Source: Actinomycetales bacterium (GTDB taxonomy: Bacteria > Actinomycetota > Actinomycetes > Actinomycetales > JAHECE01). From it: 38,270 bases of DNA. The position numbers and the translations under genes were made by a program. Location: NCBI GenBank assembly GCA_029975645.1, contig JARKOU010000274.1, positions 1 through 38,270 on the forward strand. Direction: 5' to 3'. Positions 1 through 38,270 of the stretch are shown one piece after another. The notes under the pieces were generated by a model. That model saw nothing but the letters and a program-made list of their open reading frames with translations. It was not told where the DNA came from and did no database searches. How positions within the stretch are numbered: position 1 is the stretch's first letter; each line of letters begins with the position of its first letter.

Positions 1-1
1 G

Positions 2-295
2 GAGGTGCGGGGGCTGGCCGCCGATCACCGCGAGACCTACGTGGCGCTCGCGGCCGCGCGAGCGCTCGAGGCGGCCACCGACGCCGCGGCGTCGGCAGCG
101 GTCCTGGTGCGTGCCGACGCGCTCGAGGGCCCACGCGCGGAGGACCGGCACGCCGGCTACCGCGAGAACTGCCAGGTCAGGGCCTCGGAGTCGGCGACCA
201 CCACCACGGTCCCCGACGCGGGGGTCCATCCCTCGTGCAACAGGATGACCTTCCCGCCGGAGCGGGCGAGGAGCCGCAGCCCCGTGGTGCGGTAG
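2..295 (+). CDS. 3' end of an unidentified gene (partial)
   Basis: An open frame enters from the left edge with strong G/C third positions. It encodes an alanine-rich, probably helical segment (for example YVALAAARALEAA) and reads to a TAG at 293-295. I do not recognise the family. The last ~139 nt lie antisense to the convincing gene that ends at 157. The two frames share third codon positions there, so codon bias cannot say how far the real product extends. Either the tail genuinely overlaps its convergent neighbour, or the frame is wrong. Low confidence. Confidence 0.3.
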   Translation, partial: EVRGLAADHRETYVALAAARALEAATDAAASAAVLVRADALEGPRAEDRHAGYRENCQVRASESATTTTVPDAGVHPSCNRMTFPPERARSRSPVVR

Positions 296-1167
296 AGGGT
301 GGCGGTTCCGGTGTCGTCCACCGAGAGGACCTCCTCCGTGACCCCGGGCGCCTCGATCCCCAAGGGATACGGGCTGATCACCACGGTTCGCGCGAGCGCG
401 TCGACGTTGGCGGCGAGTTGGTGCGCGTACCCGCGCCCGACGGCGGAGGCGTATTCCTCGAGCATCCAGAAGACGCCCAGGCTCACCGTGCCGGTCACGA
501 GGACCACGGAGAGGATGGACCGCCAGAGGGAGCGCTCACTGGAACGCGACGGCCGCAGCTGCCGGTGGAACCACCAGGCGTATGCCGATGCGAGCGTCGA
601 CGCCACCAGCACCATCGGCACCACCCACTGCCGCGCCCGCAAGGCGTCCGCGAGCCATGCCACCGGTGGGGGCGGGGCGGTGAGGCCCGCGAGCATCGCG
701 AAGAGCACGCAGGCGGCGGCTACCGCGCCGAAGAGCACCGCGGCGCGGCGGGACCAGGTGGCCACCGCCTCCCGCCGGTGGCGGTCGGCCATCCGCTCGG
801 AGCGAAGGAGGTGCAGCACCTGGGAGTGGATCCACAGCCACCCCAGGCCGAGGGCGGCGATCAGCAGCAAGGGGATGTAGAGGGCGCTGATGCTGCGCAG
901 CACGTAGTCCTGCGACGTGAAGCCGAACAGGCTCACGTCGATGCTCATCTCGCTCGCCTGGACGTCGCTGCGGCGCCAGCCGAAGTAGAACATCACGGCG
1001 GTGACGGCCGTGAGCACCGCACCGAGGGAACCGAGCACGGAGAAGAGGTCCTCGCGCGTCACCCCGCGCTGGGGGCTCTCGCCGAGGGGCGGGAAGCCGC
1101 TCGCGTCGGGCAGCGCGACGGGCTCGGCCACCGGCGGGGCCTGATCGGCTGCAGCGTCCTCGGTCAC
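157..1167 (-). CDS. Multi-pass membrane protein, family not named
   Basis: This 336-aa product has about five predicted membrane segments: near residues 30-50 (VLGSLGAVLTAVTAVMFYFG), 75-95, 120-140, 155-175 and 190-215. A C-terminal region of about 110 residues is soluble and beta-rich. The GTG start at 1167 overlaps the TGA of the upstream lipoprotein gene (GTGA), so the pair is probably translationally coupled. The conserved-looking stretch around YFGWRRSDVQ and the following FTSQDYVLRSI resembles uncharacterised actinobacterial membrane proteins. No catalytic motif is visible. The frame stays open far upstream (to 3237), but only from this start does it read as a plausible protein. Function unknown; the coupling suggests it works with the exported lipoprotein. 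Confidence 0.75.
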   Translation of the reverse strand: MTEDAAADQAPPVAEPVALPDASGFPPLGESPQRGVTREDLFSVLGSLGAVLTAVTAVMFYFGWRRSDVQASEMSIDVSLFGFTSQDYVLRSISALYIPLLLIAALGLGWLWIHSQVLHLLRSERMADRHRREAVATWSRRAAVLFGAVAAACVLFAMLAGLTAPPPPVAWLADALRARQWVVPMVLVASTLASAYAWWFHRQLRPSRSSERSLWRSILSVVLVTGTVSLGVFWMLEEYASAVGRGYAHQLAANVDALARTVVISPYPLGIEAPGVTEEVLSVDDTGTATLYRTTGLRLLARSGGKVILLHEGWTPASGTVVVVADSEALTWQFSR

Positions 1168-2213
1168 GGCGAGGCGCTCCCCGCGGGGGAGCCGCTCGGC
1201 GTGGACGTCCCGGTCCCGGACGGGGAGGACGACGGCGTCCCGGTGCCGGTCGAGGTGCCGCCGGTCGGCGTCCCGCTGGTCGGCGTTCCACTCGTCGGTG
1301 TCCCACTCGTCGGCGGCGCCGTCGTGCTCGTCGCCAGGTTCGCTGCCGGCAACGCGACGGTCGAGGTCAGCACCCCGCGGGTGGTGGTCACGGCGACCGG
1401 AACGGTCTTCGCCTGCGCCGGCGCGGGCACCAGGACGATGAGCGTCGCCGCCCCGCTGGCCGGCTCGACGTCGAGCACCTCCGCCGGCTGTCCGTCCACG
1501 GTGACCGTCGAGGCGACGTCCGCGCTCCCGGCGAACACCAGCACGGCCAGGGAGCCGGGCGGAACGGCGTACCGGCCGTCGTCGGCGAGGGCCCGCGTCT
1601 CGAAGACCCGCGTCTGGCAAGGCGAGAGCGCGCCCCGGGCCGGGTAGCGCACCTGCGGCGCGGTGGCCCCGGGGTTGGCGGCGTGCCAGCGGACGGCGCG
1701 CTGCAGCATTGCGGCGAGCTCGGCGTCCAGGCACGCCTCGTACGCGTTCGTGGGCGGCGGTGGCGGCGGGACGCTCGTGGCGCTCGGCCACGGGCCCGCG
1801 CCGGCGACGGCCCGGCACACGCTGACCGCGAGGTCCCAGAACGCGCTCGGGATGATGGTGGCGGCCGCGTCGTCGCACCGGGCGGCGGTGGACGACGTTG
1901 CGGCAAGGCTTGAGTAGCGCGGGGGGACGGGCGGGTCGTCCGGGCCCCAGGGGACGTAGGCGAACGCCTCGTCCTGCGCCGCCGGAGTCTGCTCGCGAGC
2001 AGTCCGCGTGGGCGTCGGGCTCGGTTCGGCGGCCTCGGTCGGCCCCGCGCTCGGCGTATTCGACGGCGTGCTCACCCGCCCCGTCGCCCCGGCGGTGTGA
2101 GCGCCGCCGGTCGTGGCCGAGACGTCGCCGCCGCCCCCGCCGCAGGCTCCGAGCAGGAGTGCCACGGCGATGGCGAGACTCACCGCGGGCCAGCCCCTCC
2201 GCCTGCGCGTCAT
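1164..2213 (-). CDS. Secreted lipoprotein with Thr/Gly/Pro/Ser-rich tail
   Basis: This 349-aa product starts MTRRRRGWPAV with a hydrophobic stretch ending in the lipobox LLLGAC, so it should be a lipidated extracytoplasmic protein. The ATG at 2213 was chosen over an upstream in-frame start (2285) because the signal peptide begins here and a GGTGGGGG-like ribosome-binding sequence precedes it. The middle part (about residues 70-290) has no family I recognise. It is followed by a low-complexity tail with tandem PTSGT units and a Gly/Thr/Ser/Pro-rich end, typical of a flexible wall-spanning linker. It overlaps the next gene (membrane protein) by 4 nt and likely forms a two-gene operon with it. 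Function unknown. Confidence 0.78.
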   Translation of the reverse strand: MTRRRRGWPAVSLAIAVALLLGACGGGGGDVSATTGGAHTAGATGRVSTPSNTPSAGPTEAAEPSPTPTRTAREQTPAAQDEAFAYVPWGPDDPPVPPRYSSLAATSSTAARCDDAAATIIPSAFWDLAVSVCRAVAGAGPWPSATSVPPPPPPTNAYEACLDAELAAMLQRAVRWHAANPGATAPQVRYPARGALSPCQTRVFETRALADDGRYAVPPGSLAVLVFAGSADVASTVTVDGQPAEVLDVEPASGAATLIVLVPAPAQAKTVPVAVTTTRGVLTSTVALPAANLATSTTAPPTSGTPTSGTPTSGTPTGGTSTGTGTPSSSPSGTGTSTPSGSPAGSASP

Positions 2214-2339
2214 GGCATCCCCCACCGCCGACGACGTATTCCCACGGTCGAGACCGTGCTTGATCCCATGATCCCGCACTGTCAAGCCTGCGTCCGTCCC
2301 GAGAACCGCGACCGGTCGGCCGCGGGTCGGTTCGTCGGA

Positions 2340-2705
2340 TCAGGAGGGCGTCACAACCCCTGCAGGGGGCTCGGGCGGGCCGAAGTCGCCCGCCGCCAGC
2401 GCCTCGTCGACGGACTCCGCGAGCGCGTAGCCGAGTGTGCTGGTGATCGTCTCGGCGGCGGCGAGGACGCGTGGCGACCCGACGATCGGCGCGACGGCGA
2501 TGAGCACGTCGCGCACCTCCTCGAAGGTCAGGCCGGCGGCCTGGGCGACCTCGAGGTTGCGCGCGTACGAGGCGGCGGGGGCGTCCACGGCCGCGAGCGC
2601 TGCCAGGCGGGCGATCATCAGTTCCCGGTTCCCGAGTTCGACGCGTGAGATCGACGCGGCGTTCATCTCCAGCAGGGCGTCCCAGAGCGGGCGGTTGTCG
2701 GTCAT
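2340..2705 (-). CDS. Carboxymuconolactone decarboxylase-family protein
   Basis: This 121-aa protein is all-helical. Its stretch ELMIARLAALAAVDAP followed by SYARNLEVAQAAGLTFEEV is typical of the carboxymuconolactone decarboxylase (CMD) family. The AhpD-type CxxC redox motif is absent, so it is unlikely to be an alkylhydroperoxidase; the substrate cannot be assigned. The ATG at 2705 is preferred over an in-frame start 6 codons upstream because it gives the usual MTDNRPLW-like N-terminus and follows an AGGATGG sequence. It is transcribed divergently from the CREST-family gene at 2752. Confidence 0.75.
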   Translation of the reverse strand: MTDNRPLWDALLEMNAASISRVELGNRELMIARLAALAAVDAPAASYARNLEVAQAAGLTFEEVRDVLIAVAPIVGSPRVLAAAETITSTLGYALAESVDEALAAGDFGPPEPPAGVVTPS

Positions 2706-2739
2706 GTCGCCATCCTGTCGCATTCTGTGCGGTGGCCCG

Positions 2740-2745
2740 TAGGGT
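2740..2745 (+). promoter_or_regulatory. -10 box TAGGGT for a leaderless transcript
   Basis: TAGGGT lies exactly 6 nt before the GTG at 2752. This matches the actinobacterial TANNNT -10 box and places the transcription start at or next to the start codon. A GGAGG abuts the GTG, too close to act as a normal ribosome-binding site. Inference from spacing only. Confidence 0.5.
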
Positions 2746-2751
2746 ACGGAG

Positions 2752-3366
2752 GTGATCGGGCTGTTCCGGGGCGGGAGCGCGGCTCCCTACAGGTCTCTCG
2801 GCGCCGCCGACTGTGAGGCCATCTCGCAGGGCTTGCTCGCCCAGCCGGTCGCCGCGATCTCCAGCCTGGCGTTCTTGGGGGCCGCGGGATGGCTCGTCCG
2901 GCGGCGGCCCTCCTCCGGACCCGGGCGGGCTGGGGCCGGCGCGTATGCGGGGCTCGTCGCGCTCGTCGGAGCGGGCAGCGTCGCCTATCACGGTCCCCAG
3001 GGCCCGGCCGCCCAGGTTCTCCACGACGCTCCGATCGCCCTGGTCCTGGCGATGGGCGCCGTCGTCCCGGTCCTGCGCGCGGCCCGCGGCCGCGAGCCGT
3101 TCGCGCCCCACGCCGGGACGCCAGCGCGAATCGCCGGAGCCGCCCTGGCGGCTGGGCTGACGGCGTACGCGCTCGGCCGCACGGGGAGCCCCGCCTGCGA
3201 CCCGACGTCCCTGGTCCAACCCCACGCGGCCTGGCACGTGCTCATGGCCGTGGCCCTGGGCGCGTGGGGCGCCGCGCTCTGGGAACCCGGGCCGAGCACC
3301 GACCCGGCCGCCCGGTCGGAGCCCGTCCTGTCCGCCGAGGCGGCGGAATCGAGCGGGATCTCATGA
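2752..3366 (+). CDS. CREST/ceramidase-like integral membrane hydrolase
   Basis: This 204-aa polytopic protein has the spaced polar residues of the CREST superfamily (alkaline ceramidases, PAQR receptors). Ser and His are in GAGSVAYHGP, a downstream LHDAPI carries His/Asp, and a C-terminal QPHAAWHVLMA supplies a His-x3-His pair. In known CREST members these residues bind a metal and hydrolyse lipid amide bonds. The GTG start at 2752 appears to be used on a leaderless mRNA. The gene runs into the acyltransferase at 3377 with a 10-nt gap, so a lipid-related role for the pair is plausible. Substrate unknown; the N-terminal third is less conserved-looking. Confidence 0.72.
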   Translation: MIGLFRGGSAAPYRSLGAADCEAISQGLLAQPVAAISSLAFLGAAGWLVRRRPSSGPGRAGAGAYAGLVALVGAGSVAYHGPQGPAAQVLHDAPIALVLAMGAVVPVLRAARGREPFAPHAGTPARIAGAALAAGLTAYALGRTGSPACDPTSLVQPHAAWHVLMAVALGAWGAALWEPGPSTDPAARSEPVLSAEAAESSGIS

Positions 3367-3376
3367 AGGGGGCCTC

Positions 3377-4765
3377 GTGAGCGGAGACGAGCGCCGCCCG
3401 TCCGGTGCCCCGACCGTGCGCCGGCTCGCCGTCTTCGGGACCCGTCTGGTCTATCGCGAGGTCGAGGTGGTGGAGCGCGGTCGCCCCACGGCCGGCCCGG
3501 TCCTCGCCGTGTCCTCGCACTTCGGCGGCGTCGCGGACGCGATGCTCCTGCTCGCGCTCTCCGAGCGCGTCCCGCGGATCGTCGCGCGCGACCTCATCTG
3601 GAAGTACCCCGTGGCGCGCTCGATCATGCGCTCGATCGGCGCGATTCCCGTCAGACGCCGCGCGGACAGCGGCGGCAGCGTCCAGCGCAACGAGGACATG
3701 TTCACCGCCTGCTACGACGCCCTCGGTGATGGCGACGTCGTGCTGATCTTCCCCGAGGGGGTCACCCAGGAGGACCCGCACCTGGCGCCCATCCGCACCG
3801 GCGCCGCCCGGATCGCGCTCGGCGCGCGGTCGGCCGGCGTAAGAGGCATCCAGATCGAGCCGGTCGGCATCCACTACGAAGACCGCGCGGCGTTCCGCAG
3901 CCGGGTCCTGGTCGCCTTCGGCGAGCCGATCGACCTGGATGCCGTGCTACCAGACCTCCTCCCCGGGGTGGATGTCGACGGGGAGGCGGTCGGCGCCGAT
4001 CACAGCGCCGCGGTGCGCGCCCTGACGGCGCTCATCGCCGAACGCATGGGACGTGTCGGACCGCGGTACCGGGACTGGGATCAGGCCCGTGCCCTGCACC
4101 TGGCTGCCTCCGTCGCGCTGCGCGAAGCCGGCCGGGTGCCCGACGGCGGGACGACGCCCGCGGACGACGGCGAGCGCGACGCGCTGCCGCTGGCGCTCAC
4201 CGAGCGCTTGGCCGCCCGCCTCGCGGCACGGCCGGCCGAAGCCCTGGTTCCCGTAGAAGAGGCGGCGGCGAGTTACGCGCGCAGCCTGAGAGACCTCGAC
4301 CTGGAGGACGCCGACGTCGCGGCGCCGCATGCCCGCGTGACCGGACGCGTGGTGCGGGACCTGGTGCTCGCCGTCGTCCTCCTGCCCTACGCCCTCATCG
4401 GCGCGCTCATCGGGGCGCTTCCCTATCTGATCACCCAGGTGCCGCGCCTGTTCAGGCTCTCGGCTCCGATGCTCTCGACCGTGGTGCCGATGGTCGCGCT
4501 CCTGGCCTTCCTGGGTCAGTGGACCGTACTCACCGTGCGCGCGGCCCTGACGTGGAGCGTCACGTACGGCGCCGTGGTCGGCGTGCTCGCCCCGCTCTTC
4601 GTCGCCGCCACGGTGTTCGTCGCGGAGCGTTTCGCGCTGCTCGGGCGGGGCGCCCGCCGATGGTGGGTGAGTCGGCGCTCGGCCGGACCGATCGCCAGGG
4701 CGCGGCACGAACGGGCGGACGTCCTCACCGCCGTCGTGCGCGCCCTCGGGGAGGAGGCGGCGTGA
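3377..4765 (+). CDS. PlsC-like lysophospholipid/glycerolipid acyltransferase
   Basis: This 462-aa protein has an N-terminal PlsC/LPLAT domain of about 230 residues. The catalytic block is SSHFGGVADAM (H48-x5-D54, the spacing seen in GPAT-like subfamilies), and the substrate-binding FPEG block is at 125-128. A linker and a C-terminal membrane region (about residues 325-430, three or four hydrophobic segments) follow. It probably transfers an acyl chain to a glycerolipid at the inner face of the membrane. The GTG start at 3377 follows a GAAGGGGG ribosome-binding site. The stop overlaps the next gene's GTG (GTGA), giving a likely operon 2752-5097. The acceptor is not predictable from sequence. 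Confidence 0.82.
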   Translation: MSGDERRPSGAPTVRRLAVFGTRLVYREVEVVERGRPTAGPVLAVSSHFGGVADAMLLLALSERVPRIVARDLIWKYPVARSIMRSIGAIPVRRRADSGGSVQRNEDMFTACYDALGDGDVVLIFPEGVTQEDPHLAPIRTGAARIALGARSAGVRGIQIEPVGIHYEDRAAFRSRVLVAFGEPIDLDAVLPDLLPGVDVDGEAVGADHSAAVRALTALIAERMGRVGPRYRDWDQARALHLAASVALREAGRVPDGGTTPADDGERDALPLALTERLAARLAARPAEALVPVEEAAASYARSLRDLDLEDADVAAPHARVTGRVVRDLVLAVVLLPYALIGALIGALPYLITQVPRLFRLSAPMLSTVVPMVALLAFLGQWTVLTVRAALTWSVTYGAVVGVLAPLFVAATVFVAERFALLGRGARRWWVSRRSAGPIARARHERADVLTAVVRALGEEAA

Positions 4766-5097
4766 CCGAGCCCCTGCTTCGCGACGTGGCGATCCTCGTT
4801 CCGGTGGTGGTGGCGTGGGTGGTGATCGTGGTCGACGTCGCCCGGCGGAGGGGCCTGAGCAGGCGACGTCGGATCGGCTGGCTCGTCTTCGTCACGCTCG
4901 TGCCGCTCGCGATGCTGCTGTGGCTGCTCCGGCGGCCCATCGACGTCGCCGCCCAAGTGACCGCTCCCCCACCTGCACCCGACGACCCGCGGACCCGGCT
5001 CGTGGACCTCGTCGAGGCCTACGACGCGGGCTCGGTGGATCGGAGCGAGTTCGAGCGTCGCCTCCGGGACCTGATCCCCCGCGCCACGACCGGCTGA
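4762..5097 (+). CDS. Small membrane protein with PLDc_N/SHOCT-like parts
   Basis: This 111-aa product has two N-terminal transmembrane helices (about residues 8-26 and 38-56). These resemble the PLDc_N type seen in actinobacterial cardiolipin-synthase relatives. A short C-terminal helical motif follows (RLVDLVEAYDAGSVDRSEFE), like a SHOCT domain. The GTG at 4762 overlaps the acyltransferase stop by 4 nt, so it is almost certainly co-translated. Probably an accessory or scaffold membrane protein; no catalytic residues are visible. Confidence 0.72.
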   Translation: MTEPLLRDVAILVPVVVAWVVIVVDVARRRGLSRRRRIGWLVFVTLVPLAMLLWLLRRPIDVAAQVTAPPPAPDDPRTRLVDLVEAYDAGSVDRSEFERRLRDLIPRATTG

Positions 5098-5137
5098 GCG
5101 ATCGACGACGTCCCGCAGATCTCCCCGATTCGAGGCC

Positions 5138-6427
5138 TCAGGACGCCCTGGCTCGCCCGAGCACCGAACGCCGCGGGCGCGGCTCGGAGGCCGAGGCGGT
5201 CTCCGCCGCCGGCATCGTTCGTGCCACCCAGGCGCCGTAGCGGGCCGCCAGGACGTCCGCCGTCAGGCCGTGCGCGAGCACGCTGAGGAGCACGGTGAAC
5301 GCGATGGTTGCGACCGCCTGACGCAGCGGCTGATCCATCTCGAGCTCCTCGACCGCGATGAGCGCGAAGACCACCGAGGCCAGGCCGCGCGGACCGAACC
5401 AGCCCACGAACGCCGTCGTCGGCGCCCGAAGGCCGGTACCCAGCAGCGACAGGGCCACGGGGACCATCCGCACCACCGTCAGGGCGATGACGGCGAGCAC
5501 CGCCTCACGCCAGCCGAGGGCCGACCACACGAAGGGCAGCGCGGCCAGCCCGAACACGAACCAGACCGCGAACCCGAGCGGCTCGGAGAGCAATTCGGTG
5601 AGGGTGAGCGCGGACTCCTCGTCGTCCGCCCAGGCTGCCGCACCGGCAAAGGCGGTGCCCGCGACGAACGCGGCCACGAACGTGTTGCCGTGCAGGACCT
5701 CGGCGGTCGCGAACGCGAGGATGGGCAGGAGCAGCACGCCGATCGCCCGCGTGTGGGCCGTGCTGAGCCCGCGGCGCCGGGACCAGCCGAGCAGCAGCCC
5801 GCCCACCGCACCGACGAGCACACCGACGGCGACACCGAGCGCCAGGTCGCGCGCGGCGCCGAGCACGCTCTCCCCCGGGCGGAGCATCTCCTCGCCCGCG
5901 ATCCCGACGATCGCGAACATGACCACCGGTGTGGCCAGGCCGTCGTTGAGTCCGCTCTCGACGTTCAGGATCCGGCGCACGCGCACCGGGACCACGGGGT
6001 TGAGGACGGTTGCGGCGCCCAGGCCGGCGTCGGTGGGGGCGAGCGCCGCGCCGAGGAACAGCGCCACCAGGATCGGCATCTCGGGGAAGAGCCACCGCGC
6101 GCCCGCGAACCCCGCCAGGACCGAGAGCGGGAAGCCGATGAGAAGGAGCCGGAGCACGAGCCCGCGTTCGCGGCCGATCTGGCGCGGGCGCACCTGCGCG
6201 GCGTCGTGGAAGAGGATCAGGGCGAGCGTGACCTCGGCGACGTCCTTGACGGCCAGGGCCGTTTCGGGGTCGGGCGCGCCGGTCAGCGCGCTGATCAGAC
6301 CTCCCGCGGCGACGAACGCGATGGGCGCCGAGACGTAGAGGCGGCTCAGACCCCGCGCGGTGGCAGCGAACACCAGGGCGATGAGAGTGAAGACGACGAG
6401 GGCTTCCACCACGGGGCCATCCAACAC
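5138..6427 (-). CDS. CPA1-type cation:proton antiporter
   Basis: This 429-aa protein has about 12 membrane segments and the sequence character of NhaP-type Na+(K+)/H+ antiporters. It includes a polar APTDAGLGAATVLNP segment and a following NVESGLNDGLATPVV with the conserved Asn-Asp-Gly. These are the ion-binding regions TM5 and TM6 of the CPA1 family. The GTG at 6427 is preferred because a GGGGG sequence lies 8 nt upstream and the first membrane helix begins soon after it. A GTG at 6490 (450 aa) is possible if the transcript is leaderless. It is divergent from the NhaA fusion at 6529, so two antiporter genes share one promoter region. Confidence 0.85.
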   Translation of the reverse strand: MLDGPVVEALVVFTLIALVFAATARGLSRLYVSAPIAFVAAGGLISALTGAPDPETALAVKDVAEVTLALILFHDAAQVRPRQIGRERGLVLRLLLIGFPLSVLAGFAGARWLFPEMPILVALFLGAALAPTDAGLGAATVLNPVVPVRVRRILNVESGLNDGLATPVVMFAIVGIAGEEMLRPGESVLGAARDLALGVAVGVLVGAVGGLLLGWSRRRGLSTAHTRAIGVLLLPILAFATAEVLHGNTFVAAFVAGTAFAGAAAWADDEESALTLTELLSEPLGFAVWFVFGLAALPFVWSALGWREAVLAVIALTVVRMVPVALSLLGTGLRAPTTAFVGWFGPRGLASVVFALIAVEELEMDQPLRQAVATIAFTVLLSVLAHGLTADVLAARYGAWVARTMPAAETASASEPRPRRSVLGRARAS

Positions 6428-6496
6428 GCCCTGCGCCCCCGACGTGGTGAGTACCGCGCCAGGACGCCAGGTCGTGACACGGGCGAACACGTTGGC

Positions 6497-6502
6497 TAGG
6501 TT
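6497..6502 (+). promoter_or_regulatory. -10 box TAGGTT upstream of the NhaA fusion
   Basis: TAGGTT sits exactly 6 nt before an ATG at 6509, the same spacing as other proposed leaderless starts in this window. On the other strand the overlapping CAACCT lies 7 nt from the alternative GTG (6490) of the divergent antiporter, so the two promoters may overlap. Confidence 0.4.
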
Positions 6503-6508
6503 GCGCGC

Positions 6509-6532
6509 ATGCGGGCGGAGGCCTCGGCGTGA
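6509..6532 (+). CDS. Putative 7-codon leader peptide before NhaA fusion
   Basis: ATG at 6509, six nt after a TAGGTT box, opens a frame encoding MRAEASA and ending at TGA 6530-6532. That TGA overlaps the GTG start of the antiporter (GTGA). The frame also contains the GGCGGAGG ribosome-binding sequence of the main gene. If real, it would couple translation of the antiporter to a leaderless mini-ORF. It is too short for statistical support; the arrangement is the only evidence. Confidence 0.3.
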
Positions 6533-8421
6533 ACGGGACGCGCAGGACCCTCGTGGTCCGGGCCAGGCGCCTCGCCCTGGGTCAGACCCCCACGCGCCAG
6601 TTGATAGGACAGCTGTCCTCGCCGCTGCGGCGGTTCCTGCGCACCGAGTCGGGCAGCGCCGTCCTCCTGCTCGCCGCCACGCTCGGCGCCCTGGCCTGGG
6701 CCAACTCACCGTGGTCAGGCGGTTACGAGGCGCTCTGGGAGACGGAGGCCTCGGTTCGCGTCGGTGCCGTCGAACTGGGGATGGACCTCGAGCACTGGAT
6801 CAACGACGGCTTGATGGCGTTGTTCTTTCTCGCGATCGGCCTCGAGGTTCGCCGTGACCTCTCGATCGGGGAACTGACGGACCGGCGTCGCGTCATCCTG
6901 CCCCTCGCGGCGGGCATGGCCGGCATGGCCCTGCCCGTCCTCCTGTACGTGCTCGTGAACCCCTCGGGTGAGGCGGCGCGGGGCTGGGGGGTGGTGCTGG
7001 GGAGCGACACCGCCTTCCTGCTCGGTGCCCTGGCGCTGGTGGGTCCCGCCGCCTCGACGCAGCTGCGGGTGTTCCTGCTGACCGTCATGGTGTTCGACGA
7101 CGTCGTCGCGGTCTCGGTGATCGGGTTGGCGTACTCCGACGCGTTGAGCCCTTCGGCGCTCGCGGTCGCGGTGGGCGGCGCCGTCGCCCTCGTGGTGCTC
7201 GGCCGGGCGAGGGTCTGGCGCACGTGGCCGTACGTCCTCGTCACGTTGGTCATGTGGGCGGCAACGATCGAGTCCGGCCTCCATGCGTCGATCGCCGGAA
7301 TGACCGCCGGGCTCCTGATACCGGCGCACCTTCCTCGTCGAAGCGACGTCGAGGGGGCCGCACAACGGGTGACGGCCTTCCGCCAGTCACCGCTCGCCGA
7401 ACTGGGCCGGTCGGCGCAGGAAGCAGTAGCGCGGGCGGTGCCCGTGAACGAACGCATCCAGTACGTGCTCCTGCCGTGGGCGGTCTACCTCGTGGTCCCG
7501 CTCTTCGCCTTCGCGAATGCAGGAGTCGACCTGCGCGGAGGGGTGCTCGCAGAAGCCCTGCGATCTCCGGTCACCTGGGGTGTGGTGGTCGGTCTCGTGG
7601 CAGGCAAGTTCCTGGGGATCGGTGGCGGCGCGCTGCTCGGCCGGCGACTCGGGCTCGGCCGGCTGCCGCAGGGTGTCGGCCCGGGGAACCTCCTCGGGGG
7701 CGCGGCGCTGGCCGGAATCGGATTCACCGTGTCCCTGCTCATCGCGGGTCTGGCGTTCGAGAGCCCGCTCGCGCAGGAGGAGGCGACCGTCGGCGTGCTG
7801 CTCGCCCTGGTGCTCGCGACCGGGCTCGGGTGGATCGTCTTCCGGCTCGCGGCCGCGGTGCTCGGCGAGACCACCGCGAGCCTGCCGATGACCCTCGACC
7901 GTCCCATCGAGGTGGGCCGGGACCACATCCGGGGTCCGGCGTCGGCCCCGCTCACGCTCGTGGAGTACGCCGACTTCGAGTGCCCCTTCTGCGCCCGCGC
8001 CACAGGCGTGGCCAAGGCCGTGCGCGCGCACTTCGGCGACGACCTTCGCTACGTGATCCGCCACCTCCCGCTCCCTGACGTCCACCCCCACGCCGAGCTC
8101 GCCGCCGCCGCAGCCGAGGCCGCCGGTGCGCAGGGTCGGTTCTGGGAGATGCACGACGTCCTGTTCGCCAACCAGGACCAACTCGAGCTCGAGGACCTGG
8201 CCGGTTACGCCGGGACCCTCGGACTCGACGTCGAGCGATTCCTGCGCGACGTCGACGAGCAGCGCCACGCGGGCCGCATCCGCGAGGACGTGGCGAGCGC
8301 CGAAGCCAGCGGCGCGCGCGGGACGCCGACGTTCTTCATCGGCTCTCGGCGCCACGTCGGTCCCTACGACGCCGCCACCCTGATCGCCGAACTCGAAGCC
8401 GGCCGCCACGACGGCCGGTGA
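6529..8421 (+). CDS. nhaA: Na+/H+ antiporter NhaA fused to DsbA-like domain
   Basis: This 630-aa fusion has an NhaA domain (about residues 25-440, some 11-12 helices) and a C-terminal DsbA/thioredoxin-like domain (about 455-625). The NhaA domain keeps the catalytic acidic residues: D160 in GSDTAFLLG and the pair D190-D191 in FDDVVAV, matching the spacing of E. coli D133/D163/D164. The redox domain has an intact C485-P-F-C488 motif and a cis-proline loop GTPTFFIG. This fusion architecture is known in actinobacteria. It should exchange Na+ for H+ in the cytoplasmic membrane; why it carries a disulfide domain is unclear. GTG at 6529 follows GGCGGAGG. The next gene encodes a thioredoxin-reductase-like protein, suggesting a redox link. 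Confidence 0.93.
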
Positions 8422-8496
8422 CGGGACTCGGTCGGCACCGGCGGGCGTGACGCAGAAGCGGAAAATCGAGCCATTCCCGCCAGGACCGCACGTGGG

Positions 8497-8502
8497 TACC
8501 GT
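8497..8502 (+). promoter_or_regulatory. -10 box TACCGT for a leaderless transcript
   Basis: TACCGT lies exactly 6 nt before the ATG at 8509, with no purine-rich ribosome-binding sequence between, as expected for a leaderless actinobacterial mRNA. Confidence 0.45.
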
Positions 8503-8508
8503 CTACCC

Positions 8509-10230
8509 ATGGGGGAGTTTCAGGTGCGTCCCGGAGTGGTCCGGCCCCGGCCCGTGATCGTTCTCCTGTGCCAGAACGACGCCGCCCGCGAGGGACTGGT
8601 CACGGCAGTCGCCGATCGCTACGAGCCCGACTACCGGTGCCTCTTCCCGAGGACCGTCGAGGAGTACGAGGCCGACCTCCGGGCGCTCGCCGACGAGCAC
8701 GCTGCGGTCGCCCTCGTCATCGTGGCGCTCGGCCAGGGCGACGAGCACGGCGTCTCGCTCGCGGCCGCGGCCCGGGCACTCCACCCGCGGGCGCGGCGAG
8801 CGGTCGCGGTCGCGTGGGGCGACTTCGCCTACTTCCGGGAGATGTTCGAATCCGTCACCACCGGGGCGGTGGACTTCACGGTGATCCGTCCGCGGCACGA
8901 ACGCGACGAGGACTTCCACGGAGCGCTCACCGACGCTCTCCACGAGTGGTCCGCGGGAGACCCGGGCGACTTCGAAGCCGTCAGGATCATCGGTGAGCGG
9001 TGGTCGGCCCGCACCTCGTGGTTGCGGGACCGTCTCGCCCGGTTCGACGTCCCGTACGGCTTCTACGACGTCCACGCCGACGAGGGGCGCGCCGAGTTGG
9101 CAGCGCTCGGCCTCGAGGACCCCGCCCTGCCCGTCGTCGTCATCCGCGTCACCCCGGAGCCGACGGTGCTCATCGACCCTTCGAACCTCCAGATCGCCGG
9201 CCTCTTCGGGCCCGCGGCGAACTACGACCCGAGTCTGGACTACGACCTCGCCGTCGTCGGCGCCGGCCCGGCCGGTCTGGCGGCAGCCGTGTACGCGACG
9301 TCGGAGGGGCTGCGCACCCTCCTCGTGGAGCACGAGGCCGTGGGCGGGCAAGCCGGCACCAGTTCCCGGATCCGCAACTACCCGGGCTTCCCCAAGGGGA
9401 TCAGCGGTGGCCGCTTCGCGGCCCGCACCTTTGAACAGGCCTTCTCGTTCGGGACTCAGTTCGCCTTCACGCGTTCGGCGTGCTCGCTGCGACCCGGGCA
9501 AGACGGGCGCCGGCACGAGATCGACCTCTCCGACGGGACGACGATCCCCGTCCGATCGGTGGTCATCGCGAGCGGCATGCACTACCGGCGCCTGGGTATC
9601 CCGTCACTCGAGGACCTCGTGGGCTGCGGGGTGTTCTACGGCGCGGCAAACACGGAGGCGCCGGCCATGGCGGGAGGCCGGGTGTTCGTGGTGGGTGGCG
9701 GGAACAGCGCCGGGCAAGCGGCACTCTTCCTCGCCCGCTTCGCCGCTGAGGTCACGGTCCTGGTGCGCGGGCCGAACGTCGCGGCAAGCATGTCCGACTA
9801 CCTCGTCCGGGAACTCGGTGCGTCGCCCAACGTCACCATCAGGCACCACGCGGAGGTAATCGGCGGCGGCGGGGCGAAGGGCCTCCTGGACCACGTGGTG
9901 ATCGCCGATCGGGTGACGGGCGAGCGGGAGACGCTCCCCGCCAACGGCCTGTTCGTCCTGATCGGCTCCGAGCCCCACACCGACTGGCTGGGCGACGCCG
10001 TCGAGCGGGATCGCTGGGGCTTCGTGGTGACCGGACCGGACCTGCGGCCGGAGCCCGGTGCCCGGACCCCCCTCCCCCTCGAGACGAGCGTCCCGGGGAT
10101 CTTCGCCGTCGGCGACGTCCGGCACGGATCGGTCAAGCGCGTGGCGACCGCAGTCGGGGAGGGAGCGGTCGCCATCTCCTACGTCCATCGCTGGATCGAG
10201 GAGCAGCGGGCCTCGGAGTCGGCGTCATAG
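8509..10230 (+). CDS. Pseudo-receiver/glutaredoxin-like/TrxR-like fusion lacking CxxC
   Basis: This 573-aa protein has three parts. Residues ~14-135 resemble a response-regulator receiver, but the usual phospho-Asp position after beta-3 (VIVAL, A73) is not Asp. Residues ~155-225 look like a glutaredoxin fold without cysteines (RWSARTSWLRD). Residues ~243-565 are a thioredoxin-reductase-type FAD/NAD(P)H flavoprotein with GAGPAG and GGGNSAG nucleotide motifs and a terminal GDVRHGSVKRV FAD block. The redox CxxC expected after GVFY (about 378-381) is replaced by G-A-A-N. It matches the known architecture called fused response regulator/thioredoxin-disulfide reductase. Without cysteines it probably passes electrons directly from FAD to an unknown acceptor. 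It directly follows the NhaA-DsbA fusion. Confidence 0.85.
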   Translation: MGEFQVRPGVVRPRPVIVLLCQNDAAREGLVTAVADRYEPDYRCLFPRTVEEYEADLRALADEHAAVALVIVALGQGDEHGVSLAAAARALHPRARRAVAVAWGDFAYFREMFESVTTGAVDFTVIRPRHERDEDFHGALTDALHEWSAGDPGDFEAVRIIGERWSARTSWLRDRLARFDVPYGFYDVHADEGRAELAALGLEDPALPVVVIRVTPEPTVLIDPSNLQIAGLFGPAANYDPSLDYDLAVVGAGPAGLAAAVYATSEGLRTLLVEHEAVGGQAGTSSRIRNYPGFPKGISGGRFAARTFEQAFSFGTQFAFTRSACSLRPGQDGRRHEIDLSDGTTIPVRSVVIASGMHYRRLGIPSLEDLVGCGVFYGAANTEAPAMAGGRVFVVGGGNSAGQAALFLARFAAEVTVLVRGPNVAASMSDYLVRELGASPNVTIRHHAEVIGGGGAKGLLDHVVIADRVTGERETLPANGLFVLIGSEPHTDWLGDAVERDRWGFVVTGPDLRPEPGARTPLPLETSVPGIFAVGDVRHGSVKRVATAVGEGAVAISYVHRWIEEQRASESAS

Positions 10231-10277
10231 CGGCGCGTCGTCGGTAAGCGCACGTGCTCCGCAGGGAACGGACGCTG

Positions 10278-10306
10278 GACGACGCCGGACGTCAGGCGGC
10301 GTCGTC
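10278..10306. terminator. Possible convergent terminator hairpin
   Basis: A 9-bp inverted repeat (GACGACGCC / GGCGTCGTC, 11-nt loop) spans the junction between the convergent genes ending at 10230 and 10292. Part of it lies in the 3' end of the minus-strand gene. No T-tract. Weak support. Confidence 0.3.
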
Positions 10307-10582
10307 GTACAGGTCGACGATCCCCCAGAGCCAGAACCCGAACATCGCAATGATCCCGGGGACGCCGAGCGGGAGCAGGAGGAGCCCGCTCAGGACGAAG
10401 CCGGTGAGGATCACGACGCCGCGACGGACGTCGCCAGTGAGGACGCTCCCGAGTCCCGGCAGGAGCAGCGAGGCGAGCAGCGCGATCGGGACCAGGCGGG
10501 GATCACCCGCACGGGCGCCGCGGCTCGGCGCACCGCGGCGCGCGACGACGGGTACAGCCGAGAGATCCTGGGTCATCGTCAT
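10292..10582 (-). CDS. Small two-helix membrane protein
   Basis: This 96-aa protein has two hydrophobic segments (about residues 30-50 and 55-88). The turn between them, PGLGSVLTGDVRRGV, recalls TM2-type small membrane proteins. ATG at 10582 is supported by GGAGG 9 nt upstream. A second ATG two codons later is possible. A TAGCCT box on the same strand at 10698-10703 could be its promoter, giving a leader of about 110 nt. Function unknown. Confidence 0.6.
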   Translation of the reverse strand: MTMTQDLSAVPVVARRGAPSRGARAGDPRLVPIALLASLLLPGLGSVLTGDVRRGVVILTGFVLSGLLLLPLGVPGIIAMFGFWLWGIVDLYDDAA

Positions 10583-10898
10583 GTCGTTCGTCCTCCATGG
10601 GCGCTGGCGGCGCAGCTCTCTCGAGCGGCGCGGCGTGGCGTCCCGTCGTGGCAGTCGGTTGGCGATGAGCCCCGCTGCAAAGCGGAGCCGCCCGTTCAGG
10701 CTAGGGGCGCGTTGCCGGGACGAGCCAGTGTGCGATGCCGGTCACACTCCGGCCGCTCAATCGTCGCCACCTGCGACGTCGGGGCCTGGCCAGTCGGCCG
10801 GGTGGTGATCGATACCACGCTGGGACGCATCCGAGGATGCACCTCGTGCGGTCCAGTGGGCGGCGGCTAGCCTGCACACCACGGAAGGGAGACAGGTC
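10583..10898. other. 316-bp divergent intergenic region
   Basis: The region separates the small membrane protein (minus) from the SixA-like gene (plus). It contains one TAGCCT -10-like box for each direction: minus strand 10703-10698, and plus strand 10868-10873 about 25 nt before the GTG. I see no other gene, repeat or RNA structure. Confidence 0.45.
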
Positions 10899-11390
10899 GT
10901 GGAACACACCCTGGTGGTGGTCCGGCACGCCAAGTCGGACTGGAGCGCCCCGGTCGCGGACCACGAGCGGCCGCTGGCCGCCCGCGGCAGGCGCCAGGCT
11001 CCGGACCTGGGCCGCTGGATGGCGAACCACCTCGACCCACTCGATCTCGCCGTCGTCTCCACCGCGACGCGGGCGGGCCAGACCTGGGACCTCATCGCGG
11101 CGGAACTGCCCGCCGCGCCGCCCGTCCGGCTCGCACGCGAGGCCTACACCTTCTCCGGGTACGCCTTGGCGGACCTTGTTGCCCGGCTGCCCGGGAACGC
11201 ACGGACCGTCGCCGTCGTCGGGCACAACCCCGCGGTCGAGGAGTTGATCGAGATCCTCACCGGGGACTGGGTCCGGATGCCGACGTCGTCCCTCGCGGTG
11301 GTCACCCTCTCGGAGTGGGGTGCACGGACGGGGAGTGTGCGCCTGGCGGGCCGGCCGTCCGACGGCACGCTCGGCTCCGGCGAACCGTGA
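10899..11390 (+). CDS. SixA-like histidine phosphatase
   Basis: This 163-aa protein is a histidine phosphatase of the SixA/phosphoglycerate mutase superfamily. The catalytic RHAK motif is near the N-terminus (VVVRHAKSDW, R9-H10), and the second His is in VVGHNPAVEEL. SixA members remove phosphate from phosphohistidine on proteins. GTG at 10899 follows AAGGGAG. In actinobacteria such phosphatases often sit near polyphosphate-related CHAD/CYTH genes, and here a CYTH protein follows about 90 nt downstream. The exact substrate is unknown. Confidence 0.85.
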   Translation: MEHTLVVVRHAKSDWSAPVADHERPLAARGRRQAPDLGRWMANHLDPLDLAVVSTATRAGQTWDLIAAELPAAPPVRLAREAYTFSGYALADLVARLPGNARTVAVVGHNPAVEELIEILTGDWVRMPTSSLAVVTLSEWGARTGSVRLAGRPSDGTLGSGEP

Positions 11391-11481
11391 CGCGGTCCCC
11401 GCACCTGCGCCTGCGGCGGCACCTCCCGCTGCCCGTGGGCGCGCATACGATGAAGGTCCCTGCCGATGGAGGTACCTCGAG

Positions 11482-12276
11482 GTGACCGGATCCCTTGCGC
11501 CAGCGCCCCTGGGGGGAGATGACGTCCGCCGGGTCATGGGGCTCCTGCGGGCGGTCGACAGCGTCGAGCTGAAGTTCACCGTCCCGGAGCATCAGCAGGT
11601 GACCGTTGTCAGGGCACTCGACCTCGACCCCCTCGAGGCGCAGATCCGCCAGGTCTACTTCTTCGATACCGCGGACCTGCGGCTGTCCCGCCGCGGCGTC
11701 GTCGTCCGCGCACGACGGGTCCAGGGCAAGGGCGACGACACGGTGATCAAACTCCGTCCGCTCGATCCCGCGACGCTGCCCGCGGCTGTTCGCAGATCCC
11801 CAGCGTTCGGCGTCGAGTTGGACGCGATGCCGGGTGGGCTCTACGTGTGCTCGGGCTCCCTTCGCGGTGTGGCGAAGGACGTGCGCGGAACGATCCTGCG
11901 CGGAGGTCCGCTGCGCCGACTCTTCTCCAAGGAGCAACGAGCGCTCTTCGCGGAGCACTCGCCGCCCGACCTGGAACTCGATGACCTGCGCGTCCTGGGA
12001 CCGACCTTCGTCCTCAAGCTCAAGTTCGAGCCCGAGGTCCTCGGGCGCAGGGTGGTCGCGGAGTACTGGCTCTACCCCGATGGGTCCCGGATCTTCGAGT
12101 TGTCGACCAAGTGCCTGCCCGGCGAGGCGTTCCAGGTGGCCTTCGAGACGCGGGCCTTCCTCGCGGAGCGGGGAATCGACGTGGGCGGCGAACAGCAGAC
12201 CAAGACACGCAAGGCACTCGACTTCTTCGCCGCCCGCCTCGAGCAGGGAGGCGTGGGCTCGCCCGAGGGGACGTAG
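11482..12276 (+). CDS. CYTH-domain protein
   Basis: This 264-aa protein has a CYTH (triphosphate tunnel metalloenzyme) fold. An N-terminal ELKF-type strand near residue 33 corresponds to the ExExK signature. The stretch QVYFFDTADLRLSRRGVVVR is typical of the family, and later basic and acidic strands include VIKLRP and FVLKLKFEP. Family members bind or hydrolyse triphosphates or polyphosphate with a divalent metal. The N-terminal signature is only partly kept, so activity is uncertain. No CHAD domain is attached. GTG at 11482 is preferred because GGAGG lies about 9 nt upstream; the alternative is the ATG at 11536. Confidence 0.75.
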   Translation: MTGSLAPAPLGGDDVRRVMGLLRAVDSVELKFTVPEHQQVTVVRALDLDPLEAQIRQVYFFDTADLRLSRRGVVVRARRVQGKGDDTVIKLRPLDPATLPAAVRRSPAFGVELDAMPGGLYVCSGSLRGVAKDVRGTILRGGPLRRLFSKEQRALFAEHSPPDLELDDLRVLGPTFVLKLKFEPEVLGRRVVAEYWLYPDGSRIFELSTKCLPGEAFQVAFETRAFLAERGIDVGGEQQTKTRKALDFFAARLEQGGVGSPEGT

Positions 12277-12315
12277 AGCCTCGTCTCCCGACCTCCCACG
12301 ACCGGGTCGCAGCCC

Positions 12316-12756
12316 CTATGCCGCCGCGATGAGTAGCCGCTCGAGGCGGACGAAGTCGCGCGCGAGGATCTGGCTCGCGACCCGCGACGGGACCAGCAGC
12401 CCTGGGAGTCTCATCACCCCACTGGGGTCGCCCTCGTACGTGGCGTGGACGCGCGTGCCACCGCCGTCGGGCATGCAGCGGTACTCGACCCTCGAGTTCC
12501 AGGGCGCCGAGGAGCCCCACACCACGCGACGATGCGGCTCGTGCACGAGGAGTTCGTCGACGAAGGCGAGATAGAAGGGCCAGACGCGGTCGATGGCGGC
12601 CCAGCGGGACCCGACCGCGACCCTGCCCTCGTCAAGTCGTCGACGCATGACGACGGCGGGCACAAAATCTGGCCAGGTCGTCGGGTCAGCGAGACGATCG
12701 AAGACCACCTCGACCGGCAGGCGGATCCGGGCGTCGACCTCGATCCGTCGCCACAC
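12316..12756 (-). CDS. SRPBCC-family lipid/ligand-binding protein
   Basis: This 146-aa protein begins RRIEVDARIRLPVEVVFDRL followed by a DPTTWPDFVPAV segment, the standard start of START/SRPBCC (polyketide cyclase/dehydrase-like) proteins. They form a helix-grip cavity for hydrophobic ligands. The GTG at 12756 has GGGGAG 7 nt upstream. It is transcribed divergently from the DUF2269 protein. The ligand cannot be inferred. Confidence 0.8.
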   Translation of the reverse strand: MWRRIEVDARIRLPVEVVFDRLADPTTWPDFVPAVVMRRRLDEGRVAVGSRWAAIDRVWPFYLAFVDELLVHEPHRRVVWGSSAPWNSRVEYRCMPDGGGTRVHATYEGDPSGVMRLPGLLVPSRVASQILARDFVRLERLLIAAA

Positions 12757-12885
12757 GTGAACACTCCCCGCTCGGCAGGCACCGGCGCCTGCCAGGGCGT
12801 CCAGACTGGGCGTCCGGAGTTCTGCACGTCAAGACATCTCGCACCGCCGCTCGTACGCTTTGACCACGCGACAAGGGGGGCGCTC

Positions 12886-13338
12886 GTGTACCGATTCCTG
12901 GTCTTGCTCCACATCGTGTGCGCGGCTGTCTGGGTGGGGGGCGCGGTGGCCGTCCAGATCCTGGCGATCCGCGTCGAACGCTCCGATGACCCGACGGACC
13001 TTCCACGCCTGGCCCGACACGTCGAGGCACTCGGAAACGTGGCCTTCATCCCCGCGGCGAGCGTGCTCCTCCTCACCGGTGTGGTGATGACGGCCCAGGC
13101 CTGGGCCTTCGACCAGGCGTGGATCCTCGTCGCGATCCTTCTCTGGCTGGTCTCGGCCGTCGCCGGCGCCGTCTACCTCGCTCCCCGTGCGAAGCGAGTG
13201 GTCGCACTGTTCGAGGCCGAGGGGCCGACGTCGGGGGCAGCACGGCGACTCATCTCGCGGCTCTTCGTGGTCTCTCGCGTCGAACTGCTCAGCTTCGCCG
13301 TGATCATCGTGCTGATGGTCTACAAGCCCGGAGCCTGA
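12886..13338 (+). CDS. DUF2269-type integral membrane protein
   Basis: This 150-aa protein has four transmembrane helices and starts VYRFLVLLHIVCAAVWVGG, a His- and Trp-containing first helix typical of DUF2269 and related predicted membrane proteins. The frame is open further upstream (to 12445). The GTG at 12886 was chosen because it begins right before the first helix and follows AAGGGGGG. A TACGCT -10-like box lies at 12854-12859. Function unknown. Confidence 0.75.
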   Translation: MYRFLVLLHIVCAAVWVGGAVAVQILAIRVERSDDPTDLPRLARHVEALGNVAFIPAASVLLLTGVVMTAQAWAFDQAWILVAILLWLVSAVAGAVYLAPRAKRVVALFEAEGPTSGAARRLISRLFVVSRVELLSFAVIIVLMVYKPGA

Positions 13339-13402
13339 CCACCGCCTGGTTTCGGCGGCACGCGCTCGCCGGTCCGCGAACCGCCGGGCTGCTTGCGGGC
13401 CG

Positions 13403-13882
13403 TCAGCGGGTCAGTCCCAGCGCCCCTGCGATGGCGTGTCCGCCGGCGGCGTCGGGTGGCCCGGCCACGCGAGCAGGCATCATCCCGTCCCGTCGAACGA
13501 CCATCGCGGTGACCGTCGCCTGCGTGTCGATGCCGGTCGCGCGGCAGAACGCGGCCACGTCGGTGTAGGCCGTGAAGGTGCGCGCCAGGACGACCGGCAC
13601 CCGGATGCCGGCGGCCATTGCGCCGTCGATGAAGCCCCGCGCGGGGCGGTAGCGACGTCCCAGCAAAGGGAGTTCGATCACGGTCGAGGTCGCGTTCGGG
13701 TCCAGGCCCAGGGGCGACGGCGCCACCCCCGCGTCGACCGCCCATTCGATCCACTCGTCCACGAGTCGCTGCTGCCCCTGCAGGAAGGCGCAGACCACCA
13801 GCGTCAGCGGAGCCGGGAGGTCGCGCGGAAGGACCACATCGTCGCCGGCCAACGACCGGACGGGAAGTTCAGGGAAGCGCAT
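13403..13882 (-). CDS. Thioredoxin-fold-like hypothetical protein
   Basis: This 159-aa product has an N-terminal PELPVRSLAGDDVVLPRDL segment and a LTLVVCAFLQGQQRLVDEWI strand-helix. Together they resemble peroxiredoxin/TlpA- or ATP10-like folds. The middle YTDVAAFCRATGI and the following TVTAMVVRRDG fit the same idea, but no CxxC is present. The ATG at 13882 is preferred over 13933 because GGAGGGG lies 8 nt upstream of it, whereas the longer start has no usable ribosome-binding site. It lies 82 nt downstream of the anti-sigma gene on the same strand. Function unknown; the fold assignment is tentative. Confidence 0.6.
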   Translation of the reverse strand: MRFPELPVRSLAGDDVVLPRDLPAPLTLVVCAFLQGQQRLVDEWIEWAVDAGVAPSPLGLDPNATSTVIELPLLGRRYRPARGFIDGAMAAGIRVPVVLARTFTAYTDVAAFCRATGIDTQATVTAMVVRRDGMMPARVAGPPDAAGGHAIAGALGLTR

Positions 13883-13964
13883 CCGAACGGCCCCTCCAGC
13901 GCTGTCCTGGTGGCGATCGGACTCCTCGGTCATCTCCAGATCATCTCGCGATGCCTCGCAGGTC

Positions 13965-14645
13965 TCAGACGGTCGCCGTGGCCCACGGGTCCCCGGTGTC
14001 GGTCACCATCTCCACCGTGACCACCTGGGCGTCGTCGGGCTGCGTGATGACCCAGGTCCCGCCGCCGACGTCGTCGAGCGCCCAGGATCCTGCCGGCTCG
14101 CGGGTGCCGTCGGCGAGGACGAGGTGGCAGGCGTAGGACGCGCCGGCCTCGCCGTCGGTCACCGTGACGACCAGGACGGGTTGCCCGTCGTGACGGCTCT
14201 CTTGCACGCTTCCCACCGCAGCACCCTCGGAGGTGAGGAGCGGGGTGCCGGCAGCGACGAGCACCCCTTCGGCCTGGCCCCGGTCCTGCAGGACGGCGAC
14301 GGAGCCGGCGGCGCCCACGACCAGCCCGACGGCCACGGCCGCCGCGACAGCGAACGCGACGCGGTGCCGCCCACCCCGGGCCAACCGCCGCCGGAATCCG
14401 GTTAACGGGCCTGCGCGCTCCATGATGCCCATCGCGGTCAGCGCGGACTGCGAGAAGCCGGCGGGTGGGTCGACGTGCGGGGCAGCGGCCAGTACCTGGT
14501 CGACGGCGTCGGCGATCGAGGCGTACTCGGCGCGGCACAGCGCGCACTCCGCGAGGTGGCGGGTGAGGTCGTCACGCCGGCGCTCGTCGACGTCGGACAG
14601 CGCGAGATCGAGCAGGACCTCCTCGTCGGGGTGCCGGTCAGTCAT
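13965..14645 (-). CDS. RskA-like zinc-finger anti-sigma factor
   Basis: This 226-aa protein has an N-terminal anti-sigma zinc-finger (ZAS) domain with H30-x3-C34-x2-C37 (HLAECALC). One transmembrane helix follows at about 96-118, then an extracytoplasmic RskA-type domain containing GTPLLTSEGAAVGSV-like beta strands. It should hold its partner sigma factor at the membrane and release it after proteolysis. Its ATG overlaps the sigma-factor stop by 8 nt (ATGACTGA), the usual arrangement for a cognate pair. The signal sensed is unknown; the divergent redox genes suggest an oxidative or copper-related cue (inference). Confidence 0.88.
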   Translation of the reverse strand: MTDRHPDEEVLLDLALSDVDERRRDDLTRHLAECALCRAEYASIADAVDQVLAAAPHVDPPAGFSQSALTAMGIMERAGPLTGFRRRLARGGRHRVAFAVAAAVAVGLVVGAAGSVAVLQDRGQAEGVLVAAGTPLLTSEGAAVGSVQESRHDGQPVLVVTVTDGEAGASYACHLVLADGTREPAGSWALDDVGGGTWVITQPDDAQVVTVEMVTDTGDPWATATV

Positions 14646-15213
14646 GGTCGGCCTCCATCGCGGCGCGCACGCGGCGCAGCCCGGTCCTGATCCTCGTCTT
14701 GGCGGTCCCCAGCGGGATTCCCTCCACGGCGCTCACCTCCGCGGCCGTCCTCCCCCCGATCACTGCCAGCACCACCGCGCGCGCCTGCTCGGGGGGTAGA
14801 GCGCGGAGGCGGGCGACGGCAGCGTCTCTCTGCGAATGGCGCACAACCTCGTCCGCCGGATCGGTCACCTGCGACGTCGCCGTGATCATCTCCTCCAGGA
14901 GGGCGCCATCGGCCGGTATGGCCCGGCGGGACCGGACCGCATCGATTGCGGCGTTGCGCGTGATGGTCAGCAGCCAGGTCAGCACCGAGGCCCGGCGGGG
15001 GTCGTATGTTCCGGCTGCGCGCCACGCCCGGACGAACACCTCTTGGCTGACGTCCTGCGCCAGGCCGGCGTCGTGCGTGATCGAGACCGCGAGGCCGAAA
15101 ACGGGCCCTTGGAACCGGCGCACGAACGCCGTCGCCGCAGCCTCGTCGTTGACCGCCAGGCCTGCGGCGAGCGCGGCGTCGCTCGCCCGATCGGCGCCCG
15201 AGAAGAGGCTCAC
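14638..15213 (-). CDS. ECF RNA polymerase sigma factor (SigK/ECF19-like)
   Basis: The protein has both ECF regions: region 2 (VSQEVFVRAWRAAGTYDPRR and the following WLLTITRNAAIDAVR) and region 4 (LRALPPEQARAVVLAV, then GIPLGTAKTRIRTGLRRVR). Pairing with an RskA-type anti-sigma suggests the SigK-like group. The start is uncertain. GTG at 15213 gives 191 aa, normal for the family; a GTG at 15312 would add 33 residues of low-complexity sequence, and neither has a strong ribosome-binding site. It is divergent from the cupredoxin operon, which is a likely target along with its own promoter. Confidence 0.85.
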   Translation of the reverse strand: MSLFSGADRASDAALAAGLAVNDEAAATAFVRRFQGPVFGLAVSITHDAGLAQDVSQEVFVRAWRAAGTYDPRRASVLTWLLTITRNAAIDAVRSRRAIPADGALLEEMITATSQVTDPADEVVRHSQRDAAVARLRALPPEQARAVVLAVIGGRTAAEVSAVEGIPLGTAKTRIRTGLRRVRAAMEADHD

Positions 15214-15367
15214 ATCGTGTTCTACGTCCAGCGGCCCGTCCGCGATTGCGGATCCGTGCGCGGAATTCGAGCCCGCGGACGGCAATCCCTGCGCCGTGCT
15301 GCGCCGTATCACCGATGACGGTCGCCCCGCCCGGGCCGACCGACGAGCATCGGCTCCTGGAGGAACC

Positions 15368-15742
15368 ATGAAGGCACCATCTCGCTTCTGGGCGCTGACG
15401 GCGAGCCTCATTCTGGCCTGCACCCTCACCGCATGCGGCGGCGGGAGCACGTCATCCTCCGACGGCGGTACGGCGGGTGACGTCAGCACGTCGTCGGGCA
15501 CGGGTGTCACCATCACGGACTTCGCCTTCAGCCCCGCGACGCTCACCGTTGCCGTCGGGGACACGGTGACGTGGACGAACCAGGACACCGCGGCGCACAC
15601 GGTGACGGCCGACGACGGCACCTTCGACTCCGGCCGCCTCGCCACGGGCGAGACCTTCACCGAGACCTTCGACACCGCCGGCACCTACGCCTATCACTGC
15701 ACGATGCACCCCGGCATGGTCGCCGAGATCGTCGTTGAGTAG
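15368..15742 (+). CDS. Plastocyanin-like copper lipoprotein
   Basis: This 124-aa protein has a signal peptide ending in the lipobox LTAC (C23), then a single cupredoxin domain. All four type-1 copper ligands are present: H77 (AAHTVT), C111, H114 and M117 (HCTMHPGM). It should be a membrane-anchored one-electron carrier outside the cell membrane. The ATG has GGAGG about 5 nt upstream. It is the first gene of a run with a flavoprotein reductase and a DUF6529 membrane protein and is divergent from an ECF sigma/anti-sigma pair, suggesting a regulated electron-transfer module. Confidence 0.88.
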   Translation: MKAPSRFWALTASLILACTLTACGGGSTSSSDGGTAGDVSTSSGTGVTITDFAFSPATLTVAVGDTVTWTNQDTAAHTVTADDGTFDSGRLATGETFTETFDTAGTYAYHCTMHPGMVAEIVVE

Positions 15743-15784
15743 TCGGCTGCAGGTCCCCGCCAACAGGCAGGAGGGCGAACAGAC

Positions 15785-17011
15785 ATGGTGAGGACGTCGG
15801 GAATCGTGATCGTGGGCGCCGGCCTGGCCGGCGCGAAGGCAGCCGAGACGCTCCGGGACCAAGGCTTCGAGGGGCGCGTGACGCTCATCGGCGACGAGCG
15901 ACACCGTCCCTACGAGCGGCCACCCCTGTCCAAGGGCTATCTGCAGGGAACGGCCGAGCAGGAGAGCGTGTTCGTGCATCCAGCGTCCTGGTACGGCACG
16001 AACGCCATCGACTTGCGGCTCGACGTCAGGGCGAAGGCGGTCCACGCCTCCGCCCACGAGGTGATCCTGGCCGACGGCGAGCGACTCGCGTACGACGCGT
16101 TGATTCTGGCGACCGGCTCGTCGCCGCGACGCCTGAGCGTGCCGGGAGCGGACCGCGCCGGCGTCCACTACCTGCGCCGCCTGGACGACTCCGACAGATT
16201 GCGGGCCTCGTTCGCCCGGGCCGGTCGGGTCGCCGTGATCGGCGGTGGGTGGATCGGTCTGGAGGTCGCCGCAGCCGCCCGGACTGCGGGCCTCGCAGTG
16301 ACCATCCTCGAGCTGGAGCAGCTACCCCTGCTGCGGGTCCTTGGGCCGAGGGTGGCCCAGGTCTTCGCCGACCTGCACCGCGACCACGGCGTCGACCTGC
16401 GGTGCGAGGTCCGGGTCGAGGGGATCCTCGCAGACGCGGAGTCCGTCCGTGGGGTCGAGCTCGGAACCGGCGAGGTGGTCGACGCCGACCTCGTGGTCGT
16501 GGGAGTCGGGATCACCCCCAACACGGCCCTGGCCGACGGCGCGGGCCTCGACGTCGCCAACGGCATCCGCGTCGATGAGCATCTACGCACCTCCGACCCG
16601 GACATCTACGCCGCGGGCGACGTCGCCAATGCCTACCACCCTCTCCTCGGTCGGCACCTGCGCGTGGAGCACTGGGCGAACGCCCTGCACCAAGGCCCGG
16701 TCGCGGCCCGCGCGATGCTCGGCCAGGACGCGGTCTACGACCGGCTCCCGTACTTCTACACGGACCAGTACGACCTCGGCATGGAGTACACCGGCCACGC
16801 CGAGCCCGGCTCCTACGATCGCGTCGTCACACGCGGTGACATCGCAGGCCGAGAGTTCCTCGCGTTCTGGCTCGACCACGACCGCGTCCTGGCCGGAATG
16901 AGCGTGAACATCTGGGACGTCACTGCGGACATCGCGGACCTGGTCCGCTCCGGCCGCCCGGTCCAACCGGACGCCCTGGCCGACCACGATGTGCCGCTCA
17001 CCGAGCTCTGA
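15785..17011 (+). CDS. Ferredoxin-reductase-type FAD/NAD(P) oxidoreductase
   Basis: This 408-aa flavoprotein has an N-terminal FAD Rossmann motif (VIVGAGLAGAKAAETL), the RPYERPPLSKGYL block typical of ferredoxin/rubredoxin reductases, an NAD(P) motif (IGGGWIGLEVA, near 155) and the DIYAAGDVANAY FAD-binding segment. A C-terminal reductase domain (about 325-405) completes the family. It should move electrons from NAD(P)H via FAD to a small redox protein. No ferredoxin gene is adjacent; the neighbours are a cupredoxin lipoprotein and a polytopic membrane protein. The ATG follows AGGAGGG about 9 nt upstream. Confidence 0.88.
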   Translation: MVRTSGIVIVGAGLAGAKAAETLRDQGFEGRVTLIGDERHRPYERPPLSKGYLQGTAEQESVFVHPASWYGTNAIDLRLDVRAKAVHASAHEVILADGERLAYDALILATGSSPRRLSVPGADRAGVHYLRRLDDSDRLRASFARAGRVAVIGGGWIGLEVAAAARTAGLAVTILELEQLPLLRVLGPRVAQVFADLHRDHGVDLRCEVRVEGILADAESVRGVELGTGEVVDADLVVVGVGITPNTALADGAGLDVANGIRVDEHLRTSDPDIYAAGDVANAYHPLLGRHLRVEHWANALHQGPVAARAMLGQDAVYDRLPYFYTDQYDLGMEYTGHAEPGSYDRVVTRGDIAGREFLAFWLDHDRVLAGMSVNIWDVTADIADLVRSGRPVQPDALADHDVPLTEL

Positions 17012-17032
17012 CCGACGACGGGCATCACGACC

Positions 17033-17617
17033 ATGACCACCGAAAGCGGGTTCACGGGCCGACCGACATCGGCCCCGCAGCCCGGCCGCGGTGCACGCTC
17101 GCTCGTCACGTTCGCCCTGGTCGGCGCAGCGGTCTCAGTGAGCCTCGGTACGTACGCCAAGGTCCACGCTCCCACCGGGAGAACCCTGACGACCCTCGGC
17201 TTCCCCGCCGCGCTCGACATGAAGGCCTGGCTCACCACCGCGGCCCTCGCTCTGGCCGTAGTCCAGGTCCTGACGGCCGCCCGGATGTATGAACGCATCG
17301 GGCACGGACCGAGCCCGCGGTGGGTGAGCCTGACCCACCGGACCTCCGGCGTCACAGCCGTTCTCCTCACGCTCCCGGTCGCGCTCCACTGCGCCTGGTC
17401 CCTCGGCTTCGCCACCTACACCCCGCGCGTGGTCGCCCACAGCATCCTCGGATGCCTCTTCTACGGCGTCTTCGTCACCAAGATGCTGACCCTGCGCAGC
17501 CGTCGTGTCCCCGCATGGGCACTCCCCTGGCTCGGCGGAACCCTCGCGACCGTCCTCCTCGCCCTCTGGCTCACCTCCTCGTTCTGGTACTTCGCGCACC
17601 ACGCGATCCGTTACTGA
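17033..17617 (+). CDS. DUF6529-family membrane protein
   Basis: This 194-aa protein has about five membrane helices and matches my recollection of DUF6529. Features are the segment SLGTYAKVHAPTGRTL, KAWLTTAALALAVVQVLTA, and histidines in conserved membrane positions (THRTSG, ALHCAWSLG, VAHSILG, AHHAIRY). Paired membrane histidines recall cytochrome b561-like haem proteins, but haem binding is inference. It follows the flavoprotein by about 20 nt and is probably in the same operon. It could link the cytoplasmic reductase to the extracytoplasmic cupredoxin. The ribosome-binding site is weak, so translation may be coupled. Confidence 0.78.
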   Translation: MTTESGFTGRPTSAPQPGRGARSLVTFALVGAAVSVSLGTYAKVHAPTGRTLTTLGFPAALDMKAWLTTAALALAVVQVLTAARMYERIGHGPSPRWVSLTHRTSGVTAVLLTLPVALHCAWSLGFATYTPRVVAHSILGCLFYGVFVTKMLTLRSRRVPAWALPWLGGTLATVLLALWLTSSFWYFAHHAIRY

Positions 17618-17642
17618 CCCGCACCCCGTGACGCGAGGCGGC

Positions 17643-18206
17643 CTATCGCGCCACGCGGTAGCGGAGGTAGACGAATCGCGAGCTGAAGGTCCGGGTCTCG
17701 ACGAGTTCGAGATCCGCCCTCTGGCCGCGCTGCGGGAAGAACGGAGTGCCACCGCCCACCAGCACCGGGTAGACCACGGCCCGGTACTCATCGATCAGAC
17801 CCAACGCGGCCGCCTGCGCGGCAAGCGTCGCGCCACCGATCGCGATGTCGCCCTCCCCCGGCTCGGCCCGCAGGCGCCCGATCTCCTCAGCGAGGTCGCC
17901 GGAGGCCAGGCGGGCATTGCCCTGGACCGCCGAGAGCGTGGTCGAGAACACGACCTTCGGGAGCGGCTTCCACAGCGCGGTCCACTCGGCCTCGGCCTCG
18001 TCGAGCGCGGGGTCCTCGTCAGCGGTCTCCCAGTACAGCATGGTCTCGTACAGCCGTCGTCCCATGAGGTGGACGCCGACCTCCCGGATCTCGTCGATCC
18101 AGAAGCGGAAGACCTCGGCGTCGGGCGCCGTCCAGTCGAAGCGACCGTCCGGGCCAACGATGAAGCCGTCGAGCGACATGCCCATCGAATAGGTCACGCT
18201 GCGCAT
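17643..18206 (-). CDS. Dihydrofolate reductase-family (RibD C-terminal-like) protein
   Basis: This 187-aa protein begins MRSVTYSMGMSLDGFIVGPD, the hallmark of the YyaP/RibD-C group of DHFR-like reductases. It keeps LMGRRLYETM, a VVFSTTL strand, an IGGATLAAQAAALGLIDEY NADPH-binding segment and VYPVLVGGGTPFF. These proteins bind NADPH; the substrate is usually unknown and true DHFR activity is unlikely. The ATG at 18206 is supported by GGAGGGGG about 7 nt upstream; an in-frame start at 18257 lacks this support. Confidence 0.85.
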   Translation of the reverse strand: MRSVTYSMGMSLDGFIVGPDGRFDWTAPDAEVFRFWIDEIREVGVHLMGRRLYETMLYWETADEDPALDEAEAEWTALWKPLPKVVFSTTLSAVQGNARLASGDLAEEIGRLRAEPGEGDIAIGGATLAAQAAALGLIDEYRAVVYPVLVGGGTPFFPQRGQRADLELVETRTFSSRFVYLRYRVAR

Positions 18207-18335
18207 CAGGAGTCCCCCTCCGGTCAGGAGCTCGACAGTATCGACCGCCGGGAACACGACCAGCGGGATTCAGGTGATCGCTCTCACCACGCCGGGCGGC
18301 GACTTCGACTCGTTGTCGGGGGGGTATACGACCAG

Positions 18336-18590
18336 TCACTGAACTAGCTCGCCTGCGCCGACGATGCGGACACCCCTCGAGCTGAACTGACCCTTCTGAC
18401 GGAGCCCGGTGCGCAGTACCTCGTCCAGGTGGGGGGCCACGCCTCGCAGTTCGGGAGGCTGATCCTGTCCCTCGACTGAAGCCAGAGCAGGAGCGGTCAG
18501 CGGACTCGTCGCGGCGGCCGCGAAGACCGGCGAGTTCACGGTGGACGCGTGCGGGAACCCGTCGGCGCGAGTGACAACGCCGGTTCTGCG
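18336..18590 (-). pseudogene. Possible relic of a PPOX/flavin-reductase-type gene
   Basis: The minus-strand frame contains VVTRADGFPHASTVNSPVF, then SPLTAPALASVEG and LRGVAPHLDEVLRTGL. The first segment looks like the start of pyridoxamine-phosphate-oxidase-like F420/FMN proteins. The middle of such a domain is missing and no clean start or ribosome-binding site is seen. It could be an internally deleted remnant or a chance match. Bounds are approximate. Confidence 0.22.
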
Positions 18591-18631
18591 GCCCTTCGAG
18601 AGGGGCCTCCCCGCGGCGGCTCGAGCGGTCC

Positions 18632-18637
18632 TAGCCT
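18632..18637 (+). promoter_or_regulatory. -10 box TAGCCT for a leaderless transcript
   Basis: TAGCCT lies exactly 6 nt before the GTG at 18644. No ribosome-binding sequence intervenes, so a leaderless mRNA is likely. Confidence 0.5.
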
Positions 18638-18643
18638 GCTCTG

Positions 18644-19177
18644 GTGAGCACACCCCATGTCTCCGGCGGCAGCCGGTCCGGTTCACCGTCCTCACTCTTC
18701 GAGCACGAACCGCACCCGCGGATCGCTGCCCGGAGGCTGTCCGGGCCGGCGAAGACAGCTGATCAGCGGGTCAAGGGAAAGGGGCCGATCGGACGGGCGA
18801 ACGCCCGCTTCGGCGTGCTCGTCACGGTGGCGGTCGGCACGATGTGGTGCGCCTACCTCTTCACCCTGCTTGCGCTCGTATCCCTACCCGCCGCCCTGCG
18901 GTCACACAACAGCCTCATCATGGTGGCCTGGATCGCACAGACGTTCCTGCAGCTCGTGCTCCTGCCGATCATCATCGTCGGCCAGAACGTCCAGGCCGCC
19001 GCGTCCGACCAGCGAGCCGAGGACACCTACCGAGACGCCGAGGCCGTCCTTCACGAGGCGCTGCAGATCCAGGCCCACCTGCGCGCCCAAGACGACGTCC
19101 TGCTCCGCATCCTCTCCACACTGCCCGGGGCGGCGACCACCCAGCCGGAAGGCGAGCCGCACCCGGCCGGCGGTTGA
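18644..19177 (+). CDS. Two-helix membrane protein with C-terminal helical region
   Basis: This 177-aa protein has a basic N-terminal region of about 55 residues, then two membrane helices (about 57-80 and 90-110, the second ending LVLLPIIIVGQNVQ). A charged helical tail follows (RAEDTYRDAEAVLHEALQIQ). The layout of two helices followed by a QN-containing helix resembles DUF1003 or low-affinity-iron-permease-like small membrane proteins, but I cannot name the family firmly. The GTG at 18644 fits a leaderless start. Function unknown. Confidence 0.6.
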   Translation: MSTPHVSGGSRSGSPSSLFEHEPHPRIAARRLSGPAKTADQRVKGKGPIGRANARFGVLVTVAVGTMWCAYLFTLLALVSLPAALRSHNSLIMVAWIAQTFLQLVLLPIIIVGQNVQAAASDQRAEDTYRDAEAVLHEALQIQAHLRAQDDVLLRILSTLPGAATTQPEGEPHPAGG

Positions 19178-19390
19178 CCTCACCTCGCCACGTCCTCTCC
19201 ATGCTGTGCCGCGCAGCGAGGCGAGCGTCTTCGGACCCGGATCCCCGTCCCCCGCACGCGACCGTACGGGGCGCCTCCAGCGGGGCAACTCGTGGCACCT
19301 GCAAGCCAGGCGCGCGGCGCGATCGCTATACACGAGATGCAGCGTGCCGCCGGCACTCGGCGGCACACCACCAGCACCAGGGAGAGAGCC

Positions 19391-20023
19391 ATGACCGGAC
19401 CCGCCACATCCAGAACACCACCGGACAAGCCCGTCGTCACAATCTTCGAGAACTACGGAGCCGGGGCCGAATACGTCGGCCGCAAGGTCGCAGAGGCCCT
19501 CGGCCTGCCGTTCCACGCGCAGGCCTTCTCCTCCGAGCAAATCGAAGGCAGCGCGGAGGCGGCCACCGAGGAAGGCGCGATGCTCGCCCAGGTCTTCTCG
19601 GTGATGGGCGGCGCCTACGGCGGCTTCGGCGGCCGCGAAGTCGCGACCACGCAGCGCCAGAAGTACGAGTTGATCATGGACAACAACCGGCGAGTCTGGC
19701 AGTTCGCCGACGAGGGCGGCGTAATCGTCGGCCGCAACGGCGCCGTCGTGCTGGCCGAGCGCCCGAACACCCTCCACGTCCTCCTCACCGGTTCCGTGGA
19801 GGACCGGGTGGCCCGAGCCGCCGAGGAGGCCGGGATCACCGCCGAGCGCGCGGCCGCGCGCCAGCAGAAGGAGGACCAGGTCCGCGCGGACATGTCCATC
19901 GTGCTCTACGGGTGGGACCCGCGCCTGCCCGACCGCTACGACCTGGTCATCAACACCAGCCGTATCGCGCTCGACGCCGCCGCCGCCGCGATCGTCGACG
20001 CCCTCCGGACCAAGGTGGACTGA
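19391..20023 (+). CDS. Cytidylate kinase-like family protein
   Basis: This 210-aa protein resembles the cytidylate-kinase-like family (AAA_33/P-loop NMP-kinase-related). It has an N-terminal VVTIFENYGAGAEYVGRKVA in place of a classical GxxGxGK loop, EALGLPFHAQAFSSEQI, a VIVGRNGAVVLAERPNTLHV block and a C-terminal YDLVINTSRIALDAAA. Real cytidylate kinase is usually encoded elsewhere with der; this group has unknown substrates. ATG at 19391 follows a GGGAGAG sequence. A 16-bp hairpin terminator lies 40 nt after the stop. The 213-nt gap before it holds a likely promoter (CTATACA near 19325) and nothing else recognisable. Confidence 0.78.
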   Translation: MTGPATSRTPPDKPVVTIFENYGAGAEYVGRKVAEALGLPFHAQAFSSEQIEGSAEAATEEGAMLAQVFSVMGGAYGGFGGREVATTQRQKYELIMDNNRRVWQFADEGGVIVGRNGAVVLAERPNTLHVLLTGSVEDRVARAAEEAGITAERAAARQQKEDQVRADMSIVLYGWDPRLPDRYDLVINTSRIALDAAAAAIVDALRTKVD

Positions 20024-20062
20024 GCCGGGTCGAACATCCGCGATCACTGACCGGAGCGACCA

Positions 20063-20098
20063 CGGCGCCCGCCCACCCCCCCGGGTGGGCGGGCGCCG
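20063..20098. terminator. Strong bidirectional hairpin terminator
   Basis: A perfect 16-bp inverted repeat (20063-20078 with 20083-20098) is closed by a CCCC loop. The stem is almost all G/C and lacks a T-tract, as is usual in actinobacteria. It separates the convergent cytidylate-kinase-like gene and larB, and marks the left border of the sugar-acid island. Confidence 0.85.
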
Positions 20099-20208
20099 CT
20101 CGCCGGTGGACGCCGTCGTGCCGGGGTGGAGGCGGATGCGTGCAAGCGGACGCCGCTGTGCGCAGGCGGAGGAAGTCCGTACGTCGCGAGGACGCTAGAC
20201 GGCGAGCC

Positions 20209-20907
20209 TCAGCGCGGAGCGGCGATCTGCGCAGCGAGGTGCCCGCCGCCGTAGCCGTTGTCGATGTTGACCACGGCCACGCCGGGCGCGCACGAGTTGA
20301 GCATCGTGAGCAGCGCCGCGAGGCCCTCGAAGGCCGCGCCGTACCCCACCGAAGTGGGCACGGCCACCACCGGCGCGGGAACGAGTCCGGCCACCACGCT
20401 CGGCAGCGCCCCGTCCATTCCGGCCACGACGACGACGGCACTCGCCTCCCGCAGGAGGTCGAGCCGACCCAGAACGCGATGCAGGCCCGCGACCCCCACA
20501 TCCATCACCAACTCGGACCGACGGCCGAGGTAGGTCGCCGTGAGCAGGGCCTCCCGAGCGACCGGCAGGTCCGACGTCCCGGCGGCGGCAACGACCACGA
20601 GGCCGCCGGACGGCGGGGGCGGCTCCGGCGGCCACGCGACGAGCCGGGCGGCGGGGTCGTGGCGGGCGTCGGGGAGCGCCTCGAGCACAGCCCGGGCGTG
20701 GGCGTCATCCGCTCGCGTGAAGAGGGTGCGCCCGGCCCCGACTCCGAGTCGGGCGGCCTGCCCGATCTGGGCGGCGATGACGCGCACCTGGTCCGGGGTC
20801 TTGTGCTCGCAGTAGATGGCCTCCGGGTACCCCCGGCGTTTGGCGCGGTCGTGGTCCAGGTTGATCACGTCGATGAGTTCGGCGGGCGGGGACCAGTGCT
20901 CAGCCAC
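20209..20907 (-). CDS. larB: Nickel-pincer cofactor biosynthesis carboxylase LarB
   Basis: This 232-aa protein is LarB, the PurE/AIR-carboxylase-like enzyme. Known LarB carboxylates and hydrolyses nicotinic acid adenine dinucleotide to pyridinium-3,5-biscarboxylate mononucleotide, the first step of nickel-pincer nucleotide (NPN) synthesis. Visible family blocks are YPEAIYCEHKTPDQV near the N-terminus, a GTSDLPVAREA motif, VVVVAGMDGALPSVVAGLV, PTSVGYGAAFEGLAALLTML and the terminal NIDNGYGGG. Its GTG start overlaps the larE stop by 8 nt (GTGGCTGA). NPN is needed only by LarA-family enzymes, one of which lies at 33691. Confidence 0.93.
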   Translation of the reverse strand: MAEHWSPPAELIDVINLDHDRAKRRGYPEAIYCEHKTPDQVRVIAAQIGQAARLGVGAGRTLFTRADDAHARAVLEALPDARHDPAARLVAWPPEPPPPSGGLVVVAAAGTSDLPVAREALLTATYLGRRSELVMDVGVAGLHRVLGRLDLLREASAVVVVAGMDGALPSVVAGLVPAPVVAVPTSVGYGAAFEGLAALLTMLNSCAPGVAVVNIDNGYGGGHLAAQIAAPR

Positions 20908-21784
20908 GGACGGTCACCAGCGGAAGGGTGAAGGCGCCGGACTGGATGCCGGCGAGGTCGATGGCCACGAACCGGAACCCGGCCGCGCGCACCGCTCGCA
21001 GTACGTCCTCGCGCATCTCCGGCCCCACTGCCCGGGCGATATCCGCGCCGGGGAGCTCGATCCGGGCGACGTCGCCGTGATGGCGCACCCGCGAGTCCGC
21101 GAACCCCAAGGCCCGCAAGGCCGACTCCGCCTGGTCCACCTGCCTGAGCTTCTCCGGCGTGACCTCCTGGAAGTGCGGGATCCGGGAGGCGAGGCACGGC
21201 GCCGCGGGCTTGTCCGCGCACGGCAGCTCGAGCGCCCGGGCGACGGCGCGGACGTCCGCCTTGTGCAGGCCGGCGGCCGCCAGCGGTCGCAGCACCTCGT
21301 GGCGCGTGGCTGCCTCGGAGCCTGGGCGGTCGGGGCGGGCGGCGTCGTCGGCGTTCTCGCCATAGGCGATCGCGGAGAGGCCGAAGCGGAGCGCGACGTC
21401 GTCGGAGATCCGCGTGAACAGCTCGTCCTTGCAGTGGAAGCAGCGGTCAGGGCCATTGGCGCGGTAGGCGGGGTTCTCTCCCTCGTGGGTCGCCACCTCC
21501 ACGAGCGGGACGCCGATGTGGGCGGCGACGGCGTGCGCGGCCGCCCGTTCGTCCACGGCCAGGGACGGCGAGACACCGAGGATCGCGAGGACGCGGTCCG
21601 CTCCGAGTGCCCGGACGGCGAGCGCGAGCAGGGCGGAGGAGTCGACGCCGCCGGAGAACGCCACACCGAGACGCTCGGGAGATCCGATGGCGGCGGCCAC
21701 CCGCTCTTCCGTGCCCGCGGGGACGCCCGCGAGAGGGGCGAGGCCGCTCGGTCGCGGTGGCGGAGCAGTCTGGAGCATCGTCAT
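20900..21784 (-). CDS. larE: Sulfur transferase LarE for nickel-pincer cofactor
   Basis: This 294-aa PP-loop protein is LarE. Its SGGVDSS ATP-pyrophosphatase loop (about residues 44-50) adenylates the cofactor precursor. C197 in KPAAPCLASR occupies the place of the sacrificial cysteine that donates sulfur in single-cysteine LarE proteins (Lactiplantibacillus plantarum C176). A DRCFHCKDELF block is also typical. ATG at 21784 follows GAGGAGG; a second ATG is two codons in. larE leads a two-gene unit with larB. A copy of the island's 24-bp motif lies about 65 nt upstream. LarC, the nickel insertase also required, is not in the window. Confidence 0.93.
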   Translation of the reverse strand: MTMLQTAPPPRPSGLAPLAGVPAGTEERVAAAIGSPERLGVAFSGGVDSSALLALAVRALGADRVLAILGVSPSLAVDERAAAHAVAAHIGVPLVEVATHEGENPAYRANGPDRCFHCKDELFTRISDDVALRFGLSAIAYGENADDAARPDRPGSEAATRHEVLRPLAAAGLHKADVRAVARALELPCADKPAAPCLASRIPHFQEVTPEKLRQVDQAESALRALGFADSRVRHHGDVARIELPGADIARAVGPEMREDVLRAVRAAGFRFVAIDLAGIQSGAFTLPLVTVRG

Positions 21785-21848
21785 GTCAACGGCCTCCTCG
21801 GGGCAGGGTCAGGGCCTGCGCCCACTCTGCGCCATCGCCACCGGCCCC

Positions 21849-21872
21849 GACAACCGGTTGCGCGCAGTTGCC
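21849..21872 (-). promoter_or_regulatory. Island operator-like motif, copy upstream of larE
   Basis: Reads GGCAA-CTGCG-CGCAA then CCGGTTGTC on the minus strand. The right part is a CG-centred palindrome (CAACCGGTTG), typical of LacI-family operators. A CAGAGT -10-like box lies 19 nt downstream toward larE. Confidence 0.55.
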
Positions 21873-21959
21873 CGCCCCCCTTTCCGCCGGCCCACCGAGG
21901 AGCACCCACACCGGGCAGCGACGCTGCCGGAAGTCCATGGCAGGGGGCAACGCGCGTCG

Positions 21960-21983
21960 GGCAATCGATGGCAACCCGGCGCC
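21960..21983 (+). promoter_or_regulatory. Island operator-like motif, copy upstream of FMN reductase
   Basis: Reads GGCAA-TCGAT-GGCAA then CCCGGCGCC. It ends 18 nt before a TATCGT -10-like box (22002-22007), so it overlaps the expected -35 position. Confidence 0.5.
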
Positions 21984-22053
21984 CCGAAGTGTCGGGACAC
22001 CTATCGTGGCCGGGCCGGCCCGTCGAACGCCCACCGCAAGAGGAGAGCAGCCC

Positions 22054-22635
22054 GTGACCTACACGATCGGCTACTTCGTTGGAAGCCTCTCGTCCACCTC
22101 CATCAATCGGATCCTGTCCAAGGCCCTCATCCGGTTGGCCCCGGCAGACCTCACCTTCGTCGAGATCCCGATCAAGGACCTCCCTCTGTATAGCCCGGAC
22201 TACGACGGCAACTTCCCGCCGGCGGCCGAGGCCCTCAAGACCGCGATCGCGGGGTCCGACGCCGTGCTCTTCGTGTCCCCGGAGTACAACCGGTCCATCC
22301 CGGGCGCACTCAAGAATGCGATCGACTGGGCGTCGCGGCCGTGGGGACGCAACTCGTTCGACCACATCCCGGCTGCCGTCATCGGCGCTTCGATCGGCCA
22401 CATCGGCACGGCCGTGGGCCAGCAGAGCCTTCGCGCGGTGCTGAGTTTCTGCAACGCGCGCCAGATGACAGCGCCGGAGGCGTACATCCGTTTCACGCCG
22501 GAGGTGTTCGCCGAGGATGGCGAGGTCAGGAACGAGTCCACGGCGGCCTTCCTCGCCACCTTCATGGCCGAGTTCCGGGACCACGTGGAGCGGGTCCTCA
22601 CCGTCCTGCCGCGACCGGACGCGGCGACGTCGTAG
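22054..22635 (+). CDS. NADPH-dependent FMN reductase-family protein
   Basis: This 193-aa flavodoxin-fold protein begins with a YFVGSLSSTSINRILSKAL phosphate-binding loop and contains the family signature SPEYNRSIPGALKNAIDW. The family includes NAD(P)H:FMN and quinone/azo reductases. GTG at 22054 follows AGGAGAG. It is divergent from larE across a region with two copies of the island motif, hinting at co-regulation. Its role in the pathway is unclear; it might supply reduced flavin or protect against quinones. Confidence 0.85.
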   Translation: MTYTIGYFVGSLSSTSINRILSKALIRLAPADLTFVEIPIKDLPLYSPDYDGNFPPAAEALKTAIAGSDAVLFVSPEYNRSIPGALKNAIDWASRPWGRNSFDHIPAAVIGASIGHIGTAVGQQSLRAVLSFCNARQMTAPEAYIRFTPEVFAEDGEVRNESTAAFLATFMAEFRDHVERVLTVLPRPDAATS

Positions 22636-22651
22636 CGCAGGCGCGCCTGGC

Positions 22652-23674
22652 CTACGACACCCGCCGCGAGCGACGCCGGGCGGTCGACGCTCGGACGACC
22701 AGTCGGGCCGGCACAACCCTCGCCCGAACGTCGTCGGGTGCCGAGCCGCTCAAGAGGTCGTCGACGATCGTCGTCGCCGCGTCACACATCGCGTGTATCG
22801 AGAAGCCGACAGTGGTCAGCGGCGGCGCGACGTACCTCGCCAGGTCGACGTCGTCGACGCCGATGATGCTCACGTCACTCGGAACGCGGACCCGGCGAGC
22901 CGCGAGTCCGCGGATCACCCCCATCGCGAGTTCGTCGTTGAACGCGATCACCGCCGACGAGCGCGCCGCGCAGACCGAGTCCGCCGCGGCCACACCCGCC
23001 GTCGTGGTCGCGGCGAACGGCCCGAAGCGCTGGGCACGAAGGCCGCATGCCAGCGCAGCCTCCGTGACGGCACGCCACCGCACGCCGTCGCTCCACGAGG
23101 ACGCGGGACCCGCGACGTAGGTGACGGTGGAGTGGCCCAGTGACGCCAGGTGCGCCACCGCCAGCCGCATTCCGCCCCGGACGTCCCGAACCACGCTCGC
23201 GACGTCGGCGACCGTCCGGTTGAGGACCACCGTGGGCCGCTGCCTCGCGATTACCCGGATCGCCGCGTCGGGCATGCGGGGTGCGGACATGATCACCGCC
23301 TCCACCGCGGGAAGCGCTCGATCGATCGCCTCCCGCTCGCGCCGGCCATCGTCATCCGCTCCGACCAGCACGGTGACGACCGTGACGTCTGACATCGAGG
23401 CGCATGACGCGAGCGAGTGCACCAGTTCGGTGTCGAACAGACCCGAGGCGTCCGCGACGAGCAGGCCGACCACATGGGTGCGGACCTGCTCGTCCGAGTG
23501 GACCATCTGCTCGCGGTATCCCAGTTCGACGGCACACGACCGGATGAGCGCGGACGTCTCCGGGGCGACACGGCCCGGTCTGGAGAAGGCCCGGGACACC
23601 GTCGAGGCGGATACCCCCGCGCGTTCGGCGACGTCGTAGATCGTCGGAGGCTTTGTGGCCCCCTCGGTGGTCAC
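22652..23674 (-). CDS. LacI-family transcriptional regulator (non-canonical hinge)
   Basis: This 340-aa regulator has a LacI HTH (TIYDVAERAGVSASTVSRAF, residues 11-30) and a periplasmic-binding-protein-like effector domain. It is a clear paralogue of the regulator at 35026: both share GRVAPET/GRVNADT, VVLNR, TYVAGP.SSW/ASW and PLTTV blocks. The segment after GY (about 54-64) reads REQMVHSDEQV instead of the usual N-P-x-A-R-x-L hinge helix that inserts into the operator minor groove. DNA binding may therefore be altered. GTG at 23674 sits 6 nt after TAGCCT, suggesting a leaderless mRNA. Confidence 0.88.
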   Translation of the reverse strand: MTTEGATKPPTIYDVAERAGVSASTVSRAFSRPGRVAPETSALIRSCAVELGYREQMVHSDEQVRTHVVGLLVADASGLFDTELVHSLASCASMSDVTVVTVLVGADDDGRREREAIDRALPAVEAVIMSAPRMPDAAIRVIARQRPTVVLNRTVADVASVVRDVRGGMRLAVAHLASLGHSTVTYVAGPASSWSDGVRWRAVTEAALACGLRAQRFGPFAATTTAGVAAADSVCAARSSAVIAFNDELAMGVIRGLAARRVRVPSDVSIIGVDDVDLARYVAPPLTTVGFSIHAMCDAATTIVDDLLSGSAPDDVRARVVPARLVVRASTARRRSRRVS

Positions 23675-23680
23675 CTCCTC

Positions 23681-23686
23681 AGGCTA
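23681..23686 (-). promoter_or_regulatory. -10 box TAGCCT for leaderless lacI-type transcript
   Basis: On the minus strand TAGCCT is followed by exactly 6 nt (GAGGAG) and the GTG at 23674. The GAGGAG abuts the start, so it is too close for a normal ribosome-binding site. Confidence 0.5.
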
Positions 23687-23719
23687 GCTGCGCCGAGGCC
23701 GGGTTGGAGGGGACCATCC

Positions 23720-24643
23720 TCAGCCGATGAGCCACGCGATGACCACGATCACCGGCACCGAGGCCAGGGTGCTGACGAGGACGGATTCCCGGGCCAGCGC
23801 GGTGGAGCGCCCGTAGCGCATGGCGTAGACAAAGACGTTCTGCGCCGTCGGGAGGGCGGCGATCACCATCGGCGTGAGCAGCGCCCGTCCCTCGAGCCCG
23901 AGGACCAGGTGGGCCAGGACGTAGGCGAGCGCCGGCCCGGCCAGGACCTTGAGCGCGACGGCGAGCCACAGGGCTCCGGTCACCTCGCCGCGCCCGGGCA
24001 CCGGCGCGCCTCGCAGGGAGATCCCGAAGGCGAGCAGCATCACGGGCACCGCGACGGCGGCGATCATCTCGATCGGCGCGAGGACGATCGCCGGGAGTTC
24101 CCGGCCGGCCAGCGCGACGGCGAACGCCGCCATGGACGCCACGACCACCGGGTTCCGGAGTGGGAGAAGGACCGTTGCGAGCCGGGAGGCGCCGCGCCGC
24201 CCGGTCAGGACGTCGAGCACCGTGAAGGCGACCGGCGCCATGACGAGCAACTGGTACAGCAGCACGGGCGCGACGGGCGCCGCGCTGCCGACCGTGAACA
24301 CGAGGATCGGGATGCCGAGGTTGCCGGCGTTGACGTAGCTCGCCGAGAGCGCGCCGACGGTCACCTCGGTGGCGGGCCGTCGCCAGAACACCCGGGCGAC
24401 GAGCACGTACGTCGCCGCCAGGACCGCGGCGACCACCACGCTGACCAGGGCCGAGGTGGAGAAGACCACCGAGAGGTCGGCGCCGGCCAGGGTGGTGAAC
24501 AGCAGAGCCGGGGTGGCGACGAAGAAGGCAAGACGCGCGAGGACGGCGTCCGCTCCGGCGCCGAGCACCCCGGTGCGCCCGAGGAGGTACCCCACGCCGA
24601 TGACGACGGCGACGAGGGCCACGCCCGACAGGACGCCGGTCAT
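23720..24643 (-). CDS. AEC-family transporter
   Basis: This 307-aa membrane protein has about ten helices in two five-helix halves. The motif SYVNAGNLGIPILVFTVG is typical of the AEC (auxin efflux carrier) family, and a second half has ALPTAQNVFVYAMRYG. Bacterial AEC members carry malate, malonate or other organic acids. Inside this sugar-acid island a hydroxy-acid substrate is a reasonable guess. ATG at 24643 has GAGGAGG 6 nt upstream. It lies 52 nt downstream of the Gfo/Idh gene on the same strand and may be co-transcribed with it. Confidence 0.87.
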   Translation of the reverse strand: MTGVLSGVALVAVVIGVGYLLGRTGVLGAGADAVLARLAFFVATPALLFTTLAGADLSVVFSTSALVSVVVAAVLAATYVLVARVFWRRPATEVTVGALSASYVNAGNLGIPILVFTVGSAAPVAPVLLYQLLVMAPVAFTVLDVLTGRRGASRLATVLLPLRNPVVVASMAAFAVALAGRELPAIVLAPIEMIAAVAVPVMLLAFGISLRGAPVPGRGEVTGALWLAVALKVLAGPALAYVLAHLVLGLEGRALLTPMVIAALPTAQNVFVYAMRYGRSTALARESVLVSTLASVPVIVVIAWLIG

Positions 24644-24695
24644 CGTGGCCCTCCTCGCCGTCGTCGGATAGGCGTGCCGGCGCCAGACGGGCGGA

Positions 24696-25889
24696 TCACA
24701 CCGCCCGCTGGGGGAACTTCCCCTCCTCGCGGATGCGGTCGTTGAGGAGGTGCAGGTACTCGTCCTCGTCGAAGTCCAGCGGCACCTCGCTCCCCAGCCA
24801 GTCCGAGAGGTGGATGGCGTTGGCCAGGCGGACGCCGTTGATGCCGTCGGCGCCGGGCGCGACCAGAGGCGTGCCGTCGATGACGTTGCGGGCGAAGTTC
24901 TCCAGGACGTCGGCGTGCTGCTGACCCCACGGCGACGGCGCCTCGAAGACCTCCTGCGTGTACAGGGTGTTGAGGTCCACCTGACCGGTGAACAGGCGCA
25001 TGACGTCGGCCATGTCCATGCCGGCGCTCAGTTCCGGCTCGGGCTTGACCAGGCGCGTTATGGTGGCGGTCTTGCTGTTCTCCACCACGATCTTGCCCTT
25101 GTCGCCGAGGATCTCGAACCGGTCCGTCCCGGCGATGTCCCAGGTGCACGTCACGAAGGTGCCGGTGGCGCCGTTGCCGTAGTCGACGACGGCGGTCACC
25201 TCGTTCTCCACGGCGATGTCCCGGAAGACCCCGTACCCCAACTTCGAGTAGACGGACTTCGGCACGCCGCAGATCCACTGCCACAGGTCCAGCTGGTGCG
25301 GGGCCTGGTTCACGAGGACGCCGCCGCCCTCGCCGCCCCAGGTGGCGCGCCAGTCGCTGGAGTCGTAGTAGCCCTGCGGACGCCACCACGTGGTGATGAT
25401 CCAGTTGGAGCGCACCACGGTGCCGATCTCACCGGACTCGACGATCTCCTTGAGCCGCTGGTAGAGCGGGTTCATCCGCTGGTTGAACATCATCCCGAAG
25501 GTGAGGTCCGGCTTGGTGGCGGCGAAGTCGATGAGCTCCTTGGCCTGCTTGGTGTAGACGCCGGCCGGCTTGTCGATGAGGGCGTGGATGCCGCGGCTCA
25601 GGGCCGCGATGCCCATCTCCGGGTGCAGGTAGTGCGGCACGGTGGTGATGACCGCGTCCACGTCGCCGCTCTCGAGCAACTCGACGTAGTCCTCGTAGAC
25701 GGGCACCTCCGGGTACGTCTGCGCGGCGAGGTCGCGCTTGGCCGGGTCGATGTCCGCGATGGCGCCGATCACCATGTGCGGCACCATGTCCTGGGTGATC
25801 AACTGGGCGTACATGCCTCCTTGCTGACCCAGCCCGATGATGCCGAGGCGGACCGCGTCCACCTGCGCCGATTGAGTCTCCTGCGCCAT
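24696..25889 (-). CDS. Gfo/Idh/MocA-family oxidoreductase
   Basis: This 397-aa protein has an N-terminal NAD(P)-binding Rossmann motif (LGIIGLGQQGGMYA) and a C-terminal Gfo/Idh/MocA domain. The usual EKP catalytic motif reads DKP (LIDKPAGVYTKQ), and the active-site histidine is in NQAPHQLDLWQW. Family members oxidise or reduce sugar hydroxyls, often at C3 of glycosides or inositol. ATG at 25889 follows GGAGA 6 nt upstream. It is divergent from a TIM-barrel protein across a region with two copies of the island motif. Substrate unknown. Confidence 0.87.
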   Translation of the reverse strand: MAQETQSAQVDAVRLGIIGLGQQGGMYAQLITQDMVPHMVIGAIADIDPAKRDLAAQTYPEVPVYEDYVELLESGDVDAVITTVPHYLHPEMGIAALSRGIHALIDKPAGVYTKQAKELIDFAATKPDLTFGMMFNQRMNPLYQRLKEIVESGEIGTVVRSNWIITTWWRPQGYYDSSDWRATWGGEGGGVLVNQAPHQLDLWQWICGVPKSVYSKLGYGVFRDIAVENEVTAVVDYGNGATGTFVTCTWDIAGTDRFEILGDKGKIVVENSKTATITRLVKPEPELSAGMDMADVMRLFTGQVDLNTLYTQEVFEAPSPWGQQHADVLENFARNVIDGTPLVAPGADGINGVRLANAIHLSDWLGSEVPLDFDEDEYLHLLNDRIREEGKFPQRAV

Positions 25890-26009
25890 TGATCGTCTCC
25901 TGTCCGTAAGGGGGTGCCGCGGGGGCGGCGCCCTCCCGTCCCGGGCTCGGGTGGGTGAGGGCGGCGTGCGCGTCGATTCGTCCCATTAGCGCAGCAGCCC
26001 CGCCCGCCC

Positions 26010-26033
26010 GCCCACGGGTTGCCTGGAGTTGCC
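26010..26033 (-). promoter_or_regulatory. Island operator-like motif facing the Gfo/Idh gene
   Basis: Minus strand reads GGCAA-CTCCA-GGCAA then CCCGTGGGC. It is oriented toward the gene starting at 25889 and ends 21 nt before a TAATGG box. Confidence 0.5.
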
Positions 26034-26063
26034 GCGTCCTGCCGACCGTGCGCCGTCGGCCCA

Positions 26064-26087
26064 GGCAACAGACGGCAAGCCCTGGCC
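26064..26087 (+). promoter_or_regulatory. Island operator-like motif facing the TIM-barrel operon
   Basis: Reads GGCAA-CAGAC-GGCAA then GCCCTGGCC. It ends 19 nt before a TACCGT -10-like box (26107-26112), covering the expected -35 site. Confidence 0.5.
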
Positions 26088-26203
26088 GGTGCGTGGACCG
26101 GCTTCCTACCGTCGAGGGACCGGCGCGCGGCGAGATGAGCCCAGCCCGACGACGAGCAGGCCGCGACGTGCGCCGGCTCCCCCGATACGGAGGAACGAAC
26201 GAG

Positions 26204-27031
26204 ATGTGGACCCTGTCCGGCTTCGCTGACGAGATCGACCCCGACCTCGAGACCCAGTGCCAGGTGCTGGACAGCCTCGGCATCCGCTACATCGAGTTCC
26301 GCAGCGCGTGGGACGTGAACGTCCTCGACCTGACGGACGAGCAGGTGGAGAGCGCCGCGACGATTCTCGCCGAGCACGGCATCCGGGTCTCCTCGATCGG
26401 CTCACCGATCGGCAAGATCAACATCGAGGACGACTTCGACGCCCACCTGGTCCGGATGGACCGCGCGGTGTGGGTGGCCCAGCGTCTCGGCGCCCCGTTC
26501 ATCCGCGTCTTCTCCTTCTTCCTCACAGCCGAGCAGAACCCCGCCGACCACCGCGACGAGGTCATCCGCCGCATGACCGCCCTCGCCGAGAAGGCGCTCG
26601 CCGGCGGCGTGGTGCTGCTGCACGAGAACGAGAAGGAGATCTTCGGCGACGTGCCCGAGCGTGTACTCGACATCGTCACCACCGTGGACTCCCCCGCCCT
26701 CCGCCTGGCCTGGGACGCCGCCAACTACGTCCAGTGCGGCGTCGTCCCCTTCCCCGAGGCGTACGAGGCGCTGCGGCCGTACACCGACTACATCCAGATC
26801 AAGGACGCCGTGCTCGCGACCGGCGAGGTGGTCCCCGCGGGCGAGGGCGACGGCCGTCTCCCCGAGACCATCCGGGCCCTGGCCGACGACGGCTTCGACG
26901 GCTTCTTCTCGATGGAACCCCACCTGGCGGTCGCGCACCACCTGGGCGGCTTCTCCGGCCCCGACAACTTCATCCGGGCCACGCGGGCCTTCACCGCGAT
27001 CCTCGACGACGCCGGCATCGCGTACCGCTGA
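26204..27031 (+). CDS. TIM-barrel sugar isomerase/epimerase-like protein
   Basis: This 275-aa protein belongs to the AP-endonuclease-2/xylose-isomerase-like TIM-barrel superfamily. Probable metal ligands are spaced along the barrel: E in LLHENEKEIF, D in LAWDAANY, H/K-bearing YIQIKDA and the terminal FFSMEPHL. Members isomerise or epimerise sugars, or cleave 3-keto-glycosides, with a divalent metal. ATG at 26204 follows GGAGG about 11 nt upstream. The next two genes (Gfo/Idh, second TIM barrel) are 25 and 40 nt away, so the three form an operon. Exact reaction unknown; it is not a mannonate dehydratase by sequence. Confidence 0.82.
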   Translation: MWTLSGFADEIDPDLETQCQVLDSLGIRYIEFRSAWDVNVLDLTDEQVESAATILAEHGIRVSSIGSPIGKINIEDDFDAHLVRMDRAVWVAQRLGAPFIRVFSFFLTAEQNPADHRDEVIRRMTALAEKALAGGVVLLHENEKEIFGDVPERVLDIVTTVDSPALRLAWDAANYVQCGVVPFPEAYEALRPYTDYIQIKDAVLATGEVVPAGEGDGRLPETIRALADDGFDGFFSMEPHLAVAHHLGGFSGPDNFIRATRAFTAILDDAGIAYR

Positions 27032-27056
27032 CGGAACGAGAGGACAGGGAACTCCG

Positions 27057-28142
27057 ATGAGGTTCGCCATCGTGGGCTGCGGGGTCATCGCCCCGACGCA
27101 CGCTCGCGCCCTGCAGCAACTCGCCGGCCACGCCCAGTTGGTCGCGTGCAGCGACATCGTGCCCGAGCGAGCCGCGGCGCTCGCCGCAGAGTTCGGCCTG
27201 ACGGCGCGCCCCTTCGAGGACGTCCTCGCCGATCAGAGCATCGACGCCATCAGCGTGTGCACGCCCAGCGGGCTGCACGCGGCGGTGGGGGTGCCCGCCC
27301 TCCTCGCCGGCAAGCACGTGATCGTCGAGAAGCCGATGGAGGTCACGCTCGAGGCGTGCGACCGGCTCCTCGAGGCGCAGCGCACCTCCGGCGCGACGCT
27401 CGGCGTGATCTGCCAGCACCGCTTCGATCCGGCATCCCAGGTGGTGAAGAAGGCCGTCGACGACGGCGACCTGGGTCGCCCGGTCCTGGCCGAGGCCCGG
27501 GTCCCGTGGTTCCGCTCGCAGGAGTACTACGACTCCGGCGACTGGCGCGGCACCTGGGAACTCGACGGCGGGGGTGCCCTGATGAACCAGGGCGTGCACA
27601 CGCTCGACCTGCTGCGCTGGACGTGCGGCCCGGTGACCAGCGTCTACGCACAGGCCCGCACCGCCGCGCACGAGCGGATCGAGGTCGAGGACGTCGTAGC
27701 TGCCACGTTGACGTTCGCGAACGGGGCGATCGGCACCGTCGTCGCATCGACCGCCGTCTACCCCGGATTCCCCGCACGGCTGGCCGTGCACGGGAGCGCG
27801 GGGAGCGCCGTCGTCGAGGGTGACCGCCTGGCGACGCTCGCCGTGGCCGGTCGGCCCACGATCGGCGGCGAGCAGGCGAACGCGCACGCGCTCCAGGTCG
27901 CGACCGGCGGAACCCGGGCGGCGACCTCGGCCGTCGAACAGGGCACGGCGGACGACACCCCCGGTCCCCTCGACCCGGCCGACGTCTGGGGCGAGGCGCA
28001 TCGCCGGCAACTGCTCGACTTCATCGACGCAGCCTCGAAGGGGCGGGCACCGCTCGTGGACGGAACCGAGGGCCGCAACGCCGTCGAACTCGTGCGGGCG
28101 ATCTACGCGTCTGCCGCGACTGGCAACGTCGTCCGGCTCTGA
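27057..28142 (+). CDS. Gfo/Idh/MocA-family oxidoreductase
   Basis: This 361-aa protein has a Rossmann motif at the very N-terminus (FAIVGCGVIAPTHARAL), the EKP motif (VIVEKPMEVT), a substrate-side CQHRFDP and the catalytic-histidine segment NQGVHTLDLLRW. It should be an NAD(P)-dependent sugar or sugar-acid dehydrogenase. It sits between two TIM-barrel proteins, an arrangement seen in loci that oxidise glycosides at C3 before isomerisation or lysis. ATG at 27057 has an AGGACAGGGA sequence upstream. It is a different subfamily from the protein at 24696. Confidence 0.87.
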   Translation: MRFAIVGCGVIAPTHARALQQLAGHAQLVACSDIVPERAAALAAEFGLTARPFEDVLADQSIDAISVCTPSGLHAAVGVPALLAGKHVIVEKPMEVTLEACDRLLEAQRTSGATLGVICQHRFDPASQVVKKAVDDGDLGRPVLAEARVPWFRSQEYYDSGDWRGTWELDGGGALMNQGVHTLDLLRWTCGPVTSVYAQARTAAHERIEVEDVVAATLTFANGAIGTVVASTAVYPGFPARLAVHGSAGSAVVEGDRLATLAVAGRPTIGGEQANAHALQVATGGTRAATSAVEQGTADDTPGPLDPADVWGEAHRRQLLDFIDAASKGRAPLVDGTEGRNAVELVRAIYASAATGNVVRL

Positions 28143-28182
28143 TCACCGAAACGACTTTCACACACAAGAGGAGACGAACACC

Positions 28183-29043
28183 ATGGCACGAATCGGAGTC
28201 CAGGCGAGCACGGTGAAGGGTGCATTCGCGGAACTGGGCACCTACGAGACCCTGCGCCGGGTCCGCGAGATCGGTTACCGCGCGATCGAGATCTCGCAGG
28301 TCTCGATGTCCGCCGAGAACGTGGCAGAGATGAAGCGCGCCCAGGAGGAGTTGGGCATCGAGATCGCGTCCCTGTCTGCGATGCTCACCGCTCCCCCGGG
28401 CTTGGCGTTCGAGTCCCTCGCGGATGACTACGCCAAGATCGTCGCGGATGCCCGGACGCTCGACACGTCGATCCTGCGAATCGGCATGCTGCCGTTCGAC
28501 GCGATGGGCTCCCTGGACGCGGTGGTCGGTTTCGCGAAGCAGGCGAACGACTACGCGCGGCGGCTGGCCGACGAGGGAATCGACCTCTATTACCACAACC
28601 ACCACATCGAATTCGCGAAATTCAATGGGCGCTACATGCTCGACATCATCGCCGACACGGCGCCGGAGGTCGGCCTCGAATTGGACGTCCACTGGATCCA
28701 GCGCGGCGGCGAGAACCCCGTGTCCGTGCTGAACGCCTACGACGGCCGGGTCCGGTTGGTCCACCTCAAGGACTACCGGGTCGCCACGCTGCCCCCGAGC
28801 GCGCTCGACCTCCTCGCGGCCGGCGACGCCGCCGGCTTCATGGCGGCGTTCACGGGCGTGGTGCAGTTCGCCGAGGTGGGCGAGGGCAACCTCGACTGGC
28901 CCGCGATCATCGCGCAGGCCGAGGCCAGCGGGGCGGAGTACCTGCTCGTGGAGCAGGACGACACCTACGGCCGCGACCCCTTCGAGTCGCTGCGCATCTC
29001 GCGCGACAACCTCGTCGCGATGGGGTACGAGTCCCGCTTCTGA
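28183..29043 (+). CDS. TIM-barrel sugar isomerase/3-keto-glycoside lyase-like protein
   Basis: This 286-aa TIM-barrel protein carries the YYHNHHIEFAKF segment, a LELDVHW strand, LVHLKDY and LLVEQDDTYG. Together these give the His/Asp/Glu metal site common in sugar-phosphate-isomerase-like proteins, including those found with Gfo/Idh partners in oxidative glycoside cleavage. ATG at 28183 follows AAGAGGAGA. It is the last gene of the plus-strand trio and is followed by hairpin terminators. The specific substrate is unknown; a role in releasing or reshaping uronic acids is an inference from the neighbouring uxaC operon. Confidence 0.82.
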   Translation: MARIGVQASTVKGAFAELGTYETLRRVREIGYRAIEISQVSMSAENVAEMKRAQEELGIEIASLSAMLTAPPGLAFESLADDYAKIVADARTLDTSILRIGMLPFDAMGSLDAVVGFAKQANDYARRLADEGIDLYYHNHHIEFAKFNGRYMLDIIADTAPEVGLELDVHWIQRGGENPVSVLNAYDGRVRLVHLKDYRVATLPPSALDLLAAGDAAGFMAAFTGVVQFAEVGEGNLDWPAIIAQAEASGAEYLLVEQDDTYGRDPFESLRISRDNLVAMGYESRF

Positions 29044-29054
29044 CCGACCTCACG

Positions 29055-29089
29055 CGCCCCCGCCTCGGACGTGGTCCGTGGCGGGGGCG
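29055..29089 (+). terminator. Hairpin terminator after the TIM-barrel operon
   Basis: A 10-bp G/C stem (CGCCCCCGCC / GGCGGGGGCG) is followed by a T-T mismatch, a further 5-bp stem (CGGAC/GTCCG) and a GTG loop. It begins 12 nt after the stop at 29043. Confidence 0.75.
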
Positions 29090-29134
29090 TCGTCGTGCCA
29101 GGCGTGAGCGAGCGCCCGCCAGGCGACGTGGCGG

Positions 29135-29200
29135 TACGCCGAACGCGGGGTTGTTCGGGTCTGGATCGATCCAAGCCCGAACAACCCCGCGTTCGACGTG
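29135..29200. terminator. Very long bidirectional hairpin
   Basis: A perfect 20-bp inverted repeat (29140-29159 with 29176-29195) is extended inward by an imperfect stem ending in TGGATC/GATCCA, and outward past one mismatch. It lies between the convergent operons ending at 29043 and 29229 and probably terminates both. It is longer than a terminator needs to be. Confidence 0.75.
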
Positions 29201-29228
29201 CGGGTGGGTAGGTGCGGCAAATCGTCGG

Positions 29229-30779
29229 TCAGGCGAACAATCGCGCGACGTCGTCGTAGGCGGCGAGCAACCCGGGCACCGAGGCGCGCAGGCTGCGGTA
29301 GAGCGCCACCTCGGACGGGCTCGCCACCTCCGGCACCTCGACGGGCCGCGCCTCGGGCGGGGGCCCGAGCACCTCGACGCCGGAAGCCAGGTCGTCGACC
29401 CGGTCCAGGGCCAGGAGGCCGAGCGCGGCCACGCCCAGGGCGGAACCCTCAGCCCCACCGGTGACCGTGACCGGGCGGCCGAGCGCCCCGGCCAGCACGC
29501 GCCGCCACAGGACGGAACGGAACACGCCGCCCGTGGCGCGGACGGACCGCACCGGCTCGATGCGGTCGAGAGCCTCGACGATCGTGGACAGTTGCAGCGC
29601 CACGCCCTCGACGGCGGCCCGCACGAAGTGTCCGCGCGTGTGACCGATGCGGATGCCCAGATAGGCGCCGGCGAGGTCGGGGTCCCACAGGGGTGCCCGT
29701 TCGGCGAGGAGGTAGGGCAGCATGAGCAGGCCGTCGCTGCCGGGCGGAACGGCCTCGGCCAGGGCGAGCAGTTCCGCGTCGGGGGGCGACCCGTCGCCCA
29801 GGCCGCCGCCGAACACGTCGCCGCCCCACCGGACGGCCACGCCGCCCGTGCTGATCGCACCGCCGACGATCCACTGGGTGTCGGTCAGCGCGTAGCAGAA
29901 GAGCCGGCCGGCGGGGTCCAGCCGGGGCTTGTCGACCACCATGCGCACCGCGCCGCTCGTCCCGAGCGAGAGCCCCACGACGCCGGGTGCCATCGCGCCG
30001 GTGCCGATGTTCCCGAGCGGCCCATCCGCCGCGCCCACCACCACGGGCAGGCCGGCGGGCAGGCCCACGGCCTCGGCGATGTCCCGGGAAAGGGCCAGCG
30101 TCGCCGTCGTCGGCAGGACCGGTGGCAGCTGGTCGGCACGGATGCCGGCCAACTCGATCGCTCGAGGGTTCCAGTCGCGAGAGCCCAGGTCGAGCATCGC
30201 GGTGCCGGACGCCGAGGACAGCTCCGTGACCACCGTCCCGGTGAGGACGGCCAGGACGTAGTCCTTCAGGCCCGCCCACCAGCGCACCCGCGCGGTGAGC
30301 ACGGGCTCCCGGCGGCTGAACCACATGATCTTGGTCAGGGGCGTCATCGGGTGGATCGGCGTGCCGGAGGTCCGGTAGATCTCGGCGGCCAGATCGGAGG
30401 CCCGCAGGCCGCGAGCCTCGTCGATCGAGCGGGCGTCAGCCCACGTGATGAGCGAGGTGAGCGGCGAGAGATCGGCGTCGAGCCCGATCACGGCGTGCAT
30501 CGCCGTGCTCACCGCGATGCCGGCCACGCTCGCGCCGTCGACGGCGGCCACGGCCTCGGCGAGCGCCTCGACCACGGCGACCCGAATCGCCTCCGGGTCC
30601 TGGACCTGCCAGCCCGGTTGCGGCGCGAGCAGCGGGTACTCCCGGATCGCGGTGTGGCGCCGGCCCGTGCCGATCCCGAAGGCGACCACCTTGGTGGCCG
30701 TGGTCCCGACGTCGAGCCCGATCATGACCTCGCCGGAGGGTCCCCCCGGCGAGGTCTCGACATCGACCGCCCTGGTCAT
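29229..30779 (-). CDS. gntK: FGGY-family gluconokinase
   Basis: This 516-aa FGGY carbohydrate kinase phosphorylates gluconate to 6-phosphogluconate (assignment by subfamily). It has the N-terminal phosphate-binding GLDVGTTATKVVAF and the ATP-side LGTSGAVRMVV. Features I associate with FGGY gluconokinases rather than xylulokinases are LITWADARS, YRTSGTPIHPMTPLTKIMWF and SSASGTAMLDLGSRDWN, with RWWAGLKDYVLAVLTG between. The ATG at 30779 overlaps the stop of the upstream dehydrogenase (ATGA). It is the last gene of the uxaC operon, and gnd, whose enzyme uses the product, begins at 37876. Xylulokinase is the main alternative but fits less well. Confidence 0.85.
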   Translation of the reverse strand: MTRAVDVETSPGGPSGEVMIGLDVGTTATKVVAFGIGTGRRHTAIREYPLLAPQPGWQVQDPEAIRVAVVEALAEAVAAVDGASVAGIAVSTAMHAVIGLDADLSPLTSLITWADARSIDEARGLRASDLAAEIYRTSGTPIHPMTPLTKIMWFSRREPVLTARVRWWAGLKDYVLAVLTGTVVTELSSASGTAMLDLGSRDWNPRAIELAGIRADQLPPVLPTTATLALSRDIAEAVGLPAGLPVVVGAADGPLGNIGTGAMAPGVVGLSLGTSGAVRMVVDKPRLDPAGRLFCYALTDTQWIVGGAISTGGVAVRWGGDVFGGGLGDGSPPDAELLALAEAVPPGSDGLLMLPYLLAERAPLWDPDLAGAYLGIRIGHTRGHFVRAAVEGVALQLSTIVEALDRIEPVRSVRATGGVFRSVLWRRVLAGALGRPVTVTGGAEGSALGVAALGLLALDRVDDLASGVEVLGPPPEARPVEVPEVASPSEVALYRSLRASVPGLLAAYDDVARLFA

Positions 30780-32185
30780 GAGCGTGCCGCGCCGGCATGC
30801 GCAGTGAGGTCCTCGGCGTGCGCGACGACGGCGGCCCGCACCTGCTCGTCGGCGGCCAGGTCGGCACCGAGGAAGGCGAGGACCTTGTCCACCGACTCCT
30901 CGAGGGTGCCCTCCCCGAGCGCCGCGACCTCGGACGCGCGCGCGTCCTTGATCGGGGCTCCGAGGCCGCGCAGGTGGCAGACCCACGCCGCGACGGCGCG
31001 CGTCGCACCCACCGGCACCCGCCCCGCGGCGCGCTCGGCCCGCAGGGTCGGGACGATCCGCACCGGGATCTTCTGGGAGCCGTCCGCGGCGATCTGGGCA
31101 AGGACGTGGCGGATGTTGGGGTTCTCGAACCGCGACAGGAGCGCCTGCCGGTACGCCGCGACGTCCGCCTCGGGGAGGGTGAGGTGGCGGGACGCCTCGT
31201 CCCACCACTCCTCCACCCAGGCGCGGTTCACCGGGTCGTTGATGGCGTCGGCCACGGTCTCGTGACCGCGGATCGTGCCGGAGTACGCCAGCAGGGAGTG
31301 CGAGCCGTTGAGCAGCCACAACTTGCGCTGCTCGAAGGGCACCACGTCGTCCACGATGGTGGCGCCGGCGGCGTCCCATGCGGGCCGGCCCTTGGGGAAC
31401 TGCCCGGCGATGACCCACTCGCTGAACGGCTCGGTGGGCACCGGAGAGGCGTCCACCACGCCGAGCGCGGCAAGGACGGCCGCGCGGTGCTCGTCCGTGG
31501 TCGCCGGGGTGATGCGGTCGACCATGGTGGTCCCGAAGGCCACGTTCTGCGCGGCCCAGTCGGCCAGGGACGGGTCGACGGCGTCGATGAGATCCGCGAC
31601 CACGCGCTCGAGTGCCGGGCCGTTGTCGGGGAGGTTGTCGCAGGGAACGACGGCGATCGCCCCGGCTCCGGCGGCCCGGCGGGCGAGGTAGCCGGAGACG
31701 ATCCGGCCGGGCGCGGTGGCCGCAGCGGCCAGCGGGTCGGCCCTGAGCGCGGCGATGTCTGCCTGGACGTCCTCGCGAGAGCGGTCGAGGGCGCCGTCGG
31801 GAGCGCGCATGTAGCCCGCCTCCGTCACCGTCAGGGTGACGACGGCGAGGTCCGGGGAGGACCAGTAGCCGAGCCACGCCTCGTGGTCGGACGCCGCGTG
31901 CACGGCGGAGATGCTCGAGATGACGTCGAAGGAGTCCGTCGCGCCCCGGGTGATGAGGGTGTAGAGGCCGTCCTGCGGGTTCAGCGCGTTCGCCATCGCG
32001 GGCGAGCGGCCGGTGAAAGCGGCGATCCCCCAGTCCGCGGCGTCAGGAGCCTTGTCCGTGTACCAGGCCTGGTGGGCGCGGAAGAAGTTGCCGAGGCCCA
32101 CGTGCACGATCCGCACGGGTGCGGCCGGCCGGCCGTGGCCGGCGGCACGGGAGAGCCGGGGGGCGGGTGTGGTGGTGTCGCTCAC
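30776..32185 (-). CDS. uxuB: Mannitol-dehydrogenase-family fructuronate reductase
   Basis: This 469-aa polyol-specific long-chain dehydrogenase has an N-terminal NAD-binding RIVHVGLGNFFRAHQAWY and the catalytic K288-x4-N293-x2-H296 motif (KLWLLNGSHSLLAYSG). The family contains mannitol dehydrogenase, fructuronate reductase (UxuB) and tagaturonate reductase (UxaB). Position directly after uxaC and before gluconokinase favours reduction of D-fructuronate to D-mannonate with NAD(P)H. Tagaturonate reductase would give altronate, which does not lead to gluconokinase. GTG at 32185 overlaps the uxaC stop by 4 nt, so tight co-translation is likely. Confidence 0.82.
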   Translation of the reverse strand: MSDTTTPAPRLSRAAGHGRPAAPVRIVHVGLGNFFRAHQAWYTDKAPDAADWGIAAFTGRSPAMANALNPQDGLYTLITRGATDSFDVISSISAVHAASDHEAWLGYWSSPDLAVVTLTVTEAGYMRAPDGALDRSREDVQADIAALRADPLAAAATAPGRIVSGYLARRAAGAGAIAVVPCDNLPDNGPALERVVADLIDAVDPSLADWAAQNVAFGTTMVDRITPATTDEHRAAVLAALGVVDASPVPTEPFSEWVIAGQFPKGRPAWDAAGATIVDDVVPFEQRKLWLLNGSHSLLAYSGTIRGHETVADAINDPVNRAWVEEWWDEASRHLTLPEADVAAYRQALLSRFENPNIRHVLAQIAADGSQKIPVRIVPTLRAERAAGRVPVGATRAVAAWVCHLRGLGAPIKDARASEVAALGEGTLEESVDKVLAFLGADLAADEQVRAAVVAHAEDLTAHAGAARS

Positions 32186-33600
32186 AGCTTGAAGGCCTTC
32201 CTGGGGTTGGTGACGACCAGGTCGTAGGCCGTGTCGAGGGCCTCGTCCATCGTCAGGCGGTGGTCGGCCACGAGCTTCGCGAGGAAGCCCGAGTCCATCC
32301 GGCGGTTGGTGTCGTGGCGGGCGGGGATCGACAGGTACGCCCGGGTGTCGTCGATGAACCCCGAGGTCCGGGAGAAGCCCGCGGTCTCGGTGACCGCGCT
32401 GCGGTACCGGGTCATGGCCTCCGGCGAGTCGATGAACCACCAGGGGGCGCCCACGTACACCGACGGGTAGAAGCCGGCCAGCGGGGCGAGCTCGCGCGAG
32501 TACACGGTCTCGTCGATCGTGAAGAAGATGACCTGGAAGTTCGGGTTCGTCCCGAACGCCGAGAGCATGGGCTGGACGGCGTTGGTGAACTCCACCGCCA
32601 TCGGGATGTCCCCGCCCACGTCCGCGCCGTACCGCTCGAACGACGGCGCGTGATGGTTGCGGTAGACCGCCGGGTGCAGCGTCATCACCAGGCCGTCCTC
32701 GGAGGCCATCCTGGCCTGCTGGAACATGAAGTTCCGGCGGAGGGTGTGCCCGTCCTCGACCGTGATCTTCCCGGAGCGGGCGAGGGCGTACAGGCGCTCG
32801 GCCTCGGCGTCGCTGATCGGCTCGACGCGCGCATCACGATGGGAGTGATCGGTGGAGACCGCGCCGTTGGCCTTGAAGAAGGCGCGCCGGTTCTCCATCG
32901 CGGCCACCCAGCCGGCGTAGGTGCCGGTGTCGATCCCCGAGACCTCGGCGAGCGTGTCGACCAGGCCGTTCCAGGCAGGCGTGGCGGGCTCCAGGTACTT
33001 GTCCGGGCGGAAGGTCGGGGCGACCTTGCCGTCCCACGTCGGGTCGCCGGCCAGCTTGATGTGGTGGCGCAGGTCGTCGCACGGGTCGTCGGTCGTGGCG
33101 ATGAACTCGATCGGGAACGTCCGGTACAGCGCCCGCGGCAGGAACTCCGGGGTCGCGATCTTCTCGGCGATCGCGTCGTAGATCTCGTCGGCCGTCTCCG
33201 CTGAGGGCACGACGTCGATCCCGAAGATGTCGACGAGCTCGGACTCGAACCAGAACTTCACGGGCGTGCCGCGGTACGCCTTCCAGTGCGTGCACAGCAG
33301 ACGGAACGCGTTGCGCTTCTGCTCCGGCGAGAACTCCGCCTGCCCCACCCCGAGGTCGGCGAGCGAGACGCCGTGGGCGTGCATCATCCGGTTCACGTAG
33401 TGGTCGGGGGTGATGAGGAGCGAGGTGGGGTCCTCGAACGGGACGTCGTCGGCAAGCCACTGGGGCGGCACGTGCCCGTGGGGGGAGATGATCGGAAGGT
33501 CGCGCACGGCGTCGTACAGCTGCCGTGCGATCGGACGCACGGCGGGATCGGCCGGCAGCAGACGGTCGGGGTGAAGGGTCAGCGGGGTCATGGCGTTCAT
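32182..33600 (-). CDS. uxaC: Uronate (glucuronate) isomerase
   Basis: This 472-aa protein is uronate isomerase, interconverting D-glucuronate and D-fructuronate (or galacturonate and tagaturonate). The amidohydrolase-type metal site HxH is at H41/H43 (SPHGHVPP). Conserved family blocks include LLCTHWKAYRGTPVKFWFES, FIATTDDPCDD, FKANGAVSTDHSH and the C-terminal NPRKAF. Length matches the family. The ATG at 33600 gives MNAMTPL; the ATG at 33591 is equally possible, and neither has a clear ribosome-binding site. The start lies only 22 nt after a palindromic copy of the island motif, so repressor binding there would block this operon. First gene of uxaC-uxuB-gntK. Confidence 0.93.
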   Translation of the reverse strand: MNAMTPLTLHPDRLLPADPAVRPIARQLYDAVRDLPIISPHGHVPPQWLADDVPFEDPTSLLITPDHYVNRMMHAHGVSLADLGVGQAEFSPEQKRNAFRLLCTHWKAYRGTPVKFWFESELVDIFGIDVVPSAETADEIYDAIAEKIATPEFLPRALYRTFPIEFIATTDDPCDDLRHHIKLAGDPTWDGKVAPTFRPDKYLEPATPAWNGLVDTLAEVSGIDTGTYAGWVAAMENRRAFFKANGAVSTDHSHRDARVEPISDAEAERLYALARSGKITVEDGHTLRRNFMFQQARMASEDGLVMTLHPAVYRNHHAPSFERYGADVGGDIPMAVEFTNAVQPMLSAFGTNPNFQVIFFTIDETVYSRELAPLAGFYPSVYVGAPWWFIDSPEAMTRYRSAVTETAGFSRTSGFIDDTRAYLSIPARHDTNRRMDSGFLAKLVADHRLTMDEALDTAYDLVVTNPRKAFKL

Positions 33601-33622
33601 CGTCGGGGGGCCATCGGGGGGC

Positions 33623-33646
33623 GGCAATCGCTTGCCATCAGTTGCC
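33623..33646 (-). promoter_or_regulatory. Island operator-like motif between uxaC and larA-like gene
   Basis: Minus strand reads GGCAA-CTGAT-GGCAA then GCGATTGCC. The right part GGCAAGCGATTGCC is a CG-centred palindrome. It lies in the 90-bp divergent region and could control both directions. Confidence 0.6.
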
Positions 33647-33690
33647 GCGATCCCTTGCCGGATGCGGCCCGGCGGGGGCAAGGTGGCGGC

Positions 33691-34980
33691 ATGACCGCGA
33701 CTCTCGACGACGTCACCGCGCTGGCCCGTGCCGCCTCCCGGATCGGAGGACCCGACCAGGTTCTCACCACCGAGGAGGTGCGAGCCTTCATCCTCGAGTC
33801 CCTCGGCAACACCGATCTCGACGGCAAGAGCGTGTGCCTGCTCCTTCCGGACGCGACCCGCAGCACTCCCCTGCCGATGCTCCTCTCCTGTGTGCACGAA
33901 GCCCTCATCGGCCGCGTGAGCACCCTGACAGCGCTCATCGCCCTGGGTACCCACGCCGCGATGAGCGAGTCGGAACTCGCACACTGGATGGGCTACGAGG
34001 AACGCGGACTCGAGGCCACCTACCCAGGCCTGAGGGTTCTCCAGCACGAGTGGTGGGAGCCGGAGACGTTCGCCTCGCTGGGCACGATCAGCGCCGAGCG
34101 GGTCAAGGAACTGACCGAGGGACGGCTCGCCGTGCCGGCCGAGGTGGACCTCAACCGCGCCGTCGTCGAGAACGACGTCGCCCTCGTGATCGGCCCGGTC
34201 CTCCCCCACGAGGTGGTGGGCATGTCGGGCGGCAACAAGTACTTCTTCCCGGGCGTCGCCGGTCAGGACATCATCGACCTCACGCACTGGGTCGGTGCAC
34301 TGATCACGAGCGCGCAGATCATCGGCACGCGCGGCATCACGCCCGTCCGGGCCCTCATCAACGAGGCATCGGACCTGATCCCGAGCGAGAAGCTCGCGCT
34401 GTGCATCGTGCCGCAGGCGGGCTCCTCCTCCTTGCACGCCGTGACGTTCGGCACCACGGAGACCGCCTGGGCGTCGGCGGCCGAGGTCACTGCTGAGACG
34501 CACGTCCGCTACCTGGACGCCCCCGTCAAGCGCGTCGTCTCGATCATCCCGGAGAAGTACCCGGAGATCTGGACCGCGGCCAAGGGCTTCTACAAGCTCG
34601 AACCGGTGGTCGCCGACGGAGGCGAGGTCATCCTCTACGCACCCCACATCGCGGAGATCTCGTTCACCCACCACGAGATCTACGAGATCGGCTACCACTG
34701 CCGCGACTACTTCGTGAAGCAGTGGGACCGGTTCTCCGGCGTGCACTGGGGCGTGCTCGCGCACAGCACGCACCTGCGCGGCGCCGGCACCTACGACGAG
34801 GTCGAGGGCGAGAAGTGCCGCGTGGACGTCACTCTGGTCACGGCAATCCCCGAGGAGAAGGTGCGCGGGGCGAACCTCGGCTACATCGCCCCGGAGGACT
34901 TCGACCTGGCCGCGTACGAGGCCGACCCCGAGACCCTCGTGGTCCCCAACGCGGGCGAGGTGCTCTTCCGGCTGCGGTGA
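33691..34980 (+). CDS. LarA-family nickel-dependent racemase/epimerase (putative D-gluconate/D-mannonate 2-epimerase)
   Basis: This 429-aa protein belongs to the LarA (DUF2088) family of enzymes that use the nickel-pincer nucleotide to racemise or epimerise 2-hydroxy acids. Expected functional residues are present: DATRST (54-59), H88 in GTHAAM, H173, K183 in SGGNKYFFPG and H199. These align with L. plantarum LarA H108, H174, K184 (cofactor attachment) and H200 (nickel ligand). A LarA homologue with D-gluconate 2-epimerase activity has been reported. Here uxaC/uxuB would make mannonate and gntK/gnd would use gluconate, so mannonate-to-gluconate epimerisation is the best inference. ATG at 33691 follows AAGGTGG. 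Family call is firm; substrate is inferred. Confidence 0.88.
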   Translation: MTATLDDVTALARAASRIGGPDQVLTTEEVRAFILESLGNTDLDGKSVCLLLPDATRSTPLPMLLSCVHEALIGRVSTLTALIALGTHAAMSESELAHWMGYEERGLEATYPGLRVLQHEWWEPETFASLGTISAERVKELTEGRLAVPAEVDLNRAVVENDVALVIGPVLPHEVVGMSGGNKYFFPGVAGQDIIDLTHWVGALITSAQIIGTRGITPVRALINEASDLIPSEKLALCIVPQAGSSSLHAVTFGTTETAWASAAEVTAETHVRYLDAPVKRVVSIIPEKYPEIWTAAKGFYKLEPVVADGGEVILYAPHIAEISFTHHEIYEIGYHCRDYFVKQWDRFSGVHWGVLAHSTHLRGAGTYDEVEGEKCRVDVTLVTAIPEEKVRGANLGYIAPEDFDLAAYEADPETLVVPNAGEVLFRLR

Positions 34981-35025
34981 GGCCATCGGGCGCCGCCGGT
35001 CGCTCAGCGCACCAGACGGTTCCGC

Positions 35026-36039
35026 TCAACGGCGCCGGCGCGCTGTGGAACCGCGAACCACCAGGCGGGTGGGGAGGACGAACGCCTCGGCTGCGCGGGC
35101 GTGTGCGCCGTTGATGAGCGCCACGAGGTTGCGCACCGCCGTGATCCCCATCGCCCGCACCGGTGCCGCGACCGTGGTCAGCGGAGGTGTGACCAGGCGG
35201 GCGGCCATGATGTCGTCGAACCCGATCAGGCTCACGTCCTCCGGGACGCGCACCCCGTGCGCCACGAGGAACCGCAGAAGCCCGATCGCCATGAGGTCGT
35301 TGTAGGCGATGACCGCCGTCGGCGGGCCGTCCAGCATCTGCGCGCCGGCCTCGGCGCCACCCTCCGTGGTCGGCGCGAACGGCCCTATCCGGCGCGTGCT
35401 CAGGGCCAACTCGTGGCCGGCCTCGCGCAGGGCTCGCCACCGCATCCCATCCGCCCAGGAGGCCTCCGGACCGGCCACGTACGTGATGGCCTCGTGACCC
35501 AGCTCCCCCAGGTGCTCGGCCGCGCGGCGCATCCCCCGCGGGTTGTCCGTCACCACGCTCGGCACACCCATGAGGTCGCGGTTGAGCACCACCATCGGCT
35601 TCTGCTTGGCGATCACCCGCAGCGTGGAGTCGGACATCCGCGAACTGCCGATCACGATGCCCTCGACGGCGGGTAGCACCCGCTCGAGCGACTCCCTCTC
35701 CACCTGGTCCGACTCGCGCGCATCGGCGAGGAGCACCGTGTAATCCGCCTCCGACGCCGCGATCTGCGCTCCCCGGATCAACTCGGAGTAGAAGGGATTC
35801 GTCACGTCCGAGACCATCACCGCGAGCATCTTGGTCCTGGAGGTCGAGAGCGCCCGCGCCAGGGGGTTGGCGCGGTAGCCGAGCCGGGCGGCCACCTCCC
35901 GGATGTGGGCCGCGGTGTCCGCGTTGACGCGCCCGGGCCTCGCGAAGGTGCGCGAGACGGTCGACGGCGCAACACCGGCCTCGCGTGCGACGTCGTAGAT
36001 GGTGGGGGCTGCCGGCCGCCGCGTGGGCTCGTCCGTCAT
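35026..36039 (-). CDS. LacI-family transcriptional regulator of the uronate island
   Basis: This 337-aa regulator has a canonical LacI HTH (TIYDVAREAGVAPSTVSRTF, 13-32) and a normal hinge helix (N58-P-L-A-R-A-L64). The sugar-binding domain begins at about 70 (LAVMVSDVTNPFYSEL). It lies between the larA-like gene and the GPH transporter and is divergent from the latter. A palindromic copy of the island motif (36061-36084) covers the expected -35 region of its own promoter, so autorepression is likely. TAGCCT sits 6 nt before the ATG at 36039, suggesting a leaderless mRNA. The effector is probably a pathway sugar acid (inference). Confidence 0.9.
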   Translation of the reverse strand: MTDEPTRRPAAPTIYDVAREAGVAPSTVSRTFARPGRVNADTAAHIREVAARLGYRANPLARALSTSRTKMLAVMVSDVTNPFYSELIRGAQIAASEADYTVLLADARESDQVERESLERVLPAVEGIVIGSSRMSDSTLRVIAKQKPMVVLNRDLMGVPSVVTDNPRGMRRAAEHLGELGHEAITYVAGPEASWADGMRWRALREAGHELALSTRRIGPFAPTTEGGAEAGAQMLDGPPTAVIAYNDLMAIGLLRFLVAHGVRVPEDVSLIGFDDIMAARLVTPPLTTVAAPVRAMGITAVRNLVALINGAHARAAEAFVLPTRLVVRGSTARRRR

Positions 36040-36045
36040 ACGGCC

Positions 36046-36051
36046 AGGCTA
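36046..36051 (-). promoter_or_regulatory. -10 box TAGCCT for leaderless lacI-type transcript
   Basis: On the minus strand TAGCCT is followed by exactly 6 nt and the ATG at 36039. An operator-like palindrome lies 9 nt upstream of the box. Confidence 0.55.
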
Positions 36052-36060
36052 GGGCGGCCG

Positions 36061-36084
36061 GACAACACATGGCAACCGATTGTC
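36061..36084 (+). promoter_or_regulatory. Island operator-like motif overlapping lacI promoter
   Basis: Reads GACAA-CACAT-GGCAA then CCGATTGTC. The palindrome TGGCAACCGATTGTCA (36070-36085) is a near-perfect CG-centred LacI-type operator. It is the best copy in the window. Confidence 0.65.
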
Positions 36085-36164
36085 ATCAGGGTGCGCGGAC
36101 TGCGGGAATAGAGGCGTCATCGCGGCCCGCCCCATGGGGTCGCACCCAGCAAGCAGCCCCATCG

Positions 36165-36188
36165 GACAACAAAGAGCAACCGGTAGCC
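36165..36188 (+). promoter_or_regulatory. Island operator-like motif upstream of the GPH transporter
   Basis: Reads GACAA-CAAAG-AGCAA then CCGGTAGCC, about 85 nt before the transporter ATG. The right half-site is imperfect, and no clear TANNNT box follows. Confidence 0.5.
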
Positions 36189-36273
36189 GCTCGAGACGAG
36201 CCACTGACTCAATGGGCGCCGACACCACCCGACCACCAGGCCCAGAGCCTGACACCCACAGGAGATCACACTC

Positions 36274-37725
36274 ATGTCCGTCCTGACGAGACCAGGGCCA
36301 GCCGCGGCGACCACGCCCAAGCGGCTCGGCCTGAAGCAGTACTCCGGCTACGCCGCCGGCGACGCCGCCAACAACCTGGCCTTCTCCATGGCGGGTTCGT
36401 TCCTCCTCCTCTACTACACCAACGTCGTCGGCCTCGAGGCAGCCCCGCTGGGCACGATGTTCCTGCTCATCCGGTTCTGGGACGCCCTCGCCGACCTCGG
36501 GGTCGGGCGCGCCGTCGACGGCAAGAAGCCGGGCAGGCTGGGCAAGTTCCGGCCGTTCATCCTCTACTTCTCGCTGCCGCTCCTGATCTCGAGCATGATG
36601 ATCTTCTCGGCGAACACCTTCTTCCCGGGGATGAGCGCCACGCAGGGCCTGATCTACGCATACATCACGTACGCCGTGATGGGCACGCTCTACAGCCTGG
36701 TCAACATCCCCTACGGCTCGATCGCCCCCGCGATGACCCAGGTCCCCACCGAGCGGGCCAAGCTCGCCACGTGGCGCGTCTACGGCTCGAACATCACCAT
36801 CCTCATGCTGTCCTTCGTGGTGGCGCCGCAGATCAAGAAGTTCGTCGGCGACCCGACCGGCCTGCAGCGGTCCCTGTTCATCACCACGGCGATCTTCGTG
36901 GTGGTCGGCATGGCCCTGTACCTCTACACGGTGGCGACCGTGAAGGAGCGGGTGCACCGCGACGTCGCCGCGCCGAGCATGAAGGAAAGCTTCCGCACGC
37001 TGACCCACAACAAGCCGCTGCTCTGGCTGTGCGTCGGCAGCCTGATGTTCCTCACCGGCCTCACCGCTCTCGGGACGATGGCGCCCTACTACGCGATCTA
37101 CGTCCTCAATGACCCGCAGTACATCGCGTGGAACGCCGTCGCCCAGGCGGTCGGTACGTTCCTCGTCGCCGCCTTCATCCCCCTCATCGTCCGCAAGTTC
37201 GGCAAGAAGAACGGCTACATCTCGCTGGGCATCGTCGGCGTCATCGCCGGTGCGATCCTCACGCTCGCCCCTCGGGAGACGCCGATGGTCGCGGTGATCG
37301 GCTTCTTCGTCCTCGGCATCGGCATGGGTGGCGTCAACACCCTCATGTGGGCGCTCGAAGGGGACACTGTGGAGTACGGCGAGTGGAAGACCGGCATCCG
37401 CACGGAGGGCACCACGTACGCGCTGTTCTCCTTCACCCGCAAGATGGGACAGGCCCTCGGCGGCGCCTTCGGCGCCTACGCCCTCGGCTGGGTCGCATTC
37501 AACTCGCAGGCAGCCAAGGACGGCGTGGCCCAGTCCGCCGGCCCGATCGACGGCCTCCAGCAGGCGGCCGGCGCGCTGTCCGGCGGCGTCATCCTCATCT
37601 CCCTGCTGGTCATGGCCTTCTACCCGCTGACGGAGAAGGTGTTCAAGCAGATCGTCGGTGAGATCGCCGCTCGCCGCGCCGAGCGCGAGGCCACCACGTC
37701 CCTCGAGCCCCTCGTCAAGGCGTAA
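36274..37725 (+). CDS. GPH-family glucuronide:cation symporter
   Basis: This 483-aa protein has about 12 helices and belongs to the glycoside-pentoside-hexuronide:cation symporters, closest by eye to UidB-type glucuronide carriers. Signatures are the N-terminal YSGYAAGDAANNLAFSM, RFWDALADLGVGRAVDG, and WALEGDTVEYGEWKTGIRTE followed by SFTRKMGQALGG. It likely imports glucuronides or related uronides with H+ or Na+. The ATG has AGGAGAT about 8 nt upstream. It is divergent from the LacI regulator, with two island motifs between them. No beta-glucuronidase gene is in the window. A strong hairpin follows, before gnd. Confidence 0.88.
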   Translation: MSVLTRPGPAAATTPKRLGLKQYSGYAAGDAANNLAFSMAGSFLLLYYTNVVGLEAAPLGTMFLLIRFWDALADLGVGRAVDGKKPGRLGKFRPFILYFSLPLLISSMMIFSANTFFPGMSATQGLIYAYITYAVMGTLYSLVNIPYGSIAPAMTQVPTERAKLATWRVYGSNITILMLSFVVAPQIKKFVGDPTGLQRSLFITTAIFVVVGMALYLYTVATVKERVHRDVAAPSMKESFRTLTHNKPLLWLCVGSLMFLTGLTALGTMAPYYAIYVLNDPQYIAWNAVAQAVGTFLVAAFIPLIVRKFGKKNGYISLGIVGVIAGAILTLAPRETPMVAVIGFFVLGIGMGGVNTLMWALEGDTVEYGEWKTGIRTEGTTYALFSFTRKMGQALGGAFGAYALGWVAFNSQAAKDGVAQSAGPIDGLQQAAGALSGGVILISLLVMAFYPLTEKVFKQIVGEIAARRAEREATTSLEPLVKA

Positions 37726-37760
37726 CGAGTTCCTGACGACCACCGGCCGACACCCCCGAT

Positions 37761-37798
37761 GTGATGCCCCGTGGTCCTGCCGGACCACGGGGCGTCAC
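37761..37798. terminator. Hairpin terminator or attenuator before gnd
   Basis: A 17-bp inverted repeat with one T-G pair (37761-37777 with 37782-37798) has a TGCC loop, 35 nt after the transporter stop. No T-tract. It probably ends the transporter transcript or limits read-through into gnd. Confidence 0.8.
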
Positions 37799-37875
37799 CA
37801 CTTCCGGCCCCGACACCACACGATCCCCCTGCTACCGCAACCCGCCCGCTACTGCACCAAGGAAGAGTGACTGGA

Positions 37876-38270
37876 ATGACTACCGACACCATCCCCACCC
37901 CCAGCGACAGCCCCGTCGCGACCGCTCAGGTCGGCGTTGTCGGCTTGGCGGTAATGGGGAGCAATCTGGCCCGGAATTTCGCCAGCCGCGGGTACACCGT
38001 GGCGGTGTTCAACCGCAGCCCGGCCCGCACGAGCGCGATGATGGCCGCGCACGGGGCGGAGGGCGCGTTCGTGCCCGCGACGCGGTTGGAGGACTTCGTC
38101 GCCAGCCTGGAGCGGCCCCGCCGGATCATCATGATGGTCCAGGCCGGCGCCGCGACCGACGCCACGATCGACTCCCTCGTCCCCCTGCTGGAGCCGGGTG
38201 ACATCCTGGTCGACGGCGGCAACGCCCACTTCCCCGACACCCGCCGCCGCGAGGCCGCCCTCCGGGCGGT
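37876..38270 (+). CDS. gnd: 6-phosphogluconate dehydrogenase, 5' part (runs off the window)
   Basis: The first ~131 residues show the N-terminal NADP domain of decarboxylating 6-phosphogluconate dehydrogenase. The fingerprint is VGVVGLAVMGSNLARNFASRGY, then VAVFNRSPARTS, RRIIMMVQAG and the substrate-binding VDGGNAHFPDT. The enzyme converts 6-phosphogluconate to ribulose 5-phosphate and CO2, the step after gluconokinase. ATG at 37876 follows AGGAAGAG at a somewhat long distance. Its place at the end of the island suggests a pathway-dedicated copy, though it could be the only gnd of the organism. Confidence 0.93.
   Translation, partial: MTTDTIPTPSDSPVATAQVGVVGLAVMGSNLARNFASRGYTVAVFNRSPARTSAMMAAHGAEGAFVPATRLEDFVASLERPRRIIMMVQAGAATDATIDSLVPLLEPGDILVDGGNAHFPDTRRREAALRA

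Follow-up and report, generated by a model that had tools for sequence, protein, structure and literature searches.

Described systems related to the locus

Electron transfer from the cytosol to an exported protein is exemplified by MsrPQ, in which a flavin reductase feeds the haem membrane protein MsrQ, and this in turn supplies periplasmic MsrP. Flavoproteins of the putidaredoxin reductase/BphA4 type normally run from NAD(P)H to a carrier, and small exported carriers of the cupredoxin, Rieske and cytochrome c kinds usually take their electrons from quinol-oxidising complexes. On the regulatory side, zinc-motif (ZAS) anti-sigma factors are defined by an H-x3-C-x2-C motif near the N-terminus. 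The sulfite response of Sinorhizobium meliloti under RpoE1/RpoE4 (ECF26) is reported to join, within a single circuit, an ECF sigma factor and an anti-sigma factor with a blue copper protein and the secreted protein 'lipoprotein 15'; sulfite dehydrogenase may there have pseudoazurin as its electron acceptor (PMC3511301). For the SigK/RskA pair (ECF18/ECF19), two conserved SigK cysteines are reported in 94% of ECF18 and 56% of ECF19 (PMC7509140).

The locus described here, from a stretch of 38,270 nucleotides that we refer to as the window, resembles each of these systems in part. The nearest relatives of the bacterium that carries it point to an actinobacterium. The layout that we propose (cytosolic flavoprotein, membrane carrier, exported partner) is that of MsrPQ, but the membrane protein, DUF6529, has neither a Ferric_reduct domain nor profile similarity to one, and the exported partner is a copper protein. 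The S. meliloti circuit has the same kinds of regulator and copper protein, but a scan of the window genes over most of the interval 8.5-25.9 kb found no PF00174 sulfite dehydrogenase, and the window has DUF6529 and a flavoprotein in addition. As in SigK/RskA, a sigma factor gene lies beside that of a membrane anti-sigma factor and SigK is the best NCBIfam model (129 bits, below the cut-off of 226), but the window sigma factor contains no cysteine at all and no RskA_C domain is detected in the anti-sigma factor. The flavoprotein belongs with putidaredoxin reductase and BphA4 by its domains and length, although those enzymes work with ferredoxin and no ferredoxin gene is present among the window genes scanned. 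Finally, DUF6529 is a multi-helix membrane bundle with conserved histidines, as are cytochrome b561, STEAP and hydrogenase-type cytochrome b, some of which appear in its list of weak Foldseek matches, but no significant sequence, profile or fold match joins it to them.

Organization of the locus

The features of the locus are as follows.

13403-13933, minus strand: 176-aa protein, family not recognised (longest ATG frame)
13965-14645, minus strand: anti-sigma factor (H-x3-C-x2-C motif; NF052375)
14638-15213, minus strand: ECF sigma factor (Sigma70_r2 1.1e-19, Sigma70_r4_2 1.3e-8)
15223-15248, minus strand: promoter-like element CAATC-N17-CGTA facing the sigma gene (motif search; same layout in L183)
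15283-15308, plus strand: promoter-like element CAATC-N17-CGTA facing the cupredoxin operon (motif search; same layout in L183)
15368-15742, plus strand: cupredoxin (type-1 copper) lipoprotein, chimeric gene (PF00127 9.5e-14)
15447-15461, strand not applicable: junction in the cupredoxin gene (DNA alignment against a same-genus genome)
15785-17011, plus strand: FAD/NAD(P)H ferredoxin-reductase-type flavoprotein, putidaredoxin reductase/BphA4 type (Pyr_redox_2 4.5e-73, Reductase_C 2.1e-14)
17033-17617, plus strand: DUF6529 membrane protein (PF20139 2.8e-65)

The sigma factor is of the ECF type, with regions 2 and 4 matched and the region-3 model absent from the Pfam listing. The start of the anti-sigma gene overlaps the sigma gene stop, and its product has one transmembrane stretch (judged by eye) and the motif H30-x3-C34-x2-C37 near its N-terminus, which places it among the zinc-motif anti-sigma factors. 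NF052375 ('anti-sigma factor') matches it at 6.5e-17 and 62 bits, under the cut-off of 100; a Pfam scan at E 0.01 returned no family, and relaxing the threshold to 10 gave only DUF3379 at 0.29. The initial annotation had described an ECF sigma/RskA pair divergent from the operon: the sigma factor, the anti-sigma factor and the divergent layout all hold, but with RskA_C undetectable the name RskA applies by resemblance only. The anti-sigma gene lies just outside the segment assigned to the locus in that annotation (14638-17617). Thirty-one bp downstream of it, on the same strand, the gene of the 176-aa protein is a possible third member of the sigma operon; this protein has no Pfam family at E 0.01, and only DUF7929, at 0.2, with E up to 10.

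On the other strand, gaps of 42 bp (cupredoxin-flavoprotein) and 21 bp (flavoprotein-DUF6529) separate the three genes, and the single terminator-like match in 13300-18300 (0.5 expected) is inside the flavoprotein gene. The first two proteins are much as originally annotated. The cupredoxin carries a lipobox, LTAC, with C23 as the lipid-anchor cysteine, and all four copper ligands (H77, C111, H114 and M117) of a type-1 site; its best solved-structure matches are the cupredoxin domain of copper nitrite reductase, plastocyanin and amicyanin. The flavoprotein has two GxGxxG motifs (GAGLAG at 11 and GGGWIG at 153), both domains of its type in about 400 residues and no signal peptide by eye, and its nearest solved structure is putidaredoxin reductase (1q1r, 1e-83).

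A genome of the same genus (G301, locus L183) retains four of the five genes at 64-88% identity: anti-sigma factor (64% over the 129 residues present there), sigma factor (88%, with the GTG start at the same place), cupredoxin and flavoprotein (77%). The G301 contig ends inside the flavoprotein gene, and DUF6529 was not found in the assembly, which is 89% complete. A search for DUF6529 beyond this contig end was likewise negative; the region of G301 homologous to the right flank of the window (C229) holds other genes.

A promoter-like motif shared by the sigma gene and the operon

The sequence CAATC-N17-CGTA occurs exactly twice in the window (0.02 expected), once on each strand of the intergenic region that separates the sigma gene from the operon, and L183 has two occurrences in the same layout. 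The extended form GCAATC-N17-CGTA is found only at these two intergenic sites in the assembly from which the window comes (G000); in G301 it is confined to the operon site. The operon-facing element is 59 bp before the cupredoxin ATG. The CGTA box of the sigma-facing element ends 9 bp before the GTG start, and for this reason the sigma mRNA may be leaderless. A literature search, which covered its sources in part, found no promoter consensus for SigK.

Because the motif precedes sigma gene and operon alike, and because the same-genus genome has it at the two corresponding sites, the sequences support the placing of the cassette under one putative switch, and it is very probable that this sigma factor controls the operon. 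Unified regulation of the gene run had already been suggested; the shared motif and the retention of four of the five genes in G301 bear this out. The motif itself was not mentioned in the initial annotation. A sigma regulon apparently confined to one locus would provide a clean system for finding what is sensed and what is reduced.

The DUF6529 protein

The DUF6529 protein scores 219.6 bits against PF20139 (cut-off 23.3), covering positions 3-169 of the 171 in the profile, and DUF6529 is the only family matched at E 0.01, Ferric_reduct (PF01794) being absent. The AlphaFold2 model (pLDDT 85.2, pTM 0.74) has five long helices, and loop charges place the N-terminus inside by the positive-inside rule. 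The protein was rightly called histidine-rich: seven of its 194 residues are histidine, and four of these hardly vary across the main group of homologues. The conserved residues are H45, K64, H102, H119, C120, R132, H136 and K150. Among the 117 main-group members H102, C120, H136 and K150 are present in all, H45 in 114 and H119 in 112; H119 is found in only one of 14 divergent homologues, and when these are added only H102, C120, H136 and K150 remain near-universal. In the model the conserved possible ligands form two clusters, one nearer the cytosolic side (H102 and K150) and one nearer the outer side (H119, C120 and H136 together with H45).

Homology of DUF6529 to a known haem-b family was sought by several routes, none of which gave a clear match. 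A search of PDB sequences with the DUF6529 profile matched no chain at E up to 1. Foldseek gave a best E-value of 0.19 (4o7g at 0.42), and its weak top matches mix STEAP2, cytochrome b561, a designed di-haem bundle and hydrogenase-1 cytochrome b with unrelated proteins. The top VIA-align matches are generic helical bundles at Z of about 10, a value that the tool itself gives as noise for folds of this kind; below these, at about 8.2 and not counted here, come cytochrome b6f, hydrogenase-1 cytochrome b (6g94) and SpNOX. Profile comparison with hhalign gave 7% for Ni_hydr_CYTB (PF01292) and 0.4% for Ferric_reduct, where six control families ranged from 0.1 to 0.4%; the DUF4405 (PF14358) set, with few and marginal matches, was left out. 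Literature searches by the names DUF6529 and PF20139 found no paper bearing either.

Neighbourhoods of DUF6529

Of the 296 genomes sampled from the class, 60 carry a DUF6529 match, at 62 places in all. We compared 134 loci, having left out 13 of those 62 places, L096 and L115 with other short loci, and L161 (ten bases). A redox carrier gene adjoins DUF6529 on the same strand in 87 of the 134, as against none of 198 control genes, and in 85 of 132 when two repeated places are removed; many of the loci come from congeners, so that these counts are not independent. The carriers are Rieske proteins in 77 loci, cupredoxins in eight and cytochromes c in two. Another 24 loci have only the c1 protein adjoining, and 23, the window included, have none of the partners sought. 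On the DUF6529 tree (which excludes L024, L047, L055, L156, L164, L165 and loci without a called gene) the partner labels switch 12 times, and the cupredoxin label does so at least three times on starred branches alone. The c1 protein, which is absent from the window, was considered as a redox protein; its structure model is confident beta structure with no significant PDB match.

A flavoprotein matching that of the window abuts DUF6529 in four loci (the window, L010, L015 and L158), each on the same strand and within 85 bp; the L015 flavoprotein additionally carries a fused 2Fe-2S domain. An exclusive tie between the two was rejected on a wider search: six broader queries gave 13 matches, four abutting DUF6529 and nine further off (eight on the other strand, and one of the nine being the window's own 8509-10230). 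Of the ECF sigma profile matches, 15 are within 2 kb of DUF6529 and one is further off. RskA_C is detected in L005, L119 and L125, and in L005, an Acidimicrobiales contig, an anti-sigma factor with this domain and an ECF sigma factor are divergent from DUF6529, a cupredoxin and a PF03640 lipoprotein.

The recurrence is thus modular, of DUF6529 with exchangeable exported carriers and not of a fixed five-gene block. Conservation of the five-gene neighbourhood, which the initial annotation had named as a check, is not seen: the window's five-gene order was detected at no other locus, nor were cupredoxin, flavoprotein and DUF6529 in that order at any of the other 133, and beside the DUF6529 genes most similar to that of the window (L002-L004, 59-63% identity) the available sequence shows no redox partner. 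Its suggestion of membrane electron transfer, by contrast, gains support from the adjoining carriers and the four abutting flavoproteins.

A possible transmembrane electron-transfer chain

We consider DUF6529 likely to be a membrane redox protein, and we put forward, as a proposition about evenly balanced, that the locus is an autoregulated ECF-sigma/anti-sigma cassette making a transmembrane electron-transfer chain. The membrane-anchored anti-sigma factor would hold the sigma factor until envelope stress frees it, upon which the sigma factor would transcribe its own gene together with the divergently oriented operon. The cytosolic FAD flavoprotein would be reduced by NAD(P)H (NADH being likelier by family) and would pass electrons to DUF6529; this would carry them across the membrane, probably on haem b, and hand them to the lipid-anchored cupredoxin and then to some envelope acceptor. 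In relatives a Rieske protein usually, and a cytochrome c sometimes, stands as the exported carrier. For the full NADH-to-copper direction our confidence falls a little short of even.

Electrons could instead pass from quinol through DUF6529, as a quinol-oxidising cytochrome-like protein, to cupredoxin, Rieske protein or cytochrome c, leaving the flavoprotein to serve a separate cytosolic ferredoxin. The usual electron source of such small carriers agrees with this, as does the rarity of an abutting flavoprotein (four loci) beside the commonness of an exported partner (87 of 134), but all four flavoproteins lie on the strand of DUF6529 and the same-genus genome keeps its flavoprotein in the same cassette, and we judge this arrangement unlikely. 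It is less probable still that DUF6529 is not a redox protein and that its conserved His, Cys and Lys residues serve to bind or transport a metal, copper for instance, or that it helps exported metalloproteins to mature. Its known partners are indeed metalloproteins, and haem-b homology cannot be shown by PDB, Foldseek or hhalign comparison; a flavoprotein partner would be unexpected for a metal carrier, however, and the modelled positions of the conserved residues point to both membrane faces.

Inward flow appears very unlikely; here the cupredoxin would receive electrons from an exported donor, such as one in sulfite oxidation, and DUF6529 would deliver them to the cell interior. In its favour, the S. 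meliloti sulfite response also combines an ECF sigma factor and an anti-sigma factor with a blue copper protein and a secreted protein of the PF03640 type (PMC3511301), and in L158 a molybdopterin protein (PF00174) is encoded 1.1 kb from DUF6529. That protein is on the other strand and is the only one in the 134 loci by single-sequence search, so that sulfite oxidase was rejected as a regular neighbour; the window genes scanned have none, and the flavoprotein family is one that normally works in the opposite sense.

Beyond outward transfer at this locus, we tentatively raise the possibility, which we think will more probably fail than hold, that DUF6529 represents a family of transmembrane electron conduits not recognised so far, a general-purpose module taking electrons from cytosolic flavoproteins or quinol and passing them to exchangeable exported carriers (Rieske, cupredoxin, cytochrome c), and wired by different lineages to ECF sigma factors, to FHA proteins and, via the c1 domain, to Ser/Thr kinases. 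The ligands at its two sites could be unusual, given that only H102, C120, H136 and K150 are near-universal once divergent homologues are counted. If DUF6529 is a transmembrane redox carrier, many exported actinobacterial Rieske proteins, cupredoxins and cytochromes gain a membrane partner.

A chimeric cupredoxin gene

DNA alignment with the same-genus genome shows that about 0.6 kb is missing in the window, as assembled, at the junction in the cupredoxin gene, with the result that the signal peptide of a PF03640 gene is joined in frame to the cupredoxin domain. This chimeric make-up is absent from the initial annotation. L183 contains the PF03640 domain; none was found elsewhere in G000 (88.7% complete), and the family is found in 96 of the 396 genomes searched.

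Organization of the cassette

Open reading frames and domain searches recover every gene of the arrangement proposed in the initial annotation, an ECF sigma/anti-sigma pair divergent from genes for a cupredoxin, a flavoprotein and DUF6529 (Pfam PF20139), an uncharacterised membrane-protein family:

13965-14645, minus strand, anti-sigma factor with a zinc motif
14638-15213, minus strand, ECF sigma factor, divergent from the cupredoxin operon
15368-15742, plus strand, cupredoxin lipoprotein with lipobox and four copper ligands
15785-17011, plus strand, ferredoxin-reductase-type flavoprotein, its two dinucleotide motifs both present
17033-17617, plus strand, DUF6529 protein, last of the divergent run

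Residue checks bear out the claim of all four copper ligands in the cupredoxin, and add the lipobox. A sigma/RskA pair had been placed within 14638-17617; the pair is present, but the anti-sigma gene lies just outside these coordinates, and its product carries the zinc motif with no RskA_C domain found in domain searches. Upstream of the cassette is a DUF2269 membrane protein gene (12886-13338), and about 7 kb from DUF6529 a 573-residue protein (8509-10230) has a C-terminal Pyr_redox_2 domain.

A promoter-like motif between the divergent genes

Comparison of the intergenic region with that of the same-genus genome G301 (locus L183) suggested a motif, CAATC-N17-CGTA. The 38,270-base window contains two copies (shuffled sequences predict 0.02), one on each strand and both between the sigma gene and the operon, and L183 shares this two-site arrangement. 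In the copy facing the sigma gene, the CGTA box stops 9 bp short of the GTG start. Since the motif was derived from these sites, its presence there is no test; the test is its rarity together with its recurrence in the sister genome. At the stringency of the one-base-longer GCAATC-N17-CGTA, only the two cassette sites occur in the window's own assembly (88.7% complete), with no further target, and only the operon site in G301; the backward control sequence has no match. The layout is that predicted for an autoregulated ECF sigma factor, which would transcribe both its own gene and the divergent operon. Judged from sequence, the cassette and its putative regulation are well supported.

The sister locus and a missing 0.6 kb

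L183 contains anti-sigma and sigma genes and, divergently, genes for a PF03640 lipoprotein, a cupredoxin and a flavoprotein, within which the contig ends. Compared with its window counterpart, the anti-sigma (in part) is 64% identical, the sigma factor 88%, the cupredoxin 81% and the flavoprotein 78%. DNA alignment shows that the window lacks approximately 0.6 kb relative to L183. At the start of its cupredoxin gene stands a signal peptide that belongs to the PF03640 gene in L183, joined in frame to the cupredoxin domain. The chimeric gene has an intact frame and lipobox, and PF03640 was not found elsewhere in the assembly; the missing segment may reflect either a genuine deletion or an error of assembly.

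Redox neighbors of DUF6529

The 134 DUF6529 loci compared comprise the window, 54 from named genomes, 30 from a sampled-genome search (which gave 62 DUF6529 places, 13 of them left out) and 49 larger stretches; many are from congeners, and L164 and L165 repeat L081 and L085. At 77 of the 134 loci DUF6529 has a Rieske protein no more than 700 bp away on its own strand, at eight a cupredoxin and at two a cytochrome c; 24 have only a protein of the c1 cluster and 23 none of these, the window falling among the latter because the flavoprotein stands between its cupredoxin and DUF6529. Without the two repeats (n=132) the counts are 75, 8, 2, 24 and 23. Control genes at least 2.5 kb away in the same loci, tested alike, never have such a redox neighbor (0/198). 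A public plasmid record likewise has an annotated DUF6529 gene followed by one for a Rieske protein. On a tree of 126 rows bearing five partner labels (the window's, cupredoxin, set by hand) 12 changes are needed as compared to 49.1 in shuffles, with at least three changes of the cupredoxin label on starred branches. Together, the neighbor counts and label changes indicate that DUF6529 has changed partners but has kept to one kind, exported electron carriers.

The DUF6529 protein itself is predicted from loop charges to have its N-terminus inside. Three of the 134 loci have no called gene, leaving 117 main-group and 14 divergent sequences. H102, C120, R132, H136 and K150 are present in 117/117 of the main group, H45 in 114 and H119 in 112; among the divergent homologues C120 and H136 are present in all 14, H102 and K150 in 13, and H119 in one. 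In the structure model, read together with the loop charges, H102 and K150 sit close to where helices 3 and 4 end on the cytosolic side, and H119, C120, H136 and H45 near outer helix ends, a modelled distribution over both faces that would be expected of a membrane-spanning carrier. Searches by fold, profile and sequence linked no known haem protein to the family. Neighborhood and conservation make DUF6529 a likely membrane redox carrier.

Flavoproteins near DUF6529

Searching with the window flavoprotein alone, which is narrow, matches four loci, all within 85 bp of DUF6529 and on the same strand: the window, L010 and L015 (both Geodermatophilus) and L158, where the protein is a reductase from a different subfamily and matches weakly (E 3e-4). 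The L015 match, 1036 residues long, combines FHA, transmembrane-like, 2Fe-2S and flavoprotein parts. Six flavoprotein queries give 13 matches, the same four abutting ones and nine further off (eight on the opposite strand); it is the abutting flavoproteins, and not the nine distant ones, that back an electron-transfer reading. From this one locus and the flavoprotein neighbors in L010, L015 and weakly L158, the best single reading is a route from NADH to copper, in which electrons would run from NADH through the flavoprotein and DUF6529 to the copper of the cupredoxin.

The 1036-residue proteins (L015:6589-9699, L010:6618-9728) lie immediately 3′ of DUF6529 and have, by eye, seven transmembrane-like stretches and Cys-rich NosR/NapH-like segments. 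A second flavoprotein in the window's assembly (L184, G000:C12:14982-16196) is 64% identical to that of the window, with neighbors resembling ABC transporter genes. Divergent homologues at L133, L142 and L146 have opposite-strand flavoproteins 0.4-1 kb away, FixC/ETF-QO-like by eye, and at L159 (202-3975) DUF6529, Rieske, PF03640 and Mut7-C genes adjoin an opposite-strand NuoF-like protein and a 4Fe-4S ferredoxin.

Sigma factors and related systems

An ECF sigma profile has 15 matches within 2 kb of DUF6529 (14 loci) versus one beyond (478 versus 582 kb; binomial 6e-5), which is indicative, given a profile made from near matches and the relatedness of the genomes. A search seeded from DUF6529 loci and L183 located PF03640-like proteins at five loci, all within 700 bp and on the same strand (domains checked); the search also matched the window's chimeric cupredoxin gene. 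The closest layout to the window and its sister combined is at L005, of distant lineage (contig named Acidimicrobiales), where an RskA_C anti-sigma and ECF sigma are divergent from DUF6529, cupredoxin and PF03640. The best sigma model is SigM for L005 and SigK for the window, so the DUF6529-sigma pairing may have arisen more than once. SigK has conserved cysteines, according to PMC7509140; these are missing from the window sigma, so the SigK cysteine model is not transferable to it. At L020 and L042 (Pseudonocardia) an anti-sigma/sigma pair is divergent from c1, DUF6529 and Rieske genes, with a cytochrome bd oxidase subunit I gene behind the anti-sigma gene (by Pfam in L020, by cluster in L042).

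Literature searches by DUF6529 and PF20139 found no paper. For PF03640, PMC3511301 describes a sulfite-activated RpoE1 operon of Sinorhizobium meliloti that starts with a secreted 'lipoprotein 15' gene, states that distantly related bacteria frequently have homologues in operons of this type, and reports that the related RpoE4 controls sulfite dehydrogenase, cytochrome c and pseudoazurin. The association of an ECF sigma/anti-sigma pair with PF03640 and a blue copper protein is thus already known; relative to RpoE1 and RpoE4 as described there, what is new is the presence of DUF6529 and the flavoprotein. The first candidate inducer to consider would be sulfite or a related reactive species. Our overall reading is of a known theme, the transfer of electrons through the membrane to an exported carrier, here with an uncharacterised family as its basis.

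Other neighbors of DUF6529

The c1 proteins (55 loci; e.g. L054:5349-6005) are of unknown function, have a hydrophobic N-terminal stretch and are encoded immediately 5′ of DUF6529. Y106, C108, D109, E114, W116, G119 and G146 are invariant in 34 aligned members, and the model has confident beta structure, with no significant match in a PDB search. At six Actinoplanes loci (cluster c23; L041:4271-5977) a c1-like region adjoining DUF6529 is fused to a Ser/Thr protein kinase, confirmed by Pfam for L041 only. FHA-domain proteins lie behind DUF6529 on the same strand at L067, L071, L073, L076-L081, L083-L085, L166 and L167; FHA matches number 18 on the same strand within 1.5 kb (two at repeated places, two from L010 and L015), with four more on the opposite strand.

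Follow-up and report, generated by a model that had tools for sequence, protein, structure and literature searches.

How does an actinobacterium carry D-mannonate into central metabolism when no mannonate dehydratase can be found? The question is raised by a gene cluster at the end of the window, the whole stretch of 38,270 nucleotides analyzed here. The cluster shares the first two steps of the canonical Ashwell pathway (UxaC-UxuB-UxuA-KdgK-Eda); in contrast to that pathway, it holds a putative epimerase in the place of UxuA, and mannonate dehydratase and Eda were not found in the draft genome. The cluster very probably lets its host route glucuronate into the pentose phosphate pathway, with a nickel-cofactor epimerase replacing the dehydratase. 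We consider it likely that this is a LacI-regulated glucuronate cluster, in which a LarA-type conversion of mannonate to gluconate stands in for UxuA.

Genes and operators of the cluster

The earlier note described uxaC, a fructuronate reductase gene, and an FGGY gluconokinase gene as overlapping by 4 nt, with a LarA-family gene divergent from them and a GPH carrier and gnd following. The coordinates bear this out: all the named genes are present, the gntK/uxuB and uxuB/uxaC overlaps are exactly 4 nt each, and larA and uxaC diverge across a gap of 90 bp. The larB and larE homologues to which the note referred also lie in the window, 12 kb upstream of the cluster, each scoring over its cut-off. 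With larC on another contig (C155), the genome holds a complete gene set for synthesis of the nickel-pincer nucleotide (NPN).

Features of the window, with positions, strands, and supporting matches
Feature	Position	Strand	Evidence
larB, first enzyme of NPN synthesis, overlaps larE	20209-20907	-	NF033503, 269 bits (cut-off 175)
larE, sulfur transferase of NPN synthesis	20900-21784	-	TIGR00268, 272 bits (cut-off 150)
Gfo/Idh/MocA oxidoreductase	24696-25889	-	Pfam/NCBIfam
TIM-barrel isomerase-like protein	26204-27031	+	Pfam/NCBIfam
Gfo/Idh/MocA oxidoreductase	27057-28142	+	Pfam/NCBIfam
TIM-barrel isomerase-like protein	28183-29043	+	Pfam/NCBIfam
gntK-like FGGY gluconokinase	29229-30779	-	best NCBIfam model gntK_FGGY, sub-cut-off
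uxuB-like fructuronate reductase / D-mannonate oxidoreductase, GTG start	30776-32185	-	best model PRK15037, sub-cut-off
uxaC, glucuronate isomerase	32182-33600	-	NF002794, 542 bits (cut-off 387); PF02614
Predicted LacI-type operator CGGCAATCGCTTGCCA, uxaC/larA gap	33622-33637	.	1 mismatch to TGRCAANCGNTTGNCA
larA, LarA family, predicted NPN-dependent D-mannonate/D-gluconate 2-epimerase (GntE)	33691-34980	+	Pfam Lar_N, 68 bits
LacI-family regulator (predicted, of the cluster)	35026-36039	-	LacI and Peripla_BP_3 domains
Predicted LacI-type operator TGGCAACCGATTGTCA, lacI/carrier gap	36070-36085	.	0 mismatches
GPH-family glucuronide:cation symporter	36274-37725	+	TIGR00792, 362 bits (cut-off 231)
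17-bp perfect hairpin, GPH carrier/gnd gap	37761-37798 (ends approximate)	+	RNA fold z = -3.4
gnd, NADP-type 6-phosphogluconate dehydrogenase, cut by contig end	37876-38270	+	PRK09287, 163 bits

LarA, UxuB, and the kinase all score under the cut-offs of NCBIfam equivalog models. For the UxuB candidate, fructuronate reductase (PRK15037, 270 bits against 603) is followed by arabinitol 4-dehydrogenase (260) and tagaturonate reductase (178), all below cut-off. The kinase matches gntK_FGGY (TIGR01314) at 376 bits, with a cut-off of about 648-649, and xylulokinase second at 277; its top solved relative is the gluconate kinase 3GBT (E 7e-83, the second being 2e-50). The GPH carrier reaches 463 bits with the glucuronide transporter model PRK09848, under the cut-off of 528. 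The gnd fragment scores 147 bits with TIGR00873 and 71 with the NAD-type model, versus the PRK09287 score in the table. The hairpin between carrier and gnd is terminator-like, without a T run. The oxidoreductase and TIM-barrel genes at 24696-29043 form an accessory module, and homologues also adjoin the cluster in some other genomes.

The predicted LacI operator of the uxaC/larA gap has counterparts elsewhere. At 3 or fewer mismatches, it is found in 20 of 37 divergent uxaC/larA gaps, versus 1.3% of shuffles, and lacI adjoins larA in many genomes.

Proposed replacement of UxuA across actinobacteria

The observation in the earlier note that genes for mannonate dehydratase and KDPG aldolase are missing holds beyond the window: neither UxuA (PF03786) nor Eda (PF01081) has a match in the whole draft genome, which is 88.7% complete. 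No enolase-type mannonate dehydratase scores over the cut-off in the draft, where a single sub-threshold MR_MLE match was seen.

The family holds just 2 genomes, and the survey was therefore made at the level of the order (396 genomes) and of a class-wide sample. Within the order, 44 genomes carry a LarA of the window type and 57 carry UxuA, with an overlap of 0; UxaC is present in 42 of the 44. Among uxaC carriers, this exclusion gives Fisher p = 8e-8, and p = 5e-4 when counted by genus, the only control for relatedness. The class-wide sample repeats the pattern (11 with LarA, 9 with UxuA, overlap 0). Absence of Eda does not hold up as a general mark of such genomes: an Eda-family gene occurs in 27 of the 44 LarA carriers and in 229 of the 396 genomes, which rules Eda out as a discriminating marker. 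UxuA is the discriminating gene. In addition, 68 uxaC genomes have neither the window-type LarA, nor a group-18 LarA, nor UxuA, so other routes exist.

The cluster arrangement recurs in dozens of genera. The earlier note proposed a survey of the genes that accompany larA, and the neighborhoods (10 kb) of larA were compared at 80 named actinobacterial loci: uxuB is present at 52, uxaC at 49, lacI at 40, larE/larB at 29, gntK at 16, gnd at 14, and UxuA at 0. Many LarAs of Kribbella and Actinoplanes have no uxaC within 10 kb. A search of plasmids returned Embleya megaplasmids and two distant marine matches only.

The LarA homologue and the predicted route

By its residues, its fold, and the NPN genes of its genome, the LarA homologue belongs to the LarA superfamily. 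The catalytic residues D54, H88, H173, and K298 correspond to D72, H108, H174, and K298 in LarA numbering, and the NPN-binding residues R57, K183, and H199 to R75, K184, and H200. At the positions of F175, F176, W358, and T359 of LarA, the protein has E174, V175, A357, and H358, which reproduce the signature E,V,A,H reported for D-gluconate 2-epimerases (PMC11770544). All of these residues are invariant in 18 orthologues. The LarA of Cellulomonas aerilata shares 75% identity with that of the window. The nearest solved relative by sequence is Thermotoga maritima GntE2 (4NAR; E 1.4e-58, 35% identity over 376 aa), an assayed gluconate 2-epimerase (PMC7583248); 4NAR is also nearest by fold of the predicted AlphaFold model (TM 0.84, the second being 0.71), whose matches at E<=0.001 are LarA-family chains only. 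A tree rooted with 4NAR and group 18 has long branches, and we used identities and residue columns, from which 1 mis-framed alignment row (L070) was left out. Membership in NPN_18_hexonate (NF052594) is ruled out by a score of 160.5 bits against a 500-bit cut-off.

The earlier note had proposed that the LarA homologue joins mannonate to gluconate. Four independent lines support its reading as a D-mannonate/D-gluconate 2-epimerase: the signature together with the nearest solved relative, the conserved operon context, the exclusion of UxuA, and the shared LacI operator. Operation in reverse, from gluconate to mannonate, was set aside, as the draft genome showed no mannonate dehydratase.

The substrates, flux, and nickel dependence that we infer are as follows. 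The GPH symporter would import glucuronate or a glucuronide; UxaC would convert glucuronate to fructuronate, which UxuB would reduce to D-mannonate. NPN made by LarB, LarE, and LarC would charge the LarA homologue, which would then invert C2 by transient hydride transfer, yielding D-gluconate and taking over from mannonate dehydratase (UxuA). The FGGY kinase would phosphorylate gluconate to 6-phosphogluconate, and Gnd would decarboxylate this to ribulose 5-phosphate. Since one reduced nicotinamide is used and one regained, the route would be redox-neutral.

Other readings of the cluster must be weighed against this one. The LarA homologue could epimerize another uronate-related acid, such as D-glucarate/D-mannarate, with gluconokinase and gnd serving imported gluconate. 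The high KM of Corynebacterium glutamicum GntE1 for mannonate (120 mM) led its authors to doubt mannonate as the native substrate, and Desguin 2020 suggested D-glucarate/D-mannarate for group 19 (PMC7583248). We regard this as unlikely: the enzymes encoded are exactly those that produce mannonate and use up gluconate, no aldarate dehydratase or aldolase turned up when the cluster proteins were scanned with NCBIfam and Pfam, and the strict exclusion of UxuA makes sense only if LarA acts on mannonate.

A kinase-first order, as in Lactobacillus suebicus, is judged very unlikely. In that order, the FGGY kinase of the cluster would produce 6-phosphomannonate, and the LarA homologue or another epimerase would convert this to 6-phosphogluconate. 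Extracts of L. suebicus showed both activities, with genes not identified (PMC6978723), but LarA relatives with the E,V,A,H signature use unphosphorylated mannonate (PMC7583248, PMC11770544) and the FGGY kinase is closest to gluconate kinases. The slimmest chance is given to a conventional KDG route running beside the cluster, its genes missed in an incomplete draft, since UxuA is also lacking in the 38 of 44 LarA carriers that are at least 99% complete.

Known systems and the place of this cluster

The predicted mannonate/gluconate route is not novel; route and enzyme are already published for Thermotoga and LarA groups 19/20 (PMC7583248, PMC3750489, PMC6978723). Rodionova 2012 proposed a mannonate/gluconate epimerase route for galacturonate use in Thermotoga, and GntE was assayed by Desguin and colleagues in 2020 and 2024. 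In T. maritima, the operon gnd-uxaRED-gntEK is under one regulator (regulon PMC3750489), and mannonate passes to gluconate by a LarA homologue and on through GntK and Gnd, as predicted here. Unlike the window, that route starts from galacturonate via UxaE with a GntR-type regulator, and T. maritima, a control genome, retains UxuA and an Eda-family aldolase. By published description, GntE1 and LarAH group 19 resemble the window LarA in being actinobacterial, in uronic-acid context, and in the gluconate 2-epimerase activity (that of GntE1) predicted here (PMC7583248). UxaC and LarC were found in the genome of C. glutamicum, used as a control, but UxuA and Eda were not.

What is new is the actinobacterial glucuronate version, the pattern of UxuA replacement, and a native role, open to testing, for LarA groups of uncertain substrate. 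Wide actinobacterial use of a nickel-epimerase route for glucuronate appears to be undescribed. LarAs of LarAH group 18 (NPN_18_hexonate) share the E,V,A,H signature with the window LarA, and differ from it at 25-27% identity; in other genera their genes diverge from uxaC-uxuB(-gntK), matching the position of the window larA. The chances are about even that much of Actinomycetota uses GntE for UxuA and grows on glucuronate in a nickel-dependent manner, with two distantly related LarA clades (that of the window and group 18) filling one operon slot and mannonate/gluconate native to both.

LarA groups with an open native substrate would gain a specific, genetically testable role. Nickel is predicted to be needed for glucuronate use in many actinobacteria, and standard annotation, looking for UxuA, KdgK, and Eda, would mistakenly report a gap in the glucuronate pathway of such genomes. 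The galacturonate-phosphoketolase route of L. suebicus likewise ties uronate isomerase steps to 6-phosphogluconate and is redox-neutral; it differs in placing the kinase first and a 6-phosphomannonate epimerase next (PMC6978723). As noted for that route, a redox-neutral path, here to ribulose 5-phosphate, would be of engineering interest (PMC6978723).

Cluster layout and predicted route

Gene identities, co-regulation signals and co-distribution are documented here for a cluster that would carry glucuronate into the pentose phosphate pathway. The source genome is a 3.14-Mb draft, 88.7% complete, of which the window is one entire contig. As an earlier note had claimed, the genes for UxaC, fructuronate reductase (UxuB) and gluconokinase overlap by 4 nt at each junction, uxaC/uxuB and uxuB/FGGY kinase, and a LarA-family gene diverges from them. 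Gene order and family scans also bear out the GPH carrier and gnd placed after it: beyond larA come a LacI gene (-), the carrier (+) and gnd (+, truncated by the contig end). Family scans back the names of the cluster genes, with UxuB and the kinase under their equivalog cut-offs; the closest solved-structure relative of the kinase is a gluconate kinase.

Features of the cluster and other genes of the window
Feature	Position	Strand	Remark
FGGY kinase	29229-30779	-	expected model ranks first, score below equivalog cut-off
uxuB	30776-32185	-	fructuronate reductase model best but below equivalog cut-off
uxaC	32182-33600	-	
larA	33691-34980	+	start 90 bp from uxaC
Carrier/gnd hairpin	37761-37798		17-bp perfect stem, 4-nt loop, no T run
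Two Gfo/Idh/MocA oxidoreductases, two TIM-barrel isomerase-like proteins	24696-29043		beside cluster
Second LacI-family regulator	22652-23674		adjoins AEC-type transporter
AEC-type transporter	23720-24643		
NhaA Na+/H+ antiporter	6529-8421		thioredoxin-like domain fused C-terminally in one frame

In the proposed route, UxaC would convert glucuronate to fructuronate, UxuB fructuronate to D-mannonate, LarA with the nickel-pincer nucleotide (NPN) cofactor D-mannonate to D-gluconate, the FGGY kinase D-gluconate to 6-phosphogluconate, and Gnd 6-phosphogluconate to ribulose 5-phosphate and CO2; one reduced nicotinamide would be spent and one recovered. Cofactor genes larE and larB lie on the minus strand about 12 kb from the cluster, with scores over cut-off, and larC is on a different contig of the same genome, so the genome can make NPN. 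Homologues of the adjacent Gfo/Idh/MocA and TIM-barrel proteins also adjoin uxaC/larA in other genera (loci L041, L044, L047, L049, L050, L051); this module may free glucuronate from glucuronides via C3 oxidation rather than hydrolysis.

Distribution of LarA and UxuA

The note had found mannonate dehydratase and KDPG aldolase genes missing from the window and proposed a genome search; neither UxuA nor an Eda-family aldolase was found in the 88.7% complete draft, and the enolase superfamily, which includes other mannonate dehydratases, is represented by one sub-threshold fragment. Because the source genome is only a draft, we surveyed 396 genomes of the order. Window-type LarA occurs in 44, UxaC in 172 and UxuA above cut-off in 57; LarA and UxuA occur together in none. 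The co-occurrence that the note had suggested surveying is extensive, with UxaC present in 42 of the 44 LarA genomes, 38 of which are at least 99% complete. Among uxaC carriers, UxuA is found in 0/42 with LarA versus 49/130 without (p = 8e-8, counted by genome); per genus the figures are 0/17 and 20/43 (p = 5e-4, genera tallied by hand, a count that is not tree-based). Both types are found in the same families, in different genera, so the pattern is not one single split. A class-wide sample (11 LarA, 9 UxuA, overlap 0) agrees, adding no significance.

In UxuA-bearing genomes, uxaC often adjoins uxuA and eda (e.g. G213, G108, G144). Eda was ruled out as an informative marker, an Eda-family gene being present in 27 of the 44 LarA genomes. 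Another 68 uxaC genomes lack window-type LarA, UxuA and the LarA of group 18, a second clade (NCBIfam NPN_18_hexonate).

In another family, a LarA 25-27% identical to the window's, scoring as group 18 and bearing the same E, V, A, H signature, holds the divergent slot (L062-L067, e.g. L063:8695-10152 (-)), with uxaC-uxuB(-gntK), lacI, larE and larB as neighbours. UxuA was not found in six such genomes (G066, G136, G224, G255, G277, G377). A second clade in the same slot is independent support for the linking role of LarA, and the placement of these loci points to mannonate/gluconate as the substrate of group-18 LarA, whose function is only putative. Taken as a whole, however, group 18 does not exclude UxuA, which 6 of 19 group-18 genomes carry.

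Conserved context and shared operators

We compared 80 named actinobacterial larA loci, including Cellulomonas, Streptomyces, Knoellia, Blastococcus, Actinoplanes and Nocardia. Within 10 kb of larA lie uxuB in at least 52, uxaC in at least 49, lacI in at least 40, larE or larB in at least 29, gntK in at least 16 and gnd in at least 14; these counts are minima because 25 loci are shorter than 18 kb. UxuA was found within 10 kb in 0/80. Directly divergent uxaC occurs in 37. In G323 (L037), larA is not next to uxaC and is accompanied by larE-larB only; in G262 (L042/L058) and L079 it has uxuB, and at L042 also gntK, with uxaC absent within 10 kb or located elsewhere.

A LacI-type palindrome is common to the window's uxaC/larA and lacI/carrier gaps, and recurs at three or fewer mismatches in 20 of 37 divergent uxaC/larA gaps elsewhere versus 1.3% of shuffled gaps. 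This makes it probable that larA, the carrier gene and the uxaC operon are all under a single regulator. The hairpin between carrier and gnd is strong (RNA fold z = -3.4), and gnd may form a separate transcript, yet it recurs in the cluster elsewhere.

The LarA protein and known systems

The cofactor-binding and hydride-transfer catalytic residues of LarA are complete and invariant across 18 orthologues in an alignment column check, as is the signature E, V, A, H by which gluconate 2-epimerases are recognised at four positions of substrate selectivity (PMC11770544). The sole strong solved-structure relative in a sequence search is 4NAR (E 1.4e-58, next 4e-7; 35% identity over 376 aa), T. maritima GntE2, which epimerises D-mannonate to D-gluconate (PMC7583248). 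The AlphaFold model (pLDDT 85) matches 4NAR at TM 0.84, whereas lactate racemase structures reach no more than about 0.71. Window LarA is 75% identical to a Cellulomonas aerilata LarA; no NCBIfam model covers its clade, the best being the group-18 "putative hexonate epimerase" at one third of cut-off.

According to later papers (PMC6978723, PMC7583248), Rodionova et al. 2012 put forward a mannonate-gluconate-pentose phosphate route in T. maritima. GntE activity has been shown with enzymes from T. maritima and from C. glutamicum (PMC7583248) and with one from Phytophthora (PMC11770544). No description of an actinobacterial glucuronate cluster was found in the open-access literature searched. 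The cluster is thus a new, well-conserved example of a known pathway type. In T. maritima, gnd-uxaRED-gntEK is a single regulon (PMC3750489). The authors of the C. glutamicum work noted a uronic-acid context for its GntE and, from a KM of 120 mM, suspected a different substrate, e.g. glucarate (PMC7583248). Our C. glutamicum control genome has UxaC and LarC, and UxuA and Eda were not found in it, a gene content that favours mannonate as the native substrate.

Follow-up and report, generated by a model that had tools for sequence, protein, structure and literature searches.

Gene content of the locus

The stretch of DNA analyzed here (the window; 38,270 nucleotides in all) carries a larA homologue that forms an open reading frame of 429 codons, begins with ATG, and encodes a protein of 429 amino acids (Table 1). 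Divergent from this gene is a minus-strand set consisting of uxaC, a uxuB-like gene, and a gene for an FGGY-family kinase, which overlap one another by 4 bases, as is seen in translationally coupled operons. The product of the uxuB-like gene scored 269 bits against the NCBIfam fructuronate reductase model (cutoff, 603), 259 bits against D-arabinitol dehydrogenase, and 178 bits against tagaturonate reductase. The FGGY kinase scored 374 bits against gntK_FGGY compared to 275 bits against xylulokinase, both scores being under the cutoff, and its best match in the PDB was a gluconate kinase (3gbt; 282 bits). A gene for a LacI-family protein, a candidate repressor of the set, and a gene for a GPH-family transporter of the glucuronide-transporter type are also present; the transporter reached 463 bits against the glucuronide transporter model NF007353, which is under its cutoff of 528. 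No lactate genes were found among the neighbors scanned, in agreement with the original prediction, and malate genes were likewise absent from these neighbors. Overlooked by that prediction were larB and larE, two of the three genes for synthesis of the nickel cofactor (NPN), which lie within the window; larC is located elsewhere in the same genome, on contig C155.

Table 1. Features of the uronate locus and the nickel-cofactor genes (window coordinates)
Feature	Position	Strand	Evidence and remarks
larB, NPN synthesis	20209..20907	-	NF033503, 269 bits (cutoff, 175); overlaps larE
larE, NPN synthesis (sulfur transferase)	20900..21784	-	TIGR00268, 272 bits (cutoff, 150), at 20930-21709
Operator-like site 65 bp upstream of the larE start	21849..21862		2 mismatches; palindromic core CAACCGGTTG
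FGGY kinase, predicted gluconokinase	29229..30779	-	ATG overlaps uxuB stop by 4 bases; alternative ATG at 30725
uxuB-like, fructuronate reductase	30776..32185	-	Best NCBIfam model; GTG start overlaps uxaC stop by 4 bases
uxaC, glucuronate isomerase	32182..33591	-	NCBIfam equivalog NF002794, 542 bits (cutoff, 387); alternative ATG at 33600
LacI-type operator GGCAATCGCTTGCC between uxaC and larA	33623..33636		0 mismatches; relatives carry this motif upstream of larA
larA homologue, predicted D-mannonate/D-gluconate 2-epimerase (GntE type)	33691..34980	+	Lar_N, 4NAR match, signature residues, model fold
LacI-family regulator, candidate repressor of the set	35026..36039	-	LacI and Peripla_BP_3 domains
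Operator-like site upstream of lacI	36071..36084		1 mismatch
Weaker operator-like site between lacI and the transporter gene	36175..36188		2 mismatches
GPH-family transporter, glucuronide-transporter type	36274..37725	+	TIGR00792, 362 bits (cutoff, 231)

Two further regions of the window are recorded here as observations. Positions 24696-29043 hold two Gfo/Idh/MocA dehydrogenases and two xylose-isomerase-like TIM barrels (IolG/IolE-like), a separate cluster of the sugar/inositol type; roughly 20 related loci have the same Gfo/TIM-barrel pair adjoining larA, and many of these are Actinoplanes loci that lack uxaC nearby. At positions 6529-8421, an NhaA-type Na+/H+ antiporter is fused to a C-terminal DsbA/thioredoxin domain.

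Residues, fold, and branch of the LarA homologue

The protein encoded by the larA homologue matched the Pfam Lar_N domain at 68 bits (curated cutoff, 23.3) and was the only Lar_N protein found in its genome, the assembly of which is 88.7% complete. In LarA, residues R75, K184, and H200 bind NPN and residues D72, H108, H174, and K298 are catalytic (PMC7583248). The original prediction had matched H173, K183, and H199 of the window protein to H174, K184, and H200 by their numbering and had pointed to H88 and a DATR motif (D54 to R57). When the protein was aligned with LarA (two sequences), Sar, Mar2, and GntE2 from the PDB, these residues proved to be true counterparts (H88 aligns with H108, D54 with D72, and R57 with R75), and K298, which is catalytic in LarA at the same number and was missing from the earlier list, was found as well. 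Since all of these residues were invariant across the 99 aligned rows, the matches are not due to chance. The intact residues, together with the presence of LarB, LarC, and LarE in the same genome, uphold the expectation that the protein uses NPN, and assignment of the protein to the LarA superfamily as an NPN-dependent member is supported at the level of sequence.

Four positions that select the substrate in this superfamily have been described (LarA F175, F176, W358, and T359); lactate racemases carry F, F, W, and E/Q there, GntE enzymes carry E, V, A, and H, and malate racemases carry H/Q and K at the last two positions (PMC11770544). With E, V (or S), A, and H taken as the GntE signature, the window protein has E174, V175, A357, and H358, which is exactly the published GntE pattern. 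E174 and V175 were invariant in 99 of 99 aligned rows, and A357 and H358 were present in 98.

Comparisons of whole sequences and of predicted structure gave a concordant picture. The best PDB sequence match was 4NAR, which is GntE2 of Thermotoga maritima (202 bits), whereas LarA of T. thermosaccharolyticum and Mar2 scored 23 and 19 bits, respectively. An AlphaFold2 model of the window protein (mean pLDDT, 94) superposed on 4NAR with a TM score of 0.88, compared to 0.53 to 0.74 for LarA, Sar, and Mar2. We also ran the phylogeny that had been suggested as a check: in a tree of 26 rows, in which 4NAR was the sole GntE reference, sat on a long branch, and was not accompanied by GntE1, a branch with 100/100 support parted LarA, Sar, and Mar2 from the window protein, its relatives, and 4NAR. 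The window protein did not reach the thresholds of the NCBIfam models for lactate racemase (NF033504; 53 bits versus a cutoff of 460) or malate racemase (NF052593 and NF052595; 85 and 63 bits versus cutoffs of 500 and 462). Its best NCBIfam model was NF052594, a putative hexonate epimerase (LarAH group 18) for which the same kind of reaction has been proposed; at 160 bits, the protein lies far under the cutoff of 500 and, by this sequence score, is not a member of that subfamily. A search with PF09861 found no match in a Corynebacterium glutamicum control genome, and the LarA-like entries of the PDB included no structure of GntE1 from that species.

Cofactor genes, operator-like sites, and distribution

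Only one LarA homologue was found in the genome, and the NPN machinery therefore appears to serve the enzyme encoded in the window. Among 395 Actinomycetes genomes sampled, 18 carried a LarA of the window type (a nineteenth match, in G361, was distant), and LarB, LarC, and LarE were all over the cutoff in 17 of these 18. In one genome of 1.5 Mb that is 99% complete (G311), a window-type LarA lies beside a 6-phosphogluconate dehydrogenase gene (contig C7; L043) and none of LarB, LarC, and LarE was over the cutoff; this organism may import NPN or obtain it in some other way.

A LacI-type palindrome, GGCAAnCGnTTGCC, recurs at the larA/uxaC intergenic region, at lacI, at larE-larB, and at larC, the last of these sites (on contig C155) having 1 mismatch. 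The window contains 9 sites with up to 2 mismatches, compared to 1.66 expected, and such a site was present upstream of larA in 25 of 96 related loci, compared to ~1.8% of random stretches. Elsewhere in the genome there were seven other one-mismatch sites, only one of which, located 5' of a transaldolase-like open reading frame, looked related; a control with the pattern read backwards gave 4 genomic sites, which means that weak sites by themselves prove little. The neighboring LacI protein would be the one that binds sites of the GGCAAnCGnTTGCC type, and it probably coregulates the pathway genes together with larE-larB and larC. A second LacI-family regulator, encoded upstream of larE at positions 22652-23674, could equally regulate the cofactor genes. 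The site near the transaldolase-like open reading frame (G000 contig C85:2915-2928; L142) lies ~120 bp upstream of it, and a gnd fragment is located on the same contig; the regulator may extend to pentose phosphate genes, or this site may be due to chance. This gnd fragment (C85:2-658) has a near-equal counterpart at the start of another contig (C17:2-658), and the pair is consistent with the contamination or strain mixture of 6.5% reported for the assembly.

Gene content across the sampled genomes pointed in a consistent direction; all of the counts that follow ignore kinship between genomes. UxaC was present in 15 of the 18 genomes with window-type LarA and in 39 of the 377 without it (Fisher P = 1e-11). 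Among the UxaC-positive genomes, UxuA was found in 0 of 15 with LarA versus 11 of 39 without it (P = 0.024), and KDPG aldolase was found in 4 of 15 versus 35 of 39 (P = 1.3e-5). Missing sequence is not the whole reason for the absence of the aldolase, since some of the genomes without it (G231 and G100) consist of one complete contig. A 6-phosphogluconate dehydrogenase domain was present in 18 of 18 genomes with window-type LarA. Family searches of the genome that contains the window detected 6-phosphogluconate dehydrogenase and detected no UxuA, ManD-type dehydratase, or KDPG aldolase, although absences from an assembly that is 88.7% complete are weak on their own. For lack of a match, a ManD-type dehydratase acting as a hidden replacement for UxuA was rejected for this genome; such a dehydratase is present in G212 and G168.

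The scan of genome contigs for LarA relatives covered the best 80 loci. In 97 related loci (again with kinship ignored), the neighbors of larA included uxaC in 53, uxuB in 53, lacI in 52, gnd in 21, and an FGGY kinase gene in 18; cofactor genes were also frequent, with larE near larA in 37, larC in 33, and larB in 32. Several of these loci have the order uxuB-uxaC-larA-lacI-gnd-larE-larB-larC in a single row. About 37 of the 97 had neither uxaC nor uxuB within the stretch read, and some of these relatives may serve another pathway. Near larA in 22 loci we observed a GH2-family glycosidase, possibly a beta-glucuronidase (e.g., L029:7767-9701).

A predicted route from glucuronate to 6-phosphogluconate

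We propose, with a probability of about 0.85, that the window protein is an NPN-dependent D-mannonate/D-gluconate 2-epimerase of the GntE branch that links glucuronate to 6-phosphogluconate. In the route we envisage, the glucuronide-type transporter would take up the substrate, UxaC would convert glucuronate to fructuronate, and UxuB would reduce fructuronate to D-mannonate. The LarA homologue would then invert C2 by the LarA mechanism, yielding D-gluconate: one histidine would take the hydroxyl proton while the C2 hydride would pass to the pyridinium of the cofactor and be returned to the other face, with H88 and H173 as the two predicted acid/bases. The FGGY kinase would phosphorylate D-gluconate to 6-phosphogluconate, and 6-phosphogluconate dehydrogenase would produce ribulose 5-phosphate, the entry to the pentose phosphate pathway. 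Such a route would bypass mannonate dehydratase, KDG kinase, and KDPG aldolase. A cell that lacks UxuA and KDPG aldolase cannot complete the textbook route; this bacterium and many related actinobacteria most likely burn glucuronic acid via the pentose phosphate pathway instead. Mannonate, implied in the original prediction, fits both the operon and the genome content as the predicted substrate. We infer the substrate, the direction of the reaction, the specificity of the kinase, and the pairing of regulator and operator.

The closest characterized homologue, GntE2 of T. maritima (4NAR; LarAH20, group 20), has been shown to epimerize D-mannonate (PMC7583248). Besides the fold and the catalytic and NPN residues, it shares with the window protein the E...A,H signature and a W before TxxK, and the gnd-uxaRED-gntEK operon of T. 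maritima is similar in gene content, with gnd and gntK included (PMC3750489, PMC7583248). The two proteins differ in that they are only 32% identical and in that V175 and A297 of the window protein correspond to S156 and G286 of GntE2. The systems differ as well: T. maritima has the GntR-type regulator UxaR rather than a LacI protein and keeps a uxuA/kdgA branch that the genome studied here appears to lack. For T. maritima, Rodionova et al. put forward the route itself in 2012, as cited in PMC6978723 and PMC7583248. GntE1 of C. glutamicum (LarAH19, group 19) resembles the window protein in its actinobacterial origin, its epimerization of D-mannonate and D-gluconate, and its uronate gene context; its KM for D-mannonate is 120 mM, for which reason its native substrate was left open (PMC7583248). 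LarA (5HUQ and 2YJG) and Mar2 (6D6Z) share the superfamily, the cofactor residues, the catalytic histidines, and the lysine with the window protein but differ from it in substrate-pocket residues, tree position, and gene context.

The main live rival reverses the order of the last two steps, such that the FGGY kinase would phosphorylate mannonate and the LarA homologue would epimerize 6-phosphomannonate to 6-phosphogluconate. Extracts of Lactobacillus suebicus do contain a mannonate kinase and a 6-phosphomannonate 2-epimerase of unknown gene (PMC6978723), and the resemblance of the FGGY kinase to gluconate kinase settles little, as specificity within the FGGY family is unreadable from sequence. 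We nevertheless regard this order as unlikely, since GntE2 acts on free D-mannonate with a kcat of 197/s (PMC7583248) and no LarA homologue was reported to act on a phosphorylated substrate in the literature examined.

UxaC accepts galacturonate besides glucuronate, and the window protein might accordingly be a C2-epimerase of another hexonate or aldarate (altronate/allonate, gulonate/idonate, or glucarate/mannarate). The very high KM of GntE1 for D-mannonate led its authors to suggest a uronic or aldaric acid (PMC7583248). We judge this possibility slightly less probable still than the reversed order, given that the reductase favors fructuronate over tagaturonate, that a gluconokinase and gnd occur among the neighbors, and that no alternative substrate offers so simple a path to a usable product at the end of the operon. 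A lactate or malate racemase, as name-based annotation might have it from the Lar_N domain and the common catalytic residues, is scarcely credible, being excluded by the curated models, by signature residues that are wrong for both, by the tree and modeled fold, and by the content of the neighbors scanned. The original prediction was thus right to argue against lactate racemase; its expectation that automatic annotation would make that call held only in part, since NF033504 would not assign it, although the Pfam domain name might mislead.

The proposal of a GntE-type epimerase acting between mannonate and gluconate is therefore the one we carry forward. The enzyme type (GntE) and the route are already known, and our literature search found no actinobacterial description of the locus. 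What is added here is evidence that a GntE-type enzyme appears to replace the Ashwell branch in many actinobacteria and that synthesis of the cofactor is likely coregulated with the pathway. We lean, by a little, toward the broader view that in a broad actinobacterial set the dehydratase/KDPG-aldolase half of the Ashwell pathway has given way completely to a nickel-dependent epimerase and that the NPN genes have come under the uronate repressor, such that growth on glucuronate would need nickel and on-demand NPN. Gene content favors mannonate/gluconate for the C. glutamicum group, provided that the window enzyme belongs there; if group 19 is the window clade, its open question of native substrate would be answered in this way. 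The findings would tie an enzyme that is widespread in actinobacteria, and that its domain name would label a “lactate racemase,” to a concrete role. They suggest joint induction of NPN cofactor synthesis and of the only enzyme dependent on it, and they predict nickel-dependent growth on glucuronate as a trait of strains without UxuA and KDPG aldolase.
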